The notes beneath the pieces are model-generated. The model saw nothing but the letters and a program-made list of their open reading frames with translations, had not been told where the DNA came from and searched no databases. Both the position numbers and the translations under genes were made by a program. From Comamonas testosteroni TK102 (GTDB taxonomy: Bacteria > Pseudomonadota > Gammaproteobacteria > Burkholderiales > Burkholderiaceae_C), in contig NZ_CP006704.1 in NCBI RefSeq assembly GCF_000739375.1, forward strand, positions 310,001 through 374,000: a DNA stretch of 64,000 nucleotides. Direction: 5' to 3'. Position 1 is the stretch's first letter. Each line of letters begins with the position of its first letter. Below are positions 1-64,000 of the stretch, one piece after another.

Positions 1-518
1 GCGTCGACTTCGGCAGCGGCTGCGTCGGCGGCATCCTTGTCGCAGCAGGAGTTCTCACGCGCTTCGCGCATCTTGATCTGGCGGCTGACATCGTCGGCCG
101 AGGGCAGGGCATCGCCCTTGAGCAGTGGGTGGATAGGATCCAGGCCCTGGCTGTTGCTTTCGGCTTCCACGCGCTTGCGCGCTGCCGTGTCCCTGTAGAT
201 GAAGCCGCGCAGCAGGCCGTCGGCCTTGCGGAAGTCGGGACGCAGTGCCGGGTCGGCCAGGCGTTTTTCGATGGGCACGGCATTGCCGAGGCCGCTCAGG
301 TCGCGGCCGGTCTCCTCTTCCATGTACTTGAGGTCGTAGGGCGCATCCTTCCAGTTCAGCGCCGTCGCGCCGGTCGTGACGCCTTCGGTCTTCTTGGGCT
401 TGTAGTGGTCCCAGATCCAGTGGCCCATGCCAAACAGCACAAAGATGGAGAAGGCCAGCAGGACAAGACGCAGAACCTGAATCAGCAAATCTTCTGCGCG
501 GCGCAAGAGGGTCAGCAT
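1..518 (-). CDS. Hypothetical membrane-anchored protein (3' part outside window)
   Basis: The reading frame starts with ATG at 518 and stays open to the left edge, giving 172 codons without a stop. Residues 10-33 form one hydrophobic segment (LLIQVLRLVLLAFSIFVLFG core), so the protein is probably anchored by a single N-terminal membrane helix. The rest is polar and rich in Asp, Glu, Arg and Ala, with a CC pair near residue 157. I do not recognise the family. The gene is divergent from serA across a 234-base gap, which must hold both promoters. The annotation rests on an intact frame with an N-terminal membrane segment, not on homology. Confidence 0.6.
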   Translation of the reverse strand, partial: MLTLLRRAEDLLIQVLRLVLLAFSIFVLFGMGHWIWDHYKPKKTEGVTTGATALNWKDAPYDLKYMEEETGRDLSGLGNAVPIEKRLADPALRPDFRKADGLLRGFIYRDTAARKRVEAESNSQGLDPIHPLLKGDALPSADDVSRQIKMREARENSCCDKDAADAAAAEVD

Positions 519-752
519 AGGCAACAAATCCTTGGAAAAAGCTTGAATGGTCTGCACTTTCAACTATGAAATTGGAAGCGCATGAATGATCGCGATTGTA
601 GGAAACGAATCGGAAAGTCGTAATTTGTTACAGCCGGCGCGGTGGGCCTATCCCGGCTGTCTGCAGCCTGCGGGCCTGGGGCGATGCACCCAGATGCTGT
701 AACGGAATTACGAAACCGCTGTAATGGAGTTTTGATGGATCGAGGCTGGATC

Positions 753-1982
753 ATGGGTAAGACGTCGCTGGATAAATCGAAGATCAAGTTTTTGCTGCTT
801 GAGGGCATACATCCCTCCGCGCTCAAGGTGCTGCATGACGCGGGCTATACCAATGTGGAGGCGCTGACCGGCGCGCTGGACGGCGAGGAGCTCAAGCGCA
901 AGATCGCCGACGTGCACTTTGTCGGCATCCGCTCGCGCACCCAGCTCACGGCCGATGTGTTCGCGGCCGCGCAGAAGCTGGTCGCCGTGGGCTGCTTTTG
1001 CATAGGCACCAACCAGGTCGACCTCAATGCGGCGCGCGAGCGCGGTGTGGTGGTCTTCAACGCACCTTATTCCAACACCCGCTCCGTGGCCGAGCTGGTG
1101 CTGGGCGAAGCCATCCTGCTGCTGCGCGGCATCCCCGAAAAGAACGCCGTCTCCCACCGCGGCGGCTGGAAGAAGAGCGCAGAGAACTCCTTCGAGATTC
1201 GCGGCAAGACGCTGGGCATCGTCGGCTATGGCTCCATCGGCACCCAGCTGTCGGTGCTGGCCGAAGGCCTGGGCATGAAGGTCATCTTCCACGACGTGGT
1301 GACCAAGCTGCCGCTGGGCAATGCCCAGCAGAGCAGCGGTCTCAACGAGCTGCTGGCCCAGTCCGACATCGTCACCCTGCATGTGCCCGAGCTGGCCTCC
1401 ACGAACGGCATGATGGGCGCGACCCAGATTGCCGCCATGAAGCCCGGCAGCATTCTCATCAATGCCTCGCGCGGCACGGTGGTCGATATCGAGGCCCTGG
1501 CCGAGTCGCTCAGGAGCGGCAAGCTGCTGGGCGCCGCCATCGACGTCTTCCCCAAGGAGCCCAAGAGCAACAAGGACGAATTCCTGTCGCCGCTGCGCGG
1601 CATGGACAATGTCATTCTCACGCCGCACATCGGCGGCTCCACCATGGAAGCGCAGGCCAATATCGGTCTGGAAGTGGCGGAGAAGCTGGTCAAGTACAGC
1701 GACAACGGCACCACCACCTCGGCCGTCAACTTCCCCGAAGTGGCGCTGCCCGAGCATCCTGGCAACAACCGCATCCTGCATGTGCACGAGAACCGCCCCG
1801 GCATTCTCTCGGCCATCAACCAGGTGTTTGCCGACAACGGCATCAATATCGCGGGCCAGTATCTGCGCACCGATGAGAAGGTCGGCTATGTGGTGATCGA
1901 TATCGATGCCAAGTCCTCGGCGCTGGCGCTGGAGAAGCTCGCGCAGATCGCGGGCACCATCCGCTGCCGCGTGCTGTTCTGA
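753..1982 (+). CDS. serA: D-3-phosphoglycerate dehydrogenase
   Basis: Oxidises 3-phosphoglycerate to 3-phosphohydroxypyruvate with NAD, the first step of serine synthesis in the cytoplasm. The 409-residue protein has the usual length of the E. coli-type enzyme and the same opening (K-IKFLLxEG). The NAD-binding loop GYGSIG lies at residues 158-163 and the HIGGST segment of the catalytic domain near residue 290. A C-terminal ACT domain (about 335-409, HENRPGILSAIN) is the known site of serine feedback inhibition in this family. I chose the ATG at 753 because it aligns with the E. coli start; an in-frame ATG at 735 has a better-placed GGAG and would add six residues. A hairpin terminator follows at 2006. 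Confidence 0.96.
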   Translation: MGKTSLDKSKIKFLLLEGIHPSALKVLHDAGYTNVEALTGALDGEELKRKIADVHFVGIRSRTQLTADVFAAAQKLVAVGCFCIGTNQVDLNAARERGVVVFNAPYSNTRSVAELVLGEAILLLRGIPEKNAVSHRGGWKKSAENSFEIRGKTLGIVGYGSIGTQLSVLAEGLGMKVIFHDVVTKLPLGNAQQSSGLNELLAQSDIVTLHVPELASTNGMMGATQIAAMKPGSILINASRGTVVDIEALAESLRSGKLLGAAIDVFPKEPKSNKDEFLSPLRGMDNVILTPHIGGSTMEAQANIGLEVAEKLVKYSDNGTTTSAVNFPEVALPEHPGNNRILHVHENRPGILSAINQVFADNGINIAGQYLRTDEKVGYVVIDIDAKSSALALEKLAQIAGTIRCRVLF

Positions 1983-2005
1983 GGCCTGGGCCGCTGAACG
2001 ACAAG

Positions 2006-2027
2006 GGAGACTTCGGTCTCCTTTTTT
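2006..2027 (+). terminator. Intrinsic terminator of serA
   Basis: GGAGAC / GTCTCC stem with a TTCG tetraloop, followed by six T. It sits 24 bases after the serA stop codon. Confidence 0.9.
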
Positions 2028-2145
2028 CATGGCTCGGTCATCGATGCTGCCAGTCTGGGGCCGGGATGCACGCTGCGCTGGAAGATATGGTGTTTTGCGT
2101 CGCTGATGCTAGGCTTGTGCCGTCACAGACCCTCCCGCTTGCACA

Positions 2146-4146
2146 ATGACTACACCACCCAAGAGAGAGTTCACCTTCCGTGGCGTGCTGTTGGGCGCGC
2201 TCATCACCCTGGCGTTCACCGCCGCCAACGTCTATCTGGGGCTCAAGGTCGGGCTGACCTTTGCCTCGGCGATTCCCGCCGCCGTGATCTCCATGGCCTT
2301 GCTCTATCGCTTCAAGGATTCCAACATTCTTGAAAACAATCTGGTGCAGACCCAGGCCTCGGCGGCCGGCACCTTGTCCTCGGTCATCTTCGTGCTGCCG
2401 GCCCTGCTCATGCTGGGGCTGTGGACGGGCTTCCCGTTCTGGCAGACGGCATTGATCTGTGCGGCCGGCGGTACGCTGGGCGTGCTCTACACCGTGCCCC
2501 TGCGCCGCGTGCTGGTGGTGCAGTCCGAGCTGCCCTATCCCGAGGGCGTGGCCGCTGCCGAGGTGTTGCGCGTAGGCGACGAGCAGCGCCATCTCCACGA
2601 TCCGCAGAACCAGGGCAAGCCCCGCAGTTCGGGCTTGCGCGAGCTGGGCTGGGGCACGGGGCTGGCCGCGCTGTTCGGTTTTCTCAGCGGCGGTCTGCGT
2701 CTGCTCGGCGATGCCTTCAATTTCTGGATTCCCGCAGGCAGCGTGGCCTTTCGCGTGGCGGCGGGCTTTTCGCCCGCCCTGCTGGCCGCCGGCTATCTGA
2801 TGGGCGCGGCTGCGGGCATTGCGGTGCTTGTGGGGCTGGCGTTGTGCTGGGGTGTGGTCGTACCCTGGCTGACGGCCCAGGCTTCTCCTGCGGCCGGCCA
2901 GGCGCTCTCCGAGCTGTCCACCCAGCTCTGGGGCAGCAAGGCCCGCTTTCTGGGGGCGGGCGTCATCGGCATCTCGGCGCTGTGGACCGTGGCCACGCTG
3001 GCCAAGCCCATTGTGCTGGCGATTCGCAACCAGCCTGCGCGCAGCGTTGCCGAGGGGGCCGGTGGCGATGAAACCGACAAGGACATGCCGCGCAGCTGGA
3101 TGCTGATGATAGGAGCCGTCGCGCTGGGCGTGCTGTTCCTGGTAGTCAATGACTTCATCGCCGGGCATATGCCCGACCTGGCCGTCGGCGCGCGCTACGG
3201 ACTGGCGGCCCTGTGCGTGCTGTTCGCGGCCCTGTTCGGTTTTCTGGTGGCGGCGGCCTGCGGCTATATGGCCGGTCTGGTCGGCTCTTCGGCCAGTCCC
3301 ATCTCGGGCATCGGCATCATCGCCACCCTGCTGATGGGCGTGGCCCTGCTGGCGCTGCATGCCCTGGTGCCGGCCTATGCCAGTGCCGTCTCCGGACAGA
3401 TGGGCATTGCGTTGGTGCTGTTCATGGTCTCGGCGGTTCTGGCCATGGCCGCCATCTCCAACGACAACCTGCAGGATCTCAAGACCGGCTACCTGGTGGG
3501 TGCCACGCCCTGGCGTCAGCAGATCGTGCTCGTCATCGGCTGTCTGGTGGGGGCGCTGGTCATACCGCCCGTGCTGGATCTGCTCTACAACGCCTACGGT
3601 TTTGCAGGCAGCATGCCGCGAGCCGGCATGGACCCGAATCAGGCCCTGGCCGCGCCGCAGGCCACGCTGATGATGCAGATTGCCAGCGGCATCTTCAAGG
3701 GCTCGCTGGACTGGAGCATGCTGGGTCTGGGCGTGGCCGTGGGCATTGCCGTCATCCTGATCGATCTGGCCTTGCGCAGGAGCGGCAAGGGCGCGCTGCC
3801 GCCGCTGGCCGTGGGTCTGGGCATCTATCTGCCGCCCACCATAGGCCTGACGCTGACCATAGGCGCGGTGCTGGGCTGGTGCATTGCCAGAGCCATCAAG
3901 GCCTATGCGCAGCGCGGCGGCAAGGACTGGACGGCAGCGGCCGAGGAGCGCGGCCTGCTGCTGGCCTCTGGCCTGATCGTGGGCGAGAGCCTGATGGGCC
4001 TGCTGATTGCGGCACTGATAGGCTTCAGCGGCAAGGATGCGCCACTGGCCCTGGTGGGCGAGGGCTTTGCGCCCGCCATGTGGTTGGGCCTGGCCTATTT
4101 CGTGGGCCTGTGTGTGTTCTTTTATCACCGGGTGCTGAGCAAATGA
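2146..4146 (+). CDS. OPT family oligopeptide/metal-chelate transporter
   Basis: A 666-residue polytopic inner-membrane protein with many hydrophobic helices and the OPT-family N-terminal pattern ANVYLGLKVGLTFAS (27-41) followed by NNLVQTQASAAGT (64-76). Family members are proton-coupled importers of oligopeptides or, in the bacterial/YSL-like branch, metal chelates; the substrate cannot be read from the sequence. Length is typical for the prokaryotic branch. The ATG at 2146 directly precedes the conserved start of the first helix; no strong ribosome binding site is visible. The stop codon overlaps the next start by four bases (ATGA), so the two genes are probably translationally coupled. Confidence 0.9.
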   Translation: MTTPPKREFTFRGVLLGALITLAFTAANVYLGLKVGLTFASAIPAAVISMALLYRFKDSNILENNLVQTQASAAGTLSSVIFVLPALLMLGLWTGFPFWQTALICAAGGTLGVLYTVPLRRVLVVQSELPYPEGVAAAEVLRVGDEQRHLHDPQNQGKPRSSGLRELGWGTGLAALFGFLSGGLRLLGDAFNFWIPAGSVAFRVAAGFSPALLAAGYLMGAAAGIAVLVGLALCWGVVVPWLTAQASPAAGQALSELSTQLWGSKARFLGAGVIGISALWTVATLAKPIVLAIRNQPARSVAEGAGGDETDKDMPRSWMLMIGAVALGVLFLVVNDFIAGHMPDLAVGARYGLAALCVLFAALFGFLVAAACGYMAGLVGSSASPISGIGIIATLLMGVALLALHALVPAYASAVSGQMGIALVLFMVSAVLAMAAISNDNLQDLKTGYLVGATPWRQQIVLVIGCLVGALVIPPVLDLLYNAYGFAGSMPRAGMDPNQALAAPQATLMMQIASGIFKGSLDWSMLGLGVAVGIAVILIDLALRRSGKGALPPLAVGLGIYLPPTIGLTLTIGAVLGWCIARAIKAYAQRGGKDWTAAAEERGLLLASGLIVGESLMGLLIAALIGFSGKDAPLALVGEGFAPAMWLGLAYFVGLCVFFYHRVLSK

Positions 4147-4964
4147 AGACAGGAAAATTCGACGGGGAACAGACCGAATACCGCCGGGGCAACTTCGGCT
4201 TCGCGCATGAGTGGCTGCAGGAGTTCAAGACGCTGGACGAGGTGCTGCAGCGGCTGCACGCGCTGCGTGCCGCCGACCCTGCACATCGCTACCTCTGCAC
4301 GCTGGACGATGTGAGTCAGTGCAGCTACACCAGCGGCCATGCGAGCCAGGATGAGCGCCTGTATCTGGATGACCCCGAGGACATGGACTGGGAGGACCCG
4401 GCGCAGGAGCAGGCCCTGACGCTGGCTTCGCTGCAGCACCGCGTGGCGCAGCTGCAGCGGCCCGAGCTGGTGCAGGACTGGGCGCAGGTCTGCGGCACGC
4501 TGCTGCTGGCGGCCGAGGATGTAGATGCCCTGCTGCTGGCCAACCGCAGTCCCGAGGTGCTGCTCGACGAGGTGGTCTATGTCCAGCGTCTGCCCGTGCC
4601 CAGCGACGAACTCATGATTGCAGGCCAGCCCAATGGCTATTTCAGCGCGGACTGGGACAGTTTTCAGAACCATGCCTTGATCCGCCATCTGGCAGCCCAA
4701 TACGGCTACCGTTTCTTCGGCATGGGCGCTGCGTGGATGGGCTTTGTGCGCGCCAGCTTGCCCGATGCGGCGCTGGTCGAGCGGCTGATAGAGGATTTGC
4801 GCAGACTCTATGGCAAGGGGCGGCCCGAGCTGTGCGAGCATCAGGGCTGGTCGCAGCTGGCGTCTGCGCTGCTATCGCGGCGCACGTTGATGCTGGGCTA
4901 TGCCGAGAGCCTGGCCGAGGGTCTGGGGCTGGAGCCGCCTTGTGCAAGTGCGATGGAAAGCTGA
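4143..4964 (+). CDS. Conserved hypothetical protein coupled to the OPT transporter
   Basis: A 273-residue soluble protein without signal peptide or membrane segment. It is acidic, with a run of Asp/Glu/Tyr around residues 78-95 (LYLDDPEDMDWEDP) and Leu-rich helical stretches after it. I do not recognise a family. Its start overlaps the transporter stop by four bases, so it belongs to the same transcript, and a terminator follows at 5049. The coupling suggests a role linked to the transporter, but nothing in the sequence says which. Confidence 0.75.
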   Translation: MKTGKFDGEQTEYRRGNFGFAHEWLQEFKTLDEVLQRLHALRAADPAHRYLCTLDDVSQCSYTSGHASQDERLYLDDPEDMDWEDPAQEQALTLASLQHRVAQLQRPELVQDWAQVCGTLLLAAEDVDALLLANRSPEVLLDEVVYVQRLPVPSDELMIAGQPNGYFSADWDSFQNHALIRHLAAQYGYRFFGMGAAWMGFVRASLPDAALVERLIEDLRRLYGKGRPELCEHQGWSQLASALLSRRTLMLGYAESLAEGLGLEPPCASAMES

Positions 4965-5048
4965 CAGGGTGTGATGCAGCGGCCGCGCAGCCGGCCCTGA
5001 AATGCACGGTTTCGGCAGCGCTGGTTTTATAGTGTGCCGGCTACCCCC

Positions 5049-5068
5049 GCGGCGCAGGCCGCTTTTTT
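5049..5068 (+). terminator. Intrinsic terminator after the OPT operon
   Basis: GCGGC / GCCGC stem with GCAG loop followed by TTTTTT. It lies only 19 bases before the yegP start. A possible -10 box (TATAGT, 5028-5033) lies upstream of the hairpin, so it could also act as a leader attenuator for yegP. Confidence 0.75.
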
Positions 5069-5086
5069 GCAACCTAGGAGAAACCG

Positions 5087-5425
5087 ATGGCAGGTCATTT
5101 CGAGTTGAGCAAGAGCAGCGATGGGCAGTTCCGGTTTGTGCTCAAGGCCGGCAACGGCGAGATCATTCTCACCAGCGAGCTGTACAAGACCCGGGCGGCG
5201 GCCGAGAACGGCATCGCCTCGGTACAGACCAACAGCCCGTTGGCCGAGCGCTACGAGAAAAAGACCGCCAGCAACGGCAAGGAGCATTTCAACCTCAAGG
5301 CCGCCAACCACCAGGTCATAGGCAGCAGCCAGCTCTATGCCTCGGCGGCCTCGCGCGATGCGGGCATCGAGTCCGTGAGGAAGAACGGCGCGACCACGAG
5401 CATCAAGGATCTGGCCGGCGCTTGA
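5087..5425 (+). CDS. yegP: YegP family protein (two DUF1508 repeats)
   Basis: A 112-residue cytoplasmic protein made of two copies of the DUF1508 unit: residues about 9-54 (GQFRFVLKAGNGEIILTSE, then Y-xRAAAENGIASV) and about 61-107 (GKEHFNLKAANHQVIGSSQ, then Y-SAASRDAGIESV). Length and tandem arrangement match E. coli YegP. The function of the family is unknown. The start has a good ribosome binding site (TAGGAG, 6 bases before ATG). It stands alone between a terminator and a convergent hydrolase gene. Confidence 0.93.
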   Translation: MAGHFELSKSSDGQFRFVLKAGNGEIILTSELYKTRAAAENGIASVQTNSPLAERYEKKTASNGKEHFNLKAANHQVIGSSQLYASAASRDAGIESVRKNGATTSIKDLAGA

Positions 5426-5490
5426 GACTCAGGGCCGGCCGCGCCGCGGTCGGCCATGCACCGCTTTGCCGCGCGCCGCACCAGAGTCCT

Positions 5491-6303
5491 TCAGGCCGCC
5501 TTGTGGCGCGCGTCCACAAACTGCTCAATGGCGCTCCAGAAGCCGTTGGCGCGGAAGATGCTCGAATGGTTGGCCTGGGCAAACGCCAGCACCTGCACTG
5601 CCTTGCCCTTGAGGCTGTGCAGCAGCGCATCGGTGCGCTCGGGCAGCACCACCTGGTCGCGTCCCGCGCGCAGCACGAGAATCGGCCCCCGGTAGTTGCG
5701 CAGATGCGCGGCAGAGTCAAACGGGTCTCGCAGCAGCAGCTCCACGGGCAGCCAGCCATACATGCCGCGCACGGTGTTGAGAACGCTGTCGAAAGGAGTG
5801 ACCAGCACCAGCTGGTCCGGCTGGCGCAGATCGGCCACGGCAGCCGCCACGCCCGTGCCCAGGCTGCGACCGATCACGGTGATGGGCAGCTCGGGGTGCA
5901 GGCGCCTGACCTCGTCGAACAGGGCGGCTGCATCGAGCTCCATCAGCTCCTGCGTGGGCTCGCCCTCGCTGGCACCGTAGCCGCGGTAGGCCAGCATGTA
6001 GATATCGCTGTGCGGCAGGCTGCGCGCCAGCTGCTGGCGCCGGTGGGCAATGTTCTCGGCATTGCCGCCAAAGTAGATCACCGCATTGCGCGCCTTGCCA
6101 TCCGCCGGGTGCAGCTGCCAGCCCCGCAGCAGCACATCGGCGCGCTGCAGCGAGAAATCGGTGCTCTCGGCCGCCACCTGCGTGCTGCCGCCCGGAAAAA
6201 TCATCTGGCGCTGCTGCGCAAACATATAGCTGCAGATACAGATATAGACCGCCAGGCACAGGGCCAGCAGCCAGAGCAGGGGCTTGAGCAGCTTGGAGAA
6301 CAT
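5491..6303 (-). CDS. Membrane-anchored alpha/beta hydrolase
   Basis: A 270-residue protein with an N-terminal hydrophobic segment (about 6-28) that should anchor it in the inner membrane with the hydrolase domain outside. The nucleophile elbow GRSLGTG puts the catalytic Ser at 147. A later AGRDQVV supplies the likely acid (about 221) and NHSSIF the likely His (about 249). IYFGGNAEN and YRGYGASEG are typical of the BEM46/YfhR-like branch of serine hydrolases. The substrate is unknown. The ATG at 6303 is preferred; an in-frame TTG three codons upstream is the alternative. It is convergent with yegP. Confidence 0.88.
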   Translation of the reverse strand: MFSKLLKPLLWLLALCLAVYICICSYMFAQQRQMIFPGGSTQVAAESTDFSLQRADVLLRGWQLHPADGKARNAVIYFGGNAENIAHRRQQLARSLPHSDIYMLAYRGYGASEGEPTQELMELDAAALFDEVRRLHPELPITVIGRSLGTGVAAAVADLRQPDQLVLVTPFDSVLNTVRGMYGWLPVELLLRDPFDSAAHLRNYRGPILVLRAGRDQVVLPERTDALLHSLKGKAVQVLAFAQANHSSIFRANGFWSAIEQFVDARHKAA

Positions 6304-6499
6304 GGAGCGCAAAGATATGGGGTTTGCGCCGGATTGTGCGCAGATTTGTGTGGGTTTGGTGTGCGCTTTACCTCGGCTTTATGTAAGCGGCGGTTTGAGG
6401 AATTGATAGCGGGTGGCGCTGGTGTCGTCTGTGCTTGGGCTGGTTTGGCTCGTGGTGATGCTTTAGCTGTTTTGGCGAGGCTGATTGCATGCCTGCTTT

Positions 6500-6785
6500 G
6501 CTTGCAGAGGGCGGGTCTCGGCCCGCCTGCCGACCGACTTTCTGCTGCCAGAAAGTCGGCAAAGAGCCAGCCCCTACTGCCCCCGTCCCTCCGGCTTCGC
6601 CTGCGGGCAACCTGCGCCGTCAAGCTCTTGGGGCTGTGCGGCAAAACTCACTGCGTGCTGGCGCACTCCGCTCAAACAGGTTGCCGCAGATTGGGTGACG
6701 ATGCAGTCGCACTCTGCGGTGCAACTGCCAGCACCAAGAGCCTGCCGTCGCAGGCGTTGGCACAAGGGGCAATACCGGATGCGGG
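6500..6785 (+). repeat. Left arm of a long imperfect inverted repeat
   Basis: Resembles the reverse complement of 6850-7170 over nearly its whole length. The best block is the CGGCAAAACTCACT and CCGCTCAAACAGGTTGCCGC stretch (6640-6690). It lies in a 990-base gap between a hydrolase gene and gatB that has no credible coding frame. The two arms are separated by about 65 bases. Confidence 0.8.
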
Positions 6786-6798
6786 ATAGCTTCTTTGG

Positions 6799-6833
6799 AA
6801 AATTAATAGCTGCTACCGCAATACAGATAAGCG
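6799..6833 (+). repeat. Half copy of the AGCTGCT palindromic repeat
   Basis: AAAATTAATAGCTGCTACCG followed by a diverged ATAAGCG half. It resembles the left half of the full palindrome at 25288-25338 and sits between the two arms of the long inverted repeat. Confidence 0.55.
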
Positions 6834-6849
6834 AAAGAAGCCAATTTCG

Positions 6850-7170
6850 TCATAACTCTCGCAGGCCGTTCGTATCCGCTTCCACCCGTGTGTTAGCGCC
6901 TGCGGCACGCGGGTCAGGCTGCGGGCAACGCTGCCGCAGGCCAGCGTTGCATCGTGCTCTGACTTGCGGCAACCTGTTTGAGCGGCGCGCGCAGCGCAAA
7001 GTGAGTTTTGCCGCACCGCAGACAGAATGGCGTGACGCAGGTTTGCCCGGAGCGAAGTGAAACGTAGCGTAGGGTCGCGGACAGTCGGGTCGTGTTCTTT
7101 TGCCTTCTTTGCTTGCACGAGCAAGAAAAGAAGGTCGCCGGCCGGGGCGAGACCCTGCCTCTGCCGCTGG
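6850..7170 (-). repeat. Right arm of the long imperfect inverted repeat
   Basis: Inverted partner of 6500-6785; TGCGGCAACCTGTTTGAGCG at 6961-6980 pairs with the left arm. It is slightly longer than the left arm and diverged by scattered changes and small indels, as expected of two members of a dispersed family in opposite orientation. Confidence 0.8.
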
Positions 7171-7231
7171 CGACAAAGCGATGCTGTGTTGATAGAAGCT
7201 TATTTCGTCACAGTTCCTGCTGGCAACAAGC

Positions 7232-7261
7232 AAAAAGCCGCAGGCATGTACTGCCTGCGGC
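7232..7261 (-). terminator. Intrinsic terminator of gatB
   Basis: Perfect 10-bp stem GCCGCAGGCA / TGCCTGCGGC with a 5-base loop. On the minus strand it is followed by TTTTT and lies 35 bases after the gatB stop codon. Confidence 0.9.
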
Positions 7262-7295
7262 CTTGTTGGTGGGGCGGGTGCCTGAGCGAAAAGCT

Positions 7296-8753
7296 TTAGG
7301 CCAGCTTGGCCTTGAGCAGCTCGTTGACCTGGCCGGGGTTGGCCTTGCCCTTGGAAGCCTTCATGACCTGGCCGACCAGGGCATTGAAGGCCTTGTCCTT
7401 GCCGGCGCGGTATTGCTCGACGTTGGCGGGGTTGGCGGCGATCACCTCGTCGATGATGGCTTCCAGCGCGCCGGTGTCGTTGGACTGCTTGAGATCCTTG
7501 GCGTCGATCACGGCATCCACATCACTGCCTTCGCCGGTCCACAGGGCTTCAAACACCTGCTTGGCCGAGTTGTTGCTGATGACATTGCCGTGGATGCGGG
7601 CGATCAGGGTGCCCAGTTGTCCGGCGCTGACCTTGACCTGGTCCATGCCGATCTCTTCCATGTTCAGGCGGCGCGAGATCTCGCCCATGATCCAGTTGGA
7701 CGCCAGCTTGGGCTGGCCGCAGGCCTTGGCGGCGGCTTCAAAGTAGGCGGCCATGGCCTGGCTTTGCGTCAGCGTGGTGGCGTCGTACTCGGGCAGGCCG
7801 TATTGCGCGACAAAGCGCGCGGCCATGGCGCGGGGCAGCTCGGGCATCTCGGCCTTGACCTGCTCCACCCATTCGGGCGCCACGACCAGCGGGGGCAGGT
7901 CGGGGTCGGGGAAGTAGCGGTAGTCGGCCGCGTCTTCCTTGGTGCGCATGGCGCGGGTCTCGCCCGTGTCGGGGTTGAAGAGCACGGTGGCCTGCTGGAT
8001 CTGGTGGCCGTCCTCGATCTGCTCGATCTGCCAGAGGATTTCGTAATCGATGGCGATCTGCATGTTCCTGAACGAGTTCAGGTTCTTGATCTCGCGGCGG
8101 GTGCCCAGCGGCTGGCCGGGCTTGCGCACGGACACGTTGGCGTCACAGCGGAACGAGCCTTCCTGCATGTTGCCGTCGCAGATGCCGATCCAGGTGACGA
8201 TCTTGTGCAGTTCCTTGGCGTAGGCCACGGCTTCGGCGGTGGAGCGGATATCGGGCTCGGTCACGATTTCCAGCAGCGGCGTGCCGGCGCGGTTCAGGTC
8301 GATGCCGGACTGGCCGATGAACTCGTCGTGCACGGACTTGCCGGCGTCTTCCTCCAGGTGGGCGCGCACCAGGCGCACGGTCTTGAGGACGTTGTTCTTG
8401 CCTTCTTCCAGATAGAAGCTGACTTCACCGCCTTGCACCACGGGGATCTCGAACTGGGAGATCTGGTAGCCCTTGGGCAGGTCGGGGTAGAAGTAGTTCT
8501 TGCGCGCAAAAATGCTGCGCGGCGCAATCGTCGAGCCCAGCGACAGGCCGAGCTTGATCGCGCATTCCACGGCTTTTTTGTTCATCACCGGCAGCGTGCC
8601 GGGCAGGGCCAGGTCCACGGCGCAGGCCTGGGTGTTGGGCTCGGCGCCGAAGGCGGTGCTGGCACGGCTGAAGATCTTGCTGTTGGTCGCCAGCTGGGTG
8701 TGGGTCTCGAAGCCGATGACGACTTCGTAGCCATTGATTAGTTTCACAGTCAT
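7296..8753 (-). CDS. gatB: Asp-tRNA(Asn)/Glu-tRNA(Gln) amidotransferase subunit B
   Basis: GatB of the GatCAB complex, which converts Glu-tRNA(Gln) and Asp-tRNA(Asn) into Gln- and Asn-tRNA; GatB activates the misacylated aminoacyl group and binds tRNA. The 485-residue protein has the family signature [12 protein letters not shown] (about 89-100), the opening [14 protein letters not shown], and a C-terminal YqeY-like helical domain (about 340-485). It is the last gene of gatC-gatA-gatB. The 150 bases between gatA and gatB hold a copy of the post-stop repeat element. The ATG at 8753 follows GAAGCAAGAAC, a weak ribosome binding site. Confidence 0.97.
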
Positions 8754-8818
8754 GTTCTTGCTTCAAAAAGTGGGCTGTATCCATGGCGCCGCGCATGAAA
8801 CCGGCGCGGCCCGATCCA

Positions 8819-8895
8819 GGGACAGCGAGCAAGGGCCGCCCCGCAGCGAGGCGGTCGTCCCCCTTGAGGGGGAAGGCGCGAAGCGACTCAGGGGG
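8819..8895 (-). repeat. Post-stop hairpin element, copy a (gatA/gatB)
   Basis: Reads CCCCCTGAGTCGCTTCGCG on the minus strand, starting 8 bases after the gatA stop codon. A CCCCC/GGGGG hairpin and the conserved CTCGCTGCGGGGCGGCCCTT core follow, ending in GCTGTC. The orientation is the same as transcription of the gat operon. The closing outer stem has one mismatch here (GACCGC versus GCTGTC). Confidence 0.85.
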
Positions 8896-8903
8896 TGTTT
8901 CAT

Positions 8904-10394
8904 TTAAATGCCAACAGGGCTCTTCAGGTGGAAGTCGGTCGCTTGCTGGAAGCGGTGGGCCGCGTTCAGCAGCTTGGCTTCGCCGAAGTAGTTGCCGATC
9001 AGCTGCAGGCCCACGGGCATGCCGCCGTCGCCGAAGCCTGCGGGCAGGCTGAGACCGGGCAGGCCGGCCAGCGATGCGGGCAGGGTGAAGATGTCGGCCA
9101 GATAGTTGCTCACGGGGTCGGCCTTGCCGCCAATCGCCCAGGCCGTCGTCGGCGCGGCCGCGCCGGCGATGACGTCGCAGTCCTTGAAGGCGGCCTGGAA
9201 GTCGTCGGCGATCATGCGGCGGATCTTCTGTGCCTGCAGGTAGTAGGCGTCGTAATAGCCTTCGGACAGCACATAGGCGCCGATCATGATGCGGCGCTTG
9301 ACCTCGTCGCCAAAGCCTTCGGCGCGGGTCTTTTTGTACATGTCGTTGAGGTCTTCGTACTTGGCGGCGCGGTGGCCGAACTTCACGCCGTCAAAGCGCG
9401 ACAGATTGGACGAAGCCTCGGCCGGAGCCAGGATGTAGTACACGGGCACGGACAGCTCGGTGCGCGGCAGGCTCACGGGCACCAGCTTGGCGCCCAGCTT
9501 TTCGTATTCCTTGAGCGCGGCGTCCACGGCTGTGCGGACATCGTCGGACAGTCCCTCGCCAAAGAACTCGGCGGGCACGCCGATGCGCAGGCCTTCGATC
9601 GAGTCACCCAGGCGGGCAGTGAAGTCCTCGGCCGGGTAGTCCAGGCTGGTGGAGTCGCGGTCCAGATCGGGGCCGCACATCTCGGAGAGCAGCAGCGCGC
9701 AATCTTCGGCGCTGCGGCCCATGGGGCCGGCCTGGTCGAGGCTGGAGGCAAAGGCGATCATGCCGTAGCGGCTGGCGCGGCCGTAGGTGGGCTTGATGCC
9801 GGTGATGCCGCAGAACGAGGCGGGCTGGCGGATCGAGCCGCCGGTGTCGGTGCCGGTCACGGCCGGTGCCAGACGCGCGGCCACGGCGGCGGCCGAGCCG
9901 CCGGACGAGCCGCCGGGTACGCGCTCGGTGTTCCAGGGGTTGCGCACGGGCTGGGCCGCATCAAAGCCCACGGGGGCCACGGCCGAATTCTCGTTGGCGC
10001 CGCCCATGGCGAACTCGTCGCAGTTGAGCTTGCCCAGGGTGACCACGCCGGCATCGGCCAGCTTCTTCACCACGGTGGCGTCGAACGGCGACTGGTAGCC
10101 CTCCAGCATCTTGCTGGCGGCGGTGGTGGGGAAGTCCTTGGTGACGAAGATGTCCTTGTGCGCGATGGGCACGCCGGCCAGCTTGCCGCCCTTGCCTTCG
10201 GCAATCAGGGCGTCGGCAGCCTTGGCCTGGGCCAGGGTGGCGTCTTCATTGATGGCGACAAAAGCGCCCAGGTTCTGGTGCTGCTTGGCGCGGGCCAGGA
10301 AATGCTGGGCGGCTTCGGTGGCGGAGACCTGCTTGGCGCGCAGTTGCGCGGCCAGCTCGGCCACGCTCAGTTGGTGGAGTTCGGTTTGGCTCAT
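8904..10394 (-). CDS. gatA: Asp-tRNA(Asn)/Glu-tRNA(Gln) amidotransferase subunit A
   Basis: The amidase subunit of GatCAB, releasing ammonia from glutamine for transfer to the tRNA-bound acid. The 496-residue protein has the amidase signature with the Ser-cisSer-Lys triad readable as Lys80 (GVPIAHKD), Ser163 (GGSSGGS) and Ser187 ([11 protein letters not shown]). Length is normal. It starts at ATG 10394, 21 bases after gatC, and is followed by gatB with a repeat element in between. Pairing with gatB and gatC makes the assignment secure over other amidases. Confidence 0.97.
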
Positions 10395-10415
10395 GTTCTT
10401 GTGTGTCCCGCGCGT

Positions 10416-10715
10416 TTATTCGATGACCTTGGGCACGAGGAAGTAACCCTTCTCGGCTGCAGGGGCGTTCTGCATGTTGGCATCGCGGTTATTGCCCTCC
10501 CTTACCAAATCGTCACGTAGCCGTAAGGCAACGTCCTGAATGGCTGCCACCGGATGTGACAGAGGGCTGACGCCCGAAGTATCCACAGCCTGCATTTTTT
10601 CGACGATGCCGAAAAAGTTGTTTAGTTGCGCGAGCATGCGCTCACTTTCGTCTTGCGACAGCTCAAGGCGGGCCAAGTTGGCGATGCGCGCAATGTCTTG
10701 ATCGTTCAATGCCAT
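10416..10715 (-). CDS. gatC: Asp-tRNA(Asn)/Glu-tRNA(Gln) amidotransferase subunit C
   Basis: A 99-residue protein that stabilises GatA and helps it bind GatB. The helical start ([13 protein letters not shown]) and the conserved PLSHP followed by LRDD-V in the middle are typical of GatC, and the C-terminal FLVPKVIE is also characteristic. It is the first gene of the gat operon and divergent from mreB; the 212 bases between them must hold both promoters. Confidence 0.95.
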
Positions 10716-10927
10716 AGAAATTATTTAACAGGGCCGCCGCGTGTAAAGCAGTGTTTCTAACCCTGACAGTAGAAGTTATTCACAGGGGATACGGTATTAT
10801 CTCGGCTTTGCCGCAATACCTCCGTTCGGCTGGTCATTGTGCAAAAAATGCCCACTACCCAGACTCCATTACCTTACATCCCGGCGACGGCTAGCCGATG
10901 CGCAAGCCGTGCCTGAGAGGACCCTGA

Positions 10928-11971
<1,044 letters not shown>

Positions 11972-12136
11972 TCGCTGTGCAATGTGGTGTTTTGCGGCGC
12001 GCTGCATAGTGCGCGTACCGCAGCCACTTCCATGAACAAGGCCTGAGTCCGTGATACGCCTGCATACCGCGCTCTCTTATTGCATTCCTTCTGAATGGGA
12101 AGGCCGTGCGCACACGGCCATGCCCAGGGAGCGCAC

Positions 12137-13162
12137 ATGAGCCTGGACACTCTGGACCACCGCGCTCCATCGCTGTTCAAGCAACAGGCCTCGCGCACTT
12201 CCCAGCTTGCCCTCTACAGCGCCTTGGCGCTGTTTTTGATGGTAGCCGACGCGCGTTTCAAGATTACCACCCCCGTGCGCTCCGCCTTGTCGGCGGCGCT
12301 GTCGCCCGTGCAATGGGTGGTGGCCCAGCCGGTGCTGGCCTATCAGAACGCCAGCCGCTATGCCGAAGTGCAGCAGCAGGCTGTGGCCCGCGAGGATGCC
12401 GCGCGCAAGGAACTGGTCGTCATGGCTCAGCGTGCCGAACTGGCCGACGAGCTGATCAAGGAAAACGAACATCTGCGCTCCATGCTGGAGTTGCGCGAGC
12501 GCTCGTTGACGCCGGGCCAGGTGGCCGAGGTGGTCTATGACAGCCCCGACCCCTATACGCGCCGCGTGGTGATCGACAAGGGACAGGCCGACGGGATCGA
12601 GCCGGGCTCTCCCGTACTGGATGAAAAAGGCGTGATCGGTCAGGTCACGCGTGTCTACCCGACGCGCGCCGAGGTCACGCTGCTCATCGATCGCGATCAG
12701 GCCATTCCCGTTTTCAACCCGCGCACCGGTGCGCGCAGCGTAGCTTATGGCGATGCGTCTTCGACACGCGCCGGCGGCCTGGAGCTGCGCTTCATGCCCA
12801 GCAATGCCGATGTGCAGGTGGGTGATCTACTGACCACCAGCGGTATCGACGGGCTGTACCCCTTGGGCCTGCCCGTGGCCAAGGTGGTGACGGTGGACCG
12901 TCGTGCCGACTCCGCCTTCACCCGAATCTATTGCGAGCCCGTGGGCCGCGTGCAGGGCGTGCGCCATGTGATGGTGCTCAAGCCTCAGGGGCGCACCGAG
13001 CATCCCGAGTCTGCCAATATGCAGGCCAAGGCCGATGCCGAGAAGGCCGACCGCGCAGCCAAGGCGCGCGGCAAGAAGGAAGCCGCCGCTGCCGAAAAGG
13101 AGAAGGCCGCCGCTGAGAAAGCGGGTGCCAAGGCCGCGAAGCCCGCAAAGGATCCCGCATGA
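12137..13162 (+). CDS. mreC: Rod shape-determining protein MreC
   Basis: Periplasmic elongasome scaffold linking MreB/MreD to PBP2. The 341-residue protein has a short cytoplasmic tail, one membrane helix (about 22-38), a coiled coil (about 75-122) and the double beta-barrel domain to about residue 290. The last 45 or so residues are an Ala/Lys/Glu-rich tail (AEKEKAAAEKAGAKAAKPA) not needed in shorter homologues. I chose ATG 12137, preceded by AGGGAG, over an upstream in-frame ATG that would add 14 atypical residues. The stop overlaps the mreD start by four bases. Confidence 0.95.
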   Translation: MSLDTLDHRAPSLFKQQASRTSQLALYSALALFLMVADARFKITTPVRSALSAALSPVQWVVAQPVLAYQNASRYAEVQQQAVAREDAARKELVVMAQRAELADELIKENEHLRSMLELRERSLTPGQVAEVVYDSPDPYTRRVVIDKGQADGIEPGSPVLDEKGVIGQVTRVYPTRAEVTLLIDRDQAIPVFNPRTGARSVAYGDASSTRAGGLELRFMPSNADVQVGDLLTTSGIDGLYPLGLPVAKVVTVDRRADSAFTRIYCEPVGRVQGVRHVMVLKPQGRTEHPESANMQAKADAEKADRAAKARGKKEAAAAEKEKAAAEKAGAKAAKPAKDPA

Positions 13163-13677
13163 TCATGCCGCGCGGCCAGCAGCTGTTGCTGCCGGTCAAC
13201 CCTCTGTTCATCGTCGTCACCCTGGTGATCGGACTGGCCATCAATATGCTGCCGCTGGGCCGCATCGTCTGGCTGCCGGACATGCTCATGTTGCTGCTGG
13301 CCTTCTGGAGTCTGAACCAGCCGCAGCGCGTGGGCCTGGGCATTGCTTTTGCGCTGGGTCTGGTCATGGATGTGGACCGGGCCTCGCTGCTGGGCCAGCA
13401 TGCACTGGCCTACACCTTGCTGGTCTTCGTGACGGGCTGGATGAGTCGTCGTCTGCTCTGGTTCTCGAGCCCCGTGCAGGCTCTGCACCTGCTGCCGGTG
13501 TTTGCTGCAGCGCATGGCATCCAGGTGCTGCTGCGCGTTGCGACGGGCGGCATTTTTCCCGGCCTGGAGTTTCTGATCGCTCCGGCGATCGAGACCTTGC
13601 TGTGGCCGGTGGTCAGCGTGCTGCTGCTGGCGCCGCAGCGCCGCGCGCCCGACAGCGATGAAAACCGCCCTCTGTGA
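13159..13677 (+). CDS. mreD: Rod shape-determining protein MreD
   Basis: A 172-residue inner-membrane protein with about five hydrophobic helices, working with MreC and PBP2 in side-wall elongation. The LPDMLMLLLAFWSLNQP stretch and GLVMDVDRASLLGQHAL are typical of MreD. ATGA overlap with mreC implies translational coupling. Directly after its stop codon lies a copy of the post-stop hairpin element, which separates it from mrdA. Confidence 0.95.
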   Translation: MIMPRGQQLLLPVNPLFIVVTLVIGLAINMLPLGRIVWLPDMLMLLLAFWSLNQPQRVGLGIAFALGLVMDVDRASLLGQHALAYTLLVFVTGWMSRRLLWFSSPVQALHLLPVFAAAHGIQVLLRVATGGIFPGLEFLIAPAIETLLWPVVSVLLLAPQRRAPDSDENRPL

Positions 13678-13685
13678 GATGCATT

Positions 13686-13772
13686 CCCTCCTGAGTCGCT
13701 TCGTGCCTTCCTCCCTCTCGCTTCGCGAGGGAGGACGACAGCCTCGCTGCGGGACGGCCCTTGCTCGCTGTC
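13686..13772 (+). repeat. Post-stop hairpin element, copy b (mreD/mrdA)
   Basis: Starts 8 bases after the mreD stop with TCCTGAGTCGCTTCG. The middle stem is CCTCCC/GGGAGG instead of CCCCC/GGGGG, extended by TC/GA, and the outer stem is GACAGC/GCTGTC. A GC-rich tail with no strong ribosome binding site runs on almost to the mrdA start. Confidence 0.85.
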
Positions 13773-13836
13773 CTTGGGGCGAGGCACGCCGGTGGCGCAG
13801 CGCATGCGGGGCGGCTTTGTTTGCGGGTGTCGTCGC

Positions 13837-15789
13837 ATGATGGAGATTCGTAACACCGAAGTCGAGCTGCAGCGCTTTCGCATGCGCGCGGTCGTCATGG
13901 GCTGCGTGGTGTTCCTGGCGTTCTGTCTGCTGGTCTGGCGCCTGCTGGTGCTGCAGGTGGAGCGCCATGAGGAGTTTGCCGAGCGTGCCGAGAGCAACCG
14001 CACGGCGGTGGTGCCGATCGTGCCCAATCGCGGCCAGATCCTGGACCGCAACGGCGTGGTGCTGGCCACCAATTACTCGGCCTACACATTGGAGATCACG
14101 CGCTCCAAGGTCGAGGATCTGGACGAGACCATCGACGGGCTGTCCGAGGTCATGGAGATCACGCCGCGCGACCGTCGCAAGTTCAAGCGGCTCATGGATG
14201 ACTCCAAGAGCTTTGAGTCCATTCCGATCCGCTCGCGCCTGACGGACGAGGAAGTCGCCAAGTTCGCGGCCCAGCGCTATCGCTTTCCGGGTGTGGACAT
14301 CAAGGCGCGGCTGTTTCGCACCTACCCGCTCAAGGAAGCCGGCAGCCATTTGATCGGATACATCGGTCGTATCAATCAAAGGGAAAAGGAAGAGATCGAC
14401 GACTCCGATGATGCTGCCAACTACCGGGGCACCGAGGTCATGGGCAAGCTGGGCGCCGAGAAGAGCTATGAGCTGCAGCTGCACGGCCAGACCGGCTGGG
14501 AGGAAATGGAAACCTCGGCTGGCGGTCATGCCGTGCGTCGTCTGGGCAGTCGCCCCGCCACGCCGGGCCACAGCCTGCAACTGTCGGTGGACATCAAGCT
14601 GCAGAAGATGGTGGAAGAGCTCTACGGCAACCGCCGCGGCGTGGCTATCGCCATGGACCCGCGCAATGGCGAGGTGCTGGCCATGGTCAGCAAGCCGACC
14701 TACGACCCGAACTTGTTTGTCGACGGTATCGACCAGGAGAGCTGGAAGGCGCTCAACGAATCGCTGGATCGCCCCTTGCTCAACCGCTCCATGCGCGGCA
14801 CCTATCCCGTGGGCTCGACCTACAAGCCCTTTATGGGCCTTGCGGGCATAGAGACCGGCAAGCGCACGCCGGGCACGGTGATTCAGGACGGCGGCTCCTG
14901 GACTTTTGGCGGCCACACCTTCCGCTCCGGCCACGCGCTGGGGCCGGTGGATCTGGCGCGCGCCATCCAGCATTCCAGCAATGTCTATTTCTACACGCTG
15001 GCCAACGAGATGGGCGTGGATGCGATTCACGACTTCATGAAGCCGCTGGGCTTTGGCCAGATCACCGGTATCGACCTGCCCGGCGAGGTGCGCGGCGTGC
15101 TGCCCAGCAAGGAGTGGAAGCGCAAGACCTACAAGCGCGCCGCGCAGCAGCAATGGTTCGCGGGCGAGACGATTTCCCTGGGCATCGGCCAGGGCTACAA
15201 CAACTTCACCATCCTCCAGCTCTCGCATGCGCTGGCCACCCTGGTCAACAACGGCATGAGCTTCACGCCCCATGTGGGCAAGGAGCTGATCGACTCGGTC
15301 ACCGGCACGCGCACGGCCATTGTCCAGCCGGCGCCCGTCAATCTGGGCTTCAAGCAGAGCAATGTCGATGCCGTCAAGCGCGGCATGGTGGGGGTGGTGA
15401 CCGGCGGCACGGGGCGCGGCGTCTTCGGCAGTGCCAGCTATCTGTCGGGCGGCAAGACCGGCACGGCCCAGGCCGTGAGCGTGGGCCAGAAGGAAAAGTA
15501 CAACGCCGCGCGTCTGGCCGAGTACCAGCGCGACCACTCGCTCTATATCGCCTACGGTCCCGCCGAAGCGCCCAAGATTGCCGTGGCCGTGATCGTGGAG
15601 AACGCCGGCTTCGGTGCGGCGGCTGCCGCGCCTATCGCGCGCCGCATCCTGGACTACTGGCTGGTGGGCAACTACCCCAGCGAGGCCGATATCGCTGCCG
15701 TGCGCCAGGGTAAGGCGGGCGCACCGATTGGCACGCCGCGCCGTGTTGAAGATATCTCGGTGCTGTCCGACGACGAAACAGCACCCTGA
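13837..15789 (+). CDS. mrdA: Penicillin-binding protein 2 (peptidoglycan transpeptidase)
   Basis: The class B transpeptidase of the elongasome, crosslinking side-wall peptidoglycan in the periplasm. About 650 residues: membrane helix at 17-39, PBP dimer domain starting at PNRGQILDRNGVVLA, then the transpeptidase domain with GSTYKPF (catalytic Ser about 327), HSSNVYF and SGGKTGTAQ. I chose ATG 13837; ATG 13840 is directly adjacent and equally possible, and neither has a strong ribosome binding site because repeat-derived sequence lies just upstream. The expected partner rodA (mrdB) does not follow. Confidence 0.95.
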   Translation: MMEIRNTEVELQRFRMRAVVMGCVVFLAFCLLVWRLLVLQVERHEEFAERAESNRTAVVPIVPNRGQILDRNGVVLATNYSAYTLEITRSKVEDLDETIDGLSEVMEITPRDRRKFKRLMDDSKSFESIPIRSRLTDEEVAKFAAQRYRFPGVDIKARLFRTYPLKEAGSHLIGYIGRINQREKEEIDDSDDAANYRGTEVMGKLGAEKSYELQLHGQTGWEEMETSAGGHAVRRLGSRPATPGHSLQLSVDIKLQKMVEELYGNRRGVAIAMDPRNGEVLAMVSKPTYDPNLFVDGIDQESWKALNESLDRPLLNRSMRGTYPVGSTYKPFMGLAGIETGKRTPGTVIQDGGSWTFGGHTFRSGHALGPVDLARAIQHSSNVYFYTLANEMGVDAIHDFMKPLGFGQITGIDLPGEVRGVLPSKEWKRKTYKRAAQQQWFAGETISLGIGQGYNNFTILQLSHALATLVNNGMSFTPHVGKELIDSVTGTRTAIVQPAPVNLGFKQSNVDAVKRGMVGVVTGGTGRGVFGSASYLSGGKTGTAQAVSVGQKEKYNAARLAEYQRDHSLYIAYGPAEAPKIAVAVIVENAGFGAAAAAPIARRILDYWLVGNYPSEADIAAVRQGKAGAPIGTPRRVEDISVLSDDETAP

Positions 15790-15822
15790 CAAATTGATAG
15801 CTGTTAACGCTTGCTGTGTAAT
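15790..15822 (+). repeat. Half copy of the AGCTGCT palindromic repeat
   Basis: AAATTGATAGCTGTTAACGC then TTGCTGTG, in the 36-base gap between the convergent mrdA and TauE/SafE genes. It resembles half of the palindrome at 25288-25338. Confidence 0.5.
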
Positions 15823-15825
15823 GGT

Positions 15826-16584
15826 TTAACGCAGAAAAGCGTCATAAGCTGTTTTCAGAATCAGCAGGCTGACCACGCCGATGAAAATCGCGCGCACAAA
15901 GCCCGTGCCGTGGCGCAAGGCCATCCAGGTGCCCAGCATGCTGCCCAGCACATTGGCCACGGCCAGCGGGATGGCAAAGTGCCACCAGACATGGCCCTTG
16001 AGCGTGAACAGCAGCAGTGCCGCAGCGTTGGAGGCCAGATTCAGCAGCTTGGCGTTGGCCGAAGCGTTGAGGAAGTCATAGCCCAGCAGGCGCACGAACA
16101 GGAACACGAAAAAGCTGCCCGTGCCCGGGCCGAAGAAGCCGTCGTAGAAACCGATCAGCAGGCCGATGGCGCAGGCGGTCAACATCTCGGTACGGCCCGC
16201 CAGGCGCGGCTCGTGGTCACGGCCCAGCTCTTTTTTGGCCAGGGTGTAGCCCAGCACGCCCAGCAGGATGAAGGGCAGCAGCTTGCGCAGAAAATCGGGA
16301 GAGATCAGCGTGACGGCCCAGGCGCCGAGAAAAGCGCCCACCAGCGTCGTGCCGATGGCGGGCAGCAGCGTGGCCCAGGTGATATGCACGCGCTTGCTGA
16401 ACTGCCAGGCGGAAATGGCCGTGCCCCAGACGGCGGCACTCTTGTTGGTGCCAAACAGCGTGGCGGGCGTGGTGGTGGGGAAGGCCGCAAACATGGCTGG
16501 CACCAGAATCAGTCCGCCGCCTCCCACGATGGCGTCAACAAACCCGGCCAGGGCCGAGGCGAGGGAAACAAGAATCCATTCCAT
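15826..16584 (-). CDS. TauE/SafE family (DUF81) membrane permease
   Basis: A 252-residue polytopic inner-membrane protein. The N-terminal pattern AGFVDAIVGGGGLILVP and the mid-protein GFYDGFFGPGTGSF form the duplicated motif of the TauE/SafE family, whose members export or import sulfite, sulfoacetate or other organosulfur anions. The substrate here is unknown. ATG 16584 directly precedes the first helix, and upstream in-frame codons encode low-complexity residues unlike a membrane protein. It is convergent with mrdA and probably transcribed on its own. Confidence 0.9.
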   Translation of the reverse strand: MEWILVSLASALAGFVDAIVGGGGLILVPAMFAAFPTTTPATLFGTNKSAAVWGTAISAWQFSKRVHITWATLLPAIGTTLVGAFLGAWAVTLISPDFLRKLLPFILLGVLGYTLAKKELGRDHEPRLAGRTEMLTACAIGLLIGFYDGFFGPGTGSFFVFLFVRLLGYDFLNASANAKLLNLASNAAALLLFTLKGHVWWHFAIPLAVANVLGSMLGTWMALRHGTGFVRAIFIGVVSLLILKTAYDAFLR

Positions 16585-16744
16585 GGAGCAAATGCCTGCA
16601 ATTGGTGCATGCCGTGAACAGCGCGCGTTGCCGCTGGGGCGGCGCTGCAGAAGGCGGGATGAAGAAGCCAGGGGAGAGCGGGCGTGAATGCCCGAAGATG
16701 GCGCCGGCATTGTCGCACCGCCGCCTCAAGCTTGTGCGCAGGCA

Positions 16745-16774
16745 TAAAAAAAGCGCCCACTGAGGGGCGCTTTT
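16745..16774. terminator. Bidirectional hairpin terminator between the GMC and TauE/SafE genes
   Basis: AAAAGCGCCC / GGGCGCTTTT, a perfect 10-bp stem with a 6-base loop. On the minus strand it ends in a run of T, so it can stop transcripts coming from the GMC gene or from a promoter in the gap. The 575-base gap (16585-17159) otherwise holds an AT-rich stretch (about 16915-17020) and no convincing gene. Confidence 0.8.
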
Positions 16775-17003
16775 GAACGCATCTTTGATGCTTTTTATGT
16801 GTATTGGTCTGGTTGTGTCGAGTTGTCTCCTCGGCCCTCCATGCTGCTTCGTGGAGCAGCGAGAGTGACGAGAATGTAAGGGCTGCACCTGTGTGGTGCA
16901 TTGGGGAATTCCCTTGGGTTATATCAAAAACGTCTGACAAATGAATCAGAAAGTTTTGTGACATCCTTATGAGTTTTGAGATTTTTCAAAAACAATAGCG
17001 TCA

Positions 17004-17019
17004 TTTGCTTATAAGCAAA
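17004..17019. promoter_or_regulatory. Perfect 16-bp palindrome, possible operator
   Basis: TTTGCTTATAAGCAAA is perfectly self-complementary and lies in the AT-rich part of the gap upstream of the TauE/SafE gene. It has the size and symmetry of a dimeric repressor site. No regulator gene is adjacent, so the role is open. Confidence 0.4.
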
Positions 17020-17159
17020 AGATCTCAGCAGACTTCGGTGCTTGGGGCAGGAGGCCGGACGGAAACTTCCCGCGCGGATGGACTTTGGGCCGCCGCGACT
17101 GCTTTCAGGCCCGGACAGGCTTTTCGGAGTGAATCGCTAGGTTTCTGAGCGGCCGCTTA

Positions 17160-18827
17160 TCAGGCGGCAGTGCGAATCCACTCCGCAGCCTTCTCGGCCA
17201 TCATCAGCGTCGGGCTGTTGGTGTTGCCGCTGGTGATGGAGGGCATGGCGCCAGCATCGACCACGCGCAGGCCCTGCACGCCGCGCACCCTGAAGCGGCT
17301 GTCCAGCACCGCCATCGGGTCGTCGGTACGTCCCATCTTGGTCGTGCCCACGGGATGGAAGATGGTGGTGGCAATATCCCCGGCTAGGCGTGCCAGGTCC
17401 TCGTCGCTCTGATATTGCAGCCCGGGCTTGAACTCCTCGGGCTGGAAGGGCGCAAGCGCGGGCTGGCTGACGATGCGGCGCGTGACGCGCAGACTGTCGG
17501 CAGCCACCTGCTGGTCTTCGGCCGTGGAGAGGTAGTTGGGCGCGATGGCAGGAGCCTGGCGGAAGTCGGCGCCCTGCAACTGCACCGTGCCGCGGCTGCT
17601 GGGGTTGAGATTGCAGACGCTGGCGGTGAAGGCGGCGAAGTCATGCAGCGGCTCGCCGAAGGCGTCCAGCGACAGGGGCTGCACGTGATATTCGAGATTG
17701 GGGTGGGCCTGTGCCGGGTCGCTGCGCGTGAAGGCTCCGAGCTGCGAGGGCGCCATGCTCATGGGGCCGCTGCGCCGCAGCGCGTATTCGAGGGCGATGG
17801 CCGCCTTGCCCCAGAGACTGCCGGCCATGGTGTTGAGCGTCTTGGCGTTGTGCACCTTGTAGACCGAACGAATTTGCAGGTGGTCCTGCAGATTGGCGCC
17901 CACGCCGGGCAGGTCGCGGCGCACGGCCACGCCATGGCGCTGCAGCAGCTCGCCGGGGCCTATGCCCGACAACTGCAGGATATGCGGTGAGTTCACCGCG
18001 CCCGCGCAAAGCAGCACCTCGCACCCGGCCTGCACGGTCACCATCCCATCGCCGGTCCAGACTTCGGCGCCGGTGCAGCGCTGGCTGCCGTCCGGCAGAT
18101 CTTCCAGAATCAGGCGCCGCACCTGGGCGCGGGTCCACATCTCGAAGTTGGGGCGGCCATAGCAGGTAGGGCGCAGAAAGGCCTTGGCCGTATTCCAGCG
18201 CAGGCCTGATTTCTGGTTGACCTCGAAGTAGCCCACGCCTTCGTTGCAGCCGCGGTTGAAATCGTCGGTGGCCGGGATGCCGGCCTGCTGCGCAGCCTGG
18301 GCGAAGGCATCGAGTATGTCCCAGCGCAAGCGCTGCTTTTCCACCCGCCATTCGCCGCTGCCGCCGGTGCTCCTGCTGCCGTGCAGGCGTTTGAACTCCT
18401 CGCTGGCGCTGCCTCCGGCGTCGAGACGCCAATGGTCTTCGTGCTGTCGGAAGGCCGGCAGCACCTGTTCCCAGCGCCAGGTGTCGTCGCCGGTCAGCTG
18501 CGCCCATTGCTCGTAGTCGCGGGCCTGGCCGCGCATATAGATCATGCCGTTGATGCTGGAGCAGCCGCCCAGGGTCTTGCCGCGCGGGTAGCGCAGGCTG
18601 CGGCCGTTGAGGCCGGGGTCGGGTTCGGTCTGATAGAGCCAGTCGGTGCGCGGGTTGCCTATGCAATAGAGATAGCCGACGGGGATGTGGATCCAGTGGT
18701 AATCATCCTTGCCGCCGGCTTCGATCAGCAGAACCCGGTGATTCTTGTTGCGGGTGAGACGGTTGCACAGCAGCGAACCTGCTGTGCCGCCGCCGATGAC
18801 GATGTAGTCGAACTGGGTGTCACTCAT
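17160..18827 (-). CDS. GMC family FAD-dependent oxidoreductase (choline dehydrogenase-like)
   Basis: A 555-residue flavoenzyme that oxidises an alcohol group; family members include choline and other aliphatic alcohol dehydrogenases. The Rossmann motif is at the N-terminus (DYIVIGGGTAGSLLCNRL), GMC signature 1 at GKTLGGCSSINGMIYMRG, and the catalytic His in HPVGTTKMG. The second active-site position lies in SGNTNSPTLMMAEKAA at the C-terminus. ATG 18827 starts five residues before the FAD motif. No betaine aldehyde dehydrogenase or betI is adjacent, so a choline role is not supported; the substrate is unknown. It is divergent from the lipid-transport operon. Confidence 0.93.
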   Translation of the reverse strand: MSDTQFDYIVIGGGTAGSLLCNRLTRNKNHRVLLIEAGGKDDYHWIHIPVGYLYCIGNPRTDWLYQTEPDPGLNGRSLRYPRGKTLGGCSSINGMIYMRGQARDYEQWAQLTGDDTWRWEQVLPAFRQHEDHWRLDAGGSASEEFKRLHGSRSTGGSGEWRVEKQRLRWDILDAFAQAAQQAGIPATDDFNRGCNEGVGYFEVNQKSGLRWNTAKAFLRPTCYGRPNFEMWTRAQVRRLILEDLPDGSQRCTGAEVWTGDGMVTVQAGCEVLLCAGAVNSPHILQLSGIGPGELLQRHGVAVRRDLPGVGANLQDHLQIRSVYKVHNAKTLNTMAGSLWGKAAIALEYALRRSGPMSMAPSQLGAFTRSDPAQAHPNLEYHVQPLSLDAFGEPLHDFAAFTASVCNLNPSSRGTVQLQGADFRQAPAIAPNYLSTAEDQQVAADSLRVTRRIVSQPALAPFQPEEFKPGLQYQSDEDLARLAGDIATTIFHPVGTTKMGRTDDPMAVLDSRFRVRGVQGLRVVDAGAMPSITSGNTNSPTLMMAEKAAEWIRTAA

Positions 18828-19140
18828 GGGCAGATCAAAAGGCCGGGTACGGCTTGGCGGGCAGGCCAAACCTTGAGGCAGTCATGGGCAAAAAGGCCAA
18901 CTCATTAGGTGCGATGACCTTGTCGGTGTCGATAGGGAAAGCGCTCGCATACTCCTGTTTTGGAAGCTGCCGATGCAATGCTGGTTTTGGCTTTGGCGGG
19001 TTTTTGATAAAAATTGCAACGCTATCATTGCGTGGCATGCGGCAGTGACCTACGTGCTGCGTTTGGCATGCTCCTCGCTTGGCGCGTTATGCTGGCCCCT
19101 GCGGCTAGCCCGTCTCCCTCATGTCCTAGGAAGCTTTTCT
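18828..19140. other. Intergenic region between GMC gene and mlaE-like gene
   Basis: 313 bases separating two divergent genes. The part at 18985-19040 is AT-richer (TTTTTGATAAAAATTGC, then CTATCAT) and is the likeliest promoter region for the lipid-transport operon, but I could not settle on a clean -35/-10 pair. No further gene is supported. Confidence 0.4.
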
Positions 19141-20268
19141 TTGCCCAGCTCAGACCAACTACCTCAATGCCCGCTGCAGTCCCGCGATGGTCAGCAATGG
19201 GCCGTGCCTGTGGGCCGCTGGAGTGCTGCCGAGCTGGGCGATCGCCATATCTGGCGTCGGCTGGCGCCACAGATCAGGGCGGTTCCCAAGGGCGTGGCCT
19301 GGGATTTGCAGCAAATGGTCTGGTTGGACCATATCGGCGCGCAGCTGCTGTGGGAGCAATGGGGCAGGACCTGGCCGGCCCGGCTGCTGACGACCAAGAA
19401 TCAGCGTTCCATGCTGGAGCGTGTGGCCAGGTTCAGCGAAGTGCCCGAGGCCAAGCCCGAGCCCTCGGGATGGATGTGCGAGGTCAATCGACTGGGTCAG
19501 ATGGTGATCGACGCCTGCGGGCACTTTTCCAACTTGATTCAACTGGTCGGTCAGTTGCTGCTGGACTGTCTGCGCCTGCTGCGCAATCCGTTTCGTGGCC
19601 CCTGGCGCGATATTTCGGGCCACCTCTATGCGACGGGGGCGACAGCCTTGCCGATCACGGCACTGGTCGGCTTTCTGATCGGCGTGGTGCTGGCCTATCT
19701 GATGGCGCTGCAGCTGCGCCAGTTCGGGGCCGAGTCCTTTATCGTCAATATTCTGGGCATTTCGCTGATCCGCGAGTTGGGGCCGCTGCTGGCGGCGATT
19801 CTGGTGGCAGGACGCAGCGGCTCGGCCATTACGGCACAGATCGGCGTGATGCGCGTGACCGAAGAACTCGATGCCATGCAGGTCATGGGCATCTCCCAGG
19901 GCTACCGGCTGGTGCTGCCGCGTGCGCTGGCGCTGGCCGTGTCCATGCCGCTGGTGGCTTTGTGGACCATTTTGGCGGCACTCGCCGGCGGCATGGTCGC
20001 GGCGGACCTGACCATGGACATCACGCCGTCTTACTTCATTCAAAGCCTGCCTGCGGCCGTGAAGATCGGCAATCTGGTGCTGGCCATGGGCAAGTCCGTG
20101 GTGTTTGGCGTGCTGATTGCCCTGATCGGCTGCCACTGGGGCCTGAAGGTAGAGCCCAATACCCAGAGCCTGGGGCGCGGCACCACGGCGGCGGTGGTGT
20201 CCTCCATCACCATGGTCATCATCGTGGATGCCATCTTTGCCATCCTCTTCAGAAACGTGGGCTTTTAG
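19141..20268 (+). CDS. mlaE: MlaE-type ABC permease with N-terminal STAS-like extension
   Basis: Permease of a retrograde phospholipid (Mla/MCE) ABC transporter in the inner membrane. Residues about 1-120 are soluble and resemble a STAS/MlaB-like unit (WSAAELGDRHIWRRLAPQ, then VWLDHIGAQLLWEQWG). The rest is the MlaE membrane domain with ISLIRELGPLLAAILVAGRSGSAITAQIG and EELDAMQVMGI. I chose the TTG at 19141 because AGGAAG sits 7 bases before it; the frame is open further upstream (to an ATG at 18973), but that stretch is Cys/Trp-rich and unlike the family. It leads an operon with the ATPase, MCE and lipoprotein genes. A fused MlaB-like domain would explain why no separate mlaB is present. Confidence 0.85.
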   Translation: MPSSDQLPQCPLQSRDGQQWAVPVGRWSAAELGDRHIWRRLAPQIRAVPKGVAWDLQQMVWLDHIGAQLLWEQWGRTWPARLLTTKNQRSMLERVARFSEVPEAKPEPSGWMCEVNRLGQMVIDACGHFSNLIQLVGQLLLDCLRLLRNPFRGPWRDISGHLYATGATALPITALVGFLIGVVLAYLMALQLRQFGAESFIVNILGISLIRELGPLLAAILVAGRSGSAITAQIGVMRVTEELDAMQVMGISQGYRLVLPRALALAVSMPLVALWTILAALAGGMVAADLTMDITPSYFIQSLPAAVKIGNLVLAMGKSVVFGVLIALIGCHWGLKVEPNTQSLGRGTTAAVVSSITMVIIVDAIFAILFRNVGF

Positions 20269-20277
20269 GATGAACTA

Positions 20278-20350
20278 CCCCCTGTGCGGCTTCGCCGCCT
20301 CCCCCCAAGGGAACGACACCTTCGCAGCGGGGCGGCCCTTGCTCGGCGTC
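20278..20350 (+). repeat. Post-stop hairpin element, copy c (mlaE/mlaF)
   Basis: Starts 9 bases after the mlaE stop: CCCCCTGTGCGGCTTCGCCG, then a C-run/GGG arm and the conserved GCGGGGCGGCCCTTGCTCGG core. The first hairpin is perfect (GCGGC/GCCGC); the outer stem has one mismatch (GACACC versus GGCGTC). A related tail runs to the start of the ATPase gene. Confidence 0.85.
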
Positions 20351-20394
20351 TCTGGCTTGGGTTGCGCCAGCCTCGTGGAGCGGGGGGCGCGCAA

Positions 20395-21255
20395 ATGACA
20401 GAGGTGATGCACAACCGCCGTATCGAGGGGGCTGTGGGCGACTACGCGCCGCCGCAGGATGTGAAGCCCCTGGTGCAGGCGGTGGACCTGTGGACCGAGT
20501 TTGGCGAGGGTGCATCGCGCTTTGCCGTGCACCAGGACTTGAATTTCGATGTCTACCCGGGCGAGATTCTGGCCCTGGTGGGCGGCTCCGGCACGGGCAA
20601 GACCGTGCTGCTGCGCCAGATCCTGGGCCTGCTTTCGCCTTCGCGCGGCACGGTGACCGTAGATGGCCGGCCCTCGCGCGAGGTCATCAGCGGTGAGCTG
20701 GCGGCGAGTCAGGTGGGCATGCTGTTCCAGCAGGGGGCGCTGTATTCGGCCTTCAATGTGCTGGACAACATCGCGTTTGCATTGCGCGAGCAGGGCACCT
20801 TGCCCGATGCCGTGGTGCGCGATGCGGCCATGGTCAAGCTGCAGATGGTGGGTCTCAAGCCGGAACATGCCTCGCGCATGCCCGCAGACCTGTCGGGCGG
20901 CATGATCAAGCGTGTGGCGCTGGCGCGTGCGCTGATGATGGATCCGCCGCTGCTGCTGCTGGACGAACCCACCGCCGGACTCGATCCCAAGGGCTCTGAC
21001 GAGTTCTGTGAGCTGCTGCGCGATATCCATGCCGAGCTGGGCCTGACCGTGATCATGGTCACTCACGACCTGGATACGCTGTTTGCGCTGTCCACGCGTG
21101 TGGCCGTGCTGGCCGAGAAAAAAGTGCTGTTCACCGGAGCCCCACGCGACGTGGCCCAGATCAAGCACCCGTTTATCGAACATTTCTTCCAGGGAGAGCG
21201 TGGCCGCCGAGCCATGGCCCCGGTGCAAGGCGGCGCGGCCGCAGAGGAAAGCTGA
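20395..21255 (+). CDS. mlaF: MlaF-type ABC transporter ATP-binding protein
   Basis: Cytoplasmic ATPase powering the MlaE permease. The 286-residue protein has Walker A GGSGTGKT, the Q-loop in MLFQQGALYSAFNV, ABC signature LSGGMIKR, Walker B LLLLDEPTAGLDP and the H-loop VTHD. The LSGGMIKRVALARAL form is typical of the Mla subgroup. ATG 20395 follows GTGGAGCGGGG. Upstream in-frame codons belong to the repeat element and were excluded. The stop overlaps the next gene by one base (TGATG). Confidence 0.95.
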   Translation: MTEVMHNRRIEGAVGDYAPPQDVKPLVQAVDLWTEFGEGASRFAVHQDLNFDVYPGEILALVGGSGTGKTVLLRQILGLLSPSRGTVTVDGRPSREVISGELAASQVGMLFQQGALYSAFNVLDNIAFALREQGTLPDAVVRDAAMVKLQMVGLKPEHASRMPADLSGGMIKRVALARALMMDPPLLLLDEPTAGLDPKGSDEFCELLRDIHAELGLTVIMVTHDLDTLFALSTRVAVLAEKKVLFTGAPRDVAQIKHPFIEHFFQGERGRRAMAPVQGGAAAEES

Positions 21256-22202
21256 TGGAAAACAAGTCCCATGCCATGGCTGCCGGCATTTTCGTGCTGG
21301 TGGTTGCGGCCCTGCTGGCAGGGCTGGCCGTCTGGCTGACGCGCGACAACCGCGAATACCAGCTCTACGAAATGTCCACCAAGGATGGTGTCAGCGGTCT
21401 GCAGCCCCAGGCCACGGTGCGCTACAAGGGCGTACCCGTGGGCAAGGTGGTGCGCATCGGTTTTGACCCGCAGATTCCCGGCAATGTGCTGATTCGCATT
21501 GCCGTGGGTGAGGACACGCCGGTCACGCCGGCCACTTATGCACAGCTCGGCTATCAGGGGGTGACGGGGCTGGCCCATATCCAGCTCGACGACGACAGCC
21601 GGGCTTCGCAGCCGCTCAAGCCCGGGCCCAGCGGCCTGCCGCGCCTGCCCATGAAGTCCTCGCCGCTGAACATGCTGGCCGACCAGGGCCCGGTGCTGCT
21701 GGAGCGGGTTGACGAAATTTCACGCCGTCTCAATGCCATGCTGGGCGAGGACAACCAGAAGCGCGTGAGCGCGGCGCTGGACAATATCGCGGCTGCATCC
21801 GGGGGGATCAAGGATCTGGCCGAGACCATGAACAAGACGGCCAAGGACTTTCCTCAGCTCACGGCAGATGCGCACCAGACCCTGCAGTCCCTGACCAAGG
21901 CCGGCAATGCCGCCACGGGCGTGGCGACCGATCTGCAGCAGACCGTGCGCAAGGTGAATGCGCCCGACGGCCCGCTGCAGCAGATTGCCGAGGGCACGCA
22001 GGCCCTGTCGCAGGCGGCCGAATCGCTGGGGCGCAGCACCTTGCCGCGCATGAACGGCGCGGCCGACGATGTCTCGCGCGCTGCGCGCACCATGGGCGCG
22101 GCGGCAGGCCGCTTCAATGACAACCCGCAATCCGTCATCTACGGCCAGGGCCTGGGCCAGCCGGGCCCCGGCGAGCCCGGTTTCGTGGCTCCGGCCAAGT
22201 GA
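21255..22202 (+). CDS. mlaD: MlaD-type MCE domain substrate-binding protein
   Basis: A 315-residue periplasmic protein held by one N-terminal helix (about 9-28), followed by one MCE domain (about 38-115, with SGLQPQATVRYKGVPVGKV) and a long helical region with Thr/Ala/Gln-rich repeats (about 140-290). MCE domains form hexameric lipid-binding rings attached to MlaE. The C-terminal helices resemble PqiB/YebT-type needle segments more than the short E. coli MlaD tail. It is coupled to the ATPase gene. Confidence 0.93.
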   Translation: MENKSHAMAAGIFVLVVAALLAGLAVWLTRDNREYQLYEMSTKDGVSGLQPQATVRYKGVPVGKVVRIGFDPQIPGNVLIRIAVGEDTPVTPATYAQLGYQGVTGLAHIQLDDDSRASQPLKPGPSGLPRLPMKSSPLNMLADQGPVLLERVDEISRRLNAMLGEDNQKRVSAALDNIAAASGGIKDLAETMNKTAKDFPQLTADAHQTLQSLTKAGNAATGVATDLQQTVRKVNAPDGPLQQIAEGTQALSQAAESLGRSTLPRMNGAADDVSRAARTMGAAAGRFNDNPQSVIYGQGLGQPGPGEPGFVAPAK

Positions 22203-22312
22203 AGCGGCAACAAGGACACGACTTGCGAAAATTCGGACCAGGCAGGCGGTTTCTCAATGGAAATGCCTGCTGCTCATCCATCCTGGCTGGCCTAAGTCCC
22301 TAAGGAATCAAT

Positions 22313-22996
22313 ATGGCAGACACAAAGATTTCATTCACCGGCCGTGGAGCATGGCGATTGCTGGGCACTTCTTCGCTGGTGCTGGCGCTTGCCGCCTGCT
22401 CGGGCCTGCCCACGGCACCCACGCAGCCGGTGCGCTATGACCTGGGCGTGGCCGACCTGGCCGCGCCGGCCGCGAATGCAGCTGCCGCTTCGGTGGCGCC
22501 GGTGCCGCTGGTGCTGGCCGAAGTCCAGGCTCCGGGTCTGCCCGAGGGCCTGACGGCCATGTTCTACCGCCTGAACTACAGCGACAGCCAGCAGCTGCGT
22601 GCCTACCAGAACGCGCGCTGGAGCCTGCCTCCGTCCCAGATGGTGGAGCAGCGCCTGCGCATGCGTCTGGGGCTGGAGCGCCCCGTGCTCTCGGGCAAGG
22701 ACAATGTCCGCCCCCTGCTGGCCGACAAGCGCTCGATTGCGCAGCTGCGCGTGACGGTGGACGAGTTCAACCAGGTCTTTGACAGTGCCAGCAGCAGCCG
22801 TGCGCTGCTGCGTCTGAGCGCCAGCCTGATCGGTGCCGGCGAGAGTGCAGGCAACCAGTTGCTGGGCCAGAAGGTGTTCACGGTCGAAGTGCCATCCAGC
22901 TCAGCCGATGCGGCAGGAGGTGCCCAGGCCATGGCGCGCGCCGTGGACGAGGCGGCGGCCCAGCTCAGCCGCTGGCTGCAGGGCTACGGGCGCTAG
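22313..22996 (+). CDS. ABC-type transport auxiliary lipoprotein (PqiC/DUF330-like)
   Basis: A 227-residue lipoprotein with the lipobox LALAACSG (Cys about 29), so it should be lipid-anchored, probably to the outer membrane. The body fits the ABC_trans_aux (PqiC) family: a YRLNYSDSQQLRAYQNARW stretch and WL at the end. In E. coli PqiC works with the MCE protein PqiB. Its place as the last gene behind an MlaFED set suggests it replaces MlaC/MlaA as outer-membrane partner. The start has a good TAAGGA site. Confidence 0.88.
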   Translation: MADTKISFTGRGAWRLLGTSSLVLALAACSGLPTAPTQPVRYDLGVADLAAPAANAAAASVAPVPLVLAEVQAPGLPEGLTAMFYRLNYSDSQQLRAYQNARWSLPPSQMVEQRLRMRLGLERPVLSGKDNVRPLLADKRSIAQLRVTVDEFNQVFDSASSSRALLRLSASLIGAGESAGNQLLGQKVFTVEVPSSSADAAGGAQAMARAVDEAAAQLSRWLQGYGR

Positions 22997-23027
22997 GTTC
23001 TGTCCGGCCCCAAGTAGCGCCGTTCGG

Positions 23028-23053
23028 AAAGCCCTGCCATGCAGGGCTTTGTT
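23028..23053 (+). terminator. Intrinsic terminator of the lipid-transport operon
   Basis: AAAGCCCTGC / GCAGGGCTTT, a perfect 10-bp stem with CAT loop, then GTTG. It lies 32 bases after the lipoprotein stop codon. Confidence 0.8.
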
Positions 23054-23166
23054 GATTCCGGGCAAGTTCTGGGTCTGGCGGCAGCCGCTTTGCTGATATG
23101 GGTCAATGGACGGACCTGGTCTTGTTCTTAAGCTGCCAGTTCCTCAATCTCGCACAAGGAACTGCC

Positions 23167-23664
23167 ATGGCCAGCCTCGAATGGAATGCCGCTCTCATCC
23201 TGGATTTTCCCGTCATGGACGCGGTGCATGAGGAGTTCGTCGCCCTGCTGGCCCAGGTGGAGGCAGCCGCCGACGAGCAGCTGTGTGCGCTCTGGGACGA
23301 GCTGATTGCCCACACCCAGCAGCACTTCGATCAGGAGGACCGCTGGATGCAGACCACGGGATTTGCCACGGGCAACTGCCACAGCCAGCAGCACAAGGTG
23401 GTGCTGGCCGTCCTGCGCGAGGGGGCGGTCAAGGGAGAGCAAGGTGATCTGGCCACCATCCGCCATATGGCGGCCGAGCTGGGTCCTTGGTTCAGCCACC
23501 ATGCGCAGAACATGGATGCCGCCCTGGCCCTGCACATGCGGCGCGCGGGCTTTGACCCGGTGACCGGCGCGGTGCTGGTGCCCGAGGCTTTGCCTGCAGA
23601 GCCGATCACCGGCTGTGGTGGTGCCTGTGGTGAAGCTGAAAAAAGGGAAGTGGTAACTGCCTGA
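23167..23664 (+). CDS. Hemerythrin domain protein
   Basis: A 165-residue four-helix protein predicted to bind a di-iron centre for O2 or NO sensing or storage. The expected ligands can be seen in order: H-E in MDAVHEEFVALL, H in ELIAHTQQHFDQED, HSQQH in the third helix and H in LALHMRR. A Cys/Gly-rich tail (ITGCGGACGE) is unusual and could bind metal. ATG 23167 has AAGGA at proper spacing, and residues encoded further upstream are not hemerythrin-like. It stands alone, convergent with marC. Confidence 0.9.
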   Translation: MASLEWNAALILDFPVMDAVHEEFVALLAQVEAAADEQLCALWDELIAHTQQHFDQEDRWMQTTGFATGNCHSQQHKVVLAVLREGAVKGEQGDLATIRHMAAELGPWFSHHAQNMDAALALHMRRAGFDPVTGAVLVPEALPAEPITGCGGACGEAEKREVVTA

Positions 23665-23687
23665 AACTGGCACGCGCTAAGGCGAGA

Positions 23688-23760
23688 GACAGCGAGCAAG
23701 CGCTGCCGCGCAGCGGAGCTGCCGTCCCCCTTGGGGGAAGCGGCGTAGCCGCTCAGGGGG
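23688..23760 (-). repeat. Post-stop hairpin element, copy d (after marC)
   Basis: Begins immediately after the marC TGA: CCCCCTGAGCGGCTACGCCG, then CCCCC-AA-GGGGG, ending with the outer stem GGCAGC/GCTGTC (one G-U pair). The orientation is that of marC, although the neighbouring gene downstream is convergent. Confidence 0.85.
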
Positions 23761-24408
23761 TCAAGGGTATATGGCCGGAGAGGCCAGGATGGGGAAGATC
23801 TTGATCAGCCCTCCCGCCATCACCTCGATGGCCAGCGCGGCCAGAATCAGGCCCATGAGCCGGGTCATCACATTGATGCCGGTCTTGCCCAGCACGCGGG
23901 CAATCGGGTGGGCCAGCGAAAAGCACACCATGATGGCGGCCGCCACCACCACGCCATAGCCGACCAGCGCCACATGCTGCCAGATGGTGCGCGCCTGATC
24001 GGCATAGATCACCACGGTGGACATGGCGGCAGGCCCGGTCAGCAGCGGAATGGTCAGAGGCACGACGGCGATGCTGTTGCCCTCGGCGGCTTTTTCGACG
24101 CCGGCTGCCAGCGTGGCATTGTTGGGCCGGTCTTCGGCAGGGCGGGCGTTGAGCATGTTCATTGCACTGATCAGCAGCAGCAGACCGCCGCCGACCTGAA
24201 AGCTCTGCAGCGAGATGTTGAAGAACTGCAGAATCTGCAACCCCAGCAGCGCACAGACTGCGATCACGCAGAAGGCAGCAAAGGCGGCGGTGCGAATGGT
24301 CTGCCAGCGCTGCTCTGCATCGAAGCCGGCCGTGTAGTGGATGAAGAACGGAACAATGGCCAGCGGGTTGATGATGGCGACCAGGGTGATCAGCGGCTTG
24401 ATATCCAT
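23761..24408 (-). CDS. MarC family integral membrane protein
   Basis: A 215-residue inner-membrane protein with about six helices. It shows the family's N-terminal INPLAIVPFF and the internal PLTIPLLTGPAAMSTVV. MarC proteins were named after the E. coli mar locus but have no proven role in drug resistance; the function is unknown. ATG 24408 follows GGAGGCGAGCTGTA, a strong ribosome binding site. The TGA stop directly abuts the post-stop element. It is divergent from the dienelactone hydrolase gene. Confidence 0.9.
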   Translation of the reverse strand: MDIKPLITLVAIINPLAIVPFFIHYTAGFDAEQRWQTIRTAAFAAFCVIAVCALLGLQILQFFNISLQSFQVGGGLLLLISAMNMLNARPAEDRPNNATLAAGVEKAAEGNSIAVVPLTIPLLTGPAAMSTVVIYADQARTIWQHVALVGYGVVVAAAIMVCFSLAHPIARVLGKTGINVMTRLMGLILAALAIEVMAGGLIKIFPILASPAIYP

Positions 24409-24590
24409 TACAGCTCGCCTCCGGGCATGGGGGGCTTGTTGCGACTGTCTGCCTTTTGTGGGGCCGGGATAGCTGGCATGAACACTCCTGTGAAAAAATG
24501 AGCGAATCGTCGACGCGGCACCAGCCATTACAGCATTGCTGGCGATCGCGTCGCGGATTTCCCTTTTGAACCATGTTAAGGAGCTTCGCA

Positions 24591-25283
24591 ATGGGCAGCT
24601 TTGTTGAACTGACAGCCGTGGATGGCGTAAAAACCCCCGCTTATGTGGCCATGCCCGAGGGCCAGGCACGCGGTGCCATCGTGGTGCTGCAGGAGATCTT
24701 CGGCGTGAACTCGCATATCCGCTCCGTGGCAGACCGCTATGCTGCCCAGGGCTATGTGGCCGTGGCCCCCGCCATGTTTGACCGCGTCAAGCCCGATGTG
24801 GAGCTGGGCTACACCGAAGATGATATGAAGGCCGGCTTTGCTCTCAAGACTGCGGTGGAAGCCCTGCCCGAGCCTGGCGCGCTGCGCGATGTGGAGGCGG
24901 CCGTGGCCCATGCAGCGAAGCTGGTGCCCGGCGGCAAGATCGGTGTGGTGGGCTTTTGCTGGGGCGGCCTGCTGACCTGGCGCTCGGCCTGCAACCTGGC
25001 CAGTGTTTCTGCTGCAGTCTGCTATTACGGCGGCGGCATGACGGGCGAGGTGGAAGCCAGCCGTCAGGCGCTGTGCCCGGTGCTGGCCCACTTCGGCAGC
25101 AAGGATCACTACATCTCGCTGGAGTCCGTCGAAGCCTTCAAGAAGGCACAGCCCCAGGCACAAGTGCATGTCTACGACGCCGACCACGGCTTCAACTGCG
25201 ACCAGCGCGGCTCCTACAACGAAGCCGCTGCTGCGTTGGCAGGTGAGCGCACTCTGGCCTTCTTCGCCCAGCATCTGGGTTGA
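24591..25283 (+). CDS. Dienelactone hydrolase family protein
   Basis: A 230-residue cytoplasmic alpha/beta hydrolase. Family members open dienelactones in chlorocatechol breakdown, but many homologues outside such clusters act on unknown esters. The nucleophile is the Cys of GFCWGG (about 124), as in true dienelactone hydrolases, with the acid in HFGSKDHYI and the His in DADHGFNCD. ATG 24591 follows AAGGAGCTTCGCA. No catechol genes are nearby, so the substrate stays open. An efficient terminator follows. Confidence 0.9.
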   Translation: MGSFVELTAVDGVKTPAYVAMPEGQARGAIVVLQEIFGVNSHIRSVADRYAAQGYVAVAPAMFDRVKPDVELGYTEDDMKAGFALKTAVEALPEPGALRDVEAAVAHAAKLVPGGKIGVVGFCWGGLLTWRSACNLASVSAAVCYYGGGMTGEVEASRQALCPVLAHFGSKDHYISLESVEAFKKAQPQAQVHVYDADHGFNCDQRGSYNEAAAALAGERTLAFFAQHLG

Positions 25284-25287
25284 TATA

Positions 25288-25338
25288 AAAACAATAGCTG
25301 CTTGTGCTTGATATATAAGCGCAAGCAGCTGTTTTTAT
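25288..25338 (+). terminator. Palindromic repeat acting as terminator (full AGCTGCT copy)
   Basis: AGCTGCTTG-T-GCTT / AAGC-G-CAAGCAGCT stem with a GATATAT loop, flanked by AAAAACA and GTTTTTA. It is the only complete copy of this repeat family in the window. The long stem and T-run make it a likely terminator of the dienelactone hydrolase gene, and it could work in both directions. Confidence 0.8.
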
Positions 25339-25374
25339 CTAAAGCCCGTTGCCGCTGGGCGGTCCCCCATCAGA

Positions 25375-25448
25375 GACATCAAGCAAGCGCCGCCGCGCAG
25401 CGAGGATGTCGTCCCCCTTGGGGGAAGGCGCGGAAGCGCCTCAGGGGG
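25375..25448 (-). repeat. Post-stop hairpin element, copy e (after corA)
   Basis: Begins immediately after the corA TGA: CCCCCTGAGGCGCTTCCGCG. The first hairpin is GGCGC/GCGCC instead of GCGGC/GCCGC, the middle CCCCC-AA-GGGGG, and the outer stem GACATC/GATGTC instead of GACGCC/GGCGTC. These paired changes support a conserved RNA fold. Confidence 0.88.
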
Positions 25449-26636
25449 TCATTCTTTTTCTTCGCTTTCCAGGTAGCGGCGGCGCCAGAAATAGGCCACC
25501 AGCACCACGGTGATGATCACCATGGCCGCCAGGGCCCAGATGAAGCCGTCCTTTTTGTGCACGAAGGGGATGAACTCGAAGTTCATGCCGAAGATGCCGG
25601 CAATCAGGTTCAGCGGCAGAAAGATGGCCGTCACGGTGGTCAGCGTGCGCATGATGTCGTTGGCTCGGTTGCTCTGTGCCGAAAAGTGCATCTGCACGGC
25701 GGTCTCGGCGCTTTGCTCCATGCGGTGAATATGGTGGGTCACGCGCTCTATATGTTCGAGCACGTCGCGTGAGCGCACGCGCAGCAACTCACGCTCATGC
25801 TGGCGCGCGGGGGTGTGCTCGGGCGGCCAGCCCTCCAGTGCCTCGGTCCAGTCCTGCACGGCGGCGCGCTGGTCTTCGCAGATTTCATCCAGCTGGTGCA
25901 GCGCCAGGCGCACATCGAGCACGCTGGCCCAGTTGCTGAAGCGCTTGTTGGGCTTGAGCAGCGCCATCTGCCAGTGGTCGATCTGGCGCGTCAGCGTGCG
26001 GCGCAGGTCCAGATAGCCGTCCACCATGCCGTTGACCATGCGCAGCATCAGGTCCGCAGGCTCCACGGGCATCTTGCTGCTGACCTGGCGACCGTCAGTC
26101 TTGGCGGGGCCGGAGATCAGGCGCTGCCAGAAGTTTTCCAGCACAAAGCAGCCGTCGGGATGCACGGACAGCAGGATCTGGTCATACAGCGCAAAGCCCA
26201 CGGGCTGCGTTTCCACGCGTTGCAGCACCGGCGCTTCGCGCTGGCCGCTGTGGGCCAGGCTGTGGGATGGCGGCGGGGCGCTGGATGCCGCACTGCCGGT
26301 GCCGGCCACCAGGGCAGGCGGTGCGGCCACGGCGGGCGAGGCGTGGCTGCCGTTGAGCGGCGGCAGATGGGCGTTGGCCAGACGGCGGAACACCAGCACG
26401 TCGTATACCGAGGTGTAGTCGTAGTTGGAAGGGATGGCCGGATTCAGCAGGTCGGAGACATGCAGGTCCACGAGAGCGGAGCCGCCCAGCCTGGTCAGCA
26501 TGGTCTGAATGGCCGGCAGCTGAGTCTCCAGCTCCGAGCGTGCGCAGGAGACCCAGTAAAACCCCGTCGTCGCAGCCTGCGTTGGCAGTCCGTCAACAGG
26601 CTGGGCATAGAGGGGAGAGATATGCAGCACGCGCAT
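25449..26636 (-). CDS. corA: CorA family magnesium/divalent cation transporter
   Basis: A 395-residue protein: a large cytoplasmic N-terminal part, a long helix region, and two C-terminal membrane helices with the GMN selectivity motif (350-352, IFGMNFEF) at the end of the first. CorA pentamers carry Mg2+ or Co2+; the ZntB branch carries Zn2+ and shares this architecture. An Ala/Pro/Ser-rich insert (about 95-130) interrupts the N-terminal domain and is unusual. The TGA stop abuts the post-stop element. Confidence 0.9.
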   Translation of the reverse strand: MRVLHISPLYAQPVDGLPTQAATTGFYWVSCARSELETQLPAIQTMLTRLGGSALVDLHVSDLLNPAIPSNYDYTSVYDVLVFRRLANAHLPPLNGSHASPAVAAPPALVAGTGSAASSAPPPSHSLAHSGQREAPVLQRVETQPVGFALYDQILLSVHPDGCFVLENFWQRLISGPAKTDGRQVSSKMPVEPADLMLRMVNGMVDGYLDLRRTLTRQIDHWQMALLKPNKRFSNWASVLDVRLALHQLDEICEDQRAAVQDWTEALEGWPPEHTPARQHERELLRVRSRDVLEHIERVTHHIHRMEQSAETAVQMHFSAQSNRANDIMRTLTTVTAIFLPLNLIAGIFGMNFEFIPFVHKKDGFIWALAAMVIITVVLVAYFWRRRYLESEEKE

Positions 26637-26731
26637 GGGAATAGGCAGTCTCGATGTCAGTGCAAAAGCAGATGCAAAAACGGCCCGTGCAAGCTGCCTG
26701 GGCCGTCAGATCATGCCTGAAATGCTCTCAG

Positions 26732-26768
26732 GCGCAAGCATGACCTGCGCTGACAGCTATCAATTTTG

Positions 26769-26770
<2 letters not shown>
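26732..26770 (-). repeat. Half copy of the AGCTGCT palindromic repeat
   Basis: On the minus strand AAATTGATAGCTGTCAGCGC, then a spacer and GCTTGCGCC. It lies directly after the hemB stop codon, in the 132-base gap before corA. Confidence 0.5.
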
Positions 26771-27827
<1,057 letters not shown>

Positions 27828-27911
27828 CTATTCCATGACGGCTGTCTCATTGCGGGGTAAAGACGCGGTGCGCAGCGGCTGTGGCGCGGCGCAGGCCTTT
27901 ACACTGGCCCC

Positions 27912-28328
27912 ATGCTATGGGTTAAAGCCTTTCACATCATTTTTGTCGCCAGCTGGTTTGCTGGTCTGTTCTATCTGCCGCGTATCTTTGTCAATATCGC
28001 CATGGTCACTCCGGGCTCGGTGGCAGAGCGCGAGCGCCTGCTGCTGATGGCGCGCAAGCTGCTGCGCTTCACCACCATGCTGGCCGTGCCTGCGCTGGGC
28101 CTGGGCCTGTGGCTGTGGCTGGGCTGGGGCTTTGCGGGCGGCTGGCTGCATGCCAAGCTGGCCGTGGTGCTGCTGGTCATCGGGTATCACCACAGCTGTG
28201 CCGTGCTGCTGCGCAAGCTGGCGGACAACACCTGTCACAAAAGCCATCGCTGGTTCCGTTTCTATAACGAAGTGCCGGTGCTGCTGCTGATCGCTGCCGT
28301 GGTTCTGGTGGTGGTCAAGCCCTTCTGA
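27912..28328 (+). CDS. HemJ/CopD family membrane protein
   Basis: A 138-residue protein with four hydrophobic helices and the family start MLWVKAFHIIFVASWFAGL, including the conserved His at 8. HemJ is a protoporphyrinogen IX oxidase in many bacteria lacking HemG or HemY; CopD-family proteins with the same fold are linked to copper. Its place beside hemB supports the heme role, but this is inference. It precedes vanZ by 27 bases. Confidence 0.8.
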   Translation: MLWVKAFHIIFVASWFAGLFYLPRIFVNIAMVTPGSVAERERLLLMARKLLRFTTMLAVPALGLGLWLWLGWGFAGGWLHAKLAVVLLVIGYHHSCAVLLRKLADNTCHKSHRWFRFYNEVPVLLLIAAVVLVVVKPF

Positions 28329-28355
28329 GTCTTGTGCCGAGAGTAGGAGGCGACT

Positions 28356-29483
28356 GTGTCCGATTCCGCGGTGCCGGTGATTTCCATGCGCCATACCTCG
28401 GCCTGGCCGCTGGCGCTGGTCTATGGCCTGCTCATTGTGTTTGCCAGCCTGTTCCCGTTCGACGGCTGGCGCGCACAGGGGATTGATCCCAGCGTGTTTC
28501 TGTTTGCCAGGATTCCGCCGCCGTACTGGACCTGGTTCGACGTCAACACCAATATCGTCGGCTATGCGCCGCTGGGCTTTTTCCTGGCACTGGCCCTGAT
28601 GCGCTCGGGCCAGCCCAGGCTGGCCGTGCCGCTGGCTTTCCTTGCTGGCACGCTGCTGTCCCTGTGCATGGAGTTTCTGCAGATTTATCTGCCGCGCCGC
28701 GTGCCGTCCAATCTGGATCTGGTGCTCAATGCCGGCGGTACCCTGATCGGTGCCCTGCTGGCTGCGCTGCTGGAGAGGCTGGGGGCACTGTCGCGCTGGA
28801 GCGCTTTTCGCAACCAGTGGCTGGGTGAGGGCGGTGCGGGCGTGCTGGTGCTGCTGGCACTGTGGCCGTTTGCGCTGCTGTTTCCGGCGGCCGTGCCCTT
28901 CGGCCTGGGACAGGTGCTGGAACGCATTGACGACACCTTGCAGGACTGGTTGCTGAACACGCCGTTCGAAGACTGGCTGCCGCTGGGCGATTTCGCCCTG
29001 ACGCCGCTGTCGCTGGTGACGGAGATGCTCTGTGTAATGCTGGGGCTGTGGATACCCTGTCTGCTGGCCTACTGTGCCGTGCGACACATGGGCCGCCGCG
29101 CGCTGGCGGGGCTGCTGCTGATTGCGGCAGGTGTGGGCGTGACGGCGCTGTCGGCCGCGCTGAGCTGGGGGCCGGCCCATGCCTGGGAGTGGGTGGATCT
29201 GCCGGTGCGTCTGGGCGTCTGGGGAGGGCTGGGTCTGGCCGTGATTGCGCTGCCGGCCTCGCGCCGGGTGTGCACCGTGCTGTTGCTTCTGGTGCTGGTG
29301 CTGCATCTGAGCATCCTCAACCAGGCTCCCACCAATGTCTACTTCGCCCAGACCCTGCAGGCCTGGGAGCAGGGGCGCTTCATCCGCTTCTACGGACTGG
29401 GTCAGTGGCTCGGCTGGCTCTGGCCTTACGTCACACTGGCGTATGTAGTGATTCGCCTCTCGCGTCGCCAGCAGCCTGCCTAG
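28356..29483 (+). CDS. VanZ family protein
   Basis: A 375-residue polytopic membrane protein with the VanZ-like core near the N-terminus (FPFDGWR, then NTNIVGYAPLGFFLALAL, then PSNLDLVLNAGGTLIGALLA). Several further helices follow to the C-terminus. Some VanZ proteins lower glycopeptide sensitivity, but most are of unknown function. The GTG start at 28356 has a near-perfect AGGAGG site. It is probably co-transcribed with the upstream HemJ-like gene and the ferredoxin gene. Confidence 0.85.
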   Translation: MSDSAVPVISMRHTSAWPLALVYGLLIVFASLFPFDGWRAQGIDPSVFLFARIPPPYWTWFDVNTNIVGYAPLGFFLALALMRSGQPRLAVPLAFLAGTLLSLCMEFLQIYLPRRVPSNLDLVLNAGGTLIGALLAALLERLGALSRWSAFRNQWLGEGGAGVLVLLALWPFALLFPAAVPFGLGQVLERIDDTLQDWLLNTPFEDWLPLGDFALTPLSLVTEMLCVMLGLWIPCLLAYCAVRHMGRRALAGLLLIAAGVGVTALSAALSWGPAHAWEWVDLPVRLGVWGGLGLAVIALPASRRVCTVLLLLVLVLHLSILNQAPTNVYFAQTLQAWEQGRFIRFYGLGQWLGWLWPYVTLAYVVIRLSRRQQPA

Positions 29484-29494
29484 AATGAGCCACT

Positions 29495-29851
29495 ATGAGC
29501 GACACCCAGAATCAAGACCAAGCTGGTGGCTACTACCAGCGCCATATCTTCTTTTGCCTGAACGAGCGCCCCAATGGCGAGGACTGCTGCGCTCTGCACG
29601 GTGCCAAGGCGGGCTTTGACCACTGCAAGCGCAAAGTCAAGGAAGAGGGGCTGGCTGGCAAGGGTCAGGTGCGAGTGAACAAGGCCGGTTGCCTGGATCG
29701 CTGCGCGGGCGGCCCCGTGGCAGTGGTCTACCCAGAGGCCGTCTGGTACACCTTTATCGACGACAGCGATATCGATGAAATCGTCGAATCCCATCTGAAG
29801 AACGGCCAGGTGGTCGAGCGCCTGGTGCTGCCTGACAGCGTAGGCCGATAA
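29495..29851 (+). CDS. Thioredoxin-like [2Fe-2S] ferredoxin
   Basis: A 118-residue protein of the thioredoxin-like ferredoxin family. The cluster ligands are spaced as expected: Cys21 (HIFFC), Cys31/32 (GEDCC), Cys66 and Cys70 (AGCLDRC), followed by GGPVAVVYPEAVWY. These proteins transfer electrons in the cytoplasm; a partner enzyme is not visible nearby. It starts 11 bases after vanZ. Confidence 0.92.
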   Translation: MSDTQNQDQAGGYYQRHIFFCLNERPNGEDCCALHGAKAGFDHCKRKVKEEGLAGKGQVRVNKAGCLDRCAGGPVAVVYPEAVWYTFIDDSDIDEIVESHLKNGQVVERLVLPDSVGR

Positions 29852-29950
29852 CCGGGGCTTTCCCCGGGGGCCTTGCCTGGGTGGCGCCGCAGGGATGACA
29901 CCTTCGGTGCGCGGTGCAGCATGCTCGTTCAGGAACTTTAAGCATTTTTA

Positions 29951-29988
29951 AGCGTCAGCCTAATAACAGCAAGCGCTGATAGCTATAA
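29951..29988 (-). repeat. Half copy of the AGCTGCT palindromic repeat
   Basis: On the minus strand ATAGCTATCAGCGCTTGCTG, then TTATTAGG. It lies just upstream of the hydrolase start and may contribute its promoter-proximal leader. Confidence 0.55.
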
Positions 29989-30001
29989 CTAGGATAGCGT
30001 A

Positions 30002-30640
30002 GTGAATTCTCAGACTGAACGACTGATGCTGACCGGCGCTGCCGGTGTGATCGAAACCCTGCGCGATGCGCCGCAACTGGCCGAAGGGCAGAGCCCCAGG
30101 GGGGTGGTCATCATCGCCCATCCGCATCCGCTGTTTGGCGGCACCATGGACAACAAGGTGGTCCAGACGCTGGCGCGTGCCTTTGTGCAGTGCGGCTATA
30201 CGGCCGTACGCTTCAATTTTCGCGGCGTGGGTGCCAGTGCCGGCGAATATGACGCCGGCAAGGCCGAGCTGCAGGATTTGCTGGCCGTGGTGCAGCAGGT
30301 GGCTCCCGAAGGCCCGATCGCCCTGGCCGGCTTTTCCTTTGGCGCCTTTGTCACCAGCCATGCGCTGGCCCAGCTCTGGGATGAGGGGCGGGTGCAGAAG
30401 GCCGTGCTGGTCGGTACAGCCGCCAGCCGCTTCGAGGTGGCTCCCGTGCCTGCCGGCGCCCATGACCAGACGCTGGTGGTTCACGGCGAGGCGGACGACA
30501 CGGTGGCACTGTCCGCCGTGATGGACTGGGCCCGCCCGCAGATACTGCCTGTTACCGTGATTCCGCAGGTCGGTCATTTCTTTCACGGACAATTGCCTCT
30601 GCTCAAGAACCTGGTGGTGCGCCACCTGAAGTCCCAATAA
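30002..30640 (+). CDS. Alpha/beta hydrolase
   Basis: A 212-residue cytoplasmic hydrolase. It shows the HPHPLFGGTMDNKVV oxyanion region, NFRGVGASAG, the nucleophile elbow GFSFGAF and a C-terminal His in QVGHFFHGQL. An Asp in HGEADDTV is the likely acid. The family (small dienelactone-hydrolase-like/CocE-like proteins) has no general substrate. I chose the GTG at 30002, preceded by AGGATA; an ATG at 30026 would shorten it by eight residues. Confidence 0.87.
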   Translation: MNSQTERLMLTGAAGVIETLRDAPQLAEGQSPRGVVIIAHPHPLFGGTMDNKVVQTLARAFVQCGYTAVRFNFRGVGASAGEYDAGKAELQDLLAVVQQVAPEGPIALAGFSFGAFVTSHALAQLWDEGRVQKAVLVGTAASRFEVAPVPAGAHDQTLVVHGEADDTVALSAVMDWARPQILPVTVIPQVGHFFHGQLPLLKNLVVRHLKSQ

Positions 30641-30791
30641 GAGCCAGTCCCCACACCCTGACGCACGTGAATTGCTGCCCCGTCTCGGTAACCCCTCTTT
30701 TCATAGCGCCAAGCCGAGGTATATCCTTGGTTTTGGCCGTTTTCGACGGTAAATCACCGCGCTTACCTTTGCTTTAGCGAGAACCCTCTTC

Positions 30792-31964
30792 ATGAAGCCC
30801 ATCTATTCCACACTGCGTGTTCTGGCCGTTGCGGCCGCAGTGGCGCCCGTGTTTGCCATGGCACAGGTGGCGGCCCCTGTCCCTCCCGAAATCGCTGCCC
30901 GCAACTATCTGCTGGTGGACGTCACTGCCGGCCAGGTGCTGGGAGCCAAGGATATCGACGCTCCCGTCGAGCAGGCATCGCTGACCAAGCTGATGTCGGC
31001 CTATGTCGTGTTCGACGCCCTGCGTGCCAAGAAAATCACGCTGGAGCAACGCATGCCCGTGAGCGAGCGCGCCTGGAAGATGCCCGGCTCGCGCATGTTC
31101 ATCGACCCCAAGATGCAGGTTCCGGTCAATGACCTGCTCAGCGGCATGATCATCCAGTCCGGCAACGATGCCACCATGGCACTGGCCGAGGCCGTGGGCG
31201 GCACGGCCGAGAACTTCGTCAAGATGATGAATGACCAGGCCAAGGCCCTGGGCATGAAGAACACCAGCTACAAAAACCCCGAAGGTCTGACCGAGCCCGG
31301 CCACCTGACGACGGCGCGTGATCTGTCCATACTGGCCCAGCGCCTGATGCATGACTTCCCCGAGTACATGCACTACTACTCCACCAAGCAATACAGCTAT
31401 CCCGGCACGCCCGCGTCCAACGGCAGCAACCGCAATGCCTTGCTGTTCCGTGATCCCACCGTGGACGGCCTGAAGACCGGCCATACCAATGCCGCCGGCT
31501 ACTGCCTGGTGGCCACGGCCAAGCGCGATCTGCCCAATGTGGGCCAGCGCCGTCTGCTGTCCATCGTGCTGGGGACGGCCAGCGAAAAAGCGCGTGCCAA
31601 CGAAAGCCAGAAGCTGCTGAACTGGGGTTACACCGCTTTCGATGCCGTCAAGCTGTTCGATGCCGATCAGCCCGTCGCCACTCCTGCTGTCTGGAAGGGT
31701 GCTGCCAATGCCGTCAAGATCGGCAAGGCCGACGGCGCTGTGGTGGTGACGGTGCCCTCGGGTACCGGTGGCAAGCTGACCACCGAAGTGGTGCGCCAGG
31801 ATCCGCTGATCGCTCCTATCGCCAAGGGCCAGTCCATGGGTGTGCTCAAGGTCAAGTCGGGCGCGGATGTGGTGGCCGAGGTGCCGCTGGTGGCGCTTGA
31901 GGCCGTCGAGCAGGCCGGCTTCTTCGGGCGTCTGTGGGACACCATCCGCCTCTGGATCAAGTAA
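30792..31964 (+). CDS. dacC: D-alanyl-D-alanine carboxypeptidase (PBP5/6 family)
   Basis: Trims the terminal D-Ala from peptidoglycan pentapeptides in the periplasm. The 390-residue protein has a signal peptide (cleavage after AMA, residue 24), the catalytic S63-LT-K66, SGN (IIQSGNDAT) and GLKTGHTN. The C-terminal PBP5-type beta domain ends in an amphipathic helix (GFFGRLWDTIRLWIK) that should bind the membrane surface. dacA and dacC homologues cannot be told apart from this sequence, so the symbol is provisional. A GC-rich hairpin follows. Confidence 0.92.
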   Translation: MKPIYSTLRVLAVAAAVAPVFAMAQVAAPVPPEIAARNYLLVDVTAGQVLGAKDIDAPVEQASLTKLMSAYVVFDALRAKKITLEQRMPVSERAWKMPGSRMFIDPKMQVPVNDLLSGMIIQSGNDATMALAEAVGGTAENFVKMMNDQAKALGMKNTSYKNPEGLTEPGHLTTARDLSILAQRLMHDFPEYMHYYSTKQYSYPGTPASNGSNRNALLFRDPTVDGLKTGHTNAAGYCLVATAKRDLPNVGQRRLLSIVLGTASEKARANESQKLLNWGYTAFDAVKLFDADQPVATPAVWKGAANAVKIGKADGAVVVTVPSGTGGKLTTEVVRQDPLIAPIAKGQSMGVLKVKSGADVVAEVPLVALEAVEQAGFFGRLWDTIRLWIK

Positions 31965-31973
31965 GTTCCCGGG

Positions 31974-31997
31974 CCGGCAGGAGGCTGCTCCTGCCGG
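31974..31997 (+). terminator. Strong hairpin after dacC without T-run
   Basis: CCGGCAGGAG / CTCCTGCCGG, a perfect 10-bp stem with GCTG loop, 10 bases after the stop. No T-run follows, so it may protect the mRNA 3' end rather than terminate. Confidence 0.5.
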
Positions 31998-32059
31998 TGA
32001 CAGCCCTTGATCGGTCATGCAAAGCATCTTGCTGCCTGGGGGCTATTGCCCGCTGGTGC

Positions 32060-32088
32060 TTGTGCTGATTTGCGCAAGCTGGTACATT
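32060..32088 (+). promoter_or_regulatory. Candidate promoter of the rpsL operon
   Basis: TTGTGC (32060-32065), 17-base spacer, TACATT (32083-32088). It would give a leader of about 105 bases before rpsL, and that leader holds three small inverted repeats: TTCGGAA/TTCCGAA, CCGCA/TGCGG and TTGCTT/AAGCAA. This is a prediction from box match and position only. Confidence 0.5.
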
Positions 32089-32200
32089 CGAGGGCTTTTC
32101 GGAATTTCCGAAGGGATTCACGTTTCCGCATCAGCATCTGTTCTTGCGGATAAACCTTTTGCTTTCACGAAGCAAATTCACGTTTAGGGACGTTTAATTA

Positions 32201-32578
32201 ATGCCAACCATTAACCAACTCGTGCGTCAGGGCCGCACGGTAGAAGTTGTTAAATCCAAGAGCCCTGCTATGGAAAACTGCCCCCAACGCCGTGGCGTGT
32301 GCACCCGTGTGTACACCACCACTCCCAAGAAGCCTAACTCGGCTCTGCGTAAGGTGGCCAAGGTTCGTCTGACCAACGGTTTCGAAGTGATTTCGTACAT
32401 CGGCGGTGAAGGCCACAACCTGCAAGAGCACAGCGTTGTGCTGGTGCGTGGCGGCCGTGTGAAGGACTTGCCCGGTGTGCGTTACCACATCGTGCGCGGT
32501 TCCCTGGACCTGCAAGGCGTCAAGGACCGTAAGCAAGCTCGCTCCAAGTACGGTGCCAAGAAGCCTAAGGCTAAGTAA
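32201..32578 (+). CDS. rpsL: 30S ribosomal protein S12
   Basis: A 125-residue protein of the decoding site. It has the conserved [19 protein letters not shown] and the [20 protein letters not shown] loop. The lysines at both streptomycin-resistance positions are present (PKKPNS and RVKDLPG), so the allele is of the sensitive type. First gene of the str cluster. The gene upstream is dacC, so rpoBC is not directly adjacent. Confidence 0.99.
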
Positions 32579-32746
32579 TCAGCCCTGGTTTTTTGAAAAC
32601 AAACGGTGTTTGATTCGCCTGACTGGCGCGGTCAAACGTAGTGGCCCTGAGCACGAATGTTTTGTGCGGGTCGAGTAAGTGAGAGTTTTGAATAGCTCTC
32701 GCGGTATCTGAAAAGATGCCAACTGAAGCAAAGATAGAGGTAAAAA

Positions 32747-33220
32747 ATGCCACGTCGTCGCGAAGTCCCCAAACGTGAAATCCTGCCGGATCCCAAGTTC
32801 GGCAATGTAGAGCTGTCCAAATTCATGAACGTGATCATGGAAGGCGGCAAGAAGGCGGTTGCTGAGCGCATCATTTATGGCGCTCTGGACCTGATCGAGA
32901 AGAAGCATCCTGGCAAGGACCCTCTGGAAGCTTTCGTTGTTGCCATCAACAACGTCAAGCCCATGGTCGAAGTGAAGTCCCGCCGTGTTGGCGGTGCCAA
33001 CTACCAGGTGCCCGTGGAAGTGCGCCCCGTCCGTCGTCTGGCTCTGGCCATGCGCTGGATCAAGGAAGCCTCCCGCAAGCGTGGCGAGAAGTCCATGGCT
33101 CAACGCCTGGCCAACGAGCTGCTGGAAGCTACGGAAGGCCGTGGCGGCGCTATGAAGCGTCGTGACGAAGTGCACCGTATGGCCGAAGCCAACAAGGCCT
33201 TCAGCCACTTCCGCTTCTAA
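32747..33220 (+). CDS. rpsG: 30S ribosomal protein S7
   Basis: A 157-residue head protein of the small subunit. [18 protein letters not shown] at the start and [20 protein letters not shown] signature ([16 protein letters not shown]) are characteristic. S7 represses its own operon in E. coli by binding the rpsL-rpsG gap; here that gap is 168 bases long. Confidence 0.99.
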
Positions 33221-33243
33221 TCGGAATCTCGCTCGAGATACAG

Positions 33244-33272
33244 GGCCGCATGCAAAAACTTGCTGCGGCCTT
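33244..33272 (+). terminator. Hairpin between rpsG and fusA
   Basis: GGCCGCA / TGCGGCC stem with a 13-base loop, followed by TTGTGT. The T-run is weak, so this is more likely a partial terminator or an mRNA processing structure between S7 and EF-G. Confidence 0.4.
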
Positions 33273-33365
33273 GTGTCGATTCTGAGCGCCCCCATATAGA
33301 GCTGCTGCCTCCTGCGCACAATGCGGGGCCGGCAGTACTCCCATACGATCAAGCAAGGATCCATC

Positions 33366-35474
33366 ATGGCTCGCAAGACCCCCATTGAGCGCTATCGCAA
33401 CATCGGTATTTCCGCTCACATTGACGCAGGTAAGACAACTACTACAGAACGTATCCTGTTCTATACCGGTGTGACCCACAAGCTGGGCGAAGTGCACGAC
33501 GGCGCTGCCACCACCGACTGGATGGAGCAAGAGCAAGAGCGTGGTATCACCATCACTTCCGCTGCAGTGACCTGCTTCTGGAAGGGTATGGACCTGTCCT
33601 ATCCCGAGCACCGCTTCAACATCATCGACACCCCCGGCCACGTGGACTTCACGATTGAAGTGGAGCGTTCCATGCGCGTGCTGGACGGTGCTTGCATGGT
33701 CTATTGCGCTGTGGGTGGCGTGCAGCCCCAGTCCGAAACCGTGTGGCGTCAGGCTAACAAGTACAAGGTGCCTCGTCTGGCCTTTGTGAACAAGATGGAC
33801 CGTACCGGTGCCAACTTCTTCAAGGTCTACGACCAGATGAAGCTGCGCCTGAAGGCCAATCCTGTGCCCGTGGTGATCCCAATCGGTGCCGAAGACAACT
33901 TCAAGGGCGTGGTCGATCTGGTCAAGATGAAGGCCATCATCTGGGACGAAGCTTCCCAGGGCATGAAGTTCGAATACCAGGACATCCCCGCCGAGCTGGT
34001 GGAGACCGCCAACAAGTGGCGTGAAAACCTGGTGGAAGCCGCTGCCGAAGCTTCGGAAGAGCTGATGAACAAGTACCTGGAAGAAGGTACTCTGACTGAA
34101 GAAGAAGTGAAGCTCGGCGTGCGTACTCGTACCCTGGCCACCGAAATTCAGCCCATGCTGTGCGGCACCGCGTTCAAGAACAAGGGTGTGCAGCGCATGC
34201 TGGACGCCGTGATCGACTACCTGCCCGCTCCCGTGGACATCCCTGACGTTACCGGTACCGACCCCGATGACGAAGAGAAGAAGCTGAGCCGCAAGGCCGA
34301 CGACGCCGAGAAGTTCTCGGCTCTGGCCTTCAAGCTGATGACCGACCCCTTCGTGGGCCAGCTGACCTTTGTGCGCGTGTACTCCGGCGTTCTGAGCAAG
34401 GGTGAGACCGTTCTGAATGCCGTCAAGGGCAAGAAGGAACGTATCGGCCGTATCGTGCAGATGATGGCCAACGACCGCGTGGAAGTCGAAGAAATCCGTG
34501 CCGGCGACATCGCTGCCTGCGTGGGTCTGAAGGACGTGACCACCGGCGAAACCCTGTGCGACATCGCTGCACCTATCGTGCTGGAACGCATGGTGTTCCC
34601 TGAGCCCGTGATTGCACAGGCTGTGGAACCCAAGTCCAAGACCGACCAGGAAAAGATGGGTATCGCTCTGTCGCGTCTGGCTGCAGAAGATCCTTCCTTC
34701 CGCGTGCGTACCGACGAAGAATCCGGTCAGACCATCATCGCCGGTATGGGCGAGCTGCACCTGGAAATCATCGTTGACCGCATGAAGCGCGAATTCAACG
34801 TGGAAGCCAACGTGGGCAAGCCCCAGGTTGCCTACCGCGAAACCATTCGCAGCACGGTCAAGGACGTGGATGGCAAGTTCGTTCGTCAGTCCGGCGGTAA
34901 GGGCCAGTACGGTCACGTGGTTCTGACTCTGGAACCCCAGGAAGCCGGCAAGGGCTTCGAGTTCGTCGACGAAATCAAGGGCGGTGTGGTTCCTCGCGAA
35001 TACATCCCTGCGGTGGAAAAGGGCGTGATCGAAGCGCTGACTTCCGGTGTTCTGGCTGGCTACCCCGTGGTGGACGTCAAGGTGCGCCTGACTTTCGGTT
35101 CGTACCACGATGTGGACTCGAACGAAATGGCGTTCAAGATGGCTGCTATCTTCGGTTTCAAGGAAGCTGCCCGCAAGGCCAACCCCGTCATCCTGGAACC
35201 CATGATGGCTGTGGAAGTGGAAACACCCGAAGACTACGCCGGTACCGTGATGGGTGACCTGTCTTCCCGCCGCGGCATGGTGCAGGGCATGGACGACATG
35301 GTTGGTGGCGGCAAGGCCATCAAGGCTGAAGTGCCCCTGTCCGAAATGTTCGGCTACGCCACTTCGCTGCGTTCCATGACTCAAGGTCGCGCCAGCTACA
35401 CCATGGAATTCAAGCACTACGCTGAAGCTCCTCGTAACGTGGCCGAAGCCATCGTTGCTGCCCGCGCCAAGTAA
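33366..35474 (+). CDS. fusA: Elongation factor G
   Basis: GTPase driving ribosomal translocation. The 702-residue protein has the G1 motif [12 protein letters not shown], the switch regions ([10 protein letters not shown] and DTPGHVDFT), NKMD for guanine recognition and the EF-G C-terminal domains. ATG 33366 has AAGGATCC upstream; an upstream in-frame ATG would add 15 residues not found in EF-G. Third gene of the str cluster. Confidence 0.99.
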
Positions 35475-35504
35475 TTGACGCAGGTTTGACGAATCCGTCA
35501 TAAT
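35475..35504 (+). promoter_or_regulatory. Candidate promoter of tuf
   Basis: TTGACG (35475-35480), 18-base spacer, CATAAT (35499-35504), directly after the fusA stop codon. The start site would be near 35511, only a few bases before the hairpin at 35516. Confidence 0.5.
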
Positions 35505-35515
35505 CTAAGGCTTCC

Positions 35516-35551
35516 AATCGCGGCAGTTCCTTGCGGGCTGCCGCGATTTTT
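35516..35551 (+). terminator. Hairpin terminator or attenuator between fusA and tuf
   Basis: AATCGCGGCAG / CTGCCGCGATT, an 11-bp stem followed by TTTT. It is either the fusA terminator or, if the promoter at 35475 is used, a leader attenuator of tuf. Confidence 0.8.
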
Positions 35552-35654
35552 GCCGGTCTGCGATCCCATGCCGTCCTGTTTCCTGTGCGGGGCGAATCAG
35601 CAATGAGGTGCAGACCTTAAACATCACACAGGTTTTTGCTCTTTCGGAGAAATC

Positions 35655-36845
35655 ATGGCAAAAGAAAAGTTCGAACGTACCAAGCCCCACGTGAACGTGG
35701 GCACCATCGGTCACGTTGACCACGGCAAGACCACCCTGACTGCTGCTATCGCTACCGTGCTGTCCAAGCACTTCGGCGGTGAAGCCAAGGACTACTCGCA
35801 GATCGACAACGCTCCCGAAGAAAAGGCTCGTGGCATCACGATCAACACTTCGCACGTTGAATACGAAACTGCCAACCGCCACTACGCTCACGTGGACTGC
35901 CCTGGCCACGCTGACTATGTGAAGAACATGATCACTGGTGCCGCTCAGATGGACGGCGCTATCCTGGTTTGCTCCGCTGCTGACGGCCCCATGCCCCAGA
36001 CTCGCGAGCACATCCTGCTGTCGCGTCAGGTGGGCGTTCCCTACATCATCGTGTTCCTGAACAAGGCCGACATGGTGGACGACGAAGAACTGCTGGAACT
36101 GGTCGAAATGGAAGTGCGCGAGCTGCTGTCCAAGTACGACTTCCCCGGCGACGACACCCCCATCATCCGCGGCTCTGCCAAGCTGGCTCTGGAAGGCGAC
36201 CAATCCGACAAGGGTGAACCCGCTATCCTGCGTCTGGCCGAAGCTCTGGACACCTACATCCCCACTCCCGAGCGTGCTGTTGACGGCGCCTTCGTGATGC
36301 CCGTGGAAGACGTGTTCTCCATCTCCGGTCGCGGTACCGTGGTGACTGGCCGTATCGAGCGCGGTATTGTCAAGGTCGGCGAAGAAATCGAAATCGTCGG
36401 TATCAAGGACACCGTCAAGACCACGGTCACCGGCGTGGAAATGTTCCGCAAGCTGCTGGACCAAGGTCAAGCTGGCGACAACGTGGGTCTGCTGCTGCGC
36501 GGCACCAAACGTGAAGACGTGGAACGCGGCCAAGTGCTGTGCAAGCCCGGCTCCATCAAGCCCCACACCAACTTCACTGCTGAAGTTTATGTGCTGTCGA
36601 AGGACGAAGGCGGTCGCCACACTCCCTTCTTCAACAACTACCGTCCCCAGTTCTACTTCCGTACAACTGACGTGACCGGCTCCATCGAACTGCCCGAAGG
36701 CAAGGAAATGGTGATGCCTGGCGACAACGTGTCGATCACCGTGAAGCTGATCGCTCCCATCGCCATGGAAGAAGGTCTGCGTTTCGCTATCCGCGAAGGT
36801 GGTCGTACTGTGGGTGCCGGTGTGGTTGCCACGATCATTGCCTAA
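35655..36845 (+). CDS. tuf: Elongation factor Tu
   Basis: Delivers aminoacyl-tRNA to the ribosome. The 396-residue protein has G1 [29 protein letters not shown] and the C-terminal beta domains ending [11 protein letters not shown]. Ribosome binding site CGGAGAA. Betaproteobacteria often carry a second tuf copy elsewhere; only this one is in the window. Confidence 0.99.
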
Positions 36846-36870
36846 TTCTTAGAAAAGCTAGGAATTAACA

Positions 36871-37182
36871 ATGTCTAAGCAAAAAATCCGCATCCGTCTG
36901 AAGGCTTTCGATTACAAGCTGATCGACCAGTCTGCAGCCGAAATCGTTGATACCGCCAAGCGCACCGGTGCCATCGTCAAGGGTCCCGTGCCCCTGCCGA
37001 CACGCATGAAGCGCTTCGACATCCTGCGTTCGCCTCACGTCAACAAGACCAGCCGCGACCAGTTCGAAATCCGTACGCACCAGCGTCTGATGGACATCGT
37101 GGATCCGACTGACAAGACTGTTGACGCTCTGATGAAGCTGGACCTGCCCGCAGGTGTGGACGTCGAGATCAAACTGCAATAA
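36871..37182 (+). CDS. rpsJ: 30S ribosomal protein S10
   Basis: A 103-residue protein of the 30S head and also the NusE antitermination factor. [21 protein letters not shown] and GPVPLPTR are typical. It follows tuf after 25 bases, so it is probably transcribed with it. Three hairpins and a possible promoter separate it from rplC. Confidence 0.99.
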
Positions 37183-37191
37183 GAGTTTTGG

Positions 37192-37211
37192 AAGCCTCGC
37201 AAGAGGCTTTT
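37192..37211 (+). terminator. Short terminator-like hairpin after rpsJ
   Basis: AAGCCTC / GAGGCTT with a GCAA tetraloop, followed by TTG. It sits 9 bases after the rpsJ stop. Confidence 0.55.
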
Positions 37212-37222
37212 GAGGGTCTTTG

Positions 37223-37261
37223 TTTAACGCGAACTTGCTTGAAAAAGCAGTTCGCGTTAAA
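37223..37261 (+). promoter_or_regulatory. Long hairpin overlapping a candidate rplC promoter
   Basis: TTTAACGCGAAC / GTTCGCGTTAAA (12 bp) continued by TGCTT/AAGCA after one bulged T. Inside it lies a promoter-like pair, TTGCTT (37235-37240) and TAAAAT (37258-37263), with a 17-base spacer. Confidence 0.55.
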
Positions 37262-37269
37262 ATTTGGAG

Positions 37270-37295
37270 CTTCGCCTTTGATGCGAAGTTTTATT
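37270..37295 (+). terminator. Terminator-like hairpin in the rplC leader
   Basis: CTTCGC / GCGAAG with a 7-base loop, followed by TTTTATT. It is located just after the candidate promoter, so it could act as an attenuator. Confidence 0.55.
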
Positions 37296-37382
37296 AACCT
37301 TCTTTTGTGTGCTAGGCATGATTGCCGAGGCGCAACGCTGGGCCAATTGCAGTTTCAGCGGCAAAAGTTTTGGAGCAAACAA

Positions 37383-38057
37383 ATGAGTCTGAGCAACTCC
37401 CTGGGGTTGCTGGGTCGCAAGGTGGGCATGATGCGTCTGTTCACTGATGATGGGGACGCAGTGCCTGTCACAGTGGTGGATGTTTCTAACAACCGCGTGA
37501 CTCAGGTCAAAACCCAAGAGAACGATGGCTATGTGGCCCTGCAGGTCACTTTCGGTGCACGCAAGGCTTCTCGCGTGACCAAGCCTCAAGCCGGCCACCT
37601 CGCCAAGGCGGGTGTCGAAGCCGGTGAAGTGACCCGTGAATTCCGCGTGACCGATGAAACCGCTGGCAAGTATGCCGCTGGTGCTGTTCTGCCTGTGGCA
37701 GAGCTGTTCAGCGTCGGCCAGAAGGTGGACGTGCAAGGCACTTCCATCGGTAAGGGCTACGCCGGCACGATCAAGCGCCACAACTTCAGTTCGCAGCGCG
37801 CTTCGCACGGTAACAGCCGTTCGCACAATGTCCCCGGTTCTATCGGTATGGCACAAGACCCCGGTCGCGTGTTCCCCGGTAAGCGTATGACTGGCCACAT
37901 GGGCGACGAAACCGTCACTACTCAAAACCTCGACGTGGTTCGTATCGACGAAGCACGCCAACTGCTGTTGATCAAGGGTGCCATTCCTGGCGCCAAGGGT
38001 GGCTTCGTTTCCGTGCGCCCCGCGATCAAGGCTAAAGCTTCCAAAGGAGCGAACTAA
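37383..38057 (+). CDS. rplC: 50S ribosomal protein L3
   Basis: A 224-residue assembly-initiator protein. [18 protein letters not shown] at the start and [28 protein letters not shown] are diagnostic. ATG 37383 fits the family start; upstream in-frame codons lie in the leader hairpins. Its stop overlaps the rplD start (TAATG). Confidence 0.99.
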
Positions 38058-38680
38058 TGCAGCTCGAACTCCTGAATGAACAAGGCCAGGCCGCTTCCAA
38101 GGTGGAAGCTCCCGAGACTGTGTTCGGTCGTGAATTCAACGAAGACCTGGTCCACCAGCTGGTGACTGCCTACCGTGCCAACGCACGTCAAGGCACTCGC
38201 GCCCAGAAGGACCGTGAACAAGTGCGTCACACCACCGCCAAGCCTTTCAAGCAAAAGGGTACAGGCCGTGCACGTGCTGGTATGTCCTCCTCGCCTCTTT
38301 GGCGTGGCGGCGGTCGCATCTTCCCCAATCTGCCCGAAGAAAACTTCTCGCAGAAGATCAACAAGAAGATGTACCGCGCCGGTATGACTGCCATCCTGTC
38401 TCAGCTGGCCCGCGAAGGCCGTCTGGCAGTTGTGGAGTCCCTGACGCTGGATACCCCCAAGACCAAGGTGCTGGCAGACAAATTCAAGGCTATGAACCTG
38501 TCTTCGTCGGTGATGGTGATCGCTGAAGAAATCGACGAGAACCTGTACCTGGCATCCCGCAATCTGAAGAACGTGTTCGTGGTTGAGCCGCGCTATGCAG
38601 ACCCCGTGTCGCTGGTGCACTACAAGAAAGTGCTCGTCACCAAGGGTGCGATCGACAAACTCAAGGAGATGTTCGCATGA
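38057..38680 (+). CDS. rplD: 50S ribosomal protein L4
   Basis: A 207-residue exit-tunnel protein. [25 protein letters not shown] is the conserved tunnel loop. In E. coli L4 represses the S10 operon through the leader; here the strongest leader structures are between rpsJ and rplC. It overlaps rplW by ATGA. Confidence 0.99.
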
Positions 38681-38991
38681 GCACTACCAAGTTTGACGAA
38701 GGTCGTCTGATGCAAGTGCTGGTCGCTCCCATCGTGTCCGAAAAGGCCACTCTGGTTGCTGAAAAGTCCAATGCTGTGACATTCAAGGTGCTGCAGAACG
38801 CTACCAAGCCCGAAATCAAGGCCGCTGTGGAATTGATGTTCAAGGTTGAAGTGGCAGGCGTGTCTGTGGTGAACACCAAGGGCAAGACCAAGCGCTTTGG
38901 CAAGACCGTTGGCCGTCGCGACAATGTGCGCAAGGCTTACGTGATGCTCAAGCCCGGTCAAGAGCTGAACCTGTCTGGGGAGGCTGCGTAA
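38677..38991 (+). CDS. rplW: 50S ribosomal protein L23
   Basis: A 104-residue protein at the tunnel exit, the docking site for trigger factor and SRP. It shows [24 protein letters not shown] and the basic [22 protein letters not shown]. Translationally coupled to rplD. Confidence 0.98.
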
Positions 38992-38993
38992 TC

Positions 38994-39818
38994 ATGGCTG
39001 TTATCAAGCTCAAACCTACGACCCCCGGCCAACGCGGCGCGGTGAAGGTTACTCGCGACCACCTGCACAAGGGTGAGGGCTTTGCCCCCCTGCTGGAAGC
39101 TCAATTCCAGAAGGCCGGTCGTAATAACAACGGTCACATCACAACTCGCCACAAGGGCGGTGGTCACAAGCACCACTACCGTGTGGTGGACTTCAAGCGC
39201 AACAAGGACGGTATCCCCGCCAAGGTTGAACGCATTGAATACGACCCCAACCGTACTGCCCACATCGCTCTGGTGTGCTATGCAGACGGCGAACGTCGCT
39301 ACGTCATTGCTCCTCGCAACCTGGAAGTCGGCGCTACCATCATCAGCGGCTCCGAAGCTCCTATCCGCGTGGGCAACACCCTGCCTATCCGCAACATCCC
39401 CGTGGGCTCGACTATCCACTGCATCGAACTGAAGATCGGTGCCGGTGCTCAGATCGCTCGCTCGGCTGGTACCTCCGCCACTCTGCTGGCTCGCGAAGGC
39501 ATCTACGCTCAAGTGCGTATGCGTTCGGGCGAAGTCCGCAAGGTGCACATCGAGTGCCGTGCCACCATCGGTGAAGTTGCCAACGAAGAACACAGCCTGC
39601 GCCGTCTGGGCAAGGCCGGTGTGAAGCGTTGGATGGGTATTCGTCCTACCGTCCGCGGTACGGTCATGAACCCTGTCGACCACCCGCACGGTGGTGGTGA
39701 AGGTAAGACCGGTGAAGGCCGTCACCCAGTTGACCCATGGGGCAATCTGACGAAGGGCTACCGCACCCGTAACAACAAGCGCACACAGACAATGATCGTG
39801 TCGCGCCGTAAGAAGTAA
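38994..39818 (+). CDS. rplB: 50S ribosomal protein L2
   Basis: A 274-residue protein needed for subunit joining and peptidyl transfer. [17 protein letters not shown] and the C-terminal signature [20 protein letters not shown], with its conserved His, are present. It begins two bases after rplW. Confidence 0.99.
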
Positions 39819-39828
39819 GGGGTAGCAA

Positions 39829-40104
39829 ATGACTCGTTCTCTTAAAAAGGGTCCGTTTGTTGACCATCACTTGCTGGCCAAGGTCGAAAAGGCCATCGCC
39901 ACCAAGGACAAGAAGCCAGTGAAGACCTGGTCGCGTCGCTCCATGGTCCTGCCCGAGTTCATCGGTCTGACCATCGCCGTGCACAACGGCAAGCAACACG
40001 TGCCGGTTTATGTGACTGACCAGATGGTTGGCCACAAGCTGGGTGAATTCGCGCTGACTCGTACCTTCAAGGGTCACCCTGCGGACAAGAAAGCCAAGAA
40101 GTAA
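39829..40104 (+). CDS. rpsS: 30S ribosomal protein S19
   Basis: A 91-residue head protein. [41 protein letters not shown] and the [16 protein letters not shown] end are typical. Confidence 0.99.
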
Positions 40105-40114
40105 GGAATAGAAC

Positions 40115-40447
40115 ATGTCTGAAACACGTGCTGTTCTCCGTGGCGTCCGCCTGTCTGTTGACAAGGGTCGCCTGGTCGCGGATCTGATCCGCGGCAAGAA
40201 GGTGGATCAAGCTCTGAACATTCTCCAGTTCACGCAGAAAAAAGCTGCCGTGATCGTGAAGAAGGTTCTGGAATCCGCTATCGCCAACGCTGAGCACAAC
40301 GACGGCGCCGATATCGACGAGCTGAAGGTCAAGACCATCTACGTCGAGCAAGGCACTACGCTCAAGCGTTTCACTGCTCGCGCCAAGGGCCGCGGCAACC
40401 GCATCAGCAAGCCTACCTGCCACATCTATGTGACAGTGGGTAACTGA
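40115..40447 (+). CDS. rplV: 50S ribosomal protein L22
   Basis: A 110-residue tunnel protein. [20 protein letters not shown] and [21 protein letters not shown] (the tunnel hairpin, near the macrolide site) are present. Confidence 0.98.
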
Positions 40448-40463
40448 GGCCTTAAGGAAGAAT

Positions 40464-41333
40464 ATGGGACAGAAAATCCATCCTACCGGCTTCCGTCTGG
40501 CGGTGAGCCGCAACTGGGCAAGCCGCTGGTACGCTAGCAACCGTGACTTCGCCGGCATGCTGGCCGAAGACATCAAGGTGCGCGAGTACCTGAAGGCCAA
40601 GCTGAAGAACGCCGCTGTGGCTCGCGTTCTGATCGAGCGTCCTGCCAAGAACGCCCGCATCACCATTTTCTCGGCTCGTCCGGGCGTGGTGATCGGCAAG
40701 AAGGGTGAAGACATCGAGGCCCTGAAGAAGGAACTCGCTGCTCGCCTGGGCGTGCCCGTGGCTGTGAACATCGAAGAAGTGCGCAAGCCCGAAATCGATG
40801 CCAAGCTGATCGCTGACTCCATCTGCCAACAGCTGGAAAAGCGCATCATGTTCCGCCGCGCCATGAAGCGTGCCATGCAGAATGCCATGCGTCTGGGTGC
40901 TCAAGGCATCAAGATCATGTCTTCCGGTCGTCTGAACGGTATCGAAATTGCTCGTACCGAGTGGTACCGCGAAGGCCGCGTGCCTCTGCACACTCTGCGT
41001 GCCGACATCGACTACGGCTTCTCCGAAGCCAAGACGACTTACGGCATCATCGGCGTGAAGGTCTGGGTCTACAAGGGTGACACCCTGGGCCGTAACGATC
41101 TGCCCGCCGTGGAAACGCCCCGTCCTGAAGACGAGCGTCGTCCCCGTGGTCCCCGTCGTGACGGTCGCCGTGATGGCCGTGATGGCGCTGGCCGTGGTGG
41201 CCGTCGTCCCGCAGGCACCAATGCCGCTCCTGCCGATGGCAGCGACAAGCCTGCTGGCGCTGGTGCTGATTCCGTTAAGCGCGTTCGTAAGGCCGACGCG
41301 CCCGCTACAGCAGCGGACGGTAAAGGAGAATAA
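40464..41333 (+). CDS. rpsC: 30S ribosomal protein S3 with long C-terminal tail
   Basis: A 289-residue protein of the mRNA entry site with the KH domain ([21 protein letters not shown]) and the S3 core ending near residue 215. The E. coli protein is 233 residues. The extra tail is first Arg/Gly-rich ([20 protein letters not shown]) and then Ala/Pro/Asp-rich, with no predicted fold. Long tails of this kind are known in related betaproteobacteria. Confidence 0.98.
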
Positions 41334-41335
41334 AC

Positions 41336-41752
41336 ATGCTGCAACCTGCACGCCGCAAGTTCCGTAAGGAACAAAAAGGCCGCAACACCGGCATCGCTAC
41401 CCGTGGCAACTCCGTTGCCTTCGGCGATTTCGGTTTGAAGTCTACTGACCGTGGTCGTCTGACCGCACGCCAGATCGAAGCTGCACGTCGTGCAATTTCC
41501 CGTCACGTCAAGCGTGGTGGTCGTATCTGGATCCGCGTGTTCCCGGACAAGCCCATCTCTACCAAGCCCGCCGAAGTGCGTATGGGTAACGGTAAGGGCA
41601 ACCCCGAGTACTACGTGGCCGAAATCCAGCCCGGCAAGGTGATCTACGAAATCGTGGGTGTGCCTGAAGAGCTGGCCCGTGAAGCGTTCCGCCTGGCTGC
41701 TGCAAAGCTGCCTCTGCGCACGACCTTCGTGTCCCGTCACATTGGTGCTTAA
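41336..41752 (+). CDS. rplP: 50S ribosomal protein L16
   Basis: A 138-residue protein near the A-site tRNA elbow. It shows [19 protein letters not shown] and the conserved [16 protein letters not shown] with the Arg/Gly pattern. It starts two bases after rpsC. Confidence 0.99.
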
Positions 41753-41762
41753 GGAGATCAAC

Positions 41763-41960
41763 ATGACGAAATCTGCTGAACTCCGCCAAAAAGACGTGGC
41801 TGGTCTGGAAGCTGAAGTGAAGTCCCTGCAAAAGGCTCACTTCGGTCTGCGCATGCAAAAGGCCACGCAACAACTGGGCAACACTGCGACCATCAAGGCT
41901 ACACGCCGTGACATCGCTCGTGCCAAGACCATCCTTGCTGAAAAGCAAGCCGCCAAGTAA
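41763..41960 (+). CDS. rpmC: 50S ribosomal protein L29
   Basis: A 65-residue helical protein at the tunnel exit. It shows [19 protein letters not shown] and [22 protein letters not shown] 41763 follows AAGGAGATCAAC. Upstream in-frame codons overlap rplP and were excluded. Confidence 0.97.
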
Positions 41961-41969
41961 GGAGCCGAC

Positions 41970-42239
41970 ATGACGGAAGCTAAAACATCCCTCAAGCGCA
42001 CCTTGATTGGCAAGGTGGTCAGCGACAAGCGTGCCAAGACTGTGACCGTTCTCGTGGAACGCCGCGTCAAGCACCCCATCTACGACAAGATCATGATCAA
42101 GTCGAGCAAGTACCACGCTCACGACGAGCAAGGTGAGTACAAGCTGGGTGACGTGGTTGAAATCACCGAGAGCCGTCCTCTCTCCAAGACCAAGAATTGG
42201 GTTGCTACCCGCTTGGTTCAAAAGGCTGCCCTGGTGTAA
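41970..42239 (+). CDS. rpsQ: 30S ribosomal protein S17
   Basis: An 89-residue protein of 30S assembly. [40 protein letters not shown] and [12 protein letters not shown] are typical. It is the last gene of the cluster here; a strong terminator follows in place of rplN and the spc genes. Confidence 0.98.
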
Positions 42240-42274
42240 GCCTAACCAGGCCCACCGGCTGCAAAGCCCTTGAA

Positions 42275-42306
42275 AACGACCCACAATGTTGTGGGTCGTT
42301 TTTTTA
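42275..42306 (+). terminator. Strong terminator ending the S10 operon
   Basis: AACGACCCACAA / TTGTGGGTCGTT stem followed by seven or more T. One of the most convincing terminators in the window. Confidence 0.95.
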
Positions 42307-42355
42307 TTTGGGCCGCCAAGAACGCGGTCCTTGCTTTGCAACAAAGGAGATAGTC

Positions 42356-42862
42356 ATGATTAAAGTTGGTGATGCCCTGCCCGCAGTGACCTTGATGGAA
42401 TATGTGGAAGTGGAAGGCAATGGCTGCAGCCTCGGCCCCAACCCCGTGAAGCTGCCCGAAGCACTGGCCGGCAAGACCGTTGCCGTGTTTGCCGTGCCCG
42501 GCGCCTTCACGCCCACCTGCTCCGAAAAGCACCTGCCAGGCTATGTGGCCAAGGCTGAAGAGCTCAAGGCTGCCGGCGTGGACGAAATCTGGTGCCTGTC
42601 CGTGAACGATGCTTTCGTGATGGGCGCCTGGGGCCGCGACCAGAAGGTGGCTGGCAAGGTGCGCATGATTGCCGACGGCGATGCGGCATTTGCCAAGGCC
42701 ACCGGCCTGACGCTGGACCTGAACGGCAAGGGCCTGGGTCTGCGCGCCAATCGCTTCTCCATGCTGGTCAAGGACGGCAAGGTTGCGACCCTGAACGTGG
42801 AAGCTCCCGGCAAGTTTGAAGTCAGCGACGCCGCCACCATGCTGGCCCAGGCCAAGGCTTGA
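42356..42862 (+). CDS. Peroxiredoxin (Prx5/AhpE-like)
   Basis: A 168-residue thiol peroxidase reducing H2O2 or organic peroxides. PGAFTPTCSEKHLPGY puts the peroxidatic Cys at 55, and the EIWCLSVND Cys may serve as resolving residue, as in Prx5. The start has AAAGGAGATAGTC. It lies between two strong terminators, so it is transcribed alone from a promoter in the 116-base gap after rpsQ. Confidence 0.93.
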   Translation: MIKVGDALPAVTLMEYVEVEGNGCSLGPNPVKLPEALAGKTVAVFAVPGAFTPTCSEKHLPGYVAKAEELKAAGVDEIWCLSVNDAFVMGAWGRDQKVAGKVRMIADGDAAFAKATGLTLDLNGKGLGLRANRFSMLVKDGKVATLNVEAPGKFEVSDAATMLAQAKA

Positions 42863-42935
42863 TGGGTGAAGCTCTGAGCCGCTGCGCGCGGGAATGATGT
42901 TCTCGCCGCAAGGCGGCTTGGCGCGGCGCCATAAA

Positions 42936-42967
42936 AAAAGGCATTGCCAGCTTGGCAATGCCTTTTT
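42936..42967. terminator. Bidirectional terminator between peroxiredoxin and acetyltransferase genes
   Basis: AAAAAGGCATTGCCA / TGGCAATGCCTTTTT, nearly perfect and flanked by A and T runs, serving two convergent genes. Confidence 0.95.
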
Positions 42968-42978
42968 CGCGTCCGGGC

Positions 42979-43467
42979 TCAGAACAGATCGGCCTTGAGG
43001 TAGTGTGCGCCTGGAAGCGGGTTGTGATAGTAGGGCTCGATGGACGCAAAGCCCAGGTCCACATACAGCGCGCGGGCGGATTCCATGTCGTCCAGTGTGT
43101 CGAGCAGCACATGGTCGTAGCCGCTCTGGCGTGCCACGTCCAGCATGGCCTCGGCCAGTTGACGGCCCAGGCCGAAGCCGCGAAAGGGCTTGCGCACATA
43201 CAGGCGCTTCATTTCGGCCGCATTGGGATAGTCGCAGTCATCGAGCGGGCGCAGCGCGCAACAGCCGGCGAGAGCACCGTCCACATGGGCCAGCAGTATC
43301 TGGCCGCGGGGCGGGGCATAGTCGCCGGGCAGATCGGCGATTTCGGATTCGAATCCTTGAAATTCCAGGTCGATGTTCAGGCTGTCCGCATACTCCTGGA
43401 AGATCTGGCGCACAGCACCCATTTCCTCCAGTCCGGGCGTCAGCAAGTCCACGGCGGGCTTGTCCAC
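42979..43467 (-). CDS. GNAT family N-acetyltransferase
   Basis: A 162-residue acetyl-CoA-dependent transferase. The acetyl-CoA loop is RKPFRGFGLGRQLAEAML, preceded by AAEMKRLYV, and the C-terminal YVDLGFASIEPYYHNP is typical of GNAT proteins with small amine substrates. The start is a GTG at 43467, because a TAG lies three codons upstream. The substrate is unknown. Confidence 0.9.
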   Translation of the reverse strand: MDKPAVDLLTPGLEEMGAVRQIFQEYADSLNIDLEFQGFESEIADLPGDYAPPRGQILLAHVDGALAGCCALRPLDDCDYPNAAEMKRLYVRKPFRGFGLGRQLAEAMLDVARQSGYDHVLLDTLDDMESARALYVDLGFASIEPYYHNPLPGAHYLKADLF

Positions 43468-43549
43468 GGCAACTAGGCGATGATGAAAGAAGGGTCAGTG
43501 TAGCGGCAAGTGCTCTTCATGGTTAAAGCGCAGGCTGCGTCGTCAGAAC

Positions 43550-44254
43550 TCAGAAAGCAGCGCCCTGGCCCAGTTGATGGACCCACCAGGACAGTGCGCT
43601 TGCCACCACGGCCAGCAGCGCAGCCAGCATGCGGGTGGCGGCGGTGTCGCGGCTCGCCGTGACCGGTTCTGCCAGGCATTTGTCGCCCGTCACCATGGCG
43701 GGCAGCAGCTTGTTGCCTTTGAGGCTGTAGCCGATGAGGGCGAGCAGATGCAGTGCGACCAGTGCATAAATCAGGTACTGGCCCCAGTGAGCATGGTAGT
43801 CGGTGGCCTTGGAGATCAGCTCGCCCGAGACAAAGCGCGTCAGGGGACCGCTGAAGGCAATTTCGTCATCGCTCATCAGCCCGCTTGCGATCTGCGCCAT
43901 CAGCACGGCGAGCATCGCGATGACCGACAGCGAGCCCAGCGGGTTGTGGCCTGCGCGGTCCTGCGTGGTCGAGGCGCCGCTGAGATAACGTCTCATGGCG
44001 GCCGCGGAAGGAATGAAGCTGCCAAAGCGCGACCAGTACCCGCCGACCAGGCCCCAGAGAAGGCGAAAGACCAGCAGAGCCAGCACCACCTGTCCCAGTA
44101 TCAGATGCCAGTTCATGGCATTGCCGCCCATCTTGGCGGTGACGACCAGGGCAACGATGCAGGTCGCCAGCAGCCAGTGAAACAGGCGGGTGGGCAGATC
44201 CCAGATCCGGATTCTGTGGATTTCCGTGGCGGCTTGTGTGGCGGACTCTGTCAT
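43550..44254 (-). CDS. Cytochrome b561-type membrane protein
   Basis: A 234-residue protein with about five hydrophobic helices and the family start IRIWDLPTRLFHWLLA (first heme-ligand His). Further His residues lie in GHNPLGSLSV, YHAHWGQYLIYALVALHLLALIGY. It probably passes electrons from the quinone pool to a c-type cytochrome. ATG 44254 is preferred; an in-frame ATG at 44284 would add ten residues. It is divergent from a cytochrome c' gene with 137 bases between them, a likely functional pair. Confidence 0.88.
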   Translation of the reverse strand: MTESATQAATEIHRIRIWDLPTRLFHWLLATCIVALVVTAKMGGNAMNWHLILGQVVLALLVFRLLWGLVGGYWSRFGSFIPSAAAMRRYLSGASTTQDRAGHNPLGSLSVIAMLAVLMAQIASGLMSDDEIAFSGPLTRFVSGELISKATDYHAHWGQYLIYALVALHLLALIGYSLKGNKLLPAMVTGDKCLAEPVTASRDTAATRMLAALLAVVASALSWWVHQLGQGAAF

Positions 44255-44391
44255 GGCTTTTTCATGGCTGATGGACCCGGACATTGTGCCCTGGCAAGGC
44301 GGCAAGCCCAAATCGCGGCCTTTGGGTGACTCTGCCATACTGGTTCTGCAGCCGCCTGTGGTGAGCTGCAGAACCAAGAAAGGATACCCCG

Positions 44392-44838
44392 ATGAAAGCT
44401 TTTTCCACTCTGGCATTCGCTGCTGTGGTTGCCACCGTGGCCCTGCCTGCCTCGGCCCAGTTTGCCAAGGCTGAAGATGCCATCAAATACCGCCAGAGCG
44501 CGCTGAGTGTGCTGGGCACGCATTTCAGCCGTCTGGGCGCCATGGCCAACGGCAAGATGCCCTTCGATGCCAAGAGCGCGCAGGAAAGCGCCGAGGTCGT
44601 GGCCTTCATGTCCAAGCTGCCCTGGGCCGGTTTCGGCGCCGGCACCGAAGGCGGCAAGGCCAAGCCCGAGGTGTGGAAGGAGCAGGCCAAATTCCATGAC
44701 CTGTCGGGCAAGATGGAAGCAGAAGTCGTCAAGCTCAACGCTGCCGCCAAGACCGGCAATCTGGACAATCTCAAGACGGCTTTCGGCCCGGCCGCCAATA
44801 GCTGCAAGAGCTGCCACGACAGCTTCCGCAATAAGTAA
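44392..44838 (+). CDS. Cytochrome c'
   Basis: A 148-residue periplasmic four-helix cytochrome. The signal peptide ends at ASA (about residue 22), and the C-terminal heme site is CKSCHDSFRNK, the typical place for cytochrome c'. These proteins bind NO or CO and often serve nitrosative stress defence. Start site AAAGGATACCCCG. Divergent from the cytochrome b561 gene. Confidence 0.94.
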   Translation: MKAFSTLAFAAVVATVALPASAQFAKAEDAIKYRQSALSVLGTHFSRLGAMANGKMPFDAKSAQESAEVVAFMSKLPWAGFGAGTEGGKAKPEVWKEQAKFHDLSGKMEAEVVKLNAAAKTGNLDNLKTAFGPAANSCKSCHDSFRNK

Positions 44839-44868
44839 GTCAAGACTGTTCTGCATCAAGCAGACGCA

Positions 44869-44895
44869 AAAAAAACCGGCAGTGCCGGTTTTTTA
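44869..44895 (+). terminator. Terminator of the cytochrome c' gene
   Basis: AACCGGCA / TGCCGGTT stem with A and T runs on both sides. Confidence 0.92.
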
Positions 44896-44949
44896 TGAGC
44901 GCCTTGCGCATGCTGATAGGTGATTTCAGCTTTATTTCATCTTGAAATC

Positions 44950-44982
44950 GAACAACAGCGTGCGCTACCAGCTATGTTTTTG
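44950..44982 (-). repeat. Half copy of the AGCTGCT palindromic repeat
   Basis: On the minus strand AAAAACATAGCTGGTAGCGC then ACGCTGTT. It lies just downstream of the TlpA-like gene's stop codon. Confidence 0.55.
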
Positions 44983-44989
44983 AATGAGT

Positions 44990-45502
44990 TCAGGCGTTCG
45001 CAGGCTCGGCCAGCAGCTTCTCGATCAGCTTGTGCAGCTGCTCAAAGTCGGGGGCGCCGATATAGCGCTTCACGATCTCGCCGCGCTTGTTGACGATGAA
45101 GGTGGTGGGGGTGAGTTGCACATCGCCCCAGGCCTTGGCCACATTGCCGGTGTTGTCCAGCGCGACCTGGAAGGGCAGCTTGCGCGATTCGACAAAGTTC
45201 ACGACATAGCTGGGCGGGTCGTAGCTCATGGCCACAGCCAGGGTGTCAAAGCCCTTGCCCTGGTACTTCTGGTAGGTGCTGATGATCTCGGGCATCTCTG
45301 CCACGCAGGTGGTGCAGCTGGTGGCCCAGAAGTTCACCAGCGTCACCCTGCCCTTGAGGTCGGCGGTGGTTTTCTGGCTGCCGTCCAGCAGCACAAAGGT
45401 GGATTGCGGCGCCGCGGTCTGCCCTGCGCCCGAATACACCCAGGCCCCGACGCCGATGACGGCGGCCGCCACAATGCCTGCGATCCAATGTTTGCTTGCC
45501 AT
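44990..45502 (-). CDS. TlpA-like thioredoxin (membrane-anchored)
   Basis: A 170-residue thiol oxidoreductase held in the inner membrane by an N-terminal helix (about 6-22), with the thioredoxin domain in the periplasm. The active site is C63-TT-C66 in NFWATSCTTCVAEMP, where reducing TlpA/ResA proteins usually have CxPC; the TT pair is unusual. LTPTTFIVNKRGEIV contains the cis-Pro. A role in cytochrome c maturation or periplasmic thiol reduction is likely but not shown. Confidence 0.9.
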   Translation of the reverse strand: MASKHWIAGIVAAAVIGVGAWVYSGAGQTAAPQSTFVLLDGSQKTTADLKGRVTLVNFWATSCTTCVAEMPEIISTYQKYQGKGFDTLAVAMSYDPPSYVVNFVESRKLPFQVALDNTGNVAKAWGDVQLTPTTFIVNKRGEIVKRYIGAPDFEQLHKLIEKLLAEPANA

Positions 45503-45653
45503 AGAGATTGATTGTGCACAAATCTTCAGCATCTTGCTGATCTGTGGTTTGGTGTGCCAAACACGCAGAAAGTTCAGTTCCTACTGCTTGACCCACGGGT
45601 CAACCCTAGGCTTGCGTAGCAGGCCGGGCCCATGCCGCTGCCGATAATGGGTC

Positions 45654-46217
45654 ATGAAGAAAACCGGACTCTGGGCTGCGACGCTACTGTTCAGCTGCGC
45701 ACTGCTGGCCGCCTGCAGCCCGGCGCTGAATTGGCGCACCATCCAGCTCAAGGATGCGCCGCTGCAAGCGCTGCTGCCCTGCGATGCGCAGACGGCCAGC
45801 CGCCCTGTCGAGCTGGGCCTGGGCCAGGTGCCGCTGTCGGTGGTGGGCTGCGAGGCCCAGGGGGCGACCTATGCGGTATCGCATTTCGCCGTGGCCGAGC
45901 CCGCCCGCGCGGCCGAGGCGCTGACGTTCTGGCAGCAGGCAGTGCTGGCGCAGCTGAAGTCGGCAGACGGCGTCGCGAAAAGACTCAATGTCAAGGGAGA
46001 CGGCCCGTGGGTGCCCAAGGGGGCGCTGAACCTGCCGCAGTCCTTGCGCATCACATTCGAAGGCCTGGGCCCCAGGGGGCAGAAGGTGGTGGGACATGGA
46101 CTGTGGTTCGCTCGCCTGGAAGGCAGCGGCGCCAGGCTCTACCACGCGGTGATTTACGCTGACAAGGCCATGCCTGCAGAGGCCGAGCTGTTTTTCTCGG
46201 GCCTGCAGCTGCAATAA
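45654..46217 (+). CDS. Hypothetical lipoprotein
   Basis: A 187-residue protein with the lipobox LLAACSPA (Cys 21), so lipid-anchored. A central KGDGPWVPKGALNLPQSLRI and an FFSGLQLQ end are all that stands out; I do not recognise the family. It lies 97 bases before the PTS genes, with a possible promoter in between (a CATAAT -10-like box near 46285), so it is probably not part of that operon. Confidence 0.75.
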   Translation: MKKTGLWAATLLFSCALLAACSPALNWRTIQLKDAPLQALLPCDAQTASRPVELGLGQVPLSVVGCEAQGATYAVSHFAVAEPARAAEALTFWQQAVLAQLKSADGVAKRLNVKGDGPWVPKGALNLPQSLRITFEGLGPRGQKVVGHGLWFARLEGSGARLYHAVIYADKAMPAEAELFFSGLQLQ

Positions 46218-46314
46218 GCCCGGATCCAGATCATGACCCTTGCGCTTCATCCACCTCATTGCCCTTGTTGACGGCGGCGACAAGCCATAATTTGCTATCA
46301 AGAACTGTGACTAC

Positions 46315-46770
46315 ATGACCACGCGCATTCTTTTGCTCACTCACGCTCCTCTGGCCGCTGCATTGCGCGAATGCGCGCTGCACGTGTTTGCCGATAGCGC
46401 TGACGACTTGCTGGCTCTGGACGTGCCTTCCGACGAGGCGCCCGAAGCCACGCTGGAGCGTGCCCTGGCCATGCTGGTGGCGCATGGCGGGCTGGATGCG
46501 CCAACACTGGTGCTGACCGACCTGTTCGGCGCCACGCCCTGCAATGTGGCCCAGCGTCTCAGCGGGCTGTTGCAGGCCAGGCTGGTGGCGGGGGTGAACC
46601 TGCCCATGCTTTTGCGCTCCATCGGCTATCGACACGAGCCGCTGGACGCCCTGGTCTCGCGGGCCATGGTGGGCGGTAGCCAGGGGGTGATGCAGGTGGC
46701 CGGCAGTTCCCGACAAAATCAAAGCGCACGACCTTCCAATGATCAAGACCAATATCACCATCAGCAATAA
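46315..46770 (+). CDS. PTS EIIA component, mannose family
   Basis: A 151-residue cytoplasmic phosphocarrier. The phosphorylated His is His10 (RILLLTHAPLA), and LVLTDLFGATPCNVA is the family core. There is no EIIB or EIIC nearby, so this is a regulatory phosphorelay rather than a sugar importer, as known in several betaproteobacteria. The last 11 codons overlap the HPr gene by 32 bases; the tail they encode is Gln/His/Asn-rich and probably not conserved. Confidence 0.93.
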   Translation: MTTRILLLTHAPLAAALRECALHVFADSADDLLALDVPSDEAPEATLERALAMLVAHGGLDAPTLVLTDLFGATPCNVAQRLSGLLQARLVAGVNLPMLLRSIGYRHEPLDALVSRAMVGGSQGVMQVAGSSRQNQSARPSNDQDQYHHQQ

Positions 46771-47008
46771 ATTGGGCCTGCATGCCCGCGCATCGGCCAA
46801 GCTCACCAAGCTCGCCGGCAGCTTCCCCTGCGAGGTCTGGCTGACCAAGGGCGAGCGCCGCGTCAATGCCAAGAGCATCATGGGCGTGATGATGCTGGCC
46901 GCGGGCATAGGCTCCGAGCTGGAGATGGAAACCGATGGCGCGCAGGAGCAGGAAGCCATGGATGCGCTGGTGGCCCTGATCAACGACAAGTTTGGTGAAG
47001 GCCAGTAA
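46739..47008 (+). CDS. ptsH: Phosphocarrier protein HPr
   Basis: An 89-residue phosphocarrier. His15 in KLGLHARASAKL takes phosphate from EI, and Ser46 in AKSIMGVMML is the regulatory site used by HPr kinase. It overlaps the EIIA gene by 32 bases in another frame; the GACCTTCCA upstream is a weak ribosome binding site, so translation is probably coupled. EI follows after 205 bases. Confidence 0.97.
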   Translation: MIKTNITISNKLGLHARASAKLTKLAGSFPCEVWLTKGERRVNAKSIMGVMMLAAGIGSELEMETDGAQEQEAMDALVALINDKFGEGQ

Positions 47009-47068
47009 CAGGGGCGCGGCCTGCGTCGTCGCTTGACTGCGTGCAGGCGGCGGCTGGGGCGCTAGCTC

Positions 47069-47110
47069 CTTTGATAGCAGGGAGCTCCTTGCTGGCAATG
47101 AGATAAAGCG
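47069..47110 (+). repeat. Diverged half copy of the AGCTGCT palindromic repeat
   Basis: CTTTGATAGCAGGGAGCTCC, then GCTGGCAATGAGATAAAGCG, in the 205-base gap between ptsH and ptsI. The match to the full copy at 25288 is weak. Confidence 0.35.
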
Positions 47111-47213
47111 TTTTTCGTGCTGCGGCGCAGTGAAGAACTGCGCTGGCTGCTGCAAAAACAAGAGCAAGAAGCAAGCAAAAAGCAATCGCGAAATTCGCGA
47201 AAGGGCATTCGCT

Positions 47214-48989
47214 ATGACATTTGCCATCCACGGCCTGGCCGTTTCCCGAGGGATTGCCATTGGGCGCGCGGTCGTTGTGGCCTCCAGTCGCATGGAGGTG
47301 GTGCATTACTTCATCCGTCCAGATCAGGTGGAGTCGGAGATCCAGCGTGCCCGCACGGCACGCAATGCGGTGATTGACGAGCTGCGTCGGCTTCAGGAGG
47401 AGATGCCCAAGGACGCGCCCGGCGAGCTGGATGCGCTGCTCGATGTGCATCTGATGCTGCTGCAGGACCAGGCGCTGGCCGAGGCCATTCGCAACTGGAT
47501 CTCCGAGCGTCTTTACAACGCCGAATGGGCGCTGACCACGCAGCTGGAGATCGTCTCGCGCCAGTTCGACGAGATGGACGACGAATACCTGCGCGAGCGC
47601 AAGGCCGATCTGGAGCAGGTGGTGGAGCGTATTCTGCGCCACATGAAGGGTGCGGCCAGCCCGATTGCGCAAGCTGCACCGCCGCTGGCACCGACAGGCG
47701 CCACCCCGGCAGCCAGCGGGCAGCAGCTGCAGCTCGAAGGCGCCACGGAAACCCCGCTGGTGCTGGTGGCGCAGGATCTGTCGCCGGCGGACATGCTGCA
47801 GTTCAAGAGCAAGGTCTTTGCGGGCTTCATCACCGCCGTGGGCGGCAAGACCAGCCACACCGCCATCGTCGCGCGCAGCATGGACATTCCGGCCGTGGTC
47901 GGTGCGCGGGCTGCAAGCCAGCTGATCCGCCAGGACGACTGGGTCATCATCGACGGCAACGAGGGCGTGGTCATCGTGGACCCCACTCCCATCATTCTGG
48001 CGGAGTACAGCTTTCGTCAGCGCCAGACCGAGCTGGAGCGCGAGCGCCTGACCCGTCTGCGCTACACGCCTTCGCTGACCATGGACGGGCAGAAGGTGGA
48101 GCTGCTGGCCAATATCGAGCAGCCCAGCGACGGGGCGGCGGCCGTGCGGGCTGGCGCTGTCGGCGTGGGGCTGTTCCGCACCGAGTTCCTGTTCATGGGG
48201 CGCAGCGGCAATCTGCCCGGTGAGGAGGAGCAGTACCGCGCCTATCGCGAGGCCATCGACGGCATGCAAGGCATGCCGGTCACCATCCGCACGCTGGACG
48301 TGGGGGCCGACAAGCCGCTGGACAAGGCCCAGCCCAAGGACTACTACCTCAACCCCGCACTGGGTCTGCGCGCCATCCGCTGGAGTCTGGCCGACCCCGT
48401 GATGTTCCGCACCCAGCTGCGCGCCATCCTGCGCGCGGCGGCGCACGGGCAGATCAAGCTGCTGTTTCCCATGCTGGCACATCGCAGCGAGATCGAGCAG
48501 ACCCTGGCCCAGCTGCGCCAGGCACAGCATGAGCTCGATGTGCGCGGCATCGCCTACGGTCCGGTCAAGCTGGGCGCCATGATCGAGATCCCGGCGGCTG
48601 CGCTGACGGTGCGCAGCTTTTTGCAGTATTTCGACTTCCTTTCCATAGGCACCAACGACCTGATCCAGTACACGCTGGCCATCGACCGGGCCGACGAAAC
48701 CGTGGCTCATCTCTACGACCCCATGCATCCTGCCGTGCTGCGGCTGGTGGCCGAGGTGATCGCAGCGGCCAATGCCGCAGGCAAGGAGGTGTGCGTCTGC
48801 GGCGAAATGGCGGGCGACCTGAGCATGACGCGGCTGCTGCTGGGTCTGGGGCTGCGCAGTTTTTCCATGCATCCCGCGCAGATCCTGGCCGTCAAGCAGG
48901 AGGTGCTGCGCGCGGACGCCAGCAAGCTGGCTCCCTGGGCCGCTGAAGTGCTGGGCAGCGAATGCCCGGCGCAGATGCTGGTGCCCTGA
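47214..48989 (+). CDS. ptsI: PTS enzyme I (phosphoenolpyruvate-protein phosphotransferase)
   Basis: Transfers phosphate from PEP to HPr. The 591-residue protein has the phosphorylated His at 215 (GGKTSHTAIVARS), the PEP-binding LFRTEFLFM and the catalytic Cys in CVCGEMAGD. Residues about 147-178 form an Ala/Pro/Gln-rich insertion between the HPr-binding helices and the phosphohistidine domain, absent from E. coli EI (His189). ATG 47214 follows AAGGGCATTCGCT. Its partners here are only EIIA and HPr. Confidence 0.96.
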   Translation: MTFAIHGLAVSRGIAIGRAVVVASSRMEVVHYFIRPDQVESEIQRARTARNAVIDELRRLQEEMPKDAPGELDALLDVHLMLLQDQALAEAIRNWISERLYNAEWALTTQLEIVSRQFDEMDDEYLRERKADLEQVVERILRHMKGAASPIAQAAPPLAPTGATPAASGQQLQLEGATETPLVLVAQDLSPADMLQFKSKVFAGFITAVGGKTSHTAIVARSMDIPAVVGARAASQLIRQDDWVIIDGNEGVVIVDPTPIILAEYSFRQRQTELERERLTRLRYTPSLTMDGQKVELLANIEQPSDGAAAVRAGAVGVGLFRTEFLFMGRSGNLPGEEEQYRAYREAIDGMQGMPVTIRTLDVGADKPLDKAQPKDYYLNPALGLRAIRWSLADPVMFRTQLRAILRAAAHGQIKLLFPMLAHRSEIEQTLAQLRQAQHELDVRGIAYGPVKLGAMIEIPAAALTVRSFLQYFDFLSIGTNDLIQYTLAIDRADETVAHLYDPMHPAVLRLVAEVIAAANAAGKEVCVCGEMAGDLSMTRLLLGLGLRSFSMHPAQILAVKQEVLRADASKLAPWAAEVLGSECPAQMLVP

Positions 48990-49031
48990 AGAACCTTGGG
49001 AACGACCTCAGGGCAGGCAGAAAAGGGATGG

Positions 49032-50081
49032 ATGAATTACGCAAATTCGCAGGAAATCGCCCGTGCGCTTGAGCCGGTGCTGGAAGATGCAGCGCTTGCG
49101 CTGCAACTGGCAGCGCAAGCCAGGCCGGCTATGTGGCTGCAGACCACTGCAGTGGAGGATGAAGCGGAGATTGCGTCCGGCAGCACCAAGTTTGGCGGCT
49201 GTCCCGACCTGCCTGCCGGTGTGGCCTGGCCCGAGCGAGGGCGCTATCCGGACCATGAGCAGCGGGTGAAGCCCCATCGCGAAGACAGCGTTGCTCCCGA
49301 CAGCCGCTGGCGTTGGGCCAGACCGGAGCAAGTAATGCTGTTTCGCGAAGAGGCCTTGCAGCACATTGCAAGACTCGAACGCACTTTTCCGCTGAGCTTT
49401 GTGGCGCAGATCAACTTCGCGGAAGCCCGCTCCGCCGGGACCCTGGAGGCAGCTTTTCCCGAGTCCGGGCTGTTGTCCGTCTTCTACGACCTGCTGGAGC
49501 AGCCCTGGGGTTTCAATCCTGCAGATGCCTGTGCGCTAAAGCTCATCTTCTCCGAAGACGATGCTGTGCTCGAGCGACGTCAGCAGCCGCCGGCGCTGCT
49601 AGAACTGCCCGATCACTGCCAGCTCGCACCTATGGCCTGCGAAATGCATGCCTGCGTCACGGCCTTGCCCCTGGAGAGCGCTCAGTGGGGTTCGCAGGGG
49701 CTGGAGCTAGACGAAGAGCAGCGTGATCGCTTTGTCGAATGGTGGTTCGATGACGCACAAAACGCTGCCAGCAGCGGTGGAGAGGACAGCGGCTGCCATC
49801 GCATCGGCGGCTGGCCCACGCCCATCCAGGGGGATATGCAGACCGAATGCGCGCTGGTGGCTGCGGGGCATTACTGCGGTAATGGCGATGCCTACGCGGA
49901 CGAGGCCACGCGGGCCGTACGCGATACCGCAACGCAGTGGCTTTTGCTGCTGCAGATCGGCTGCGATGAAAAAGGCGGCATGGGCTGGGGCGATGAAGGT
50001 CAGGTCTATCTTTGGATGCGCCGCGACGATCTGCGCGCGCGTCGCTTTGACCGGGCGCGGTTGGTGCTGCAGTGTTGCTGA
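49032..50081 (+). CDS. DUF1963 (YwqG-like) protein
   Basis: A 349-residue soluble protein. SGSTKFGGCPDLPAGVAWP near the start, PLSFVAQINFAEA, and near the end IGGWPTPIQGDM and LLLLQIGCDEKGGMGWGDEGQVYLWMRRDDL fit the DUF1963/YwqG family. Its function is unknown. ATG 49032 follows AAAGGGATGG. It lies 42 bases after ptsI and may be read through from it. Confidence 0.85.
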   Translation: MNYANSQEIARALEPVLEDAALALQLAAQARPAMWLQTTAVEDEAEIASGSTKFGGCPDLPAGVAWPERGRYPDHEQRVKPHREDSVAPDSRWRWARPEQVMLFREEALQHIARLERTFPLSFVAQINFAEARSAGTLEAAFPESGLLSVFYDLLEQPWGFNPADACALKLIFSEDDAVLERRQQPPALLELPDHCQLAPMACEMHACVTALPLESAQWGSQGLELDEEQRDRFVEWWFDDAQNAASSGGEDSGCHRIGGWPTPIQGDMQTECALVAAGHYCGNGDAYADEATRAVRDTATQWLLLLQIGCDEKGGMGWGDEGQVYLWMRRDDLRARRFDRARLVLQCC

Positions 50082-50175
50082 AACCCGCCTGCGCCGTGGC
50101 CTCAGGTACCAACGGTTGCGAAATGGCGGCAAAACAGCTGCTTGGAGATTTCTTTTGGTGGAAAACGAAAATTAA

Positions 50176-50205
50176 TTGATATTGATTCTCATTTGATGTT
50201 ACTAT
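50176..50205 (+). promoter_or_regulatory. Fur box overlapping a sigma-70-type promoter
   Basis: GATATTGATTCTCATTTGA (50178-50196) matches the 19-bp Fur consensus at about 13 positions. It overlaps a promoter with TTGATA (50176-50181) and TACTAT (50200-50205), 18 bases apart. No protein gene follows on this strand for more than two kilobases. Confidence 0.6.
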
Positions 50206-50211
50206 CCATCC

Positions 50212-50310
50212 CAGCTTGCAGCACGGGACTCTGGTGGGGTATCCAGCGCTGCATGGCTCAGTTTCATCGTGGGGCGACTCGTCGGGCCTGTTCAGCCTGC
50301 AGTCGTTTTT
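50212..50310 (+). ncRNA. Candidate iron-regulated small RNA
   Basis: The region from the predicted start to a hairpin CGACT/AGTCG with inner GGC/GCC, followed by TTTTT (50306-50310). A transcript could also run on to the strong terminator at 50449-50476, giving about 265 bases. The open frame across this region (from 50216) has no ribosome binding site and no recognisable protein. The call is inference from promoter, Fur box and terminators. Confidence 0.35.
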
Positions 50311-50370
50311 GCCAGCCAGCGGTTTGCCGGTTAGCCAGGCGTTTTTTCGATGCAAACAGTGGGTTATTCA

Positions 50371-50420
50371 AATTTCATGGCTTTTAGCGCATGATCTACA
50401 GCGATCCTGCTATGAATTGA
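50371..50420 (-). repeat. Diverged copy of the AGCTGCT palindromic repeat
   Basis: On the minus strand ATTCATAGCAGGATCGCTGT, then CATGCGCTAAAAGCCATG. It shows the two-half structure of the family with several changes, in the gene-free stretch 50082-50570. Confidence 0.4.
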
Positions 50421-50448
50421 CTATGTAGGCTTTACCAGAAAGCGCAGC

Positions 50449-50476
50449 AAGCTCCTTATTCAGGAGCTTTATTTTT
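50449..50476 (+). terminator. Plus-strand intrinsic terminator in the 50.1-50.6 kb gap
   Basis: AAGCTCCT / AGGAGCTT with a 5-base loop, followed by TATTTTT. It terminates whatever starts at the Fur-box promoter or reads through from the DUF1963 gene. Confidence 0.88.
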
Positions 50477-50522
50477 GGGCAAATCCTGGAGCGTGCAGCA
50501 CTGCTCGTTGTGTGTGGCCATG

Positions 50523-50546
50523 AAAAAAGCAGCCCTTGGGCTGCTT
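50523..50546 (-). terminator. Intrinsic terminator of the lipB-lipA operon
   Basis: AAGCAGCCC / GGGCTGCTT, with a T-run on the minus strand, 24 bases after the lipA stop. Confidence 0.9.
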
Positions 50547-50570
50547 GTGGGTGAGCACTTTCTTCGGTGC

Positions 50571-51551
50571 TCAGACGCCTGCGGCATGTGCCTGCTGGTC
50601 GGCGTGATAGCTGGAGCGCACCATGGCACCGACGGCGGCGTGGGTGAAGCCCATCTTGTAGGCCTCCTGCTCGAACATCTTGAAGGTGTCGGGGTGCACA
50701 TAACGGCGCACGGGCAGGTGGCTGTTGGTGGGCGCCAGATACTGGCCGATGGTCAGCATGTCGATGTTGTGGGCACGCATATCGCGCATCACCTGCAGGA
50801 TTTCCTCGTCAGTCTCGCCCAGGCCCACCATGATGCCGCTCTTGGTCGGTACATCGGGGTGCAGTTCCTTGAACTTCTTGAGCAGGTTCAGGCTGAACTG
50901 GTAGTCGGAGCCGGGGCGCGCTTCCTTGTACAGGCGTGGTGCGGTTTCAAGGTTGTGGTTCATCACATCAGGCGGAGCCGACTTGAGAATCTCCAGCGCG
51001 CGGTCGTCACGGCCGCGGAAGTCGGGCACCAGGATTTCGATCTGCGTCTCGGGCGAGAGTTCGCGGATGTTCTTGATGCATTCCACGAAGTGGCCCGAGC
51101 CGCCGTCGCGCAGGTCGTCGCGGTCCACGCTGGTGATCACCACGTACTTCAGGCGCAGAGCGGCAATGGTGCGCGCCAGATTCAGCGGCTCGTTCACGTC
51201 CAGCGGGTCGGGGCGGCCATGGCCCACATCGCAGAAGGGGCAGCGGCGCGTGCACTTGTCGCCCATGATCATGAAGGTGGCCGTGCCCTTGCCGAAGCAT
51301 TCGCCGATATTCGGGCAGCTGGCTTCCTCGCAGACCGTGTGCAGATTGTTCTTGCGCAGAATGTCCTTGATTTCGTAAAAGCGCGTGCTGGGGCTGCCGG
51401 CCTTGACGCGGATCCACTCGGGTTTCTTCAGGACTTCGGCCTGCTCCACCTTCACGGGGATGCGCGCCAGCTTGGCGGCAGCCTTCTGCTTGGCCAGCGG
51501 GTTGTAGTTTTCGGCGGACTGCGCTTCGCGCACGACTTCATTGGTGCTCAT
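50571..51551 (-). CDS. lipA: Lipoyl synthase
   Basis: Radical SAM enzyme inserting two sulfurs into protein-bound octanoyl groups. The 326-residue protein has both 4Fe-4S sets: auxiliary cluster Cys74, Cys79, Cys85 ([12 protein letters not shown]) and radical SAM cluster Cys100, Cys104, Cys107 (CTRRCPFC). The C-terminal RSSYHAD supplies the conserved Ser ligand of the auxiliary cluster. It follows lipB after 10 bases. Confidence 0.98.
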
Positions 51552-51561
51552 GATCTTGCCT

Positions 51562-52299
51562 TCAGGGAGAGAGACGCGCCTTCAGCTGGCGGCCCAGCAC
51601 GGATGCGGCCTCGTCCCAGGTTGTCTGTATGCCGATTGTAGAAAGGTCCACCGTCCTCAGCCCTGCGTATCCGCAAGGGTTGATTCGCAAATAAGGTTCC
51701 AAATCCATATCGACATTGAGTGCCACTCCGTGGTAGGTGCTGTGGCGGCTGACTTTGATGCCCAGGGCGGCAATCTTGCCCAGGCCCTCGAAATGAGGCT
51801 CGGGCGCCGGGCTGCCGGCTTTGCGGTGCTGCGGGCGCTGCTCCAGCATGGCATGGCTGCGCGGATCGTCCAGGCGCACATAAATGCCGGGCGCGCCCGC
51901 CACGCGGTGGCCGGTGACGCCGAAATGATCCAGCGTGCGGATCACCGCGTCTTCCAGCCGGTACACGTATTCCTTGACGAAGTAGCCCATGCGCTGCAGA
52001 TCCAGCAGCGGATAGGCCACCACCTGGCCGGGGCCGTGATAGGTCACCTGGCCGCCACGATTGGTGGCGACCACGGGAATATCGCCGGGGTTCAGAACAT
52101 TTTCGGTCTTGCCAGCCAGCCCCTGCGTGAAATGCGGTGAGTGCTCACAAATCCAGAGTTCGTCGCGCGTGCTCGCGTTGCGGGTGCGCGTGAACTCCTG
52201 CATCGCGACCACCGCTGCCTCATAGCCGGTACGCCCCAGAAAGCGCAGGTCCATGGCTTCGGGCGGCTGCGAAGCAGAAGCAATCGGGCTGTCGCTCAC
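51562..52299 (-). CDS. lipB: Octanoyl-[acyl-carrier-protein]-protein N-octanoyltransferase
   Basis: Transfers octanoate from ACP to the lipoyl domains of 2-oxoacid dehydrogenases. The 245-residue protein has [12 protein letters not shown], Lys182 (ALGIKVSR) and catalytic Cys209 (INPCGYAG). A polar insert of about 25 residues (about 143-170) lies before the Lys. The GTG start at 52299 overlaps the stop of the DUF493 gene (GTGA), so translation is coupled. Confidence 0.96.
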
Positions 52300-52613
52300 A
52301 GCACGACCTTCACCAGGGGGTGAGAGGTCAGTGCGCGGTAGGTGTCGTCCAGCTGCTCGCGGCTGGTGGCCGTGATGGTGATGGTCACGCCCAGGTAGTT
52401 GCCGCCGGAGCTGGGGCGCAGCTCGACCGTGCTGGCGTCAAAGCTGGGGTCGAATTTTTCGGCGATCTTGGTGATTTCATGTACCAGATGCTCATTCTTG
52501 ACACCCATGACCTTGATGGGGAACTGGCTCGGGTACTCGATCAGCGAATCCTTGCGCGGGTCTTCTTGCTGACCGTTCTCGTTGGCGGCAGATGTGTTGG
52601 GCGTGTCGCTCAT
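52296..52613 (-). CDS. ybeD: DUF493 (YbeD-like) protein
   Basis: A 105-residue protein of the YbeD/DUF493 family with an ACT-like fold: [19 protein letters not shown] near residue 23 and [14 protein letters not shown] at the end. Its place just before lipB and lipA is conserved in proteobacteria and suggests a link to lipoate metabolism, but its function is unproven. The promoter must lie in the 370-base gap to atpI, in which I see no other gene. Confidence 0.93.
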
Positions 52614-52982
52614 GAGGAATCCTTGGCTGAAATGAAAAATTGCCGTTGGTGAAACAGCCTGTCAATGAGTAGCAAAGATTGTGCGCCACGCCGGGCAGCC
52701 CTGCGTGTGTGGGCCTAATCGATGGATGACCGGAGCCTGCAAACCCTCAAAGCCCCTGGGTGCAGGCAGACAATTCAGGGCAATCGGGTTTTTCAATTGA
52801 GGCACACTCGCGCCGCACCAAAGCTGCGGGTGGCAAATGTTGTCACTCGGCGACAACCCTCAGGTCTTGTCAAAGACGTTTTGCGCATGACAGTATCAAC
52901 CCCTATCTAACGACGGGGGTTTTTACTTATAATCAGAGGCTTTGTAAAAAAGTCTTGCCTGGTCAGCGGTGCGAAAGAAAAC
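52614..52982. other. Divergent promoter region of the lip and atp operons
   Basis: 369 bases without a credible gene. A perfect TATAAT lies at 52928-52933, about 50 bases before atpI, but without a good -35 box at 16-18 bases; TTGTCA with CAGTAT about 60 bases further upstream is an alternative. A CCCC/GGGG hairpin with a T-run lies just before the TATAAT. Confidence 0.4.
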
Positions 52983-53459
52983 ATGACAAACATGCCCGCT
53001 GATTTCCAGGATGAGGACGAAGTCGAAGACTTCAAGCCCCTGACTGCACAAGAAGCCTCTGCATGGCGTTCGCGCTTTCCGCAGGTTTCGGTCTGGCGCA
53101 TCGTCATGGTTCAGACGCTGGTAGGCGTTATCGTGGCTTTGCTGTCGTGGTTGATCACGGGGCGTGCAGCCGCAGGCTGGTCGGCAGCGTATGGAGCGCT
53201 GGCGGTCGTGTTGCCCGCGGCGCTGTTTGCAAGAGGCGTGGTTCGTCAGCGGCCGGGAGGTGCCGGTGGCGCCATGGCAGGGATTTTCGGTTGGGAGCTG
53301 GTGAAGCTGGTGCTGTGCATTGCCATGTTGGCGGCTGCACCCAAGCTGGTACCTGACCTGAGCTGGCTGGCGCTGCTGGTCGGCTTGATTGTTGTGATGA
53401 AAACGTATTGGGTTGCGCTTCTGGTGCGATCCAGTGTCCAAAAACCGATTGATATTTGA
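52983..53459 (+). CDS. atpI: ATP synthase subunit I
   Basis: A 158-residue membrane protein with about four hydrophobic helices that helps assemble the c-ring. RFPQVSVWRIVMVQTLVGV at the start of the membrane part and AAYGALAVVLPAALFARG are typical. First gene of the atp operon, 13 bases before atpB. Confidence 0.93.
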   Translation: MTNMPADFQDEDEVEDFKPLTAQEASAWRSRFPQVSVWRIVMVQTLVGVIVALLSWLITGRAAAGWSAAYGALAVVLPAALFARGVVRQRPGGAGGAMAGIFGWELVKLVLCIAMLAAAPKLVPDLSWLALLVGLIVVMKTYWVALLVRSSVQKPIDI

Positions 53460-53469
53460 GAGAAGTTGA

Positions 53470-54336
<867 letters not shown>

Positions 54337-54366
54337 AATCCTTTCTTTCACTCAACCTTTCTTTAA

Positions 54367-54633
<267 letters not shown>

Positions 54634-54668
54634 GCTCCGTTCAACGCCCTAAATAGAAAGGTGTTGCC

Positions 54669-55139
54669 GTGAGTATTAACGCGACCCTGTTCGTTCAGCT
54701 TGGTGTTTTCCTGGTTCTGGCGCTGTTCACGATGAAGTTCGTGTGGCCCCCGATCGCGAAGGCACTGGATGAGCGAGCCCAGAAAATCGCCGATGGCCTC
54801 GCTGCTGCCGACAAGGCCAAGACCGAACTGACCGCTGTCAACAAGCGCGTCGAGCAGGAATTGGCCCAGACGCGCAACGAAACAGCTTCGCGGCTTGCGG
54901 ACGCCGAACGCCGCGCCCAGGCCATCATTGAAGAAGCCAAGGCCCGCGCGACAGAAGAAGGCAACAAGATTGTTGCTGCTGCCCGCGCTGAAGCTGACCA
55001 GCAAGCCATTGCTGCCCGTGAAGCCCTGCGTGAGCAAGTGGCAGCGCTGGCCGTCAAGGGTGCCGAGCAGATCCTGAAGAAGGAAGTCAATGCCGGTATC
55101 CACGCTGATCTGCTGAACCGCCTGAAGACAGAGCTGTAA
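54669..55139 (+). CDS. atpF: ATP synthase subunit b
   Basis: A 156-residue peripheral stalk protein: one N-terminal membrane helix ([20 protein letters not shown]) and a long charged coiled coil. The start is GTG at 54669, preceded by AAAGGTGTTGCC. Confidence 0.97.
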
Positions 55140-55151
55140 GGAAAGCAAAAA

Positions 55152-55691
55152 ATGGCAGAACTCGCCACCATTGCCCGCCCTTACGCCGAAGCATTGTTCA
55201 AAGCCTGTGTCGACAAGGGCGCAGACTTGAACAGCACTGTCGCTTGGGTGGAGGAATTGGCGGCGATTGCCGCCAACCCGCAATTGCGCCAACTGGCCGA
55301 CAACCCGAACGTGAGCGACGCGCAAGTGTTCGATCTCGTCACGGGTGTGGCCAAGTCGGCATTGCCCGAGTCCGCACGCAACTTCCTGCATGTGGTCCTC
55401 GAAAACGGCCGTCTGGACGTGCTGCCTGAAGTGGCAGCCCAGTTCCGCAGCCTCGTGAACAGCAAGAGCGGCTCTTCGGATGCCGTGGTGTACAGCGCTT
55501 TCCCGATTGAGGATGCAGCGCTGGCCGAGCTTGGCGCCACGCTGCAAAAGCGCTTTGGCCGCAAGCTGAATCTCACCGTGAAGCTCGATGAATCGCTGAT
55601 CGGTGGCGTTCGCGTCGTGGTGGGCGACGAGGTGCTGGACACCTCCGTCAAGGCCCGTCTGGAACAAATGAAAGCGGCCCTCACCGCGTAA
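55152..55691 (+). CDS. atpH: ATP synthase subunit delta
   Basis: A 179-residue protein joining the F1 head to the peripheral stalk. [15 protein letters not shown] at the start and [25 protein letters not shown] at the end are family signatures. Confidence 0.97.
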
Positions 55692-55736
55692 TGCGCTTGA
55701 GGTCTCGGCTAACACACAAGAAAGAAGGAAAGAGTC

Positions 55737-57296
55737 ATGCAACTCAATCCCGCAGAAATTTCTGAACTGATCAAGAGCCGCATCGAAGGGCTGGCTGCTA
55801 GCACTGACGTCCGTAACCAAGGCACCGTGGTGTCGGTGACTGACGGTATCGTGCGCGTGCACGGCCTGTCGGACGTGATGGCTGGCGAAATGCTGGAATT
55901 CCCCGCAGGCGCCGACGGTCAACCCACTTACGGCCTGGCTCTGAACCTGGAGCGCGACTCCGTGGGCGCCGTGATTCTGGGTGCTTACGAGCACATCGCA
56001 GAAGGCAACACCGTCAAGTGCACCGGCCGTATTCTGGAAGTGCCCGTGGGCCCAGAACTGGTCGGCCGCGTGGTGAACGCCCTGGGTCAGCCTATCGACG
56101 GCAAGGGCCCCATCAACGCCAAGATGACGGACGTGATCGAGAAGGTCGCTCCTGGCGTGATCGCACGTCAATCCGTGGATCAGCCTCTGCAGACCGGTAT
56201 CAAGTCCATCGACTCCATGGTTCCCGTGGGCCGTGGTCAGCGTGAACTGATCATTGGTGACCGTCAGACTGGCAAGACGGCTGTCGCTATCGACGCCATC
56301 ATCAACCAGAAGGGCCAGGGCGTTACCTGTATCTACGTCGCTATTGGTCAGAAGGCATCTTCGATCAAGAACGTGGTGCGCGCTCTGGAGCAAGCTGGCG
56401 CGATGGACTACACCATCGTCGTGGCCGCTACCGCTTCCGAATCGGCAGCTATGCAGTACGTGTCGGCCTACTCCGGCTGCACGATGGGCGAATACTTCCG
56501 CGATCGCGGTGAAGATGCTCTGATCGTTTATGACGATCTGTCCAAGCAGGCTGTGGCCTACCGTCAGGTTTCGCTGCTGCTGCGTCGTCCTCCCGGACGT
56601 GAAGCTTTCCCCGGCGACGTGTTCTATCTCCACAGCCGCCTGCTGGAGCGTGCCGCTCGCGTGAACGCCGACTACGTCGAAGCCTTCACCAAGGGCGAAG
56701 TCAAGGGCAAGACCGGTTCTCTGACCGCTCTGCCTATCATCGAAACACAAGCTGGCGACGTGTCCGCTTTCGTTCCCACGAACGTGATTTCGATTACTGA
56801 CGGCCAGATCTTCCTGGAAACCAGCCTGTTCAACGCCGGTATCCGTCCCGCTATCAACGCCGGTATCTCGGTGTCCCGCGTGGGTGGTTCCGCTCAGACC
56901 AAGGTGGTGAAGGGCCTGTCCGGCGGTATCCGTACCGACCTGGCTCAGTACCGTGAACTGGCTGCCTTCGCGCAGTTCGCTTCCGACCTGGACGAGGCAA
57001 CCCGCAAGCAGCTGGACCGCGGTGCCCGCGTGACCGAACTGCTCAAGCAGGCTCAGTACTCTCCTCTGTCGACCGCTCTGATGGCTTCTTCGCTGTTCGC
57101 AGTGAACAAGGGTTTCATGGACGACATCGAAGTCAAGCAAGTGCTGCCCTTCGAGTCTGGTCTGCACCAGTTCCTGAAGACCAGCCACGGCGCTCTGCTG
57201 GACCGTCTGAACGAAAAGCGTGCTTTCGACAAGGAAGGCAAGGACGAAGCTGAACTGACTGCAGCCATTACTGCATTCAAGAAGTCCTTCGCTTAA
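55737..57296 (+). CDS. atpA: ATP synthase subunit alpha
   Basis: A 519-residue non-catalytic F1 subunit with the P-loop GDRQTGKT (174-181) and the signature [17 protein letters not shown] near residue 370. Normal length, in standard operon order. Confidence 0.99.
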
Positions 57297-57314
57297 TACC
57301 GGCGAGGAGTCATC

Positions 57315-58181
57315 ATGGCAGCAGGTAAGGAAATACGCGGCAAGATCAAATCGGTGGAAAACACCAAGAAGATCACCAAAGCCATGGAAATGGTGGCTGC
57401 ATCCAAAATGCGCAAGGCGCAGGACCGGATGCTGGCTGCCCGTCCATACAGCGAAAAAATCCGCAACATTGCAGCCCATCTTGGCGAAGCCAACCCTGAA
57501 TATGTGCATCCGTTCATGCAAGTGAGCGATGCCAAGAAGGTCGGCGTCATTGTGGTGACGACCGACAAGGGTTTGTGCGGCGGCATGAACACCAACGTGT
57601 TGCGTGTCGTCACCAACAAGTTGCGCGAACAGCAGGATGCGGGCATTGCGACAGAAGCGGTGGCCATTGGCGGCAAGGGACTGGGTTTTCTGAACCGTGT
57701 CGGTGCCAAGGTGGTCTCTCACGCTACAGGCTTGGGCGACACGCCTCACCTCGACAAGCTCATCGGGCCTGTCAAGGTGTTGCTGGACCAATATGCTGAA
57801 GGCAAGTTGAGCGCGGTGTACCTGGCGTACACCAAGTTCATCAACACCATGAAGCAGGAATCGGTGGTGGAGCAACTGCTCCCCCTGTCGTCCGAAAAAT
57901 TGCAAGCCGAGAAGACGGGTGCATCCTGGGAATACATCTACGAGCCCGACGCTCAGAGCGTCATCGACGAACTGCTGGTTCGTTACGTGGAGTCCCTCGT
58001 GTACCAGGCAGTTGCGGAAAACATGGCGTCCGAGCAATCGGCGCGCATGGTGGCCATGAAGGCCGCTACCGACAACGCCGGCAACGTCATCAGCGAGTTG
58101 AAGCTGGTCTACAACAAGACGCGTCAGGCAGCGATTACGACCGAGTTGTCGGAAATCGTGGCAGGCGCAGCCGCTGTGTAA
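57315..58181 (+). CDS. atpG: ATP synthase subunit gamma
   Basis: A 288-residue rotor shaft protein. [31 protein letters not shown] at the start (split here as [18 protein letters not shown]) and the C-terminal [21 protein letters not shown] are conserved. Confidence 0.98.
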
Positions 58182-58191
58182 ACGGCTTTAA

Positions 58192-59625
<1,434 letters not shown>

Positions 59626-59635
59626 CGGACTTTCA

Positions 59636-59720
59636 CCCCCTGAGCGGCTAACGCCGCCTCCCCCTCTCTCTTCGGGAGGGGGACGACGCCCTCGCTGCGG
59701 GGCGGCCCTTGCTCGGCGTC
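59636..59720 (+). repeat. Post-stop hairpin element, copy f (atpD/atpC)
   Basis: Starts 10 bases after the atpD stop: CCCCCTGAGCGGCTAACGCC, then CCCCCTC/GAGGGGG, then the conserved CTCGCTGCGGGGCGGCCCTT core closed by a perfect outer stem GACGCC/GGCGTC. It lies inside the atp operon. The tail GTGCAAGTTTCAGG resembles that of copy d. Confidence 0.88.
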
Positions 59721-59777
59721 TATGGCTTGGGGTGTGCAAGTTTCAGGACCAGTTTTAACCTTTTCCAAGGAGCAAAG

Positions 59778-60194
59778 ATGAACACCATCCACGTTGATGT
59801 GGTCAGTGCCGAAGAGTCCATCTTCTCCGGTGAAGCGCGCTTTGTCGCCTTGCCCGGCGAAGCGGGCGAGCTGGGCATTTATCCCCGCCACACACCGCTG
59901 ATCACCCGCATCAAGCCGGGTTCGGTGCGCATCGAAATGCCTGATGGCAGCGAAGAGTTCGTCTTCGTGGCCGGTGGCATTTTGGAAGTGCAACCCAACT
60001 GCGTGACCGTGCTGTCCGACACCGCCATCCGCGGCAAGGATCTGGACGATGAAAAGGCGCAAAAGGCCAAGGCTGCCGCTGAGGAAGCCCTGAAGAACGC
60101 CAAGGGCGAGCTGGATATCGCTCGTGCACAGTCCGAGCTGGCCGTCATGGCAGCTCAGATTGCCGCTCTGCGCAAGTACCGCCAGAAGCGTTGA
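59778..60194 (+). CDS. atpC: ATP synthase subunit epsilon
   Basis: A 138-residue regulatory F1 subunit: an N-terminal beta sandwich ([22 protein letters not shown], split as [19 protein letters not shown]) and a C-terminal helical hairpin. ATG 59778 has AAGGAGCAAAG. The 152-base gap from atpD, filled by the repeat element, is longer than in the usual operon. Confidence 0.97.
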
Positions 60195-60229
60195 TGTCTG
60201 GTGCCCTGGAGCACCTGCATCAGCAAAGA

Positions 60230-60255
60230 AAAGCCACCGCATGCGGTGGCTTTTT
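60230..60255 (+). terminator. Terminator of the atp operon
   Basis: AAAGCCACCGC / GCGGTGGCTTT with a T-run, 36 bases after the atpC stop. Confidence 0.93.
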
Positions 60256-60348
60256 CATGCCTGTGCATCCTTGAGGTTCAGGCGCATCGCACTTGATACC
60301 TCGGAGGGCAAGGCGCGCAATACTCGGTATTTCGGAGTGCTGCAGGGC

Positions 60349-60618
60349 TTAGCCGTTGCAGGCGGCCTGATAGCCGTAGACCACAGAGTTGTCCTTGGGG
60401 TCCACATGGCGCGATTTGCGCACCACGGCCTTGCTGGGGTCTTCGCAGAGAGCGCGAATCTGGGCCTCGCACTTCTTGGGGTCATCTTCCTTGAGCTTGC
60501 AGCTGAGTGCGTAGTCGTATTCAGCCGGTGCTTCAGCGCCTCTGGGGCTGATGGAGGAGCAGGCGCTCAGTGCCAGGGCAGAGCTGATGACGGCCAGAGA
60601 GAACAGGGATTTCTGCAT
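60349..60618 (-). CDS. Small hypothetical lipoprotein
   Basis: An 89-residue protein with the lipobox ALSACSSI (Cys 20). The mature part has four more Cys (SCKLK, KKCEAQ, ALCED, AACNG), which could form two disulfides. I do not recognise the family. It is convergent with atpC and divergent from the cold-shock gene. Confidence 0.75.
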   Translation of the reverse strand: MQKSLFSLAVISSALALSACSSISPRGAEAPAEYDYALSCKLKEDDPKKCEAQIRALCEDPSKAVVRKSRHVDPKDNSVVYGYQAACNG

Positions 60619-60759
60619 GCTTGAGTGCTTTCTTAAGAAAATACGGCTGCCCCAAAACTAACACAGCCATGCGAGGGAAAAGGTTTTTTCTGGACGGGAC
60701 CCGCCTGCTTTTTGCCTCGCCGGCCCTTTTCGCGGTGTCAAAAACAACAAAGGACGTAG

Positions 60760-61434
60760 ATGCGCTACAGCGGTACCTTGACGCAATGGAATGACGAACG
60801 TGGCTTTGGCTGGATAGAGGCCGATGGCGGTGGCGAGCGCCTGTTTGTCCATATCAGTGCTTTTGAGCCGCGCCCGCCCGCAGAGCAGCGTCCCCAGCCC
60901 GGCCTGCGACTGGAGTTTGCCGTCGGCATGGAGCAGGGCAGAAAGCGTGCGCTTCAGGTTGCATGGCGCGCTGGCGGTTCGGTGACTCAGGCCCGGTCAT
61001 CTCTGGCGCGGCGCAACAGCCCGTCTGCAGGGCGTTTGCAGTCCTCGCTTGCGGCATCTCAGGGCTGGCATGCCTCCAGTGGCTTCAGCTATGGCGTGTT
61101 GCTGACCTGGCTGCTGCTGATGCTGGCCGCCGCCGTGATCTGGGGCGTGCCGGGCATCCTCTGGCTGGTCTATGCGGGCCTGAGCATGCTGACCTTCATG
61201 GCCTACTGGCAGGACAAATGGGCCGCCCAGAAGGGGCAGTGGCGCACGCCGGAAAAAACGCTGCAGACCATGGCGCTGGCCGGAGGCTGGCCCGGAGCCC
61301 TGCTGGCTCAGCAGTGGCTGCGCCACAAAAGCAGCAAGACCAGCTTTCAGCTGCAGTTCTGGCTCATGGTCCTGATCAATGTGGCGGCCGTGCTCTGGCT
61401 GTGTTCGCCGTACGGGCGACATGTGCTGGCCTGA
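60760..61434 (+). CDS. Cold-shock domain fused to DUF1294 membrane domain
   Basis: A 224-residue fusion. Residues 1-68 are a cold-shock (CSD) nucleic acid-binding fold with RGFGWIEADGG (RNP1-like) and RLFVHISAF (RNP2-like). After a polar linker come three hydrophobic segments (about 107-145 and 198-217) with the DUF1294 pattern WQDKWAAQKGQWRTPEKTL, GGWPGALLAQQWLRHKSSK. This architecture is known in proteobacteria, but its role is not; it would put a nucleic-acid-binding domain at the membrane. Confidence 0.9.
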   Translation: MRYSGTLTQWNDERGFGWIEADGGGERLFVHISAFEPRPPAEQRPQPGLRLEFAVGMEQGRKRALQVAWRAGGSVTQARSSLARRNSPSAGRLQSSLAASQGWHASSGFSYGVLLTWLLLMLAAAVIWGVPGILWLVYAGLSMLTFMAYWQDKWAAQKGQWRTPEKTLQTMALAGGWPGALLAQQWLRHKSSKTSFQLQFWLMVLINVAAVLWLCSPYGRHVLA

Positions 61435-61478
61435 GGCTTATGCGGTCTGCAGCCGGCGCATGCGGCTGCAGAACCGGA

Positions 61479-62018
61479 TCAGCGGTTGCGGCCCGGCAGA
61501 TGCCTTTGGACCACGGGCGCATCGGACAGGTTGCGCTGCGTGTTGGCTGCGGACTTGCGCGGAAAATGCGCCTGCAGCTGCCGGTTGACACGCTCCAGTG
61601 CCGAAACCAGACCCACGCTGAAATGCCCGCCCTGGAAGGCGGATTGCATATCGCTGATCAGCGTTTGCCATTGCTCGGCGTTCATGGTGCGGTCCAGGGC
61701 GCGATCGGCCACGATCTCTATGGCATGGTCGGCCAGCAGCAGGTAGATGAGGGCACCGTTGTTGTGCTCCGTGTCCCAGACATGGAGCTTGGCGAACTGC
61801 GAGAGCGCGCGCTGGCGCGCAGTGGCATCGCGCCAGATATAGCTCCAGGGCAGGCCGGCCTCGACGCAGATACGGACCTGGCCGGTGTGGCCCAGCTCGC
61901 TTTTGGCGATCAGCAATTCCAGCTCCTTGAGCGTGGCAGGCGGCAAGGCCTTGCGCAGATGCCGTTCGGCCCAGCGATGTCGCACCAGGCGTGCCAGGCG
62001 TTGGAAGATATTGCTCAT
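61479..62018 (-). CDS. TPM domain protein (second copy)
   Basis: A 179-residue protein of the TPM (DUF477) family without signal peptide. ELLIAKSELGHTGQVRICVEA opens the domain and VWDTEHNNGALIYLLLADHAIEIVAD is its core. It starts one base after the stop of the larger TPM gene, so the two are coupled. TPM proteins include a chloroplast phosphatase linked to photosystem II repair; bacterial roles are unproven. Confidence 0.88.
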   Translation of the reverse strand: MSNIFQRLARLVRHRWAERHLRKALPPATLKELELLIAKSELGHTGQVRICVEAGLPWSYIWRDATARQRALSQFAKLHVWDTEHNNGALIYLLLADHAIEIVADRALDRTMNAEQWQTLISDMQSAFQGGHFSVGLVSALERVNRQLQAHFPRKSAANTQRNLSDAPVVQRHLPGRNR

Positions 62019-62019
62019 T

Positions 62020-62949
62020 TCACCAGTCCCCCGAGGCGCCACCGCCACCAAAGCTGCCGCCGCCACCGGAGCTGAAACCGCCCCCAGAGCTGAAGCCTCC
62101 TCCGCTGCCGCTGCTCCAGCCGCCGCCGTCGGTACTGATATACGGTCCGCCCCCGCCACGCGAGAGGTTGGAGAGCAGGGTGAAGATCAGGCCCACAAAG
62201 CCAGCCACGCCTGCGATCAACAGGCTGGTGGTGATCACATAAGCGGCCGTCCCGGCAATGCCTCCAATGATCAGCGAACCCAGCACGCGGCCGAAGATGG
62301 CGCGGGCGACGGCAATCCCGATCGGAAAGCCGAAAAACAGCAGCGGAAGCAGAAAGTCCAGATTTTCGGACCAGGATGGGCCCGACTTGCGCGCCCCGGA
62401 CTGCGGCGCGGGCAGCTTCTCGCCATGAATCAGCAGACTCATCTGCTCGATGGCGGTCGAGAGTCCGCCTGCATAGTCGTCGGCGCGAAAGCGGGGCTTC
62501 ATGGCGCCATCGATGATGCGTGCGGCCTGGATGTCGGGGATGGCGCCTTCGAGCTTGCGCGCCACCTCGATGCGCATGCGCCTGTCGTTCTTGGCCACGA
62601 CGATGAGAGAGCCATCGCCTATGTCCTTGCGTCCCAGCCTCCAGCTGCTGGCTACGCGCCAGGCATAGGCTGCAATGTCTTCCGGGGCCGTGGTGGCGAC
62701 CATGAGCACGGCGACCTGGGCGCCGGTCTCATCCTCCAGCTTCTTGAGTTGCTCGCTCAGGGACTGCAGATCGCCGGGGCTCAGCGTGCCGGTCTGGTCG
62801 ATGACGCGCGCTGTCAGCTCGGGCACGGGCTGCAGCTGAGCGCCTGCGCCGCCTTGCGCCCTGACCGGCAGCGCCGACAGCAGCAGCATGCTTGCAAAAA
62901 AAATAGCTGCAAGCGCTTTGTAGATAAGGGCTTGAGGCGATTCTTGCAT
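62020..62949 (-). CDS. YgcG-type TPM domain membrane protein
   Basis: A 309-residue protein: signal peptide (about 1-31), TPM domain (about 40-165, VIDQTGTLSPGDLQSL, then GDGSLIVVAKNDRRMRIEV), two membrane helices (about 195-255) and a Gly/Ser-rich tail ending GGGGASGDW. The signal peptide region is encoded by a copy of the palindromic repeat (62896-62935). I chose ATG 62949; a TTG at 62958 is in frame. It lies between lemA and a second TPM gene, an arrangement known in many bacteria. Confidence 0.9.
   Translation of the reverse strand: MQESPQALIYKALAAIFFASMLLLSALPVRAQGGAGAQLQPVPELTARVIDQTGTLSPGDLQSLSEQLKKLEDETGAQVAVLMVATTAPEDIAAYAWRVASSWRLGRKDIGDGSLIVVAKNDRRMRIEVARKLEGAIPDIQAARIIDGAMKPRFRADDYAGGLSTAIEQMSLLIHGEKLPAPQSGARKSGPSWSENLDFLLPLLFFGFPIGIAVARAIFGRVLGSLIIGGIAGTAAYVITTSLLIAGVAGFVGLIFTLLSNLSRGGGGPYISTDGGGWSSGSGGGFSSGGGFSSGGGGSFGGGGASGDW
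62896..62935 (-). repeat. AGCTGCT palindromic repeat copy inside a coding region
   Basis: On the minus strand CCCTTATCTACAAAGCGCTT, then GCAGCTATTTTTTT. It matches half of the family palindrome and encodes residues about 6-19 of the TPM protein, within its signal peptide. Confidence 0.65.
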
Positions 62950-62973
62950 GAATTTCAAGAGCGGTGCTCGCCA

Positions 62974-63591
62974 TTACTTGCTGCCGGCAGGCGCTGCGGG
63001 TGTGGAGAAGTCAACGGCCGGTGGCTGGGAAATCTGGGCCTCGTTCTGCACCGTGAAGGTCGGTTTGACCTGGTAGCTGAATACCTTGGCCGTGATATTG
63101 GTGGGGAAGCTGCGCGCAAGCACGTTGTAGGCCTGCACCGTGCCTATGTATTCGTTGCGTGCCACGGTGATGCGATTTTCCGTGCCCTCCAGCGTCACAC
63201 GCAGATCGCGGAAGGCCTGGTTGGCCTTGAGCTCGGGATAGCGTTCTGCCACTACCATCAGGCGCGAGAGCGCGCTGGAAATCTCGCCCTGAGCCTGCTG
63301 GAACTTGTTGAAGGCTTCGGGGTTGTTGATCAACTCGGGCGTGGCCTGGATCGAGGTGGCCTTGGCGCGTGCTTCGATCACCCTGGTCAGGGTCTCCTGT
63401 TCGAAGTTGGCCTCGCCCTTGACCGTGGCGACAATGTTCGGTATCAGGTCCGAGCGGCGCTGGTACTGGTTCAGCACCTCGCTCCAGGCGGCCTTGGATT
63501 TTTCATCCAGACGCTGAAAGTCGTTATAGCCGCAGCCCGTGAGGGAGAGCATGGAGGCGGCGGTTGCGATTGCCAGAAGCCAGCGTTTCAT
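62974..63591 (-). CDS. lemA: LemA family protein
   Basis: A 205-residue protein with an N-terminal hydrophobic segment and lipobox-like SLTGCGYN, so membrane-anchored. SEVLNQYQRRSDLIPNIV and AEANFEQETLTRVIEARA-type helix (GEANFEQETLTRVIEARA) are the LemA signature; the C-terminal AARSFPTNI-type motif is LARSFPTNI. Function is unknown, usually linked to TPM/YgcG partners as here. ATG 63591 is preferred (GGAAAC upstream); ATG 63603 is the alternative. Confidence 0.93.
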   Translation of the reverse strand: MKRWLLAIATAASMLSLTGCGYNDFQRLDEKSKAAWSEVLNQYQRRSDLIPNIVATVKGEANFEQETLTRVIEARAKATSIQATPELINNPEAFNKFQQAQGEISSALSRLMVVAERYPELKANQAFRDLRVTLEGTENRITVARNEYIGTVQAYNVLARSFPTNITAKVFSYQVKPTFTVQNEAQISQPPAVDFSTPAAPAGSK

Positions 63592-63706
63592 GGGTGTTTC
63601 CATTCACGAAGTTGAGACGGAAACCATAGCATAAGGGCTTGCCCGGTTCGTGTGCGTGCAAGGCCTGTCACCCTGTCCGCTGTCCAGCAGCGCTAGCATT
63701 GCAATC

Positions 63707-64000
63707 ATGTCCACTGTTTCCCCACTCGATGCTCTACGTGGCGCACAGCGTCCCGGCTCGAAAGCTGCGGCCTTGCCGCGCCTGTTGCTGGCCGGGGCCA
63801 CGGGGCCGCTGGGCAACGAGGTGCTCAGCCGCGTGGTTGGCGCACAGAACTACGCGCTGGTCCAGGTGCTGGCACGCGAGCCTTACGTGCAGGGCCTGCG
63901 TGGCATGGAGCTGCTCGCCCAGCAGTATGACGATGTGTGCCAATGGCCTGTGCAGCAGGCCGATGTGGGCCTCATCATGTTCGAGCCACCGCGCCCCTAC
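63707..64000 (+). CDS. Rossmann-type (NAD(P)-binding) protein, 5' part only
   Basis: An open frame of 98 codons from ATG 63707 to the right edge. Residues 26-40 (RLLLAGATGPLGNEVL) form a GxxGxxG-like nucleotide-binding loop, as in NAD(P)H-binding SDR-like proteins. The rest is cut off, so the family is not certain. Divergent from lemA. Confidence 0.6.
   Translation, partial: MSTVSPLDALRGAQRPGSKAAALPRLLLAGATGPLGNEVLSRVVGAQNYALVQVLAREPYVQGLRGMELLAQQYDDVCQWPVQQADVGLIMFEPPRPY

Follow-up and report, generated by a model that had tools for sequence, protein, structure and literature searches.

Palindromic repeats positioned behind stop codons in Comamonas testosteroni TK102: an insertion-polymorphic family that probably belongs to the BRE superfamily

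Integron attC sites lie behind stop codons in a fixed orientation and act as folded single strands. The REP and BIME sequences of enterobacteria and pseudomonads are dispersed palindromes with up to hundreds of copies, part of which are situated within 15 nt of stop codons, where an effect on terminating ribosomes has been proposed (PMC12306157). E. coli REPs located less than 16 nt from a stop are reported to stall ribosomes and to lower translation, and REPs within 15 nt of a stop account for 446 of 4,072 elements by RepRanger or 260 of 496 in an earlier study (PMC12306157). Tabulated REPs are about 21-37 nt long and are characterized by a GTAG-like foot and a RAYT gene (Nunvar et al., PMC2817692). 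Hot et al. 2011 (PMC3110155) reported BRE, a repeat of about 90 bp (75-91 bp) with high G+C content that is mostly intergenic and chromosomal and whose hosts include Bordetella, Polaromonas, Acidovorax and Delftia, among others. According to the same report, Comamonadaceae genomes possess 1-29 BRE copies, some loci carry tandem copies, and the function of the repeat was left open (PMC3110155).

The window analyzed in this work is a 64,000-nucleotide stretch of the C. testosteroni TK102 chromosome (contig NZ_CP006704.1, positions 310,001 to 374,000). The original prediction described six copies of a structured element in the window, each starting 0-10 nt past a stop codon and oriented in the sense of the preceding gene, and both statements were confirmed for all six copies (Table 1). 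Using R2, a covariance model of the full element built from 34 copies, we detected the window copies with 80.6-97.9 bits, compared with 18.7 bits for the next match in the window. Since that next match reaches only about 19 bits and the genome as a whole gives at least 150 matches, a chance origin of the six copies is excluded. The proposed three-part layout and the listed stem variants are also correct, including the single outer-stem mismatch in each of copies a and c. Regarding the extents, the 3' end had been placed too early, as the element continues for about 20-25 nt through a weaker tail near GCGCCAGTTTT. The window copies have a G+C content of 0.70-0.73 and a density of 6 per 64 kb, compared with 1.6 expected from 150 copies in 6.06 Mb.

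Table 1. Positions, neighboring genes and scores of the six repeat copies in the window, and structural parts of copy f.
Feature	Window position	Strand	R2 score (bits)	Stop codon to C-run (nt)	Context or details
Copy a	8795-8895	-	97.9	8	Past gatA (TIGR00132; 8904-10394, -), ahead of gatB (GatB models; 7296-8753, -)
Copy b	13687-13798	+	80.6	9	Past mreD (13159-13677, +), ahead of mrdA/PBP2; mreD, mrdA junction: TIGR03426, TIGR03423
Copy c	20278-20376	+	87.8	9	Past MlaE-type permease gene (TIGR00056; 18973-20268, +); downstream gene, ABC ATPase (PF00005; 20395-21255, +)
Copy d	23661-23760	-	97.5	0	Abuts TGA of MarC-family gene (PF01914; 23761-24669, -); convergent hemerythrin-domain gene (PF01814)
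Copy e	25349-25448	-	92.1	0	Abuts TGA of CorA-family gene (PF01544; 25449-26636, -); convergent dienelactone hydrolase family gene (PF01738)
Copy f	59636-59746	+	93.9	10	Past atpD (TIGR01039; 58216-59625, +), ahead of atpC (NF001847; 59778-60194, +)
Copy f, first C-run	59636-59640	+			Competes for the G-run 59678-59682
Copy f, first hairpin	59644-59657	+			GCGGC/GCCGC; pairs 10-20 and 11-19 covary, exceeding each of the 60 null simulations
Copy f, middle hairpin	59660-59682	+			Second C-run 59660-59664 with G-run 59678-59682
Copy f, outer stem	59685-59720	+			GACGCC 59685-59690 / GGCGTC 59715-59720; pairs 45-72 and 56-63 above all nulls
Copy f, core inner pairs	59694-59695/59711-59712 and 59699-59701/59706-59708	+
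Copy f, 3' tail	59721-59746	+			Weakly conserved; consensus ctGGC..tGCGCCAGTTTT (141-copy flanked alignment)

A scan of the window against Rfam 15, at E up to 1 and at the gathering threshold, gave no family match at the copies. An RNAI match below the gathering threshold (E=0.22) is located away from them, at 60154-60258. Separately, a strong 18-pair terminator-like palindrome (AATAGCTGCTTGTGCTTG...CAAGCAGCTGTT) occupies window positions 25293-25333 on the plus strand, about 10 bases past the dienelactone hydrolase family gene, and its arm AGCTGCTTG[CT]GCTT recurs 11 times in 0.91 Mb, both strands counted.

The complete genome (one contig, 6,062,703 bases) contains at least 150 copies. This count is a lower bound, as it comprises the best 150 of 3,923 candidates scored with the first model, 148 of them at E<0.001; with R2, all 150 scored candidates pass 1e-5. 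The borders were determined by aligning 141 copies together with flanks of 40 and 80 nt, after removal of copies below 40 bits and of identical cores. The 5' border is sharp at CCCCCTGAG (CCCCC) and the 3' border lies near GCGCCAGTTTT; outside of them there is no strong conservation, and only a weak ATGAAnCA precedes the C-run. The element is 99-125 nt long in the alignments; short copies measure about 75-85 bp when counted up to where the outer stem closes and more with the tail and the middle loop, and some copies possess extra modules in the first loop or next to the core.

The copies crowd near the contig start, which is the presumed origin and has a DnaA-like motif nearby: the numbers per half megabase up to 6.0 Mb are 28, 18, 12, 2, 3, 3, 4, 3, 13, 21, 17 and 21 (145 of the 150 copies). 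The region of 1.5-4.0 Mb, around the presumed terminus, holds 15 copies and is about six times sparser than the remainder. A replication-strand bias was rejected, plus- and minus-strand copies being mixed on both sides of the contig. Three identical copies (G000:C1 4353331, 4843939 and 5637258, G000 being the TK102 genome) occupy the same place in a threefold paralogous gene pair, where the identity is exact for 70-118 nt upstream and 167-225 nt downstream.

The placement of the copies was analyzed using genes called with a purpose-built codon model, which may be wrong in individual cases. For 140 of the 150 copies the preceding feature is the stop of a gene on the same strand and for 8 it is the start of a divergent gene; the other 2 fall within called genes. 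A sense position between -9 and +14 nt from the stop is found for 132 of the 150 (88%), compared with 4.0% for random intergenic placement on either strand (binomial 1e-162), thus the random arrangement relative to gene 3' ends and strand that would speak against the original prediction did not occur. Within their own gaps, with room left for a ribosome site, 121 of 129 copies lie no more than 14 nt from the stop against 44.5 expected; this count omits the 11 copies that overlap the stop, the 8 next to divergent genes and the 2 in genes, 21 in total. In co-directional gaps, 115 sense copies stand against 4 antisense ones. For 4 of the 18 placement exceptions, an uncalled sense frame of 262-301 codons ends within the -9 to +14 interval, and in 10 copies the stop is supplied by the element itself, as the TGA of CCCCCTGA.

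The stop triplet itself was considered as an insertion target. The host genes end with TGA in 86 cases, TAA in 40 and TAG in 6 (n=132), which resembles the usage of all 782 called genes (64/25/10%), therefore the triplet is not the target motif. A preference for operon gaps was also rejected: a co-directional next gene follows in 115 of 140 cases against a baseline of 567 of 767, which is only a slight excess. In Acidovorax kalamii the stop rule is followed by 19 of the 20 copies examined, which were picked by region and not by context from the 110 found (four matches of 19-24 bits were omitted, three of them being opposite-strand shadows), and 10 of 13 copies from two relatives of the genus keep to it. 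Placement is weaker in the Alcaligenaceae-type genome G095, which has a related core type: of its 24 arrays with a called upstream gene, 12 obey the rule and 19 are in sense; by eye, several of the remaining arrays follow a partial copy. G095 shares its family label with G130, which encodes the same LexA as Achromobacter sp. Root83. In the titles and abstract openings found by a literature search, with subscription journals outside its scope, stop anchoring is not described for this repeat.

Comparison of orthologous loci revealed clean empty sites. Between leuC and leuD, the TK102 genome (C1:1234075-1234158) and G309 are filled, the element starting right after the TAA, and G090 and G310 are empty, the TAA running into the common downstream sequence. 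Between leuD and leuB, the element is present in TK102, G319, G090 and G310 and absent from G309, and the outer-stem variant of TK102 and G319 differs from that of G090 and G310. The aligned stretches are 77-94% identical, and no convincing target-site duplication was found at the two empty sites. In place of the element, the leuC-leuD gap of G319 (L346:4523-4648) holds a 41-codon frame of the Entericidin family (PF08085, 30.1 bits).

Both G090 and G309 have the element at window sites b, c, e and f; of these two genomes, site a is filled only in G309 and site d only in G090. G311 lacks the element at all six sites. It is also missing from G314 and G320 at every site that can be aligned, which is five, site d being alignable only in G311 among these three genomes. 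Among 19 atpD-atpC loci, the element was found in TK102 and five relatives, and eight genomes of the genus carry other sequence after the stop (G311, G321, G314, G318, G313, G320, G312 and G316). In these eight, the sequence right after atpD is unrelated and in several of them includes a hairpin by eye; the G315 locus is a mosaic. Of the other loci, a contig end interrupts the one in G127, no answer was obtained for two, and two from other families have other sequence. The atpD replacements suggest a general slot for hairpins behind stops, but this explanation was rejected, as G311, G314 and G320 have nothing of the kind at sites a and c, where their genes leave a short gap or none and, at site c, abut or nearly so.

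The copy numbers in 15 genomes of the genus, two of which (G321 and G312) are 85% complete, are at least 150 in six, TK102 included, and 120, 85, 18, 9, 5, 4, 2, 1 and 1 in the others. Element-rich (85 to more than 150 copies) and element-poor (1-18 copies) species are thus sisters, and gain or loss is recent at the scale of the genus. The empty sites in relatives together with copy numbers from 1 to more than 150 within a genus mean that the six window copies are members of a large dispersed, insertion-polymorphic family of palindromic repeats and not merely a conserved 3' UTR motif. The same observations directly support the alternative that the original prediction had offered, a mobile palindromic unit preferring stop codons. 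Spread by plasmids or phages was rejected: two queries returned the same single partial match in 72,556 plasmid records and one query found no copies in phages, the share of Comamonadaceae in both sets not being normalized. The copies look like slowly mobile elements, and the pattern resembles a slow spread within chromosomes by copying and insertion, with copies that stay in place for long. The stem variants of orthologous copies at one site may differ considerably, for which gene conversion is another possible cause.

The distribution outside the genus was assessed with R2 and with a second model, R3; the matched lengths of both are set largely by their 99-100 model positions. In an order-wide survey (best 13 candidates per genome), R2 matches were found in 16 of 300 genomes, including 9 of the 10 listed from the family of C. 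testosteroni. The distant copies keep the 5' half (C-run, hairpin, C-run and G-run) and the outer stem, and differ in the core; some weak R2 matches, e.g. L254, are unlike the element by eye. Named Bordetella, Achromobacter and Acidovorax records were taken from a LexA scan. At E<=0.001, with the best 150 candidates scored in each genome, R2 identified 110 copies in Acidovorax kalamii, 65 in Acidovorax sp. Root219, 7 in Achromobacter sp. Root83, 6 in B. ansorpii, 4 in Bordetella genomosp. 2, 2 in Bordetella sp. LUAb4 and 1, which is doubtful, in B. hinzii, and none in B. genomosp. 5 and Comamonas sp. BIGb0124. At 1e-6, R3 matched 17 copies in Root83, 9 in LUAb4, 4 in B. ansorpii, 3 in genomosp. 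2 and one in TK102 (2.7e-7), and gave no match in B. hinzii, B. genomosp. 5 or Comamonas sp. BIGb0124. The repeat is thus present in Bordetella, in three of the five named genomes by R3 at 1e-6 and in four by R2 at 0.001, the fourth being the doubtful B. hinzii. Within the Achromobacter family, R3 matches at 1e-8 in 31 of 150 genomes (best 27 candidates each), and R3-type copies are detected by R2 with values of about 1e-5 to 1e-9. These Alcaligenaceae-type copies have a G+C content of 0.66-0.81, and in G095 they form arrays of 2-3 copies, separated by a few bases, at 13 of 25 loci.

The original prediction knew of no published name for the element; a probable one exists, BRE (PMC3110155). The two resemble each other in high G+C content, mostly intergenic and chromosomal location, tandem copies and overlapping host genera; their sizes are similar too, but the matched lengths, being set largely by the models, carry no independent weight. 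The named Bordetella and Achromobacter records hold repeats of the same layout. The framework common to the Bordetella-type repeats and the window copies consists of the 5' half and the outer stem, whereas the core of the Comamonas/Acidovorax type is unlike that of the Bordetella/Achromobacter type. The accessible text of PMC3110155 reports no stop anchoring, gene-orientation bias or covariation for BRE. The one published BRE transcript, the bprJ RNA, is encoded on the plus strand, antisense to BP3395 and BP3396, which are both on the minus strand, and its BRE occupies 3605317-3605401 within the intergenic region 3605200-3605405 (Table 1 of PMC3110155). By these coordinates, only 4 nt separate the end of the BRE from the intergenic border at which, by orientation, BP3396 has its stop, so its position is as the stop rule predicts, and the bprJ strand fits an antisense product without proving one. 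Judged by its description, the family is probably the Comamonadaceae branch of a BRE superfamily.

Taken together, we consider it fairly probable that the copies represent a non-coding, dispersed palindromic repeat of BRE type, about 100-125 bp long, which is inserted or kept at stop codons and acts in a REP-like way. New copies would arise by rare structure-dependent insertion, driven in trans by a putative chromosomal enzyme, and their retention or targeting would be confined almost entirely to the first few positions past a stop codon. The hairpins would then become the mRNA 3' end or the intercistronic spacer, i.e. the first structured RNA behind the terminating ribosome. Most likely they would act within the footprint of that ribosome, blocking 3'-5' exonucleases and loosening the coupling to the next gene, and such REP-like action on termination, on the stability of the 3' end and on next-gene coupling would most likely be the reason for retention at stops. 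The cut-off of placement near 12-14 nt matches a ribosome footprint. The Comamonas family, with 132 of 150 copies within 14 nt in a fixed orientation, is far stricter than the E. coli REPs. It also differs from attC sites, as by eye it lacks RYYYAAC/GTTRRRY ends, has several hairpins where attC has a single long imperfect stem, is mostly dispersed and carries no cassettes. A more specific form of mobility, which we regard as possible though somewhat unlikely, is a mobile family aimed at translation stops, inserting in one orientation at or near the base after any stop, perhaps with the antisense strand as its working form.

The covariation of the stem arms that had been proposed for the six copies was examined in 128 copies using a G-test with average-product correction and a null of 60 structure-free alignments simulated on a FastTree tree. 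Pairs 56-63, 45-72, 10-20 and 11-19 exceed the highest null value (142-184 against 103.9), and the next three ranked pairs are further outer-stem pairs just under the null maximum. The arms do covary, and an absence of covariation above background was not observed. In a set of 34 copies, two-sided changes occur in 11 of 22 pairs, and the covariation score is reached by none of 500 shuffles. Pair 10-20 shows a T-C mismatch in 22 copies. The middle helix of C-run and G-run is nearly invariant. The G-run is about equally complementary to the first and the second C-run (means of 4.65 and 4.59 of 5 pairs, n=115), hence two mutually exclusive pairings are available. The outer stem of the atpD-atpC copy reads GACGCC/GGCGTC in TK102, G090 and G309. 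G319 and G310 have GACGCT/AGCGTC instead, which amounts to a compensatory change from C-G to T-A. Most paired positions are unchanged between orthologues; decay is seen at site b in G309 (10-11 of 22 pairs the same) and at site c, mainly as one-sided breaks.

These data bear on an explanation in which the element is a cis-acting motif of the sense RNA, conserved in 3' UTRs and operon gaps, maintained by selection on the folded mRNA and spread by duplication and conversion instead of mobility. The sense orientation, the stop anchoring, the covariation and the compensatory atpD-atpC change between orthologues are all in line with it, as are the eight element-free relatives with other sequence, in several cases hairpin-forming by eye, right after atpD. 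However, the empty sites are clean and the copy numbers differ strongly within one genus, and sites a and c of G311, G314 and G320 have a short gap or none. The stems of the TK102 copies also speak against it. In 21 pairs, the first C-run left out, they contain 33 G.T and 57 A.C mispairs, although unpaired conserved control columns favor C>T (6.7%) over G>A (3.7%). The G.T share is 0.37 compared with 0.64 expected from these controls, thus a tolerance of sense-RNA G.U pairs is not seen in this genome. The covarying helices are predicted to pair better on the antisense strand: the core helix has a predicted pairing of 0.18 on that strand and 0.05 on the sense strand, and is higher antisense in 107 of 128 copies, although the minimum energy of the TK102 copies is lower for the sense strand. 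Sense-strand folding of the six window copies gives z from +0.9 to -2.7, copies a and c folding no better than shuffled sequence.

The Alcaligenaceae-type copies show the reverse wobble bias (10 G.T against 3 A.C), which favors the sense RNA, yet all helices used pair slightly better antisense in 40 of 60 of them. The 28 Acidovorax copies agree weakly with TK102 in the mispairs (2 G.T against 6 A.C) and show no strand difference in pairing probability. A strand-specific fold as a general rule was therefore rejected, being clear in TK102 and not reproduced across lineages. Because the wobble and pairing tests disagree between lineages, we claim neither strand as the folding one; selection on sense-RNA structure is not demonstrated in TK102. 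Hence, of the proposed selection on RNA structure in 3' UTRs, the placement and the covariation hold, and the A.C excess, the better antisense pairing and the two window copies that fold like shuffles count against it. The sense RNA motif as an explanation appears unlikely.

The same measurements can be read as pointing to the complementary strand, either as an antisense small RNA, transcribed back in the direction of the stop codon and able to pair with all element-bearing mRNAs, or as a folded single DNA strand that serves in mobility. The wobble asymmetry of TK102, and weakly that of Acidovorax, agree with this explanation, together with the higher antisense pairing of the core in TK102 and of all helices in the Alcaligenaceae-type copies, and with the bprJ RNA, which crosses a BRE on the plus strand between genes of the minus strand (PMC3110155). 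Nevertheless, the opposite wobble bias of the Alcaligenaceae type and the absence of a strand difference in Acidovorax pairing do not follow from it, no promoter is seen by eye within the conserved borders, the identity with BRE is only probable, and these measurements would fit a DNA fold as well as an RNA fold. We consider the complementary strand as the active form improbable.

A cassette acting as an intrinsic or Rho-related transcription terminator would account for G+C-rich hairpins past stops and for the weak tail GCGCCAGTTTT, and termination is one of the roles that Hot et al. (PMC3110155) name for other short bacterial repeats. It is nonetheless very improbable: a consensus scan of window positions 8700-26700 found no terminator-like site in copies a-e, 115 of the 150 copies are flanked on both sides by genes oriented the same way as the copy, and some are inside operons (gatA-gatB, atpD-atpC), where full termination would harm.

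The TK102 genome contains a lone Y1_Tnp (RAYT-like) gene (G000:C1:832907-833203; a 235 aa frame from ATG), which is not flanked by copies. Clear Y1_Tnp matches were found in six element-rich and three element-poor (G313, G314 and G320) genomes of the genus and weak ones in two rich and two poor genomes, while two poor genomes (G318 and G312) have none. A RAYT as the mobilizing enzyme is therefore not supported, as the gene is not linked to the copies and its occurrence does not clearly track their number, although both genomes without a match are element-poor. Although the palindromic, intergenic, high-copy family and this Y1_Tnp gene recall a REP element of a RAYT system, such a reading is already largely refuted and hardly credible, as the element alignments show no GTAG/GGAG-type foot, the element is several times longer than the REPs tabulated by Nunvar et al. 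(PMC2817692), no copies flank the RAYT-like gene, and the gene also occurs in the element-poor G313, G314 and G320, even if the match-free G318 and G312 are poor as well.

For the favored reading, a BRE-type repeat inserted or kept at stop codons, the closely related 3' ends, more than 100 per genome, come with empty-site controls in sister species. The family would also lend the little-followed BRE repeat a structural model and a wider host range. Such a set could show whether hairpins behind stop codons tune termination, mRNA decay or operon stoichiometry, or whether the elements aim at stops. If the latter is true, a stop-aimed family would spread ready-made structured 3' ends through essential operons.
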